Source: a virus. From it: a stretch of 23,739 bases of DNA. The stretch is taken from the IMG/VR virus record IMGVR_UViG_3300044630_008099, positions 1-23,739 of that record; one strand, given 5' to 3'. How positions within the stretch are numbered: the first letter of the stretch is position 1; each line of letters begins with the position of its first letter. This document shows, one piece after another, positions 1-23,739 of the stretch. Made by a program: the position numbers and the translations under genes. The notes under the pieces were generated by a model. That model ran no database searches and was not told the origin of the DNA. It saw only the letters and a program-made list of their open reading frames with translations.

Positions 1-2
1 CC

Positions 3-158
3 GCCGAAATAGATCCTATGCTTGTTGAGATGATTAAACTCTCTGAGCGAATTAAAATATTTTCTAAACTTCGTAATCTTATTTATGAAAGAGAATATGA
101 AAAAGACCAGGATGCTGCTGACCTTTTGGGTTGGGCATATGAAAGACTTGCGGATTAG
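3..158 (+). CDS. C-terminal end of an unrecognised protein (5' truncated)
   Basis: An open frame enters from the left edge and ends at TAG 156-158, giving 51 residues of a protein whose start lies outside the window. The visible part is charged and probably helical (it runs through EMIKLSERIKIFSKLRNLIYE and ends WAYERLAD), with no motif I recognise. It is in the same frame as the following methyltransferase but separated from it by the stop codon and 42 bases. Coding is supported by the uninterrupted frame and a heptad-like spacing of hydrophobic residues. No function is assigned. Confidence 0.6.
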   Translation, partial: AEIDPMLVEMIKLSERIKIFSKLRNLIYEREYEKDQDAADLLGWAYERLAD

Positions 159-189
159 ATATTATATTATTTAATTTATATACTAGAGC

Positions 190-193
190 GGAG
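190..193 (+). promoter_or_regulatory. Shine-Dalgarno GGAG pointing to an ATT start at 201
   Basis: GGAG at 190-193 is followed after seven bases by ATT at 201, in the frame of the methyltransferase. No ATG, GTG or TTG occurs in that frame between the previous stop (156-158) and the conserved methyltransferase motif near 285. A TATACT hexamer (179-184) lies just upstream but without a matching -35. Confidence 0.4.
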
Positions 194-200
194 AATAAAA

Positions 201-776
201 ATTAAAAAAATTCCTGGTAGCTATAGCGAATCTGGACAAGAGTCTTTTGTTATAAACCAACTAAAAGAAAAGAAGCACGGACACTATGTTGAGATAGGTG
301 CGTACCATCCAACAAGACTGTCTAATACATATATTCTAGAAACTGAGTATGATTGGTCTGGGGTAGGGCTAGAAATAAATCGGAAGTATGCTCAATATTA
401 TAATCAACAAAGACGAAACCGCTGTTTAGACGTTGACGCTACAACTTATGACCTAAGACCATACTTTGTTGAAAATGATTGGCCTAAACAGATTGATTAT
501 TTGCAGCTTGACATTGAGCCTACCTTTCAAACATTAGCTGCGTTGCTAAATCTGCCTATGGATTACCGCTATTCTGTAATTACTTTTGAGCATGATCGCT
601 ATGTTGGTCAGGATAATGAACAGCACCAGCAAGCTGCTTATGACTTCCTTACAAGTCATGGATACAAAAGAGTTGTCCATAATATGCGTAACTACGAAGA
701 CTGGTATATTGATCCAAACGTAATTGACTGCGAATTTTTGGGCAAAGATGTAAATCAGGGCGATCTTTTTACCTGA
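201..776 (+). CDS. FkbM-like SAM-dependent methyltransferase, probable ATT start
   Basis: The product is about 191 residues. The N-terminal part reads YSESGQESFVINQL, then VEIGAYHPTRLSNTYILE, which matches the SAM-binding motif I of FkbM-type methyltransferases (VDIGAxxG..SNT..LE), followed by GVGLEIN (motif II acidic residue) and the strand IDYLQLDIEP. FkbM-type enzymes O-methylate sugars or small molecules; the substrate here is not visible. All core motifs lie upstream of the first conventional start (TTG 501), so the gene must begin earlier. ATT at 201 behind GGAG is the best candidate and ATA 195 is an alternative. A sequencing error or a genuine rare initiator (as in infC) are both possible. 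The family call is fairly safe and the start is not. Confidence 0.65.
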   Translation: MKKIPGSYSESGQESFVINQLKEKKHGHYVEIGAYHPTRLSNTYILETEYDWSGVGLEINRKYAQYYNQQRRNRCLDVDATTYDLRPYFVENDWPKQIDYLQLDIEPTFQTLAALLNLPMDYRYSVITFEHDRYVGQDNEQHQQAAYDFLTSHGYKRVVHNMRNYEDWYIDPNVIDCEFLGKDVNQGDLFT

Positions 777-780
777 TTAG

Positions 781-809
781 TTGACTATTAACTTACCCTA
801 TGCTATACT
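781..809 (+). promoter_or_regulatory. Promoter of the tRNA cluster (TTGACT-N17-TATACT)
   Basis: TTGACT (781-786) and TATACT (804-809) are separated by 17 bases, and the -10 is preceded by TGC (extended -10). The predicted start lies about four bases before the mature 5' end of tRNA-Asp, which suits a tRNA transcript with a very short 5' leader. Confidence 0.8.
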
Positions 810-819
810 TTTATTTCTT

Positions 820-893
820 GGCTCCATAGCTCAGTTGGTTAGAGCACTACCCTGTCACGGTAGGGGTCGCCAGTTCAAGTCTGGTTGGAGTCG
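820..893 (+). tRNA. tRNA-Asp (GTC)
   Basis: A complete cloverleaf can be drawn. The acceptor arm is GGCTCCA (820-826) with TGGAGTC (886-892, one G-T pair). The D arm is GCTC/GAGC. The anticodon stem CTACC/GGTAG encloses loop CTGTCAC with anticodon GTC at 854-856. The T arm is GCCAG/CTGGT with loop TTCAAGT, and the discriminator base is G893, as expected for Asp. The 3' CCA is not encoded (GCAA-type sequence follows directly as CAA), so it must be added by the host nucleotidyltransferase. Confidence 0.95.
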
Positions 894-899
894 CAATAA

Positions 900-976
900 G
901 GGGAGTTAGCTCAGCTGGTTAGAGCAGCGGACTCATAATCCGTCGGTCACGGGTTCAAGTCCCGTACTCCCCACCA
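900..976 (+). tRNA. tRNA with CAT anticodon (elongator Met or Ile2), CCA encoded
   Basis: The acceptor arm is GGGGAGT (900-906) with ACTCCCC (966-972). The D arm is GCTC/GAGC. The anticodon stem GCGGA/TCCGT carries loop CTCATAA with CAT at 934-936. The T arm is ACGGG/CCCGT, then discriminator A973 and an encoded CCA (974-976). It is not an initiator tRNA: positions 1-72 pair and the three G-C pairs of the initiator anticodon stem are missing. It could be elongator Met or the AUA-reading Ile2 (lysidine-modified). The AT-rich genes here use many ATA codons, which would make Ile2 useful, but base sequence alone does not settle it. Confidence 0.92.
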
Positions 977-978
977 CC

Positions 979-1007
979 TTGCACAAAAACAGTTTGAATG
1001 GTATACT
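979..1007 (+). promoter_or_regulatory. Promoter of tRNA-Thr (TTGCAC-N17-TATACT)
   Basis: TTGCAC (979-984) and TATACT (1002-1007) are spaced by 17 bases, with TGG just before the -10. It begins three bases after the CCA end of the previous tRNA and places the transcription start at about 1014, two bases before the mature tRNA-Thr. Confidence 0.65.
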
Positions 1008-1015
1008 TTTACTAG

Positions 1016-1087
1016 GCCTTCTTAGCTCAGTGGTAGAGCAACGCACTTGTAATGCGTAGGTCGTCAGTTCAATCCTGACAGAAGGCT
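1016..1087 (+). tRNA. tRNA-Thr (TGT)
   Basis: The acceptor arm is GCCTTCT (1016-1022) with AGAAGGC (1080-1086). The D arm is GCTC/GAGC with a seven-base loop. The anticodon stem ACGCA/TGCGT carries loop CTTGTAA with anticodon TGT at 1048-1050. The T arm is GTCAG/CTGAC with loop TTCAATC, and the discriminator is T1087. CCA is not encoded. The anticodon reads ACA and ACU-type codons, which are common in the AT-rich genes around it. Confidence 0.94.
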
Positions 1088-1111
1088 CGGATTTTAAAAT
1101 AAGAAGGTATC

Positions 1112-1756
1112 TTGGAATCGTTTAACTTTAATCTTTGGTATGATACATATGACCCCAAGTTTATTCAAATGTGTCATCAGTCTATGATTCCAGACAAGTG
1201 GGTTAGCTACCAAAAAATAAATCACAATAAATATTCAGGATCCATACTTAAACCAATTAATCAGTACGTAGAAGCCTTATATCCACCACCCAAACTAATA
1301 TCTTTAGATAATAATACTATTAGGCTTAGGCAGCATACCCATGCAGGTATTTTTCTTCTAGACAATACAATAGAATTTACGAATGTTGATAGGCCGCATA
1401 TGCGTCAATATTATCAAACTAAAACTAGCTATCCTTCAAGAGAAGATTGCTTTGAGCCAGCCTATCTTTTTTATGTACCCTGGGCAATAGATGAACAGGT
1501 TGTAGCAAAATTTGAGCAACCATTAGAAGATTCTCCTTTTTGTGTATATCCATCAAGCTACATTTTTAATAAAATTCCTGAATCAGCTCAATATGTTGAG
1601 CCAAACTTTGTCCCCTTTAAGTTCAAAAAAGTTGGAAAGCACATGACAACTGAAAACTTTGGCAAAATTACTGCGGGAGCCCCGATGTTTGATATTGTAA
1701 TTGATTCTAATGATATACTTATTAGAAGAATAAAGGAATTTTATGAATATAATTAA
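1112..1756 (+). CDS. Unknown phage protein, first of three tandem genes with a shared C-terminal motif
   Basis: The protein has 214 residues with a TTG start behind AGAAGG (1102-1107). No family is recognised with confidence. It is rich in aromatic residues and prolines, looks mostly beta, and has no signal peptide or membrane segment. Residues 183-197 (FGKITAGAPMFDIVI) resemble the motif FKGTIKQGTPLVQII of the next protein and FQGVIPKGTPIMQII of the third. This suggests all three belong to one fold family, with this member the most diverged. It overlaps the next gene by 14 bases (ATG 1743), so the three genes are probably translated together. Confidence 0.72.
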   Translation: MESFNFNLWYDTYDPKFIQMCHQSMIPDKWVSYQKINHNKYSGSILKPINQYVEALYPPPKLISLDNNTIRLRQHTHAGIFLLDNTIEFTNVDRPHMRQYYQTKTSYPSREDCFEPAYLFYVPWAIDEQVVAKFEQPLEDSPFCVYPSSYIFNKIPESAQYVEPNFVPFKFKKVGKHMTTENFGKITAGAPMFDIVIDSNDILIRRIKEFYEYN

Positions 1757-2462
1757 GTTTTATCCATTTAGCAAAGACACGTTAACGTTTTCTCCAGAAC
1801 CTCAACCAGCATCAAAGTTTTTGCCAGAATGGTATAAAAAAACACCATCGGTAATTGATAACGGTGGGATTGCTTTTGGGCAAATCGGCACAACAGTCAA
1901 AAAGTGTATGCCAATTTTCGATCTTCTAACGTCTGGATACTTGATTACTGCACCGTGCGATATATATCTAGATGCAACAAATCCAGAAAAGCTCCAATGG
2001 TCTATTCCTCAGGGCCTAATCTCTCATCAAGGAGACATGTTTGCCGTACATGCTAAAGAGCAGTATGATAAAATGCCCGTAAACGATGCTTTGCACCATA
2101 AAGATCTTTTGAGAATTTTCCCGTTTTGGGCAGTGGGAACTCCAAAAGGCTATAGTACAATTTTTCTTCAGCCTCCGTATTCAGATAAAAGCCCACTAAT
2201 GGCTTTACAGGCAATAGTCGATACAGATTCTTTTATAACGGATGGGCACCTTTCTTTCTGGGTAGAAAAAGATTTTAAAGGAACAATAAAACAGGGAACT
2301 CCGTTGGTTCAAATTATTCCATTTAAGAGAGAGTCTTGGGCAAAAAGCATAGAGTCTGTTGAAAGTTCTGAAAAAATATTTTATAAACAAAGGCTTAAAT
2401 TAAGATCAGTTTTTGCTAACGCCTATAAAACACTGTTTAGAGAAAAGAAAGAATACAATTGA
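1743..2462 (+). CDS. Conserved unknown phage protein, paralogue of the next gene
   Basis: The protein has 239 residues and starts ATG behind AGGAAT. It shares a series of landmarks with the 250-residue neighbour: LPEWYKK (27-33), KKCMPIFDLLTSGY (53-66), a PKGYSTIFLQPP strand (134-145), and FKGTIKQGTPLVQIIPFKRE (178-197) before a basic tail. Such proteins occur in phages near oxygenases and glycosyltransferases, but I know no experimentally defined function. The alternating strand pattern with GTP.xQIIPF would fit a jelly-roll domain; this is inference. The stop overlaps the TTG start of the next gene (TTGA, 2459-2462), indicating translational coupling. Confidence 0.8.
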   Translation: MNIIKFYPFSKDTLTFSPEPQPASKFLPEWYKKTPSVIDNGGIAFGQIGTTVKKCMPIFDLLTSGYLITAPCDIYLDATNPEKLQWSIPQGLISHQGDMFAVHAKEQYDKMPVNDALHHKDLLRIFPFWAVGTPKGYSTIFLQPPYSDKSPLMALQAIVDTDSFITDGHLSFWVEKDFKGTIKQGTPLVQIIPFKRESWAKSIESVESSEKIFYKQRLKLRSVFANAYKTLFREKKEYN

Positions 2463-3211
2463 ATTTTTTAAAGATTAAGTTTACCCCAGCTTTTCATAAA
2501 CCTGGGGATAGGCTTACTCCTCCAGAGCCTGGGAAAAAACATGTTCCAGAATGGTATAGAAGTTTAGCTAAATTTGATCAATCGAATAGCGATATAACCC
2601 TTAATCCAGTAAATCATTTGGGGTCTGACGGGGCTCAAGTTTCTACAAAAATGTGTATGCCATTTTTAGATGCAACAACTGCTGGATATATGTATGTTTT
2701 AGAAGATGATTTAACTGTTACCCTAAACAAAAATGGCAAGCCCAGCCTTTCTTGGGGTGGAGACGTCATGCTGGTTGATAAAAGGCCAATCCTGGACATT
2801 GTTGTGCCAGATAATTGTCACCCAGTTCATTATGGCTGGAGGATGAATTGGTATTATGAAACTCCTCCAGGATATTCTGTATTGATTACCCATCCTATGA
2901 ATAGGTATGATTTGCCGTTTTATGTGCAGTCTGGAATTGTTGAGTCAGATATCTGGGGGCTGCCTGTCTTTATAGCATTTTTCTTAAAAAGAAATTTTCA
3001 GGGGGTAATTCCAAAAGGAACTCCAATAATGCAAATAATTCCATTTAAAAGAGATAACTGGGAGCTAGAGGTTATTGATACTGAACAAGAGATTAATCGT
3101 CATGAGCTAATGGCTGAAAATAGGAGGTCTATGCTTTATGGATATTACAAAAAATCAGCTTGGAGAAAGAAAATTTTTAACGTTTTAGGGAAGAAAGTGT
3201 CAGATGATTGA
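2459..3211 (+). CDS. Conserved unknown phage protein, paralogue of the previous gene
   Basis: The protein has 250 residues, with a TTG start overlapping the upstream stop. It carries the same landmarks as its neighbour: VPEWYRSL (29-36), TKMCMPFLDATTAGY (63-77), PPGYSVLITHP (136-146), SGIVESD, and FQGVIPKGTPIMQIIPFKRD (180-199). The pair clearly arose by duplication. A separate sequence block (residues 95-130) has no counterpart that I can align by eye. The C-terminal 50 residues are charged and helical. It overlaps the glycosyltransferase start by eight bases. Function is unknown; linkage to a glycosyltransferase and two hydroxylase-like genes suggests a shared role in surface modification, but this is not shown. 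Confidence 0.8.
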   Translation: MNFLKIKFTPAFHKPGDRLTPPEPGKKHVPEWYRSLAKFDQSNSDITLNPVNHLGSDGAQVSTKMCMPFLDATTAGYMYVLEDDLTVTLNKNGKPSLSWGGDVMLVDKRPILDIVVPDNCHPVHYGWRMNWYYETPPGYSVLITHPMNRYDLPFYVQSGIVESDIWGLPVFIAFFLKRNFQGVIPKGTPIMQIIPFKRDNWELEVIDTEQEINRHELMAENRRSMLYGYYKKSAWRKKIFNVLGKKVSDD

Positions 3212-4022
3212 GGCAGTAATATTTTCTTATAAAAATAAAAATTTAAAAGCTGTTGTAGATAATCTTTTAAACAATACTAAAAATAAAATTTTTATAACCA
3301 TTTTTGATAGGCATAATTTAAAAAGAGACAGTCTTTTTGAGGATAGCTATTACGATAATATCGTTGAATATGAACACAATTCCTGGGACGAGATTATTGG
3401 CCCAGCAGAATATAAGGGTAACCTATTAAATAGTTCCCAATCTAAATATTTTTTAATTATTTCTGATGATATTTTTGTCTCAGAAAATTGGGATGTTCAA
3501 TTAATAAATTTTTTAAAAGATGAGGATTCCATTGTTTCTGGATGTGGCAGTCTGCAATTAGTACAAAAAAATCTTTTTTTCTTAAAGCAGTCTAGATCTT
3601 TTACAAACGAATACACTGCGTCTTATTTTGTAGACAGAAATTTTATTTTTGGAAAAACTGAGAACTTAAAAGATGTATACCCAATAGAAACAAAGTATTA
3701 TGGAGAAGAAGAAAAACTTTCCTTAAACTTGTTTAAGAAAAAAATAAAAATTTACTCTGCTCCATCAGATTTTTATCAAGACCTAGGAGTAAGAACTTTT
3801 GAAAACCTATACACAACCTTTTCTTTAGAACACAACTATAACTTAGTAATTGATAGCTTAATAAATGCTCCAGAAGAATTCTTGCAGCTAATAAATCTAA
3901 AGAGAGACAATCTTTATAAGCTACCATATGACAAAAATGATGTTAGTTATAACCCAGATATCTTTGATTATCAAGATCTTGACGGTAGGAAGTTCATAGA
4001 TATAACAAGGCAAATTTCCTGA
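3204..4022 (+). CDS. GT60-like (GlcNAc-transferase type) GT-A glycosyltransferase
   Basis: The protein has 272 residues. It begins IEAVIFSYKN with a Rossmann-type strand, has an acidic metal-site candidate YFLIISDDIFVSENWD (82-97), and YYGEEEKLSLNLFKKKIKIY (165-184). The SDD...NWD and GEE...L pattern followed by KIYSAPSDFYQDLG resembles family GT60 (polypeptide GlcNAc-transferase type), where GEE is part of the active site. In eukaryotes these glycosylate hydroxyproline of Skp1. That is notable because two prolyl-hydroxylase-like genes follow directly, so hydroxylation followed by glycosylation of a protein side chain is an attractive hypothesis. The gene is extremely AT-rich: a hand count of 3241-3300 gives 10 G+C in 60 bases. 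Confidence 0.68.
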   Translation: MIEAVIFSYKNKNLKAVVDNLLNNTKNKIFITIFDRHNLKRDSLFEDSYYDNIVEYEHNSWDEIIGPAEYKGNLLNSSQSKYFLIISDDIFVSENWDVQLINFLKDEDSIVSGCGSLQLVQKNLFFLKQSRSFTNEYTASYFVDRNFIFGKTENLKDVYPIETKYYGEEEKLSLNLFKKKIKIYSAPSDFYQDLGVRTFENLYTTFSLEHNYNLVIDSLINAPEEFLQLINLKRDNLYKLPYDKNDVSYNPDIFDYQDLDGRKFIDITRQIS

Positions 4023-4043
4023 TATAATAAGGAAGGAGAAAAA

Positions 4044-4655
4044 ATGCATAGAATTCATATAGTTGATAACTTTATAACACCAGAGGATGCTGCAACGCTT
4101 GTTGAAGAGCAGTTAAATCCATCTGAGACTAATCCCTACCCAGAATATTATGCTAAAAGGTTTGGTGGAACAGCATTCCCATACAACAAAAGGGTAATGG
4201 ATCTGTTAATTAAGTATGGCCATAAGTCAAATCAGATCCATAAAGAACAAAATGGTTTTACTAATCCCATTTATGTCTTTAAATCTTTTGGCTCAGTGTG
4301 GACCCCAGGAACTTCGGGTGGCTTACACTTAGATGCTCAAGGGCCAGAGCCTTTTATTGAATTTAGCACAATCATTTACCTTAGCGATCCTTCTGACTAT
4401 GAGGGGGGAGTAATATACTTCCCGAACCAAAATTTTGAATATAGACCTAAGAGATATTCTGCAGTATTTTTCCCAAGTGCTGGTTCTGAGTATATTCACG
4501 GTATTACAGAAGTAACAAGTGGCAAAAGACATACTGCTCTTTATATGCACACATCTATTCCAGAGCATGCCGATCCAGATTTTCATACTAAAGAAGAAAC
4601 GCAGACTTGGGCAGCAATGACTCATCCGTACGCAATGCTAGATGGAGAAGATTGA
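4044..4655 (+). CDS. 2-oxoglutarate/Fe(II) oxygenase, prolyl-4-hydroxylase type
   Basis: The protein has 203 residues; the ATG lies behind a strong GGAAGGAG (4031-4038). The double-stranded beta-helix signature is complete: the metal ligands H95-x-D97 (GLHLDAQG), YLSDPSDYEGGVIYFP (112-127), the distal metal ligand H152 (YIHGITEV), and R162 (GKRHT) for the 2-oxoglutarate carboxylate. Such enzymes use O2, 2-oxoglutarate and Fe(II) to hydroxylate proline or other substrates. Short forms like this are common in T4-like cyanophages. The stop overlaps the start of a second oxygenase (TGATG, 4653-4657), so both are made from one message, directly downstream of a GT60-like transferase. Confidence 0.88.
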   Translation: MHRIHIVDNFITPEDAATLVEEQLNPSETNPYPEYYAKRFGGTAFPYNKRVMDLLIKYGHKSNQIHKEQNGFTNPIYVFKSFGSVWTPGTSGGLHLDAQGPEPFIEFSTIIYLSDPSDYEGGVIYFPNQNFEYRPKRYSAVFFPSAGSEYIHGITEVTSGKRHTALYMHTSIPEHADPDFHTKEETQTWAAMTHPYAMLDGED

Positions 4656-5305
4656 TGAATTTTGATTATGAAGTTTTAGACTTAGGCCTTGTTTATTATA
4701 AAAATGCTATTCCAAACCCACAAAATATTATTGATATTGTAAACGATGTAGACTCTAGATTTTTAGCAAACGAGCATAAAAACTCTCAGACTTCTGTACA
4801 AACCTGGAGTCCGTGGACCTATGGAAATTTGCATTTTAATGATCAAAAGTTTTTCCCAGAGCCAGAGATGCTTAGCCAAGAAGACTATTACTATAAAGAA
4901 ATGCTTGAAGCCACTACACAGATGTACTCTTCTTTAAATTCAGCCTTTGAGCATTACTCTACGTCAGTATACCCCTTTGCGGGACCCAACATTAAAAATC
5001 GTGAAGAAAGTATACACCTGTTAAGATATGGCAAAACTGGTCATCTTCCTGCCCATCAGGATCAGGGAGTTAGCAGCAGAGTCCTTTCAAGTGTCATGTA
5101 CCTAAACGATAACTACGAGGGCGGGGAGATTGAGTTTGTAAATTCAGCCGTTAAGATTAAGCCCGATGCTGGAAGCATAATCTTTTTCCCATCAAACTTC
5201 TTATATATCCACGAGGTATATCCAATTACTGAGGGGTATCGATATTCAATGCCGCACTGGTATCATAACATTAAAGACATGAGAAATTCAACTGGAGAAG
5301 TTTAG
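4655..5305 (+). CDS. Second 2-oxoglutarate/Fe(II) oxygenase, prolyl-4-hydroxylase type
   Basis: I choose ATG 4655, which overlaps the upstream stop and has GGAG at 4644-4647; an in-frame ATG at 4607 lies deep inside the previous gene. The 216-residue product carries HLLRYGKTGHLPAHQDQG with metal ligands H134 and D136, VMYLNDNYEGGEIEF (147-161), distal ligand H186 (YIHEVYPI) and R196 (GYRYSMPHW) for 2-oxoglutarate. All catalytic residues are present, so it should be active. It is only distantly similar to the preceding oxygenase, so the two probably act on different sites or substrates rather than being a recent duplication. Confidence 0.88.
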   Translation: MNFDYEVLDLGLVYYKNAIPNPQNIIDIVNDVDSRFLANEHKNSQTSVQTWSPWTYGNLHFNDQKFFPEPEMLSQEDYYYKEMLEATTQMYSSLNSAFEHYSTSVYPFAGPNIKNREESIHLLRYGKTGHLPAHQDQGVSSRVLSSVMYLNDNYEGGEIEFVNSAVKIKPDAGSIIFFPSNFLYIHEVYPITEGYRYSMPHWYHNIKDMRNSTGEV

Positions 5306-5316
5306 TTTTCCAATAA

Positions 5317-5325
5317 TGGTATAAT
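5317..5325 (+). promoter_or_regulatory. Extended -10 promoter upstream of the M23 gene
   Basis: TGGTATAAT is a perfect extended -10 element with no good -35 at 17 bases. It precedes GAAGGAGG (5333-5340), the strongest ribosome site in the window, and ATG 5350. It marks the likely start of the transcript running to about 9396. Confidence 0.65.
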
Positions 5326-5349
5326 AGTATTTGAAGGAGGTCTTTACAT

Positions 5350-6006
5350 ATGGCAAAGACACAATACCCGATTGACGGGAAAAAAGGAAAGGCTTGGAAA
5401 ATTACAAGTCCTTTTGGATGGAGGGTGCATCCTATAGAGAAAATTAAGAAGCATCATAATGGCACGGACCTGTGGGGGCCAGATGCAAAGATTTATTGCG
5501 AAGCATGGCACGATGGAACAGTAGTGTATGCTGGAACATCTAAGCTAAAGAATGCTGACGGGTCTTTAGGTGGCGTAGGATACTACGTAGATATTCGTTC
5601 AAAGATTAACGGCAAATGGTATGTAAGTCGTTATGGACACATGGCTGAGGGATCGCTAAAAGTTAAGACTGGCCAAAAGGTTGAGGCTGGAACTATTCTT
5701 GGAATTATGGGGAACACTGGAGCTTCTGCAGGAAGACACCTACACTTTGAAATTGTTGAAGGTAAGGTTCACCGTTGGGATCTAAATGGTAAAGGCTTTG
5801 TGAGCCCAATTGAATTTGTTGAAGCAATCATGGCCTGGGAAAAGCTAAGAGATTCTGCCCCAGTTGCAACTCCAGATGATGGAGTAGTTTCTACAGCAGT
5901 TCCAAGCCTTGACGTAAGCCATTTGGCTGCCAAAAAGAAGCCAGGCAAGGATGCTAAGCTAGTTAATCCAGTTCCTGGCTTCGGCGGTAAATCTAAGAAT
6001 AAGTAG
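5350..6006 (+). CDS. M23 (LytM-type) zinc endopeptidase, probable phage lysin
   Basis: The protein has 218 residues. The M23 fold is complete near the N-terminus: ITSPFGWRVHPI (18-29), HNGTDL with ligands H36 and D40, YGHM with H97, and GRHLHFE with H130 and H132. These enzymes cut peptide cross-bridges of peptidoglycan. There is no signal peptide, so it acts as an endolysin released through a holin or as a virion-associated wall-penetrating enzyme. The tail after residue 165 is low-complexity and lysine-rich, ending GFGGKSKNK, and could bind the anionic wall. It is the first gene of a long co-oriented run that ends with a holin candidate. Confidence 0.9.
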   Translation: MAKTQYPIDGKKGKAWKITSPFGWRVHPIEKIKKHHNGTDLWGPDAKIYCEAWHDGTVVYAGTSKLKNADGSLGGVGYYVDIRSKINGKWYVSRYGHMAEGSLKVKTGQKVEAGTILGIMGNTGASAGRHLHFEIVEGKVHRWDLNGKGFVSPIEFVEAIMAWEKLRDSAPVATPDDGVVSTAVPSLDVSHLAAKKKPGKDAKLVNPVPGFGGKSKNK

Positions 6007-6008
6007 CA

Positions 6009-6194
6009 ATGCCTGTATACGAGTATGAGTGTGTAGAATGCAAAACAAAAGAAACTTTTGTAAGAAGCATTTTGGACGAAGATCCAGGGTATGGTTGCAA
6101 GACTTGCAATCTGCCACTCTCTCGTGTATACTATCCAGTAGGAGTCACCTTTAATGGTGGTGGCTTTTATTCAACCGACAATAAAGCTAGGTAG
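6009..6194 (+). CDS. FmdB-type zinc-ribbon protein
   Basis: The protein has 61 residues: MPVYEYECVEC opens the ribbon with C8 and C11, and C30 and C33 (CKTC) close it. The tail VGVTFNGGGFYSTD is the hallmark of the FmdB family in Actinobacteria, where it reads F.G.GFY.TD. The role of the family is unknown; a regulatory or nucleic-acid-binding function is usually presumed. It starts two bases after the M23 stop with only a weak ribosome site, so it is probably translated by coupling. Confidence 0.85.
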   Translation: MPVYEYECVECKTKETFVRSILDEDPGYGCKTCNLPLSRVYYPVGVTFNGGGFYSTDNKAR

Positions 6195-6199
6195 TTAAT

Positions 6200-6448
6200 A
6201 TGAATACAGCTACACCAATAGAAAAGGTTGATGAGTATCAACTAAATGCATCTGATAGATGCGACTCCTGCGGGGCCCAAGCATATGTTTGGGTAAACGG
6301 AGTTTCTGGAGAACTGTTGTTTTGTGCCCACCACTATAATAAAATTATGGATAATGCCGTTGGCTATGACAAGATGATGAAGTTTGCTTATCAAGTTGTT
6401 GATGAGCGAGAAAAGCTTGTTGAAAATAGGCTAAAAGAGGCTGTTTAA
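6200..6448 (+). CDS. DUF7455-like zinc-ribbon protein
   Basis: The protein has 82 residues. The block LNASDRCDSCGAQAYVWV (15-32) with C21 and C24, then GELLFCAHHYNKI with C42, H44 and H45, matches the small actinobacterial DUF7455 family (consensus L.A.DRCD.CGAQAYV...GELLFCAHH). It presumably binds one zinc ion. Actinobacteria often encode it near sigma-factor genes, and actinophages carry copies; the function is unknown. This gene is one of the best host-range clues in the window. Its stop codon lies inside a 22-base perfect palindrome. Confidence 0.82.
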   Translation: MNTATPIEKVDEYQLNASDRCDSCGAQAYVWVNGVSGELLFCAHHYNKIMDNAVGYDKMMKFAYQVVDEREKLVENRLKEAV

Positions 6449-6466
6449 TATTTTATAAAATATTAA
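6445..6466. repeat. Perfect 22-base AT palindrome
   Basis: The eleven bases TTAATATTTTA at 6445-6455 are followed immediately by their exact reverse complement (6456-6466). The palindrome contains the stop codon of the upstream gene (TAA 6446-6448) and ends 13 bases before the next ATG. It could be an operator or a processing or pausing hairpin. No U-tract follows, so it is not a typical terminator. Confidence 0.7.
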
Positions 6467-6478
6467 CTAGGAGCAATC

Positions 6479-6898
6479 ATGGAATTTTTATTGGGGTCTG
6501 TGGCAACTATTTTAGCTATTCTACTACTTCGTAATGCTATTGCTAAAGATTTAGCTAAAAATTCTAAAATATCTATAAAGTATAGTCAAAGTCATATTTA
6601 TGAAATAATTAAAGAGTTTATCCCAGATAAATTTTTCTTAAAAAAACAGCGGGATACCCAGTCCAGACTTTATGAAAAAAGCATGTATACCCGTGTAGTC
6701 TTCCTAGATAACGAAGCCTATTGGATTAAAAACAACGCCCTTTTTGTTGCAGATATGGACGAGGGCATTGTAGCAGAGGACACAGCTAGAGTAGTTGACA
6801 CAATGGGTATGGATAGGGTACAATTGGAGAAGGTAATTCATATAGTTGAAGCCTTAACGGAAGGACGTAAAGATGATAGTGGCTATTCAGGGTACTAA
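6479..6898 (+). CDS. Small membrane-anchored protein of unknown function
   Basis: The protein has 139 residues and starts ATG behind TAGGAG. Residues 2-19 (EFLLGSVATILAILLLRN) form one N-terminal membrane anchor, followed by a basic cytoplasmic-type region (residues 23-60) and a compact domain containing YTRVVFLDNEAYWIKNNALFV. The C-terminus DDSGYSGY is acidic and aromatic. No family is recognised. It overlaps the SLOG-like gene by 26 bases, which suggests coupled expression. A role in the phage envelope or in membrane takeover is possible but unsupported. Confidence 0.65.
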   Translation: MEFLLGSVATILAILLLRNAIAKDLAKNSKISIKYSQSHIYEIIKEFIPDKFFLKKQRDTQSRLYEKSMYTRVVFLDNEAYWIKNNALFVADMDEGIVAEDTARVVDTMGMDRVQLEKVIHIVEALTEGRKDDSGYSGY

Positions 6899-7223
6899 AA
6901 CTTTTAACGACTACCCCGTTTTTTTAAGAGCTATGGGGACTGCCCTTTCTGAAATGAAAGATGAAGATAAAGAGTTTTATATTTATTCTGCGGGACCAGC
7001 ACAGATAAATTCCATGGCCCTGGAATTTTCAAACGTTTCAGAGAGAAGTTTAAAGGCAAGGGGAATTCGCATTAAAATGATTAAAATTCCTCCAAGCTGG
7101 ATTAAACAAAATATTCATAGTATAGAATATTTTGCTTTTTTTAGCAAACAAAAAGAACCAGTATCGTCATTAGTATCTTATGCAGAAAGCAAAGATGCTC
7201 GTGTAGGCGTTTATAGGTTTTAA
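6873..7223 (+). CDS. SLOG/YspA-like nucleotide-binding protein (tentative)
   Basis: The protein has 116 residues; ATG 6873 follows GGAAGGA (6859-6865) at seven bases. It opens MIVAIQGTKTFNDYPVFLRA, which resembles the VxVxGSRxFxDY start of YspA/DUF2493 proteins of the SLOG superfamily, and then EFYIYSAGPAQINSMALEF, which occupies the place of the sGGAxGaDxlA segment but has lost the double glycine. SLOG proteins bind nucleotides or nucleotide-derived signals. The departures from the glycine-rich motif mean binding may be altered. The rest (a KMIKIPPSW strand and the C-terminal DARVGVYRF) fits a small Rossmann domain. Confidence 0.55.
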   Translation: MIVAIQGTKTFNDYPVFLRAMGTALSEMKDEDKEFYIYSAGPAQINSMALEFSNVSERSLKARGIRIKMIKIPPSWIKQNIHSIEYFAFFSKQKEPVSSLVSYAESKDARVGVYRF

Positions 7224-7247
7224 AATAAAAATAGAGAGCAATCTAAA

Positions 7248-7463
7248 ATGATCATAAAAACAATTGAAGAAATGGAAAAGCTTGTTTCTTCTAATAAAGA
7301 ACTTTCTTGGGACGGCTGGACTGTTGTAAAACGATACCCCTCAGATAAAGCAAAAACTTCAAAACAAGGAGTTCGCATAAAGGGAGTTTGGCATATAGAG
7401 CAACGGTTTGAGGCCACTGAACAGGGCTGGGAAATTCCTGGAAAGCTCGAAAATAATGCATAA
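7248..7463 (+). CDS. Small conserved unknown protein
   Basis: The protein has 71 residues and starts ATG 7248 behind GAGAG. It reads IKTIEEMEKLVSSNKELSWDGWTVVKR and ends GWEIPGKLENNA. Alternating tryptophans and aspartates (WDGW, GVWHIEQRF, GWEIP) suggest a small beta domain. I have an impression that such short proteins accompany WhiB genes in actinophages, but no function is known to me. The last eight bases overlap the WhiB start, implying coupled translation. Confidence 0.6.
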   Translation: MIIKTIEEMEKLVSSNKELSWDGWTVVKRYPSDKAKTSKQGVRIKGVWHIEQRFEATEQGWEIPGKLENNA

Positions 7464-7740
7464 ACATGAGTGGAAGGATTCTGGCTCATGTAATGACTAT
7501 GACACAAATTTGTTTTTTGATAAATACGAAGAAAATCTATCTTTACGCCCAGCAATTGATAAGCTATGCTCAGGCTGCCCTGTAGCAAGAGAATGTTTTG
7601 CTGTAGGAGTTTCTCAAAAAGAGTGGGGTGTTTGGGGAGGAATTTTCTTGGAATATGGTAAAATATCTAGAGAGTTTAACAACCATAGATCTAAAAAAGA
7701 CTGGGGAGATAAATGGAAAGACTTAACGACAGATGAGTAG
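7456..7740 (+). CDS. WhiB-like iron-sulfur transcription regulator
   Basis: I choose ATG 7456 (94 residues), which overlaps the previous stop; an in-frame ATG at 7408 would add 16 residues unlike the family. The four cluster-binding cysteines are present: C12, C38, C41 and C47 in the pattern C-x25-CxxC-x5-C, followed by EWGVWGGIFLEY (56-67), the WhiB turn. The C-terminus is basic (NNHRSKKDWGDKWK), as in the DNA-binding tail. WhiB proteins bind a [4Fe-4S] cluster and the primary sigma factor and occur in Actinobacteria and their phages. In phage TM4 the phage homologue represses host whiB2 and alters septation; the same here is only a suggestion. Confidence 0.9.
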   Translation: MHKHEWKDSGSCNDYDTNLFFDKYEENLSLRPAIDKLCSGCPVARECFAVGVSQKEWGVWGGIFLEYGKISREFNNHRSKKDWGDKWKDLTTDE

Positions 7741-7746
7741 GATCTA

Positions 7747-7983
7747 ATGTATACAGATGCAATGAAGACAGCTTTTCATTCCCTGGCCCACTTTGCCCCG
7801 AAAAATTTTGCGGTACAGATTATAGATAATGAGCATTTTGTTACAGTAAAGGCAAGTGAAAAAGCCTTTATGTCGCTATCTCACGATGGTAAAAGACAGG
7901 CTGTAGAGTATATGATTAGAATAAAGAAAGCTTTTGAAGATAATGGATCAATTGTTTTGCTTGTTAGAGAAGGCGGAGAATAA
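7747..7983 (+). CDS. Small unknown protein
   Basis: The protein has 78 residues. It contains FAVQIIDNEHFVTVKASEKAFMSL, two predicted beta strands, followed by a helix (GKRQAVEYMIRIKKAFEDNG) and a final strand IVLLVREGGE, so it looks like a small alpha/beta domain. No signal peptide or membrane segment is visible. ATG 7747 and ATG 7762 are both possible starts, and the ribosome site is weak (TAGGAT). The stop overlaps the next start in TAATG. I do not recognise a family. Confidence 0.6.
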   Translation: MYTDAMKTAFHSLAHFAPKNFAVQIIDNEHFVTVKASEKAFMSLSHDGKRQAVEYMIRIKKAFEDNGSIVLLVREGGE

Positions 7984-8612
7984 TGGAAATGCCAGGAAAT
8001 ATCGTTCCAGCTGCCAAAAAGGATGACATATATAAAAACAATGTTGCTAAAATTGGCGATGGCCATGATAATATAAAAATCTATAACGATGTTTTAGAAA
8101 AAGATGACTTAGAAACCCTTTTAGATTTTTGTCAAAATGCAAATTTTTCTGATGGTGGAGAAGATGAGCAGGGACAATGGTATAACAAAATTCTTGAAGC
8201 AGAAAATGTTCCAGAAAATATTTTTTCAATAATGTCAAAAGTTTATGATTTTGCTGAAAAAGAGTTGCAGGATTTTTATGGCGTTCAGCTAGACCCTTGG
8301 ACCACAGAACCATTTTCGTTGCTTGTTTGGAGGCCTGGAGACTCAATGGGCGAGCATGTTCCAGAATGGTTTGTTCATCATCATAATATTTGTACTACAT
8401 TTTATATCAATGACGGGTACGACAACGGAGAAATCGAATTTCCAGAGCATGATTTAAAAATTTCTGTTAGTAAAAATAGTTTAATGGCATTTCCTGGAAA
8501 TAAAACTTATAGAAACTTAATTAATGAAGTTAGTGGTACAAATAAATATACCGCTAACTTATGTTTTAAATTTTCTGGATCAAGCTTTTTAGGAGAGGCC
8601 TCTTTTGAGTAA
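7983..8612 (+). CDS. 2-oxoglutarate oxygenase-like protein with altered metal site
   Basis: The protein has 209 residues; ATG 7983 has GGAG at 7975-7978. The fold landmarks of phage prolyl-hydroxylase-type proteins are clear: LLVWRPGDSMGEH (113-125), TTFYINDGYDNGEIEFPE (138-155), NSLMAFPGNKTY (165-176) and TNKYTANLCF (186-195). However the usual HxD is replaced by H125-V-P-E128, and the distal histidine appears to be N178 (YRNLINEV), with K188 where arginine normally binds 2-oxoglutarate. Either the metal ligands are unusual (a nearby HHH at 132-134 could help) or the protein is a non-catalytic relative. Context is the WhiB/membrane-protein run. Confidence 0.72.
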   Translation: MEMPGNIVPAAKKDDIYKNNVAKIGDGHDNIKIYNDVLEKDDLETLLDFCQNANFSDGGEDEQGQWYNKILEAENVPENIFSIMSKVYDFAEKELQDFYGVQLDPWTTEPFSLLVWRPGDSMGEHVPEWFVHHHNICTTFYINDGYDNGEIEFPEHDLKISVSKNSLMAFPGNKTYRNLINEVSGTNKYTANLCFKFSGSSFLGEASFE

Positions 8613-9051
8613 TTTATTAAACATTGATTTTATTGTTTTTGCTGTCCTTTCAACGCTTATTGTTTTTTTAGCGTTTTATGTTTTAAAATTAAGCATAAGA
8701 AAAAGAAAATTAATTCTAGAAATTGTTCAGCTGCAAATAGATAAAGGAATTCTTACAAGTAAAATAAAAGAAGAAATAGAAAAAAGAAATTCTTCAGACA
8801 TAGAAAACAGCGATGGATTTTTAAAGTTTATATCTCAATCAAGAGATTGGGCTTTTGACTATATAGAGCAAGTCCAGGCAGCTCTTCTTGAATTTAAAAA
8901 CAGGGTAGAGCCACAAATCTTATATGCAAAAACTTATGGCACAACTGTCGGCCAATCCCCACACACTATTATTATTGATAGGATATCTGATGCTTATGAT
9001 GACCTTGCAAAAGTAATGCCCGAAAACTCAACAGACAATGTGATAAAATAA
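8605..9051 (+). CDS. Membrane-anchored coiled-coil protein of unknown function
   Basis: The protein has 148 residues, with TTG 8605 behind AGGAGAGG (8591-8598), overlapping the previous stop. Residues 8-29 (DFIVFAVLSTLIVFLAFYVLKL) form one membrane helix, followed directly by basic RKRK and a predicted coiled coil (about 34-65, EIVQLQIDKGILTSKIKEEIEK). A second helical region lies at 80-100. The topology resembles spanin-like or envelope-anchoring proteins, but there is no lipobox or proline-rich stalk, so a spanin call is not justified. It precedes the holin candidate in the same run. Confidence 0.62.
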   Translation: MSNLLNIDFIVFAVLSTLIVFLAFYVLKLSIRKRKLILEIVQLQIDKGILTSKIKEEIEKRNSSDIENSDGFLKFISQSRDWAFDYIEQVQAALLEFKNRVEPQILYAKTYGTTVGQSPHTIIIDRISDAYDDLAKVMPENSTDNVIK

Positions 9052-9062
9052 AATTTATTAAA

Positions 9063-9086
9063 TTTTCTATATAAAAATATAGAAAA
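9063..9086. repeat. AT-rich inverted repeat, 10-base arms
   Basis: TTTTCTATAT (9063-9072) and ATATAGAAAA (9077-9086) are perfect complements around a four-base AAAA loop, in the 54-base gap before the holin candidate. The stem is weak because it is AT-only apart from one pair. It lacks a following U-tract on the plus strand and may be an RNA-processing or operator-like site. Confidence 0.55.
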
Positions 9087-9105
9087 ACAAAAAACAAGGA
9101 GAAAA

Positions 9106-9396
9106 ATGAAAACCGAACAACTAAAAAACATGCTAGCTTCTTACGGAAGAAGCGTACTTGGAGCAGCAACTGCCCTATACCTAGCTGGTGTTACTGATCC
9201 AGCAGACCTGGCTTATTCATTGCTAGCTGCATTGATTCCAGTAGCCCTTAGAGCATTGAATCCAAACGATGCGGCATTCGGAGTGCTTCCATCGGTAGAG
9301 GCCGTAGAGAAGGCTGCCAAGGCCGCTAAGCCTATGAAGAAGCCTGCTGCCGCTTCTAAGCCAGTTGCAAAAAAGCCTGTCTCAAAAAAGAAGTAG
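9106..9396 (+). CDS. Putative holin
   Basis: The protein has 96 residues; ATG 9106 has AAGGAG. It has two hydrophobic segments, residues 12-29 (SYGRSVLGAATALYLAGV) and 36-51 (AYSLLAALIPVALRAL), separated by a short polar DPAD turn. The conserved-looking NPNDAAFG follows, then a lysine/alanine/proline-rich tail from 67 (KAAKPMKKPAAASKP...KKK). Small size, two membrane helices and a strongly basic C-terminus fit class II holins, which form the membrane lesion that lets a cytoplasmic lysin reach the wall. The M23 enzyme opening the same co-oriented run would be its partner. The base composition is richer in GC than the flanking AT-rich genes. Confidence 0.65.
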   Translation: MKTEQLKNMLASYGRSVLGAATALYLAGVTDPADLAYSLLAALIPVALRALNPNDAAFGVLPSVEAVEKAAKAAKPMKKPAAASKPVAKKPVSKKK

Positions 9397-9405
9397 GAGT
9401 GTTGC

Positions 9406-9439
9406 TTGGCGGATAGATTAACCACAGTCTGTCCGCCAA
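9406..9439 (+). other. Strong 12-base-pair hairpin between holin and GT61 genes
   Basis: TTGGCGGATAGA (9406-9417) pairs with TCTGTCCGCCAA (9428-9439) with a single T-G pair and a ten-base loop. No U-tract follows, but AAAACTTT is close. It ends 12 bases before an ATG that has no Shine-Dalgarno sequence, so it may be a terminator, an RNA-processing site, or a structure controlling the next gene. Confidence 0.6.
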
Positions 9440-9451
9440 CAGCAAAACTTT

Positions 9452-10615
9452 ATGTCATTAATTAATCATATAGACGAAGGCCCAAATCACGGCGGCAAAT
9501 TAAATGATTTGTTATACTTTAAAGAATTTAAAACATTAGATGTTTTTGGTAAAACATTTTCAGTGTCATACAAAAACAGGAAAACATTTAACTCCTTAGA
9601 TGCTTTTTTTACAATAACACAACTAGAAAATCTTGAGCTTATTAGCAATTCTCAACCTTCAAATGAAGTCTTTATTGACGAAGATGTTGTGGTAATTCCC
9701 ATTGCGGGCAGCGAAATAGGATATTTTCATTTAATTTATAATGTTTTATCAGAGATTGAAATAATTAAATCTATGTTTCCAAGCATAAAAATTAAAATAC
9801 TAAACTTATGTGAAAAAGAAACATTTGCTTTTCTTATTGAAAAATTTAAAAAAACCGATGCTTTTAAGGTGTATGGAATTGAAGACTCTGACATAATTAA
9901 TTTTGAAGAAAATGATTTTATAAAAATTAAATCTTTATTTTTTATATACACAGAATATAACCCAATAGCTTCTAAAGTAGCAAGTCACAATTTTGATTAT
10001 AGTGGGGACAGGACAGGTAAAAAGCTCGTTTGGTCATACCTAATTGATAAACCAGTACGGAATAGATTTTTATTAAATGATCAAATTACAAATAACAGAA
10101 AAATTTTTTTAAGTGGAATGAAGAGCAATACAGTTAAAAGAGCTACGGCCAATCTTATTTACAAAAGAGTTTTTGGATATTCCTTGTCTTCAAAAGAAAC
10201 AAAATTTCTTGATAACATGAGGGTAGAAAACTATCCAGATTTTGTTGATAGGTTAATGACAGAATCAGAAGAGCTTAAGCTCGAAAAAATGTTTAAAGAA
10301 GCTGGTTACGAAATTATAGACCCAGAAGACTTGATAAGCATTTGTGATCAGGCTGCTCTTTTTGCTTCAGCAAGCCATATTGTTGGCCTAGCGGGGGCAT
10401 CTTTTATAAATTGTATTTTTTGTAAAAAAGATACAAAAGTTTTAATTTTAAATAGCTCAGACTCTTATTCATTTCCTCATAAAGAAATCGTAGCTTCTTT
10501 TGGACTTGATGTAAGCATTTCTCCAGTGCAAAAAACATGGAGAAATTATACTTACCCTGCAAAAATGATTTTTAACTTAGTGAAAAGGGATTTCCAGTCC
10601 TTTCTCCCCCTGTGA
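9452..10615 (+). CDS. GT61-like glycosyltransferase
   Basis: The protein has 387 residues. The family pattern of GT61 (DUF563) is visible: IGYFHLIYNVLSEIEII (89-105) contains the conserved H93 early in the domain. Near the end, EELKLEKMFKEAGYEII is followed by PEDLISICDQAALFASAS and HIVGLAGASFINCIFC (309-324), the consensus E..l...Gfe.i.pe.ls..eQ..lf..A..ivG..GA.l.N.iF. GT61 enzymes transfer xylose, GlcNAc or other sugars to glycans. The start has no ribosome site; an in-frame stop at 9419 excludes earlier starts. It is related to the minus-strand gene at 11380-12393. Very AT-rich. Confidence 0.75.
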   Translation: MSLINHIDEGPNHGGKLNDLLYFKEFKTLDVFGKTFSVSYKNRKTFNSLDAFFTITQLENLELISNSQPSNEVFIDEDVVVIPIAGSEIGYFHLIYNVLSEIEIIKSMFPSIKIKILNLCEKETFAFLIEKFKKTDAFKVYGIEDSDIINFEENDFIKIKSLFFIYTEYNPIASKVASHNFDYSGDRTGKKLVWSYLIDKPVRNRFLLNDQITNNRKIFLSGMKSNTVKRATANLIYKRVFGYSLSSKETKFLDNMRVENYPDFVDRLMTESEELKLEKMFKEAGYEIIDPEDLISICDQAALFASASHIVGLAGASFINCIFCKKDTKVLILNSSDSYSFPHKEIVASFGLDVSISPVQKTWRNYTYPAKMIFNLVKRDFQSFLPL

Positions 10616-10621
10616 TATAAT
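10613..10621 (+). promoter_or_regulatory. Extended -10 (TGATATAAT) giving a leaderless message
   Basis: The TGA is the stop codon of the GT61 gene and also the TGn of an extended -10. TATAAT (10616-10621) ends six bases before ATG 10628, and no Shine-Dalgarno sequence lies between, so transcription should begin at or next to the start codon. No good -35 is seen at 17 bases. Confidence 0.7.
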
Positions 10622-10627
10622 TAAATT

Positions 10628-11377
10628 ATGATAAACATTATGATTCCTATGGCTGGTCAGGGAAAAAGATTTTTAGACAAAGAAATTTTTGTTCCAAAGC
10701 CACTGGTTGTGGTAAAAGGGAAAACCCTTGCTGAACACTCAATTGACTCTATTAAAATTCCTGGTGCGATGTTTCATTTTATTACAAAAGGCTTTGATAA
10801 TAATTTTTATAATAAACAGCTTTCTATGATTTTTTCTGATAAGCTTGGAAACTCTTATAAAGAATATTCTATCAATATCAAACAGTATGGTGCTGCCCAT
10901 AGCTGTTTGTTTGCTGAGAGTACGTTTAAAGATAAGGGGCTTTCGGACATGCCACTAATTATTTTAAATTGCGATCAAATATTAAATTGGGATCCACAAG
11001 ATTTTTTAAATTTTATAGAAAAAAATGATCCAGATGGTGCTGTGATATTGTACAAGTCTGATGATCCTAAACATAGTTTTGCAAAAATAAATAAACGTGG
11101 AGAAATTTCTGAAATTATAGAAAAGGTTGCAATAAGTGATGACGCTTTGATAGGGGTTCATTATTGGAAAAAGGCGTCAGACTTTTTTGAGTCAGCCTCA
11201 CTCCTTTTTGATAAACAGTATTGGGGTTCTAGAGAGGCCTATGTGTCTGAAACTTATAATTTTTTAATTAAAAAAGGAAAAACGATTCTGCCGTATTATT
11301 TTGAGAATGACCAATACATTTCGCTAGGCACTCCAGAGGATATTGAAAAATATTTACAGAATTCAAATGAAAAATAA
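10628..11377 (+). CDS. Sugar-phosphate nucleotidyltransferase
   Basis: The protein has 249 residues. It opens INIMIPMAGQGKRF with the nucleotide-binding loop (G10, G12, R14), then PKPL (23-26), whose lysine contacts the nucleoside triphosphate. LNCDQI has D116 for the metal, EKVAISDDALIGVHYW (165-180), and SLGTPEDIEKYL closes the domain. This is the core of the RmlA/GlmU-N/MurB-type nucleotidyltransferase superfamily, which makes NDP-sugars or similar activated precursors. The substrate cannot be read off; related enzymes also make CDP-linked alcohols. It likely supplies the neighbouring transferases. It is predicted to be translated from a leaderless message. It ends two bases from the convergent GT61-like gene. 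Confidence 0.83.
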   Translation: MINIMIPMAGQGKRFLDKEIFVPKPLVVVKGKTLAEHSIDSIKIPGAMFHFITKGFDNNFYNKQLSMIFSDKLGNSYKEYSINIKQYGAAHSCLFAESTFKDKGLSDMPLIILNCDQILNWDPQDFLNFIEKNDPDGAVILYKSDDPKHSFAKINKRGEISEIIEKVAISDDALIGVHYWKKASDFFESASLLFDKQYWGSREAYVSETYNFLIKKGKTILPYYFENDQYISLGTPEDIEKYLQNSNEK

Positions 11378-11379
11378 AG

Positions 11380-12393
11380 CTATAGCAAAGTTGAATTTTT
11401 TAATAAAGACTCTTCAATTTCTTTAAATGAAAAAGTTTTTCTATTATGAGTTTCCCTAGGTAAGGCATAGCTAAGAGCTCTGCCTTTTTCATCATAGATT
11501 GTGGGGAATTCAGAATACTTTATCCCAGCAAACATACAGATATAGTCATACCATACCTGGTACTCATCATCTAAGTTAATTGCAATAATCTCAGACTCTT
11601 TCTTGCAAAAAATTGTATTTACAAGTCCAGAAGATTTTATTCCTGCAATTTTATAAGCCCCAGAATAAAGCTCAACCTGCTCCAAGAGTCCCAAATCTTC
11701 TGCCGCAATAATTTGATAGCCTTTATACTTAAAAAACTTTTCTAGCTCTATTTCATCGTTTTTAGAGATATATCTAAAGTCATCTTTATTTCTACCCTTT
11801 TGCTCATGGTGATTAAATCTAGATATAAATATTTTGAGGTCTGGATCTATTTTTGATTTTATATAGCCCTTAAACCTTGATTGCAATAAAGGATAGATTG
11901 TTTGTATATAAACTTTAAAATCTTTTTTGTTGTGCCAAGGATCAAAGAATTCTTTTACAAAAATGTTTGTAAATAAATAATTATGAGTAGACCAAATAAA
12001 GAATAAATTCTTAAAAACATATTTTTCTCCCGAAGCTACATTAAAAACATTGCTTTCTGGAATTGAATATACAGATGTTAAATCTTTTAGTATGCCATTT
12101 TTTTCTTTAGTGTGGTGCTCATCGGTTAAAACATATAGGTTTATTTCTGGGTCAAGCCTTTTTATAAACTCATATTGAGCCAGTTTGTCAAATATAAAAT
12201 GAAAGTGGGTATAGCCAGTAAGGTCTATAATAAAGGCTTTTTCTGAAATTGTTGACTTTCTTTTAAGAAAAGGGTTAAGATCGGGTCTAGATTTATTGTA
12301 AATTGAAAAATCTTTTACTTTGTTGAGAGGATATCCAAACCCAGGTATCTTCATTTTTTTAATTTTTTTATAATTACAAATAAATTCAGACAT
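11380..12393 (-). CDS. Second GT61-like glycosyltransferase
   Basis: I start at ATG 12393, nine bases after GGAG (12402-12405); a TTG at 12408 is weaker. The 337-residue protein has HFHFIFDKLAQYEFIKRL (63-80), LKIFISRFN (186-194, the typical nucleotide-site strand) and NDEIELEKFFKYKGYQII, then EDLGLLEQVELYSGA and YKIAGIKSSGLVNTIFCKK (247-265). The order and wording parallel the plus-strand GT61 gene at 9452, so the two are distant paralogues adding different residues. It is transcribed from the palindromic promoter at 12419-12434 shared with the HAD-cupin operon. Confidence 0.74.
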   Translation of the reverse strand: MSEFICNYKKIKKMKIPGFGYPLNKVKDFSIYNKSRPDLNPFLKRKSTISEKAFIIDLTGYTHFHFIFDKLAQYEFIKRLDPEINLYVLTDEHHTKEKNGILKDLTSVYSIPESNVFNVASGEKYVFKNLFFIWSTHNYLFTNIFVKEFFDPWHNKKDFKVYIQTIYPLLQSRFKGYIKSKIDPDLKIFISRFNHHEQKGRNKDDFRYISKNDEIELEKFFKYKGYQIIAAEDLGLLEQVELYSGAYKIAGIKSSGLVNTIFCKKESEIIAINLDDEYQVWYDYICMFAGIKYSEFPTIYDEKGRALSYALPRETHNRKTFSFKEIEESLLKNSTLL

Positions 12394-12418
12394 TGCCAGC
12401 TTCTCCAACTCATTAGTC

Positions 12419-12434
12419 TGCTATAATTATAGCA
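12419..12434. promoter_or_regulatory. Palindromic bidirectional promoter
   Basis: TGCTATAATTATAGCA is a perfect 16-base palindrome. On each strand it reads TGCTATAAT, a consensus extended -10 (plus TATAAT 12422-12427, minus TATAAT 12431-12426). Predicted starts are about 12434 (plus) and 12419 (minus). No convincing -35 exists on either side. The plus transcript reaches AAGGAG 12440-12445 and ATG 12459. The minus transcript reaches GGAG and ATG 12393. Confidence 0.75.
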
Positions 12435-12458
12435 TAGAGAAGGAGTATCTAAAAGCAG

Positions 12459-12866
12459 ATGAGCATAGAGATTGGAAAGCATAACGAATTTTATTTAGAC
12501 AAGCCAAAAACAATTTTTTGTGATATTGATGGAACAATTCTTAAACACACACATAAATTTAGCAAGCTAGACAGCCACCCACCAACAGCCCTTCCTGGGG
12601 TTATAGATAAGCTTGATGAGTGGGACTCTATTGGATATAAAATTATATTGGTAACAGCAAGAAAAGAATCTAGCAGAGAAATGACCGAAAGACACCTTAA
12701 AGACCTTGGAATCATGTGGGATCACTTAATTATGGGTGTTTCAAGTGGTCAAAGAATTTTAATTAATGATAAGTTAAAAAGTGAAGATCCCGATAGGGCC
12801 AAAGCTATTAATGTAGTTACTGATTCGGGTTTCGCTAATACTCACTGGGAAGATTTTGGGCTATGA
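12459..12866 (+). CDS. HAD-superfamily phosphatase
   Basis: The protein has 135 residues. Motif I is FCDIDGTIL with nucleophile D22 and acid D24. Motif II is ILVTARKES with T66. QRILINDKLKSEDPDRAKA supplies the C-terminal motif region with N103 and D104. It lacks a cap domain insertion, like small phosphatases of the KdsC or capsule-type family, which remove phosphate from sugar phosphates. The substrate is unknown. It is the first gene of a five-gene operon with ATGA overlaps, driven by the palindromic promoter. The distance from AAGGAG to ATG (13 bases) is long, so translation may be modest. Confidence 0.82.
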   Translation: MSIEIGKHNEFYLDKPKTIFCDIDGTILKHTHKFSKLDSHPPTALPGVIDKLDEWDSIGYKIILVTARKESSREMTERHLKDLGIMWDHLIMGVSSGQRILINDKLKSEDPDRAKAINVVTDSGFANTHWEDFGL

Positions 12867-13189
12867 TAACTGGAAATATTAATAATACCGTTGGCGGATG
12901 GTACATTGGCAATTTTGAAAAAGCGGTATATAAAACAAAAACATTTGAGGCATCTTATAAAAAACATCATAAAGGTGAAGTTTATGGATGGCATTATCAT
13001 CAACACCTAGATGAGATAAACTTTGTGGTATCTGGAAAAATTAAAATGCAGGGCGAAGTCTTCGGTCCTGGAGACATTTTTATTCTTGAGCCATATGATA
13101 TTGCTGATCCAGAGTTTCTTGAAGATTGCGAAATTATTTGTATAAAAGCACCCAACATAACTAATGATAAGATTGATCTAAAGCGATGA
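12863..13189 (+). CDS. Small single-domain cupin
   Basis: The protein has 108 residues. Cupin motif 1 is GWHYHQHLDEINFVVSGKI (42-60), with H44, H46 and E51 as likely metal ligands. Motif 2 is FGPGDIFILEPYDIAD (67-82), where the usual second histidine is replaced by an aspartate-containing turn. Cupins of this size include sugar isomerases/epimerases, dioxygenases and simple binding proteins; the sequence does not choose between them. Placement between a HAD phosphatase and a phosphodiesterase-like gene suggests a role in making or tailoring a phosphorylated sugar precursor. Both ends overlap neighbours by four bases (ATGA). Confidence 0.76.
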   Translation: MITGNINNTVGGWYIGNFEKAVYKTKTFEASYKKHHKGEVYGWHYHQHLDEINFVVSGKIKMQGEVFGPGDIFILEPYDIADPEFLEDCEIICIKAPNITNDKIDLKR

Positions 13190-13632
13190 ACCCAAAAGTC
13201 ATATCTCATCGTGGCAATCTTTATGGACCAGATAAAGAAAACGAAAACACACCATCACAAATATTGCTTGCTATTCAAAAAGGCTTTGACGTAGAAATAG
13301 ATTTTTGGGCAGAAGATAATAGGCTTTTTTTAGGACATGACTACCCAAAGCACGAGATCTCCATTAATTTTTTAAGAGATAATCAGAAATATCTTTGGAT
13401 ACATTGTAAAAGCCTAGAGGCTATCGATCTTTTAAAGCGTTTATTGCCAACTAGTAATTTTTTCTGGCACCAAAATGATGACTTTACTTTGACTAGTCTT
13501 GGCTATATTTGGACATATCCAGGAAAAGAAACAACTCAGTATTCTGTTATAGTAGATCTAACAGAATCTCCTAATACTAATATGGAGATTTTCGGTATTT
13601 GCACAGATTATCCAGAAAGAGTTTTGTTATGA
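13186..13632 (+). CDS. Compact glycerophosphodiester phosphodiesterase-like protein
   Basis: The protein has 148 residues. ISHRGN (H8, R9), ENENTPSQI, FDVEIDFW (E37, D39), LFLGHD (H51) and the closing ICTDYPERVL match the GDPD family, which hydrolyses glycerophosphodiesters with metal bound by the two acidic residues. The family usually spans 230-250 residues, so this is a short form: after the HD motif it moves quickly to LWIHCKS, standing where the ExK motif normally is, with H in place of E. It may be a minimal phosphodiesterase acting on a wall teichoic-acid-like or other phosphodiester glycan, or may have lost activity. Confidence 0.72.
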   Translation: MNPKVISHRGNLYGPDKENENTPSQILLAIQKGFDVEIDFWAEDNRLFLGHDYPKHEISINFLRDNQKYLWIHCKSLEAIDLLKRLLPTSNFFWHQNDDFTLTSLGYIWTYPGKETTQYSVIVDLTESPNTNMEIFGICTDYPERVLL

Positions 13633-14216
13633 ATAGAACAGAAATTTTTAAGAAAGTAAAAAATGCAAAAGCTAATGGGCAAATTCTTTTCTTGGGAAAA
13701 GTTTTTAAAGTTGTTCCAAACTGGGAAACTTTTTATAATATTTTTAAGCAAAACCTTGAATTAGGAGCAATAGATTTTTCTTCTCCAGGCAGCTTAGCAA
13801 TGGATAATTCAGAAGATTATACAAAAGATCTAGATTTAATAATCAATAACCTTGAAGCTTTTCACCCAGGAACAAAAATTGCTGCCCTGTCAATTGTGCA
13901 CTTTTTAAGTGCAAACGACAACGCAGTCCCAGAAGCCGCCAGAGCCTTTGCAGAAGACTTTATGAGTAATAACCCAATTAAGCTACCACCAGATTTTGAT
14001 TTCAATCTTTTTCAGCCCACAATTCACTCTGATCCTGTTGACGGATTTTATGTACAGTGTAAGGGGCAGACAATATGGAGGGCATATTACAAAAATAAAA
14101 CCGAAGAGTATTTAACAAATCCTGGGGACTTGCTTTATATTCCTAAAGGAATTGAGCATAGCGTTGAGTCTATGAATGTTCGTGCAGCAATATCTGTATC
14201 CTTTTTTGACGAGTAG
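13629..14216 (+). CDS. JmjC/cupin-like 2-oxoglutarate oxygenase
   Basis: I use ATG 13629, which overlaps the upstream stop (ATGA); an in-frame ATG at 13599 lies inside the previous gene. The 195-residue product has FQPTIHSDPVDGFYVQCKGQ (128-147) with H133-x-D135, IWRAYY, then NPGDLLYIPKGIEHSVES (164-181) with distal H177. This is the metal-binding arrangement of JmjC-type cupin hydroxylases (consensus H.D..D.f..Q..G.K.W...PGDlLYIP...H). The N-terminal 120 residues look helical and are not recognised. Likely targets are arginine, histidine or asparagine side chains of a protein; which protein is unknown. It is the third oxygenase type in the window. Confidence 0.78.
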   Translation: MNRTEIFKKVKNAKANGQILFLGKVFKVVPNWETFYNIFKQNLELGAIDFSSPGSLAMDNSEDYTKDLDLIINNLEAFHPGTKIAALSIVHFLSANDNAVPEAARAFAEDFMSNNPIKLPPDFDFNLFQPTIHSDPVDGFYVQCKGQTIWRAYYKNKTEEYLTNPGDLLYIPKGIEHSVESMNVRAAISVSFFDE

Positions 14217-14221
14217 CCATC

Positions 14222-14911
14222 ATGGATTTAGTTTATATTTGCGGACCTGGACACAATGAAGAGCTTCGATACTCTATTAGGTCTGCCGTTAAAAATTTAA
14301 AGTTTAATAATCTTTGGGTAGTTGGTGGAAAGCCAGATTGGTATGTAGGGAATCATTTAGAAGTTATTCAGAATAAGTCTAAGTATACAAATGCTCGGAA
14401 TAACCTCAGAGCTATTTGTAACTCCCAAGAAATATCAGAATCATTTATTTTAATGAATGATGATTTTTATATTATAAATAGAGTTAGCGATGTACCATAC
14501 ATGCATGGCGGCTTGCTTGCTGATAAAATAAAAAAATACGAAGATTTAACTGGTAACACCAGATATGTGTTAATGCTAAAAAGAACCCTATTAAGCTTAT
14601 CTCGCAGAATAATAAAAAAAGATGTTTTAGACTATGAGCTACATGTCCCAATGGTTATGGAAAAAGAAAAGCTTTTAGCTATAATAGAAAGTCCCGATTT
14701 GTGGAGGTCTAGATATGGAAATACCTTTAACGTTGGAGGCATAGAGATGGATGATGTAAAGGTATATTCCTTTGGGGCACTTGCTAAAAAATCTTACGAC
14801 ATAAATAATTTAAAATATGACTATTTATCTAGCAATAGTGATTCTTTTGAAATGATAAAGGATAAAATCCTAAGCGTTAGTTTTCCAGATAAAGTGGTTT
14901 ATGAAGCTTAA
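14222..14911 (+). CDS. Stealth-like sugar-phosphate transferase
   Basis: The protein has 229 residues. It opens MDLVYICGPGHNEELRYSIRSA; NLWVVGGKPDW (30-40) follows, then NNLRAICNSQ and ESFILMNDDFYII (73-85). ELHVPMVMEKEKLL (139-152) with H141 comes next. These correspond to the conserved regions of Stealth proteins (N.ELRYSLRS, F.y.NDDff, .H.P...), hexose-1-phosphate transferases that build phosphodiester-linked capsular polymers. The protein is shorter than full Stealth proteins, which have four conserved regions. It is the last gene of the HAD-cupin operon, five bases after the oxygenase. Its TAA stop shares TTAA with the stop of the convergent gene. Confidence 0.72.
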   Translation: MDLVYICGPGHNEELRYSIRSAVKNLKFNNLWVVGGKPDWYVGNHLEVIQNKSKYTNARNNLRAICNSQEISESFILMNDDFYIINRVSDVPYMHGGLLADKIKKYEDLTGNTRYVLMLKRTLLSLSRRIIKKDVLDYELHVPMVMEKEKLLAIIESPDLWRSRYGNTFNVGGIEMDDVKVYSFGALAKKSYDINNLKYDYLSSNSDSFEMIKDKILSVSFPDKVVYEA

Positions 14912-15957
14912 CGGTTTACTCTAGAAGCTCTTGCAACAGCTACCTGTCTTGCAGATCGATTCGCAGGCCTACGAACATTTTTAATAAACTCAGAAAATTT
15001 ATCTAGCTCTACAGCCTGTCGATCTTGTATCCATTCTGCTCTAGCCCTTGCTTTTTCACTATAGGAATTATAGTTATTTTCGATAAGCTTAATCCCCGCT
15101 GCAGCTTCAGCTATGCTAAGTGGATTAATTAATACCGCAGCATCCCCAATACCCTCTCTTACATGGGGAGTATCTACATGTACAGTTGGAATTCCATACC
15201 CTGCAGCCTCAATAGCTGACATTCCATAAGTTTCGTACATGGACGGCACCAAGAGAACCCTTGTTTGTTCTAAATATTTGTATACATCTTTTGGATCCAC
15301 CCTTGGATGTAACTCCACGTTTGGAAGCTTAGCAGCTTTTTCTTCCAAATCTGGTATGCCGTGAGTTGGCTCAGCAGGAGACCTAACAATAATAAACCTT
15401 TTATCTGGGTGCATTTCTGCTAAAGAAAGCACTACTTGAACCCCCTTGTTCCTTAAGGATGAAAGGCAGGTATAGGCATCTCCGTTAGTGCTAGTATTAG
15501 GTGGCAAATCACTAATCGGTGGGTGTAAAACAATTGCCCCAGGCTCTCCCCACTGCCTTGCAGAAGTTTCTGTATTATATACAGCGTAGTCTGCATAGCA
15601 GACTCCAGCTCGGATTCCCTTTCCGTATCTAGGCGGAGTATGAACGTTTACTATCGAGACCGCATTGGCCTCTTGTGCAGCTAAAACAGCTGGCAAGGAC
15701 AATTCATTTTGAGCAATAACCACCCTGGCATTAAAATCTTTAAGCTGCTTTGCAATGGGGCTAGGGTCTGCTTTTATGTCAAGAACATCTGGAGTATTTA
15801 TTTGAGTAACACGTATTCCGTCAATATAATACTCAGCCTGAGTGTTTGTTAGAACAACTCTCTCGCCTTTAACAGCCATCATTGATCTGTGAAGAGATAC
15901 TTCTCCTCCCATGTTCCAAAGAGGAGGATAGCCGTGAGATAAAGCCACAACAGTCAT
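14908..15957 (-). CDS. GT-B glycosyltransferase (GT4-like)
   Basis: The protein has 349 residues. The C-terminal donor-binding motif VPSMYETYGMSAIEAAGYG (237-255) with E242 and E250 is the EX7E signature of GT4-type retaining transferases. The N-terminal domain opens TVVALSHGYPPLWNMGGEVS with the GGxE acceptor loop. The Arg-rich tail (RRPANRSARQVAVARASRVNR-like, 329-349) is unusual. It overlaps the preceding minus gene by four bases. The region is much less AT-rich than its neighbours (hand count 15301-15360: 27 of 60 G+C), so it seems better adapted to the phage core than the cassette to its left. Confidence 0.88.
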   Translation of the reverse strand: MTVVALSHGYPPLWNMGGEVSLHRSMMAVKGERVVLTNTQAEYYIDGIRVTQINTPDVLDIKADPSPIAKQLKDFNARVVIAQNELSLPAVLAAQEANAVSIVNVHTPPRYGKGIRAGVCYADYAVYNTETSARQWGEPGAIVLHPPISDLPPNTSTNGDAYTCLSSLRNKGVQVVLSLAEMHPDKRFIIVRSPAEPTHGIPDLEEKAAKLPNVELHPRVDPKDVYKYLEQTRVLLVPSMYETYGMSAIEAAGYGIPTVHVDTPHVREGIGDAAVLINPLSIAEAAAGIKLIENNYNSYSEKARARAEWIQDRQAVELDKFSEFIKNVRRPANRSARQVAVARASRVNR

Positions 15958-16628
15958 CGATCAGCTAACAGTCTTTTAGCTTCTTGTAGCCCAGGACCAT
16001 CTCGCCACTCTTCAAATGCAATTCTATCTAGGTCACGTTTTATTTTATCGTTAGCTTCTTGATATGTCTGATCGTCTGGGGCTGCCTTATTCCAACGGTG
16101 TAAGTGACTAAGCTTTACATCTGGGTGGTAAATAAACTTTGTAAGCTTGCCAAGCTCTCTCCAGGCATTGTCTAGAAAAAGGTGTCGACTCGTTGGCATT
16201 CCTAGCCAGCCAAGTCTTTTATACATTTCTACTGGAACTACAACATGTGTAGGAAGATCTTGACCATGTAAATGCTCTAAGCCATCACTACCATAGGCAA
16301 CACCAAGCTCAGGTAAAGATTTTACCATAATCTCATCCCAACCTTTTGTTTCTGGAACAACGTCGTCTCCAAGTATCGCAACATGAGTAAAGTCTTCTTT
16401 AGAGGCTATCTCTGCTAACTCATTCAAAGAAGCTGTAAAAAATATTCTTGGGCCAACAATATATCTAACTTTTTCTAAAGCTGGATAAATGTGATCATCA
16501 TCTTCGTCTATTCTTGCAAGAATTTCATAATCTAATTTGCAGGTTTCTTTTGCTGCTTTAGCAAGTCTTTCAAGATTATGAGGTCTGCCACGTGTAGGGA
16601 CTGTAATTGCTAATTTAAAATTGCTCAT
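15954..16628 (-). CDS. GT-A glycosyltransferase (GT2-like)
   Basis: The protein has 224 residues. KLAITVPTRGRPHNLERL (5-22) is the standard GT-A opening with the PTRGRP loop. EILARIDEDDDH (35-46) carries acidic residues for nucleotide-sugar binding, and VAILGDDVVPETKGWDE (83-99) holds the DD metal site. Family-2 type enzymes of this length are frequent in actinophages, where some decorate virion proteins or host surface glycans. The start overlaps the membrane-protein gene stop (four bases), and its own stop overlaps the GT-B start, so the three genes form one minus-strand operon. Confidence 0.85.
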   Translation of the reverse strand: MSNFKLAITVPTRGRPHNLERLAKAAKETCKLDYEILARIDEDDDHIYPALEKVRYIVGPRIFFTASLNELAEIASKEDFTHVAILGDDVVPETKGWDEIMVKSLPELGVAYGSDGLEHLHGQDLPTHVVVPVEMYKRLGWLGMPTSRHLFLDNAWRELGKLTKFIYHPDVKLSHLHRWNKAAPDDQTYQEANDKIKRDLDRIAFEEWRDGPGLQEAKRLLADR

Positions 16629-17215
16629 AGCTTAATAGCCTTAGCAAACACAACTCTAGATGCCATCTTAGAGGCAGCAATAATTGCGATAGGGGCAGCA
16701 ATGCTTAGAACGCTTCCAGCCCACATCCGTGGCTCAAGATAGTTCCACTCCCAAAAATCAAAGGTATGAAAAGCATTAGCAAGAACGGCAATACCACCAA
16801 ACACAACCATTCCAAGAATTGCTCCAAAAGTTTTTTCGGGCTGACCAGATTCATTCATTCTAGAAGCAAGAACAAGGTAAGCAACCAGGAACAGTAGATA
16901 CATAAGCTCGATAAAGAAGAAGAATAGTCCTGCCATCCAAGCTTGGGATAGTCCAACAAATTGTGCTACAGCTGTAATTCCATTAAAGGAAACAATTGCA
17001 GAAGAAATAAAGGCAAAACCAATACCAATAAGCCAAGACCAAAGTATAAGTTTTTGATCAACCTGAATTCTTGGAGCACGTTTTGATTCTTGAAGTTCGT
17101 ATCTTTGACGTTTAGTGTCTTCTACACGTCTAACCGTGGCCTCTACTCCACCTGCATAATTTGCTCTTTCAGCAAGCATTTTTTGTCTATCTCTAAATGA
17201 CCTTGGAATATTCAT
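16625..17215 (-). CDS. Four-helix integral membrane protein
   Basis: The protein has 196 residues. The first 50 are charged and soluble (ERANYAGGVEATVRRVEDTK), followed by four hydrophobic segments at about 57-77 (ILWSWLIGIGFAFISSAIVS), 90-117 (AWMAGLFFFFIELMYLLFL and on), 131-148 and 166-186. The layout resembles small actinobacterial four-helix proteins such as DUF2637, but I cannot confirm the match. As the promoter-proximal gene of the glycosyltransferase operon it might anchor or flip a lipid-linked sugar; that is inference only. Confidence 0.78.
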   Translation of the reverse strand: MNIPRSFRDRQKMLAERANYAGGVEATVRRVEDTKRQRYELQESKRAPRIQVDQKLILWSWLIGIGFAFISSAIVSFNGITAVAQFVGLSQAWMAGLFFFFIELMYLLFLVAYLVLASRMNESGQPEKTFGAILGMVVFGGIAVLANAFHTFDFWEWNYLEPRMWAGSVLSIAAPIAIIAASKMASRVVFAKAIKL

Positions 17216-17224
17216 AATGCATCC

Positions 17225-17253
17225 ATTATACCACTAAAAAGAGTTTTGTTCAA
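17225..17253 (-). promoter_or_regulatory. Promoter of the minus glycosyltransferase operon
   Basis: Read on the minus strand: TTGAAC (17253-17248), 17 bases, TATAAT (17230-17225), preceded by TGG. The start codon ATG 17215 lies nine bases after the -10, so the 5' leader would be about three bases, close to leaderless. Confidence 0.75.
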
Positions 17254-17257
17254 CTTA

Positions 17258-17266
17258 TGCTATAAT
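17258..17266 (+). promoter_or_regulatory. Extended -10 promoter of the Hsp20 gene
   Basis: TGCTATAAT with no clear -35, diverging from the minus promoter about 30 bases away. The predicted 5' leader of about 50 bases contains the palindrome CCCAATTGGG (17278-17287) before AAGGAG (17310-17315). No CIRCE or HAIR heat-shock operator is visible. Confidence 0.65.
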
Positions 17267-17324
17267 ATATTTACCTGCCCAATTGGGGGGTATTTAACTC
17301 GCTTAACACAAGGAGATGATATAT

Positions 17325-17714
17325 ATGGTTATTACAACACCATTTGGAGGACTTGGTCTAGATATTGACAAGTTCTTTAGCACAACACCAGCAACAAACA
17401 CCTACCCACCATACAACGTTGTTAGGATTAACGACGACAAGATCGTAATGGAGTTTGCGGTAGCTGGATTCAAAAAGGATGAGATCAGCATTACTGCTGA
17501 AAAAAATGTCCTATCAATAAAAGCAGAAAAGCCAGACGCTGACGATAAGAAATACCTACATAAAGGTATTGCTGCTCGTAGGTTTACTCGCTCATTCTCG
17601 CTACCAGAATACTATGAAGTAGATTCCGCTGGATTTGAAGACGGTATTCTATACATTAATTTGGTAAGAAACATTCCAGAAGAGAAAAAGCCAAAGTCGA
17701 TTAAAATCAGTTAA
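17325..17714 (+). CDS. Hsp20 small heat-shock protein (IbpA-like)
   Basis: I choose ATG 17325, nine bases after AGGAG; the ATG at 17316 abuts the ribosome site. The 129-residue protein has PPYNVVRINDDKIVMEFAVA, GFKKDEISITAEKNVLSIKA and GIAARRFTRSFSLPEYYEV, then AGFEDGILYINLVRNIPEEK and the C-terminal IKIS (the I-x-I/V motif). This block order and wording follow IbpA (YPPYNVE..., GIAERNFERKFQL, VNGLLYIDL.RVIPE). Small Hsps hold unfolding proteins; phages of the T4-like group often carry one, probably aiding virion protein assembly or infection stress. Confidence 0.93.
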   Translation: MVITTPFGGLGLDIDKFFSTTPATNTYPPYNVVRINDDKIVMEFAVAGFKKDEISITAEKNVLSIKAEKPDADDKKYLHKGIAARRFTRSFSLPEYYEVDSAGFEDGILYINLVRNIPEEKKPKSIKIS

Positions 17715-17726
17715 AAACGATGATAT

Positions 17727-17853
17727 CCTATAGGTAGCTTAAGGTTTCCGAAAGGCCGCTACCTTAGGAGACAACCTGGGCATGTTGATAAAAGGCCTAT
17801 CTTAATAAATAAAAGGCTTTCTCTTGCTTAAGATTTTTTTAATCTTGCGTAAG
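17727..17853. other. Structured non-coding stretch between convergent genes; candidate ncRNA/terminator
   Basis: The 168-base gap 17715-17882 holds several folds. AGGTAGC (17732-17738) pairs with GCTACCT (17758-17764) around an inner CC-GAAA-GG hairpin, with GG/CC stacking. CAAC (17772-17775) pairs with GTTG (17784-17787). A long hairpin runs 17823-17835 with 17841-17853, one mismatch and wobbles, and a TTTTT loop. GC content in the first part is higher than in the surrounding AT-rich spacer. No promoter is certain. It may be the Hsp20 3' end with a terminator-like stem, or a small RNA. Confidence 0.45.
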
Positions 17854-17882
17854 CGATACCATTTAGCCAATTTTTTAAACAT

Positions 17883-18842
17883 TTAAAATACCAACCTTGA
17901 GCTAAACTCTTTTTCTGTTTTAATTCTTTCTAAAAATTTTGTCATCCAATATTCGTGCTCTAGCTGGCCAAGATGCCCATCACGTCTGCAAAGATCATCA
18001 ACTTCAAATTTTCCTGTCGGCCTTGCCTTATTTATAAATTTTACAGATTCTTCTATAGTTAAATGAACATAGTTTTTTGAATTTTGAAAAGTATTATGGT
18101 TAATGCTTTCTGGATAGTCCCAACATCCCCAGAGCATCTTTACCCCTTTTGATTCACAAAATTTTTGAAACATCTTCCAGCCAAAATAAAAATTAATAAA
18201 GTCTTTTTTATGAGCTTCTGGAGTTACAATTCGAGGTGTCAAAAAATTGTCTTGACCAACTTTTGTGTAATTTTGCCAATAACTTTGCGTCTTTAATGGC
18301 CTACTCTGCACATGGTACCACATTCTTTCTTTGGGGCTCCAGTCCCAAAATCTTGCAATATTTGGTAGCATAACAAAAAAGAATTCTGGAAAGCCATACT
18401 TTTCCCCATAAATCATAAAATTAACAATAATCTTTTGCCAACCATGTCCAGCTTTTGCTAAAGAAAAAAATCCAGATGTATCAGTATGCTGGGCAATCTG
18501 ATTATATAGCTTTTTTGTCCAAATTGTTTCTAGGGGAGATCCGACACCTTCCGAATTAGAACAACCGCTAAATAGGATATGGATTCCTGTGTGAGTTTTT
18601 GTAAAGTCTTCGCTTCTAAAACCATCATGGTTAAAATTATAAACTATTCTTCCATCATCAACCGTGTCTGGCCCCTCTGTTGGCAAAATAGTCAAAGTTT
18701 TTTTATAGCTTCCGCTTTCATGTACGAAGGATTCGCTCCAGGGGTTTACAAACTCATTTAAAAAAAGATCTGGAGCACAGTTAAATATTGAGTTAGACCT
18801 ACTGTCTTTTAAATTAATAATAAAATCTAAAGGCTTATTCAC
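17883..18842 (-). CDS. SGNH/GDSL-type hydrolase, leaderless GTG start
   Basis: I start at GTG 18842, six bases after a TGCTATACT extended -10 lying inside the longer frame; the upstream ATG 18866 would precede that promoter. The 319-residue protein has ILFSGCSNSEGVGS (block I; serine at about residue 95), SLAKAGHGW (block II glycine), MLPNIARFW (block III asparagine) and CRRDGHLGQLEHEYW (block V, D288 and H290). SGNH enzymes act as esterases, often removing acetyl groups from carbohydrates. It is very AT-rich like the glycan cassette, and could deacetylate a host or virion glycan. No signal peptide is visible. Confidence 0.78.
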   Translation of the reverse strand: MNKPLDFIINLKDSRSNSIFNCAPDLFLNEFVNPWSESFVHESGSYKKTLTILPTEGPDTVDDGRIVYNFNHDGFRSEDFTKTHTGIHILFSGCSNSEGVGSPLETIWTKKLYNQIAQHTDTSGFFSLAKAGHGWQKIIVNFMIYGEKYGFPEFFFVMLPNIARFWDWSPKERMWYHVQSRPLKTQSYWQNYTKVGQDNFLTPRIVTPEAHKKDFINFYFGWKMFQKFCESKGVKMLWGCWDYPESINHNTFQNSKNYVHLTIEESVKFINKARPTGKFEVDDLCRRDGHLGQLEHEYWMTKFLERIKTEKEFSSRLVF

Positions 18843-18848
18843 TATAAA

Positions 18849-18857
18849 AGTATAGCA
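18849..18857 (-). promoter_or_regulatory. Extended -10 (TGCTATACT) for the SGNH gene
   Basis: On the minus strand TGC (18857-18855) precedes TATACT (18854-18849), which ends six bases before GTG 18842. There is no Shine-Dalgarno sequence between, so a leaderless message is predicted. Confidence 0.65.
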
Positions 18858-18865
18858 CAAAGACA

Positions 18866-18874
18866 TGGTATAAT
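18866..18874 (+). promoter_or_regulatory. Extended -10 (TGGTATAAT) for the 383-residue protein gene
   Basis: TATAAT (18869-18874) preceded by TGG ends six bases before ATG 18881. No ribosome-binding site lies between, so the message is predicted leaderless. It stands back to back with the minus promoter at 18849-18857. Confidence 0.75.
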
Positions 18875-18880
18875 GATTTT

Positions 18881-20032
18881 ATGCCATACCACGTTGGAGA
18901 AAAGGGATCGTACGGTTGCTCAGGCTACCCTGCCCTTAAAGATGATGGAACCGTAATGGGTTGCCACACTACAGCTGAAGAAGCTGCTAATCAAATTTAT
19001 GCGATTAACGAGTCTGAAGGAAATATCGAGGCTGGTGTTGGTATTAAAAATCCAGAAGACTGGCCTATGGACAAAGTAGAGACTGACAGAAACGGTATGG
19101 GCTCCAGGATTGGTCAGCCAGAACCAGCTTCCAAGAAACCCTCTGCACTAAAAGATCCTAAGAAAAAACCAAAAACTAGAGTTGGTGGTGCTGGCGGAGA
19201 CTCTTCTGGAGCAATCTCTACAACTAATTCTGGCACATCTATGGGAACAAAGGCAGACGAAAAAGTTGCCCCGTGTTGGGATGGCTATACTCAAAGGGGC
19301 ATGAAGCCAGGAGACAATGGACGAATGGTTCCAAACTGTATTCCAGTATCAAAAGCAGATGCTACATTAGTCGAAGGTGATTTTGTAGTGGCAATGACGA
19401 CTGAAGGTGCAATCGTTGGTCAGGTTGAACACATTATGCTTGAGGGTGGAACATATGGTCAGCCTGGAAATCCATATTCGGTAGAATCAACTCCTGAAAA
19501 CCCAGCGGTAGCTGTTAGAATCCTTGAAGAAGACGACGGCGTTTACTACTACACACCTTACTCAATTGGTGCACTAAGATCTGATGTTACAAGAATTGAC
19601 ATGCCAAACATTAGTATGGAAGATTATGAGGATGATGATTATGATGAATACATGGACAAAGCTGAAGGCTACAGCCCTCCTGCTGGGGCTAGGAGTGCTG
19701 CTCGTCGTGCTATCAAGTTCAAAGAAGACGGAAAGGCCACAGGGGCTGGAACTGCAGTTGGATGGACTAGAGCTAGACAATTGGCTAATGGAGAGACACT
19801 CTCGCTAAGCACAGTAAAGCGTATGTACTCTTACTTCTCTCGTCACGAAGTAGATAAGAAGGGTAAGGACTGGGGAAACCAAGCCAACCCTTCTAACGGA
19901 TATATCATGTGGCTAGCGTGGGGTGGAGATGCGGGATACTCTTGGTCAAGACGTATTGCTCAGCGTGAAGCAGACAAAGCACTATTTTCTGATTTTGGAA
20001 AAGACTATACAACAGCAAAAAGATTAATCTAG
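18881..20032 (+). CDS. Multidomain phage protein with actinophage N-terminal module
   Basis: The protein has 383 residues. Part 1 (1-45) is MPYHVGEKGSYGCSGYPALK...GCHTTAEEAANQIYAI, a short cysteine-bearing module seen at the N-termini of actinophage head-maturation proteins. Part 2 (46-160) is a low-complexity linker with PCWDGYTQRGMKPG. Part 3 (162-240) is beta-rich, LVEGDFVVAMTTEGAIVGQV to YYYTPYSIGALRSDVTRI. An acidic stretch (247-257) leads to part 4 (265-365), a helical domain SPPAGARSAARRAIKFKEDG...TRARQLANGETLSLSTVKRM...MWLAWGGDAGYSWSRR. Part 4 recurs in phage proteins but has no function known to me. Its arginines suggest nucleic-acid contact. No protease motif is evident. Confidence 0.75.
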   Translation: MPYHVGEKGSYGCSGYPALKDDGTVMGCHTTAEEAANQIYAINESEGNIEAGVGIKNPEDWPMDKVETDRNGMGSRIGQPEPASKKPSALKDPKKKPKTRVGGAGGDSSGAISTTNSGTSMGTKADEKVAPCWDGYTQRGMKPGDNGRMVPNCIPVSKADATLVEGDFVVAMTTEGAIVGQVEHIMLEGGTYGQPGNPYSVESTPENPAVAVRILEEDDGVYYYTPYSIGALRSDVTRIDMPNISMEDYEDDDYDEYMDKAEGYSPPAGARSAARRAIKFKEDGKATGAGTAVGWTRARQLANGETLSLSTVKRMYSYFSRHEVDKKGKDWGNQANPSNGYIMWLAWGGDAGYSWSRRIAQREADKALFSDFGKDYTTAKRLI

Positions 20033-20048
20033 AAATAGATTTTATTTT
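20026..20048 (+). terminator. Intrinsic terminator-like hairpin
   Basis: AATCTA (20026-20031) and TAGATT (20036-20041) form a stem with a GAAA tetraloop, followed by TTATTTT. It overlaps the stop codon (TAG 20030-20032) and ends inside the convergent nuclease gene. The stem is short and AT-rich, so efficiency may be low. Confidence 0.5.
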
Positions 20049-20458
20049 GTATTCATATTAATCAGATATCTTACACTATCAATAAAACCAGCTCTTACAG
20101 CAGTTTTTAACATCTTATGAGAAGATGATCCATACTTAGGCAAATCTGAAAAGTAAACTATATACTGAGTTTCTGGATACCTAGATTTTATTAGTGCAGC
20201 GTTAGCAATAGCTTTCTTAACGTTATCAGTTCTTTTAGCCCCTGGCCTTTTGCCTTCACCTTGCAGCCCACCTTTTGCTTCAACATAAACTTGGGTACCA
20301 CGAAAGTCATAAGCAAAATCAACCTCACAGCCAACATCTTTAACAACAACATTCTTCTCAATGTTCTGTTGTCCAAACCTGCCAAGGTCTTCAAGAACCT
20401 GTGATTCAAAAAGATCTCCAGAATGTTTGGACTCTGCTTGGAAATTAGTGATAGTCAT
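20042..20458 (-). CDS. PD-(D/E)XK nuclease-fold protein
   Basis: The protein has 138 residues. The catalytic core is GCEVDFAYDFRGTQVYVEAKGG: D47 and E60-A-K62 form the D...ExK signature, preceded by E18 in the first helix (LFESQVLEDL), as in restriction-type and Holliday-junction-type nucleases. Basic residues follow (GKRPGAKRTDNVKKA), suiting DNA contact. It may cut foreign or host DNA or act in recombination; a DNA-cutting activity is likely but the target is unknown. It is predicted to be expressed as a leaderless message from a consensus promoter. It stops ten bases past the convergent gene. Confidence 0.8.
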   Translation of the reverse strand: MTITNFQAESKHSGDLFESQVLEDLGRFGQQNIEKNVVVKDVGCEVDFAYDFRGTQVYVEAKGGLQGEGKRPGAKRTDNVKKAIANAALIKSRYPETQYIVYFSDLPKYGSSSHKMLKTAVRAGFIDSVRYLINMNTK

Positions 20459-20464
20459 AATAAA

Positions 20465-20493
20465 ATGATACCAGAATTTCAGGGGTATGTCAA
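20465..20493 (-). promoter_or_regulatory. Consensus promoter of the nuclease gene (leaderless)
   Basis: On the minus strand TTGACA (20493-20488), 17 bases, TATCAT (20470-20465), then six bases to ATG 20458. No Shine-Dalgarno sequence is present, so the start codon coincides with the predicted transcription start. Confidence 0.85.
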
Positions 20494-20595
20494 GCTAATT
20501 ATAGGACAATAACAATAGTCTTTATACTTAATAATCTCAAAGTATAGCTCTATCCCTATATCGTGTATTTCTCCACAACTACATTTATAAACCAC
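20479..20595 (-). CDS. Small CxC...CxC protein (38 residues, tentative)
   Basis: A reading frame from GTG 20595 encodes 38 residues containing VYKCSCGEIHDIGIEL and YKDYCYCPIIS. C5 and C7 pair with C28 and C30 as a possible zinc knuckle. The longer upstream part of the frame runs into the divergent gene at 20639, so I use GTG. An extended -10 (TGGTAGAAT, 20609-20601) ends five bases before it, which would give a near-leaderless message. Its end overlaps the nuclease promoter. The paired cysteines argue for coding, but 38 residues is short and chance is not excluded. Confidence 0.4.
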   Translation of the reverse strand: MVYKCSCGEIHDIGIELYFEIIKYKDYCYCPIISLTYP

Positions 20596-20600
20596 AACCA

Positions 20601-20609
20601 ATTCTACCA
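20601..20609 (-). promoter_or_regulatory. Possible extended -10 (TGGTAGAAT) for the CxC small gene
   Basis: Minus-strand TGG (20609-20607) then TAGAAT (20606-20601), five bases before GTG 20595. No -35 is found at 17 bases. It lies close to the divergent -10 at 20627-20632. Confidence 0.35.
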
Positions 20610-20623
20610 ATGCTTTATGAATC

Positions 20624-20632
20624 TGATATACT
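20624..20632 (+). promoter_or_regulatory. Extended -10 (TGATATACT) for the 52-residue gene
   Basis: TATACT (20627-20632) preceded by TGA ends six bases before ATG 20639, without any Shine-Dalgarno sequence. A leaderless message is predicted. Confidence 0.7.
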
Positions 20633-20638
20633 TTAGGT

Positions 20639-20797
20639 ATGGACCTAGAAAAAGAGATTGATGCTATACTATTTGAACTAATAAAAGACATTAAGTTATA
20701 TAAAATTGATAGTGATAATACTGTTATGGATGTTGAGTATCAAAAATATACCGCTCAGATTCTAAGGGTATTTATGAACTACCTAGCAGAAGAGTAG
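20639..20797 (+). CDS. Small acidic helical protein (52 residues)
   Basis: ATG 20639 to TAG 20795-20797 encodes MDLEKEIDAILFELIKDIKL, a region with YKIDSD, then YQKYTAQILRVFMNYLAEE. It is almost wholly amphipathic helix with no membrane segment and no recognised domain. The exact six-base spacing from a -10 element to the ATG, the lack of an alternative frame and its continuation to the next consensus promoter four bases after the stop support it as real. Function is unknown; it may be a small regulatory or adaptor protein of the early genes. Confidence 0.62.
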   Translation: MDLEKEIDAILFELIKDIKLYKIDSDNTVMDVEYQKYTAQILRVFMNYLAEE

Positions 20798-20800
20798 TCC

Positions 20801-20829
20801 TTGACAATGTCTAGATTAAAGGCTATAAT
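20801..20829 (+). promoter_or_regulatory. Perfect consensus promoter (TTGACA-N17-TATAAT), leaderless
   Basis: TTGACA (20801-20806) and TATAAT (20824-20829) match consensus exactly at 17-base spacing. The -10 ends six bases before ATG 20836, without a ribosome site. This is the strongest promoter in the window by sequence. Confidence 0.9.
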
Positions 20830-20835
20830 GGTTGT

Positions 20836-21087
20836 ATGGCACAAATAGATAGGGACCAAGCTCTCCAAAAGCTTATCGAAGAAGTTGTAGAAGATGATAT
20901 GTTTAACGATGACAGCTTCTTAGATGACTATGATGACTACAATCTTGGATACCAGGCTGGAACTTTAGATGAGCGTGAGAGAATTTTGCAGGGTATCCAG
21001 AAGCTAGAGGATCAGTCCCATGCAACAAGAACTCCTATATACCAAGATACATTGTTTGACAAGATACGGAAGATTGTGGGTAAATAA
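20836..21087 (+). CDS. Acidic unknown protein
   Basis: The protein has 83 residues. A strongly acidic segment (EEVVEDDMFNDDSFLDDYDDYN, residues 16-37, written here without spacing of its charge clusters) is followed by a helical region TLDERERILQGIQKLEDQ. The C-terminus is basic, FDKIRKIVGK. No family is recognised; proteins with this charge profile in phages sometimes mimic DNA or bind host RNA polymerase, but there is no direct sign of it. It has the best promoter in the window, so it is probably made early or abundantly. It overlaps the next start in TAATG. Confidence 0.75.
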   Translation: MAQIDRDQALQKLIEEVVEDDMFNDDSFLDDYDDYNLGYQAGTLDERERILQGIQKLEDQSHATRTPIYQDTLFDKIRKIVGK

Positions 21088-21329
21088 TGGAATATTGGTC
21101 ATGGGTACTTGCTGTAATTGGCGTAGCTGGAATTTACTTTGTAGGGAAGAAAACTCTTTGGGGATGGTTTGTTCTTTTGTTCAATGAGGCTGTCTGGATT
21201 ATCTATGCTATCATTACAGAACAGTACGGGTTTATTGTTTCAGCGTTTGCTTATGGAGCAGTATACATTAAGTCTTATCTACATTGGAAGGAGGATGCTA
21301 ATGGCAAAGATGGCAGGCCTTCACGCTGA
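21087..21329 (+). CDS. Small three-helix membrane protein (PnuC-fragment-like)
   Basis: The protein has 80 residues with hydrophobic segments at about 4-18 (WSWVLAVIGVAGIYF), 25-43 (WGWFVLLFNEAVWIIYAII) and 48-63 (GFIVSAFAYGAVYIKSY). The pattern NEAVWIIYAI..YGF..SAFAYGAVY is similar to the half-size PnuC-like membrane proteins of phages, but the sequence is too short for a transport assignment. The C-terminus is hydrophilic (HWKEDANGKDGRPSR). It overlaps the acidic gene by one base and the next small gene by 29 bases. Confidence 0.75.
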   Translation: MEYWSWVLAVIGVAGIYFVGKKTLWGWFVLLFNEAVWIIYAIITEQYGFIVSAFAYGAVYIKSYLHWKEDANGKDGRPSR

Positions 21330-21399
21330 AGGGCTAACAGATGCAGACCTAGAGGAAGCTCAGGTTGCTGAAATTCTAGAAGAAGTATTTATAGATTAA
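21301..21399 (+). CDS. Very small acidic protein (32 residues)
   Basis: ATG 21301 follows GGAAGGAGG (21286-21294), a near-perfect Shine-Dalgarno sequence, at six bases. It encodes MAKMAGLHAEGLTDADLEEA then QVAEILEEVFID, all helical and acidic. It overlaps the end of the membrane protein in another frame. The quality of the ribosome site inside a gene, in the right place for this start, makes it likely a real gene. No function is known to me. Confidence 0.62.
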   Translation: MAKMAGLHAEGLTDADLEEAQVAEILEEVFID

Positions 21400-21423
21400 A
21401 ATTTGGCGGTATAGGTGCAACAC

Positions 21424-21452
21424 TTGACATCCTTTAGCATCCGCTGTATAAT
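21424..21452 (+). promoter_or_regulatory. Consensus promoter (TTGACA-N17-TATAAT)
   Basis: TTGACA (21424-21429) and TATAAT (21447-21452) at 17 bases. Unlike the leaderless sites, this message has a leader of about 26 bases with AAGGAG (21475-21480) before ATG 21485. Confidence 0.88.
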
Positions 21453-21484
21453 GATACATAAGATTTAACCAACAAGGAGAACAA

Positions 21485-21739
21485 ATGAAAAACGTTTATA
21501 AGAGCATTGTTGTTGCTGTAGTATTTGGAAACATTATTGCTTTCCCAGTAGTAGCTTACAGCTTTCCGTGGGAGACCTATCTAATTGATCCAACACCATA
21601 TTACATTGTTCAGTCAGGTTCCCTTGGATTGCTTATTGCAGCCTGTATTTTTGTCTATGAATGGGCTAGATATTCAGAGAAACCTTGGCTAAAAAAGGTC
21701 ACTGGATTGAAGCTAAAAACAAGAAATAAAACTAAGTAA
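21485..21739 (+). CDS. Small two-helix membrane protein
   Basis: The protein has 84 residues. Hydrophobic segments lie at about 8-25 (VVAVVFGNIIAFPVVAYS) and 43-60 (QSGSLGLLIAACIFVYEW); the linker SFPWETYLIDPTPYY is aromatic. The C-terminus is strongly basic (KKVTGLKLKTRNKTK). The layout of two helices plus a basic tail would also fit a holin or antiholin, and it lies next to two exported wall hydrolases, so it is an alternative lysis candidate to the protein at 9106. The proline-rich linker is longer than in most class II holins. Its own consensus promoter indicates separate control. Confidence 0.72.
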   Translation: MKNVYKSIVVAVVFGNIIAFPVVAYSFPWETYLIDPTPYYIVQSGSLGLLIAACIFVYEWARYSEKPWLKKVTGLKLKTRNKTK

Positions 21740-21760
21740 TGTTAATTTTGTCTTAATTTA

Positions 21761-21769
21761 TGGTAAAAT
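21761..21769 (+). promoter_or_regulatory. Extended -10 (TGGTAAAAT) for the NlpC/P60 leader
   Basis: TG 21761-21762, G, TAAAAT 21764-21769, in the gap after the previous stop (21737-21739). No convincing -35 is present. Transcription would begin at about 21776, giving a leader of about 110 bases before ATG 21887. Confidence 0.55.
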
Positions 21770-21775
21770 AGTAGT

Positions 21776-21886
21776 ACCCCTTTGAGATGGATGTGTCTAT
21801 CTTGAAGGTTTATAACTTAATAGGGTAAACCACCCACTAACGCTCAACGACCGAGTACTAACTACCAAGGAAAGGTAGGTCGCCAA
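21776..21886 (+). promoter_or_regulatory. Structured 5' leader, candidate riboswitch or translational switch
   Basis: Hairpin A: AGATGGA (21785-21791) with TCTATCT (21796-21802). Element B: GGGT (21823-21826) pairs ACCC (21832-21835), and its AAACC loop can pair with upstream GGTTT (21807-21811), a pseudoknot. Element C: CTACC (21862-21866) pairs GGTAG (21874-21878), extended by CGAC (21848-21851) with GTCG (21879-21882), burying the GGTAGG ribosome site seven bases before ATG 21887. CTC/GAG (21843-21845, 21853-21855) would compete with C. I could not match it to a named riboswitch class. Confidence 0.6.
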
Positions 21887-22645
21887 ATGAAAAGAAAAAG
21901 GTTCATCGCAATTGGTATGATTGCACTGCTACTTACAAGTGGCACTGGAGTAGCTTTTGGAGCTATGATAGAAGCCACAGAGTCATCGAACATAGAACAA
22001 CCAGTAACACAAGTAACAAAGCCAACACCAGTAATTGATTCTCCAGTAACAACAGAAGTTATCTTCTCAGGGCCAGTAAAGGCTTTAGAGTTAGCAGTTG
22101 GGCCAGTCCTGGCTTCAGATGCACCACTTATTGGTTCCGTTGACTGGATGGCTCAGGAGAAGGCAGCAAAGGATAAGCTCAAGTCCGATGCTGAGAAAAA
22201 GCAAGACGAGCTAGAGGCAGAGATTGCCAGACTGGAAAAAGTTGCCAGTGATACCAAGAAGTTAAATGAAACTTTAGTCTTGGTCAAAAAGCAAATTGGA
22301 AAAACCCCCTGGGTATTTAGTGGATCTACACCGTCAGCCTGGGACTGCTCTGGAATGGTTCTCTGGACCTATGCTCACCTGGGTGTTGATCTAGAGCACA
22401 GTGCAACAAAGCAAAGACTGTCTGGAGCTATCGTTACCATCCCTAAGATTGGGGACCTTGTGTCTTTTAATTATCAAAGCTATGGCAGTGCATATCACAT
22501 CGGTATCTATATAGGACCTGATGAGATGATCCACGCAGGCGGTAAGCCAGGGGACAGAACTGAGGTACGCTCTATCAAGAACTGGTCTAAAGCTAACGGT
22601 AATAGCGAAGTCACCTATACCAGAATAATCGAGACAAACAACTAA
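21887..22645 (+). CDS. Exported NlpC/P60 peptidoglycan endopeptidase
   Basis: The protein has 252 residues. It begins MKRKRFIAIGMIALLLTSGTG, a signal peptide (about 1-25), then a Thr/Pro/Val-rich linker and a coiled coil at about 88-130 (EKAAKDKLKSDAEKKQDELE onward). The NlpC/P60 domain has C154 (AWDCSGMVLW), H204 (AYHIGIYIG) and H216 (MIHAGG), the complete catalytic triad. It cuts peptide stems of peptidoglycan outside the membrane; coiled-coil plus P60 resembles actinobacterial RipA/RpfB-type hydrolases. Exported by the host Sec pathway, it may remodel the wall during infection or assist lysis. The leader carries a possible RNA switch. Confidence 0.9.
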   Translation: MKRKRFIAIGMIALLLTSGTGVAFGAMIEATESSNIEQPVTQVTKPTPVIDSPVTTEVIFSGPVKALELAVGPVLASDAPLIGSVDWMAQEKAAKDKLKSDAEKKQDELEAEIARLEKVASDTKKLNETLVLVKKQIGKTPWVFSGSTPSAWDCSGMVLWTYAHLGVDLEHSATKQRLSGAIVTIPKIGDLVSFNYQSYGSAYHIGIYIGPDEMIHAGGKPGDRTEVRSIKNWSKANGNSEVTYTRIIETNN

Positions 22646-22648
22646 TTT

Positions 22649-23176
22649 ATGAATAAAGTTGTAATAGCCATATTGGCATGCCTGTCGATATTTGTCGGGA
22701 TACTGACATTTAGTCAGCCTAGCACAAATGCTAACACATTATCAATTGATAGAGCAGAGACTCAAAGGCTGCTTGCTCTGGAAAAGCCTACTGTAAAAAT
22801 AAAGAACAATTACAAGAGGTCTGAGCAGCTACCACCTAAAGATCTTAAAGCTATTCTACATCAAGCTGGGTTTCGTGGCAGCAATTTGAAAGAAGCTTGG
22901 GCTGTAGCCATGAAAGAGTCAACTGGCAGGCCTAGGTCTCATAATGATAATCCTGATACTGGTGATAACTCACACGGACTATTCCAGATCAACATGATTG
23001 GAAGCCTAGGTCCAGCACGACTCAAGCAATATAAGTTAGATAGTAATAAGGACCTGTTTAATCCATTGGTGAATGCTAAGATTGCTTTTCAGATGTCAAA
23101 TGGTGGAAAGAACTGGTCTGGCTGGAACGGCATTGGAAGTTCGACGACAAAATGGTTTAAAGAATATCCAGACTAA
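22649..23176 (+). CDS. Exported lysozyme/transglycosylase-like protein
   Basis: The protein has 175 residues. The N-terminus KVVIAILACLSIFVGILTFS is a signal peptide or signal anchor (about 3-22). The catalytic region is WAVAMKESTGRPRSHNDNP (84-102) with catalytic glutamate E90, then SHGLFQINMIG (108-118) and LFNPLVNAKIAFQMSNGG, ending WSGWNGIGSSTTKW. This is the lysozyme-superfamily pattern (ES.......N..G..GLFQIN......N..vA..m...g..W..W) seen in soluble lytic transglycosylases and phage tail lysozymes. It starts three bases after the NlpC/P60 stop without a Shine-Dalgarno sequence, so it is likely coupled. Together they cut both bond types of the wall. Confidence 0.85.
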   Translation: MNKVVIAILACLSIFVGILTFSQPSTNANTLSIDRAETQRLLALEKPTVKIKNNYKRSEQLPPKDLKAILHQAGFRGSNLKEAWAVAMKESTGRPRSHNDNPDTGDNSHGLFQINMIGSLGPARLKQYKLDSNKDLFNPLVNAKIAFQMSNGGKNWSGWNGIGSSTTKWFKEYPD

Positions 23177-23230
23177 AAGTTCGGCGGTAAATAGAAGACA
23201 CATGTCTTACTACATTACTCCGTAATGCTA

Positions 23231-23259
23231 TTGACAAACATCCTAGTATACCGTATACT
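23231..23259 (+). promoter_or_regulatory. Promoter (TTGACA-N17-TATACT)
   Basis: TTGACA (23231-23236) and TATACT (23254-23259) at 17 bases. The start of transcription is predicted near 23266, giving a leader of about 17 bases to ATG 23283. The leader has only weak AGAGAAAAGAG-type purine sequence. Confidence 0.85.
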
Positions 23260-23282
23260 TGTTATGAGAGAAAAGAGTAATA

Positions 23283-23480
23283 ATGGAAACCACTAAAAGA
23301 AGTTTAATCAAGACCCTTAGCTGGGAGTTCGTACACCTTGTTATCATAGCAGGAGTAATTTACGTAATCACAGGAGAATGGGAATACGCTACTCTAGGAG
23401 CACTTATCTACATTGCTTGGGAAGCTCTAGCATACTTCATTCATGAACGTATTTGGGCTAAGTTCGTAAAGATCAAATAG
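23283..23480 (+). CDS. DUF2061 small membrane protein, copy 1
   Basis: The protein has 65 residues. TKRSLIKTLSWEFVHLVIIA (4-23), the GVIYVITGEWEYATLGALIY segment and HERIWAKF near the C-terminus match DUF2061 (consensus R.l.K..sWR.....t..i.y..tG....A...g.....k...y..HER.W). It has two or so membrane helices and is of unknown function. It is a relative of the truncated gene at 23681. Phages commonly carry copies, but why is not known. It is under its own consensus promoter. Confidence 0.82.
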   Translation: METTKRSLIKTLSWEFVHLVIIAGVIYVITGEWEYATLGALIYIAWEALAYFIHERIWAKFVKIK

Positions 23481-23481
23481 C

Positions 23482-23688
23482 ATGTTTGCAACAGCCAAGA
23501 GAGATACTCATATTAATCTAATGAGTGATGTCGATACTGAATTTGCCATAGAAGAAGGCAAATGGATGTTCCACATTACATCCCCAAGTCAGGTCAAATA
23601 TCTCCAGCTAGGAGAAATTGCTATTTGGGATATGACCACAGGTGGGGTATGTTATGGATATGCCAAAGATTGGGAGATAGATGGTTAG
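23482..23688 (+). CDS. Small unknown protein
   Basis: The protein has 68 residues: beta-rich (EEGKWMFHITSPSQVKYLQL, EIAIWDMTTGGVCYGYAKDW), no membrane segment, one cysteine (C57). It begins one base after the DUF2061 stop and overlaps the next DUF2061 start by eight bases, so the three form a translationally coupled run. No family is recognised. Its position between two DUF2061 genes suggests a shared but unknown membrane-related job. Confidence 0.62.
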   Translation: MFATAKRDTHINLMSDVDTEFAIEEGKWMFHITSPSQVKYLQLGEIAIWDMTTGGVCYGYAKDWEIDG

Positions 23689-23739
23689 CAAAAGAAGATC
23701 ATTAGCTAAATCTGTCACCTGGAGACTAATAGCAATATT
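23681..23739 (+). CDS. DUF2061 small membrane protein, copy 2 (3' truncated)
   Basis: ATG 23681 opens MVSKRRSLAKSVTWRLIAI and runs off the right edge. The pattern R-R-S-L-x-K-S-x-T-W-R is the DUF2061 N-terminus and is closer to the family consensus than copy 1 (which has E for R after W). It overlaps the previous stop by eight bases. Only 19 residues are visible, so the match rests on the N-terminal motif alone. Confidence 0.6.
   Translation, partial: MVSKRRSLAKSVTWRLIAI

Follow-up and report, generated by a model that had tools for sequence, protein, structure and literature searches.

Leaderless genes predicted under extended -10 promoters in a probable actinobacteriophage sequence and its relatives

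Six genes in a viral DNA stretch of 23,739 nucleotides (IMG/VR record IMGVR_UViG_3300044630_008099, hereafter the window) are probably leaderless genes under extended -10 promoters, as in actinobacteria, and the division into leaderless and leadered genes would set protein amounts. The comparison with relatives supports the leaderless architecture through a very strong peak in the spacing between -10 hexamer and start codon.

Predicted leaderless starts in the window

All six sites were checked letter by letter, and at each the -10 hexamer ends exactly six bases before the codon. On the plus strand, TGA-TATAAT (10616-10621)-N6-ATG 10628 (10613..10630) opens a nucleotidyltransferase-like gene (10628-11377), TGG-TATAAT (18869-18874)-N6-ATG 18881 (18866..18883) the gene of a 383-aa protein (phrog_2859), TGA-TATACT (20627-20632)-N6-ATG 20639 (20624..20641) that of a 52-aa protein, and TTGACA (20801-20806)-N17-TATAAT (20824-20829)-N6-ATG 20836 (20801..20838) that of an 83-aa protein. 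On the minus strand, TGC-TATACT (18849-18854)-N6-GTG 18842 (18840..18857) precedes the gene of a 319-aa protein without assigned function (17883-18842), and TTGACA (20488-20493)-N17-TATCAT (20465-20470)-N6-ATG 20458 (20456..20493) that of a 138-aa protein. TGn stands directly 5' of the hexamer at five of the six starts, the exception being 20836, and TTGACA lies at 17 bp from the -10 for 20836 and 20458. No Shine-Dalgarno (SD) match of at least five bases at a usable distance was found before any of the six, the longest SD-like stretch being AAGG, 13 bases before 20836. The original prediction had described these starts in the same terms, and the reading of all six confirmed it.

The starts at 18842 (minus) and 18881 (plus) form a divergent pair in which, with a 17-bp spacer, each -10 occupies the -35 position of the other. 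An ATG at 18866 is an alternative possible start of the 18842 reading frame. A near-leaderless start, with a predicted leader of 0-3 nt, is found on the minus strand, where TATAAT lies nine bases before ATG 17215 (17213..17230).

The signature is unevenly kept in the relatives of these genes. It was found in one of two members of the 10628 family, one of five for 18842, two of nine for 18881 and one of four for 20458, and is thus absent from most relatives' copies at three of the window starts (18881, 18842 and 20458). The single relative copy of 20639 (G001_020) is leaderless, and that of 20836 (G001_019) has 45 upstream bases identical as printed.

Two leadered genes on the plus strand served for comparison. 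TATAAT lies 24 nt upstream of ATG 5350, with AAGGAGGT before the codon (5320..5352), and 32 nt upstream of ATG 21485, with AAGGAG before the codon (21447..21487); the start at 17325 also has an AAGGAG leader. The earlier description of 5350, 17325 and 21485 as leadered structural and lysis genes stands as regards their leaders, but the labels of the first two were corrected. The product of 5350 is an M23 peptidase, whose best PHROG is endolysin and which also matches tape-measure and minor-head profiles bearing an M23-type domain, and that of 17325 is an Hsp20. The subset of window proteins that was scanned yielded no portal, capsid or terminase, nor any other protein clearly belonging to head or tail. 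In some Roseobacter and Synechococcus phages, part of genes annotated as major capsid is similar to the C-terminal domain of the 18881 protein.

Host and relatives

The host is probably an actinobacterium, as the original prediction had implied. The window carries a WhiB-like gene (7408..7740, plus strand), an actinobacterial host marker; WhiB is also present in all 11 relatives tested and in the Streptomyces phage LukeCage and is absent from T4, and such genes suggest actinobacterial hosts. The relatives' capsid protein resembles that of Streptomyces phages (about 45% identity over 77% of the protein). A search for near-identical phages returned 49 records, and all of the 20 matches listed fall at tRNA genes. 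The single genome_contigs relative of the 18881 protein lies on a Burkholderiaceae MAG contig and is matched over residues 266-355 only.

Homologous capsid and portal genes in a syntenic structural module are seen in the relatives; no structural module was recognised among the scanned window proteins. The Stanwilliamsviridae phage LukeCage has a homologous capsid protein and shares the relatives' order portal-protease-capsid-major tail-chaperone. The gene before the portal is of leaderless type in BillNye, of the same family (TACAAT-N6-ATG), and in LukeCage (TATGAT-N6-ATG, from an unannotated in-frame ATG). The LukeCage chaperone gene, gp58, has a leader and SD, whereas that of the metagenomic relatives is leaderless.

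Spacing of the -10 hexamer

A strong -10 at spacing six was found in 6 of 40 window genes in our own gene set, against a mean of 0.37 genes and a maximum of 2 at the remaining spacings (six and seven excluded). The Poisson probability of this excess is about 3e-6; correcting for 61 spacings raises it to about 2e-4. In eight large relatives, spacing six occurs in 107 of 1161 genes and spacing seven in 29, with a mean of 10.4 and a maximum of 21 elsewhere. Genes in the relatives were called with our own simple caller, whose start choice seeks the motif; counts were therefore always set against other spacings treated alike. Of the 136 leaderless calls in the relatives, about 20 are attributable to chance, and three genes of G001 are counted twice because that genome has a terminal repeat. 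Each large genome has 10-21 such calls, for a chance expectation of two or three. The original prediction had suggested scanning the complete phage genome for hexamers at this distance; the peak at six was seen in the window and, sharply, in its relatives.

The peak was also seen when a fixed word was counted. In 58 non-redundant related loci (80 minus 22 redundant ones), TATAAT-N6-ATG followed by an open reading frame of at least 60 codons occurs 168 times, the N7 form 42 times, and other spacings 0-21 times. Rearranged hexamers in the same loci gave no peak at six or seven (ATTATA at most 15, TTAATA at most 13, AATATT at most 19). The exception among them, TAATAT, peaks with 42 at spacing 4, which was taken as TATAATAT overlapping real sites. 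The stricter TGNTATAMT-N6-ATG occurs 77 times in the 897 kb of the eight relatives, where N11 gives 2 and a mirrored control 1. Six non-actinobacterial phages (1130 kb) have 8 at N6 and 8 at N11, so that the strict motif is about twelve times rarer there. No spacing peak was found in the 98 of 169 kb of T4 scanned (35% GC), and LukeCage has 12 at spacing six versus about 2.

Genes predicted to be leaderless in the relatives

For three genes, the best 80 of more than 500 relatives each were compared; near-identical upstream regions were collapsed, which kept 29, 35 and 29, and two of the 80 loci for the gene before the portal were excluded because the match did not start at residue 1. In these sets, the gene before the portal has the leaderless architecture in all 35 diverged upstream regions, at spacing seven in 34, and a one-base leader is therefore allowed. 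The tail assembly chaperone is strictly leaderless in 21 of 29 and near-leaderless in the remainder, where a -10-like hexamer lies about 8-9 bases away (8/29). The same distance was found in five of eight head-protease genes, so the predicted leader of both extends up to 3 nt. An SD of five bases precedes none of the 35 and none of the 29, respectively, for the gene before the portal and the chaperone. The major capsid gene is leaderless in 0/29 and has an SD in 29/29.

Among the eight large relatives, the chaperone and the gene before the portal are of leaderless type in every one, and a baseplate-wedge-like protein in seven, the eighth being near-leaderless. The genes for the major capsid and the major tail protein have leaders in 8/8, and no leaderless member was found for the major capsid, major tail, terminase or UvsX-like recombinase (0/8 each). 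The proposal that structural genes make up the leadered class is contradicted in the relatives by these assembly genes.

In 8/8 large relatives, the major tail gene is separated from the chaperone promoter by a terminator-like hairpin with a T run; four of the eight were folded, with z of -4.5 to -5.5. A general association of terminators with leaderless genes was considered and rejected. Terminators precede 17 of the 66 leaderless genes whose upstream gap is at least 25 bases (50 with smaller gaps were left out), versus 15 of 108 leadered genes with a promoter, with 14/330 and 13/540 in the respective shuffled controls. Eight of the 17 belong to the chaperone family, and the chaperone case alone therefore stands.

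Promoter type and comparison with known systems

The logo of 108 spacing-six sites has T67 G81 n before the hexamer and neither a -35 nor an SD. The promoters thus belong to the extended -10 class (TGnTATAAT) and lack a conserved -35, and no position upstream of TGn is conserved in these sites. The term "regulon" used at the outset is not supported, since what the sites have in common is an ordinary extended -10, and no sign of timed expression was seen.

In the work of Zheng et al. (2011, PMC3160421), leaderless genes are recognised by TANNNT some 12 bp ahead of the start and average 19.2% of genes in Actinobacteria; for Mycobacterium, about 14% is given (PMC7148126). TANNNT at this distance, counted from its first T, is present at all six window starts and forms a sharp peak in the relatives. 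As far as the available text of these sources goes, motif, distance (first T at -12) and SD absence are the same here, and the share of genes is similar (an excess of about 10%). The phages differ in their low-GC genomes, fuller TATAAT and strong TGn, and their leaderless genes are predicted from sequence.

In phages, the literature searched contains leaderless expression only as a few predicted promoters. Those of the cluster O mycobacteriophage Corndog (PL1, PR2 and PL2; PMC4351075) and of Adephagia (P90; PMC11373665) are, in the accessible parts of these articles, SigA-like with a +1 that coincides with the initial base of the start codon, as predicted here, and Corndog PL1 and PR2 are divergent, as are 18842 and 18881. 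Three and one are named there; here, each large genome has 10-21 calls, which are conserved gene by gene between diverged phages. Leaderless initiation was also proposed, in the portion available, for hidden HNH genes of mycobacteriophages (PMC11855218). In PMC10586113, PMC10793310, PMC11636230 and PMC6678273, "leaderless" occurs in reference titles alone.

Proposed mechanism and alternatives

The usual distance from -10 to +1 is such that spacing six places +1 on the start codon purine. A primary-sigma-type extended -10 promoter, for which a -35 is unnecessary, ends six bases before the codon, and transcription would therefore start on the codon's A or G. The host's sigma factor presumably reads these promoters, and the ribosome would initiate on a message that lacks a 5' leader, in actinobacterial fashion. 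In this phage group, the device may mark the first genes of transcription units and is retained at particular genes. Assembly genes of presumed low copy number (such as the chaperone and the gene before the portal) are of leaderless type, and those of the bulk virion proteins (major capsid, major tail) are leadered with a strong SD. The division resembles an adjustment of expression level, gene by gene, more than one of timing, a reading based on a handful of genes with known role.

Several alternatives were weighed. The window's GC content is only 36.6%, and an AT-rich genome is rich in TATAAT-like words, but chance is refuted at the group level by T4, of similar GC, by the rearranged hexamers, and by the off-spacing and mirrored controls, which are near zero in the relatives, N11 being equal to N6 in the six other phages; it can be practically dismissed. 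Messages with leaders of 1-3 nt and ordinary SD-independent initiation would account for spacings seven to nine, including the gene before the portal, but the sharpest peak is at six (107 vs 29 at seven); this reading is rather improbable.

It is somewhat less probable still that a phage-encoded sigma factor rather than the host's reads the promoters, which would make a true phage regulon. A sigma-70 factor is encoded by the cultured Planktophila phages E7 and F5, according to the available part of PMC10202952, and weak sub-cut-off matches to Sigma70_r4 were found in G006 and G008. Against it, the motif is no more than an ordinary extended -10, and the 14 records searched, of uncertain completeness, gave no match to Sigma70_r2 and none above cut-off to Sigma70_r4. 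This rival was kept because the search is insensitive to divergent sigma factors: it missed T4 gp55, annotated as a sigma factor in its record. A timed regulon, with early leaderless and late leadered genes switched as ribosomes or initiation factors change, appears the least plausible of the biological alternatives. Long stretches of some relatives have few leaderless sites, and the recognisable signature-bearing window gene, the nucleotidyltransferase, is non-structural. Nevertheless, virion assembly genes are leaderless in 8/8 large relatives, the capsid, tail, terminase and recombinase genes alike have no leaderless member, and the logo has no additional motif. An early/late split by position was likewise rejected: sites are thin in parts of some genomes yet present inside the structural module.

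Within the preferred reading of leaderless genes under extended -10 promoters, a conserved device for stoichiometry is a tentative possibility. Inside a single structural module, a major tail gene with leader and strong SD would be followed by a terminator abutting the extended -10 promoter of the leaderless, low-copy chaperone, the gene before the portal would have remained leaderless through to the Streptomyces phages, and divergent pairs might add mutually exclusive firing. Closely set divergent pairs occur in the window, G003 and G008, their start codons being separated by 36-43 bp.

Significance

In actinobacterial hosts, leaderless expression is a familiar phenomenon. The present phage group has about a tenth of its genes predicted as leaderless, with the same genes fixed over large divergence. 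The motif may aid annotation, as it suggests starts missing in records, e.g., LukeCage gp47. The leaderless chaperone and the leadered major tail protein would offer matched pairs for asking what benefit leaderless initiation brings.

Spacing between -10 hexamers and start codons

A -10 hexamer ending exactly six bases before the start codon, the spacing at which a leaderless mRNA is predicted, had been claimed for six window genes. All six read as claimed: 10628, 18842 (minus strand, GTG), 18881, 20458 (minus strand), 20639 and 20836. Within the window gene set, a strong -10 hexamer occurs at this spacing in 6 of 40 genes, and the other spacings have a mean of 0.37 and a maximum of 2.

Relatives were collected with the 18881 protein as query (best 80 of 591). 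Twelve records behind them, which are metagenomic and may be incomplete, were scanned for patterns, and the complete sequence was read for eight, each 103-125 kb long. Across 58 non-redundant related loci (950 kb), TATAAT-N6-ATG opening an ORF of 60 codons or more was counted 168 times and the N7 form 42 times; TATAAT at other spacings before ATG gave 0 to 21. Rearranged words reached at most 15 (ATTATA), 13 (TTAATA) and 19 (AATATT) at any spacing. The word TAATAT was counted 42 times at spacing four, which is taken as TATAATAT overlapping real sites.

Because orthologs of the query are part of the 58-locus set, a genome-wide count was also made in the eight large relatives. It placed 107 of 1161 genes at spacing six and 29 at spacing seven, with a mean of 10.4 and a maximum of 21 elsewhere; of the count at each spacing, about 10 genes are expected by chance. 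The excess over other spacings amounts to about 115 genes (about 10%). Gene calls were our own, and three genes of the relative G001 were counted twice due to its terminal repeat. Positions 1-8500 of that record are identical to 116024-124523, so its two ends form a direct terminal repeat of 8.5 kb or more.

The spacing peak was not found in T4 (98 of 169 kb, similar GC). In the Streptomyces phage LukeCage (49% GC), 12 hexamers stand at spacing six vs about 2 elsewhere. The eight relatives (897 kb) contain 77 matches to the strict motif TGNTATAMT-N6-ATG, with one site in the G001 repeat counted twice; the window has three, LukeCage four, the Streptomyces phage BillNye one and Propionibacterium phage PA6 none. 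Eight matches occur in six phages infecting other hosts (T4, SPO1, P-SSM2, phiKZ, K and HTVC008M; 1130 kb). With N11 as a control, TGNTATAMT was matched twice in the eight relatives and eight times in the six other phages.

Host and gene content

The window (23,739 bases of an IMG/VR virus record, GC 36.6%) carries three tRNA genes. The window, all 11 relatives tested and LukeCage carry a WhiB-like gene; the same search found none in T4, and among 14 control genomes only Corynebacterium glutamicum matched. Based on this distribution, an actinobacterial host of the window phage is likely. For the major capsid protein of one large relative, the closest matches come from Stanwilliamsviridae that infect Streptomyces, with about 45% identity over 77% of its length.

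The window also has three 2OG-Fe(II) oxygenase- or JmjC/cupin-like genes (4607-5305, 7983-8612, 13599-14216), several glycosyltransferases, and an Hsp20 small heat-shock protein gene (17316-17714) with a Shine-Dalgarno (SD) sequence and a likely long leader. The sole genome_contigs relative of the 18881 protein (18881-20032) lies on a Burkholderiaceae MAG contig and covers the C-terminal domain only. Roseobacter, Synechococcus and Vibrio phages have a similar domain in genes whose annotation is major capsid or coil-containing protein.

Promoter form and sigma factor

TG precedes the hexamer in 70 of 108 distinct spacing-six sites; taken singly, the first position is T in 67% and the second G in 81%. 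A conserved -35 element was not found among these sites, and the six bases ahead of the codon are AT-rich and without SD. Conservation is higher at a few positions upstream of the 29 spacing-seven sites, which may reflect the common ancestry of one family. The median upstream gap is 50 bases for leaderless genes, 7 for SD-only genes and 65 for genes with both promoter and SD, and divergent arrangement is found in 26 of 142 leaderless genes vs 19 of 566. On these figures, leaderless genes come first in their transcription units.

The start codons of the divergent genes 18842 and 18881 are 39 bases apart. From the coordinates, given a 17-bp spacer, each -10 falls at the other's -35 position; both promoters have TGn, and thus neither should need a -35. 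Similarly tight pairs occur in the relatives G008 (36 bases) and G003 (43 bases). Nine records hold 42 divergent pairs; both genes are leaderless in six of these, and in three of the six the start codons are this close.

The simplest reading is that the host primary sigma factor recognises these promoters. A phage-encoded factor could read them instead; the search for one found Sigma70 region 2 in none of the 14 records and region 4 nowhere above the cut-off. This negative is weak, since the same search misses T4 gp55, an annotated sigma factor. Because of this insensitivity, a phage factor is rated slightly more likely than at first, though still improbable, and leaderless starts on extended -10 promoters read by the host factor slightly less so, though still quite probable. 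We infer both the transcription start points and the leaderless translation of these genes.

Gene families with predicted leaderless starts

In certain gene families, the leaderless state is fixed. For the gene before portal, it is seen in 8/8 large relatives and 35/35 diverged upstreams of the wider set, with spacing seven in 34 of the 35. Its BillNye homolog agrees (TACAAT-N6-ATG). In the LukeCage homolog gp47, TATGAT-N6-ATG (24243-24258) is found at an ATG in the same frame, 15 bases upstream of the annotated start, which may be too far downstream; this alternative was picked after the motif was seen. The tail assembly chaperone, a homolog of LukeCage gp58, is leaderless in 8/8 large relatives and 21/29 diverged upstreams; in the remaining eight, the printed sequences as read by eye show a hexamer resembling a -10 about 8-9 bases away. 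The LukeCage chaperone itself has a leader with SD. A baseplate-wedge-like protein is leaderless in 7/8 (one near-leaderless), a small protein of unknown function with one or two copies in 13/16 (three near-leaderless), a gene shortly after a tail protein in 4/8 (four near-leaderless), and the head maturation protease in 2/8 (five near-leaderless).

The major capsid protein is leaderless in 0/29 and has SD in 29/29; the major tail gene is likewise leadered, with SD, in 8/8. The proposed assignment of structural genes to the leadered class does not hold in the relatives, as the chaperone and the gene before portal are leaderless in 8/8. With leaderless assembly genes beside leadered capsid and major tail genes, the split is therefore not one of non-structural vs structural. 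The window genes are less constant, the copies in relatives being leaderless in 2/9 for 18881, 1/5 for 18842, 1/4 for 20458, 1/2 for 10628, and 1/1 each for 20639 and 20836.

All eight large relatives have GAGGAAAC in the major tail protein leader, right after the predicted start point (about 6300-6360 in G004), and the reverse complement GTTTCCTC at the protease gene end, within the 110 bases ahead of the capsid gene.

Known systems and possible role

Leaderless genes are of a known kind. Zheng et al. (2011; PMC3160421) recognise leaderless genes by a TANNNT lying about 12 bp upstream of the start and give an average leaderless share of 19.2% of genes in Actinobacteria. Three promoters, two of them divergent, are predicted leaderless in cluster O mycobacteriophages (PMC4351075), as is one at Adephagia gene 90 (PMC11373665), and a leaderless mode of initiation was proposed for hidden mycobacteriophage HNH genes (PMC11855218). 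A genome-wide leaderless account for a phage group was not found in searches of open-licence PubMed Central papers; within that literature, neither how widespread leaderless starts are in this phage group nor how conserved they are gene by gene was found described.

In 8/8 large relatives, the stretch that separates the major tail gene from the leaderless chaperone promoter contains a GC-rich hairpin with a T run; folding of four of the eight gave z-scores of -4.5 to -5.5. This arrangement suggests that the heavily used tail transcript would end at the hairpin and that the separate leaderless promoter would provide a smaller chaperone supply. According to PMC7148126, leaderless reporter constructs in Mycobacterium smegmatis yielded lower protein and mRNA levels than leadered ones, and the protein-to-mRNA relation in M. 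tuberculosis data was the same whatever the leader status. A reading in which the split between leaderless and leadered genes would set the amounts of their products fits this, without being proven.

Follow-up and report, generated by a model that had tools for sequence, protein, structure and literature searches.

Two separately inherited sugar-handling gene sets adjoin in a phage of most likely actinobacterial host

The viral record IMGVR_UViG_3300044630_008099 (positions 1 to 23,739, referred to as the window) carries eight genes between positions 9452 and 14911 whose products are related to glycosyltransferases, a sugar nucleotidyltransferase, a phosphatase, a cupin, a phosphodiesterase, a JmjC-type oxygenase and the Stealth phosphotransferases. 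The locus raises the question of whether these genes form one unit for a phosphodiester-linked glycan, as had been proposed in a preliminary description. The analysis shows that the stretch consists of two separately inherited sugar-handling gene sets that happen to adjoin, and not of one system.

All eight open reading frames are present at the positions given previously, and their identities are supported by Pfam, PHROGs and fold comparison (Table 1). Both GT61 proteins score 50.7 bits against the PF04577 cut-off of 27 and belong to this family. Each of the eight proteins matches a PHROGs phage family, mostly of unknown function, and the matches of the cupin, the GDPD and the Stealth-like protein are full-length. 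Five genes are arranged as an operon in the order HAD-cupin-GDPD-JmjC-Stealth, with ATGA overlaps at the HAD/cupin, cupin/GDPD and GDPD/JmjC junctions and a 5 bp gap in front of the Stealth gene. For the JmjC gene, the ATG at 13629 is the most likely start, and not the TTG at 13599. Lysis-type genes adjoin the Stealth copy of the window. No TagF-like polymerase and no enzyme specific for CDP-polyols or their synthesis was found among the window proteins scanned, and the stretch thus does not have the content of a teichoic-acid biosynthesis operon.

Table 1. Genes of the studied stretch and its surroundings in the window
Feature	Position	Strand	Evidence and remarks
WhiB-like regulator	7408..7740	+	PF02467 9e-12; actinobacterial host marker
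Hydrophobic protein of 96 aa; holin-like only on inspection	9106..9396	+	left flank of insertable block; hairpin next
GT61-family glycosyltransferase A	9452..10615	+	PF04577 3e-13
Sugar-1-phosphate-type nucleotidyltransferase, module A	10628..11377	+	PF00483 (NTP_transferase) 2.8e-5, above Pfam cut-off; phrog_3980 3e-50; PDB 4evw 2e-12, full length
GT61-family glycosyltransferase B	11380..12408	-	PF04577 2.8e-13; between nucleotidyltransferase and HAD genes
HAD phosphatase type III, weakly EcbF/BcbF-like, module A	12459..12866	+	PF03767 (HAD-IIIB) 3.4e-10, above Pfam cut-off; TIGR01689 0.022
Small cupin, module A	12863..13189	+	phrog_24762 5.7e-29; PF07883 (Cupin_2) 2e-4, below Pfam cut-off
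Mini-GDPD, 148 aa, module A	13186..13632	+	AF2 pLDDT 95.8; GDPD fold Z up to 11.6; conserved active-site residues
JmjC/cupin-type oxygenase-like protein	13629..14216	+	PF08007 (JmjC_2) 3.8e-8, above Pfam cut-off
Predicted Stealth-fold sugar-1-phosphate transferase, module B	14222..14911	+	AF2 pLDDT 94.8; Z 16.3-17.6; phrog_7999 2e-45; phage backbone
GT4-family glycosyltransferase	14908..15957	-	PF00534 2e-14; backbone; stays beside Stealth in close relatives
GT2-like glycosyltransferase	15954..16628	-	phrog_14945 3e-36; backbone

The assignment of the small GDPD-like protein (mini-GDPD) rests on structure and motif. The window protein has no Pfam match and a profile-to-PDB match of 7e-4, and none of 54 family members matches the Pfam GDPD profile; the protein is accordingly filed under the GDPD superfamily fold only and not under the Pfam family. 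The first 37 structural matches to the predicted model, at Z 8.2-11.6, are enzymes of the GDPD/PLD type or chains that contain a domain resembling GDPDs, while other barrels score 7.6 or below, which identifies the predicted structure as a GDPD-type (beta/alpha)8 barrel. The residues H8, R9, E37, D39 and H51, which correspond to the two catalytic histidines, the arginine and the Glu/Asp metal ligands of the superfamily, are conserved in 78 of 80 viral, all 6 cyanophage and 52 of 53 cellular members. The barrel fold, the HR and ExD motifs and the histidine of GHD are shared with the Thermus thermophilus enzyme 1vd6, S. aureus LpgD and GlpQ. Unlike these known enzymes of approximately 220-300 residues, the mini-GDPD comprises 148 residues, is tied to a nucleotidyltransferase operon and escapes the Pfam profile. 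An invariant His73-x-Lys75 stands where known GDPDs presumably have an acidic residue-x-Lys; judged by motif spacing, His73 appears to replace the third acidic metal ligand, and for this reason the activity of the enzyme could be altered. GDPDs work via a cyclic phosphate and act on glycerophosphodiesters and lysolipids (PMC10404611). The mini-GDPD has no signal peptide and begins directly at the barrel. It is therefore unlikely to trim external teichoic acid in the way of the secreted GlpQ.

The Stealth-like protein of the window matches the profile Stealth_CR2 (PF11380) at 9e-6, below the curated cut-off, and all 33 family members match it. With the AlphaFold2 model, built from 33 phage relatives, Foldseek ranked Mycobacterium tuberculosis CpsY and GNPTAB first. 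A second structural aligner placed each of the eight listed Stealth entries at Z 16.3-17.6, and the next fold, GT6, followed at 11.3, so that the predicted structure has the Stealth (GT-A-like) catalytic fold. The fold is shared with GNPTAB and CpsY over 204-212 residues, together with the CR2 motifs ELRYSxRS and NDD, the latter invariant across the family; the phage protein has 229 residues and lacks the spacer domains. His141 and Arg162, invariant in the phage members including those of cultured actinophages, are candidate catalytic residues and, matched by order only, candidate counterparts of the CR3 residues H956 and R986 of GNPTAB and R419 of CpsY. The chemistry and motifs of Stealth proteins have been described (PMC10668966, PMC11418123), with IDVVYTF as the CR1 motif (PMC10668966). 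At the place of CR1 the N-terminal MDLVYIC aligns as a degenerate or shortened version. The CR4 tetrapeptide C[LI]ND is missing and MxDVK is found at the expected place. The residues Glu389 and Asn1151 required in GNPTAB have no clear counterpart, and Leu62 occupies the position of Glu389. Because of the replaced CR4, the protein is regarded as a divergent Stealth-fold enzyme and putative phosphotransferase, and not as a full member of the Stealth family. Both assignments of the preliminary description, GDPD and Stealth, are thus upheld at the level of the fold.

Relatives of the Stealth-like protein are encoded by at least 50 cultured actinophages, where they are annotated as hypothetical proteins (Fionnbharth gp6 is one of the mycobacteriophage copies), and among cultured phages they occur only in actinophages. 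In the Streptomyces phage TurkishDelight the homologue lies between the genes for the major tail protein and the head-to-tail adaptor, near a glycosyltransferase; other homologues are found near terminase, whiB or rII genes. Searches for Stealth proteins in the presumed host order, run without a positive control, gave no match. The window has a whiB gene, as do all 12 related records. Since whiB is shared by the window and its relatives, and since the cultured phages carrying Stealth all infect actinobacteria, the host is most likely an actinobacterium; whiB and the kinship with genes of actinobacterial phages mark the window as an actinobacteriophage. The low GC content suggests a streamlined aquatic actinobacterial lineage.

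The inheritance of the genes was followed through related loci. At most 3 kb separates the nucleotidyltransferase gene from the GDPD gene in 53 of 58 viral-contig loci when near-copies are included and, after their removal, in 36 of 40 viral, 6 of 6 cultured-cyanophage and 31 of 32 cellular loci. Among Stealth-anchored control loci the figure is 1 of 10, and its contrast with the viral and cellular counts shows that the linkage is not due to chance. The cupin is found near the GDPD in 9 of 40 distinct viral loci. In five loci (L009, L012, L044, L024 and L049) a HAD-III domain is fused behind the nucleotidyltransferase, the fused frame measuring 366 aa in the first three, and in SAR11 and cyanophage B23 a different HAD type (HAD_2) is fused in front of it. 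In the window, the reverse-strand gene of GT61 B separates the parts that are fused in these relatives. The constant partner of the GDPD is thus the nucleotidyltransferase/HAD pair and not Stealth. Of 28 viral-contig loci, just 3 have a GDPD at most 3 kb from Stealth, and all of these come from close relatives of the window.

The otherwise matching phage L091 lacks the GDPD. Its homologue of the 9106-9396 gene is directly followed by Stealth, so that a 4.8-kb cassette is missing with both flanks kept; positions 9350 and 14219 of the window correspond to 7888 and 7998 of L091, approximately 110 bases apart. The same arrangement of flank gene and Stealth without the cassette occurs in L095. On contig 3300044535_003416 the JmjC-Stealth pair and the GDPD module are separated by 17 kb and encoded on opposite strands, and L024 and L049 have the GDPD module beside whiB and Stealth elsewhere, behind the flank gene. 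In L094 and L088, JmjC adjoins Stealth with no adjacent GDPD. The absence of the cassette from L091 and L095 and the separation of the modules on the three other contigs show that the segment from 9452 to approximately 13632 is mobile cargo and that Stealth belongs to the phage backbone; as in L094 and L088, JmjC can go with Stealth alone. The two gene sets are referred to as modules A and B. The near relatives L008, L009 and L011 keep both modules in one operon like the window. Because of this shared layout, the modules may cooperate in these four phages.

Outside phages, the mini-GDPD family was detected in Pelagibacteraceae, SAR86, Bacteroidota, CPR lineages, Prochlorococcus, one Lokiarchaeote and one actinomycete. 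Of 118 genomes of the SAR11 family 4 had strong matches, as did 1 among the 201 examined from one actinobacterial order; the gene is accessory in cellular genomes. In SAR11 L191 and L184 the GDPD and HAD/nucleotidyltransferase genes form a bare two-gene operon between genes which we take, from inspection of the sequence, to be gyrB and lepA. A quick tree of the family, weak in its deep branches, needs 13 changes between virus and cell, so the gene seems to have been exchanged repeatedly between them. In phages and many other genomes, the two genes are situated in glycan clusters with GT61 enzymes, epimerases and other transferases.

The preliminary description knew of no described phage system with this combination of genes, but most of it had been recorded before. 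The cyanophage S-SM2 (GU071095) already contains, in one cluster, a GT61 enzyme (SSM2_205), the nucleotidyltransferase (204), the HAD phosphatase (207), the mini-GDPD (208) and a cupin (211). Such LPS clusters of cyanophages were described in 2010 and their function left open (Sullivan et al. 2010, PMC3037559). Unlike the window, the S-SM2 cluster has no Stealth or JmjC match, its nucleotidyltransferase and HAD genes are apart, aldolase and heptose-type genes are added, and the host is a Gram-negative cyanobacterium. The EcbF/BcbF-type capsule pairs resemble module A in that a sugar nucleotidyltransferase comes together with a HAD phosphatase, as a pair or as a fusion; the TIGR01689 match is weak in both phages (1.7e-4 in S-SM2). 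We know of no GDPD described in such capsule loci. A literature search of incomplete coverage yielded no description of phage-encoded Stealth proteins or of the GDPD/nucleotidyltransferase pair, and nothing usable as a CDP-2-glycerol precedent. A route through TagD and CDP-glycerol was considered and rejected: the cytidylyltransferase-like gene is found only in the backbone of some relatives and is ambiguous, with rfaE_dom_II at 3.7e-12 and G3P cytidylyltransferase at 1.2e-9, both below cut-off, and heptose-1-phosphate adenylyltransferase scoring better.

From the gene content, the folds, the conserved active-site residues, the modularity and the host class, we infer substrates, an order of steps and targets as follows. 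With about even confidence, we propose two independent glycan modules: module A would make a donor inside the cell, and the transferases would decorate glycans of the host envelope or the virion. Module A, comprising the nucleotidyltransferase, HAD, cupin, mini-GDPD and accompanying GT61 enzymes, is a portable cassette that most likely acts inside the infected cell. The nucleotidyltransferase would make an NDP-activated sugar or polyol, the HAD enzyme taking off a phosphate on the route to this product. Through the cyclic phosphate that GDPDs form, the mini-GDPD may split a small, soluble phosphodiester and so supply or clear a phosphorylated precursor, and the GT61 enzymes would then transfer the product. 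Module B, the JmjC-like and Stealth-fold proteins with the backbone GT4 and GT2 enzymes, would use an NDP-donor to place sugar-1-phosphate or sugar on an acceptor, either a glycan or a protein. The likely targets are an envelope glycan of the host, with receptor masking or superinfection exclusion as the effect, or the virion. A role in glycan chemistry, as suggested earlier, is supported; for the GDPD pair it is not certain, because the SAR11 pair can stand with no adjoining glycosyltransferase.

If all genes worked as one system, the nucleotidyltransferase would feed Stealth and the GDPD would trim the resulting teichoic-acid-like phosphodiester glycan. Both enzyme classes are real, they share one operon in the window, L008, L009 and L011, and some relatives have the cytidylyltransferase-like backbone gene. 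This reading is nevertheless improbable in view of the few, closely related loci that join GDPD to Stealth. Furthermore, the 16 records with a GDPD match include none of the 50 cultured actinophages with Stealth relatives, the four Stealth neighbourhoods inspected in such phages are free of the cassette, and the window lacks a TagF-like polymerase, a CDP-polyol-specific enzyme and a GDPD secretion signal.

The modules might instead serve the virion and decorate capsid or tail proteins, as reported for the glycosyltransferases of the mycobacteriophages Che8, Corndog and Myrna; glycosylation of mycobacteriophage virions is established (PMC12363180), and the position of the TurkishDelight homologue among structural genes agrees with it. 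The genomic surroundings of the other Stealth homologues, the lysis-type genes beside the window's copy and the presence of module A in cellular genomes speak against a virion role, which we consider possible but rather unlikely. A function in the chemistry of lipids or small metabolites, such as the recycling of glycerophosphodiester head groups, would fit the known substrates of GDPDs (PMC10404611) and the bare operon of SAR11 L191 and L184. Since phages and many other genomes place the pair in glycan clusters, such a function of module A is very unlikely.

Within the proposed two-module arrangement, the mini-GDPD and the HAD/nucleotidyltransferase could tentatively be seen as a self-contained, undescribed pathway to an activated building block that bears phosphate; the cyclic-phosphate-forming GDPD would make the substrate of the nucleotidyltransferase. 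This pathway would be exchanged among cyanobacterial and actinobacterial phages and streamlined ocean bacteria, and the widespread, unannotated Stealth-type phosphotransferase of actinophages would put sugar-1-phosphate on the host or the virion. Two families listed as unknown in databases, the mini-GDPD and the actinophage Stealth-type transferase, gain a fold-level identity, and the mini-GDPD proves to accompany a sugar nucleotidyltransferase almost constantly, in phages as well as in SAR11 and a Lokiarchaeote.

In the SAR11 cellular loci L191 and L184, the genes named gyrB and lepA by inspection of their sequences flank a two-gene operon (about 7974-9794). This operon consists of the mini-GDPD gene followed by the gene for the HAD-nucleotidyltransferase fusion, and of nothing else. 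Among the 80 viral members of the GDPD family, two no longer have a catalytic set, since other amino acids stand in place of His8, Arg9, Glu37 and His51 of the mini-GDPD.

Cultured actinophages also encode Stealth-fold proteins, which are annotated only as hypothetical. The surroundings of these genes differ between the four genomes and include terminase, tail, whiB and rII genes. Proteins of the kind represented in the window by the two that resemble each other (1743-2462 and 2459-3211) are encoded within 3 kb of the Stealth gene in 7 of 28 loci, on viral contigs. In the related viral contigs L091 and L008, three genes that are absent from the window lie in the interval between the GT4 and GT2 genes; their products are an FkbM methyltransferase, a protein resembling cytidylyltransferases and one unknown protein.

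The phage-borne HSP20 gene is kept in near relatives. The last ~90 residues of the 383-aa protein are ~50-63% identical to proteins of Vibrio, Roseobacter, Pseudomonas PaBG and haloarchaeal phages, and possibly represent a common virion or maturation domain.

Locations of features in the window, in related contigs and in cultured actinophages
Feature	Source	Location
tRNA genes (Asp, Met, Thr; n = 3), left end	window	820-1088
Two proteins resembling each other, one weakly DUF6065-like	window	1743-2462; 2459-3211
HSP20 small heat-shock gene	window	17316-17714
383-aa protein	window	18881-20032
GT4-GT2 interval	L091	9735-11410
GT4-GT2 interval	L008	10775-12450
Stealth-fold protein	NC_027365.1	gene 6
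Stealth-fold protein	NC_073473.1	gene 22
Stealth-fold protein	NC_048169.1	gene 105
Stealth-fold protein	OP068343.1	gene 215
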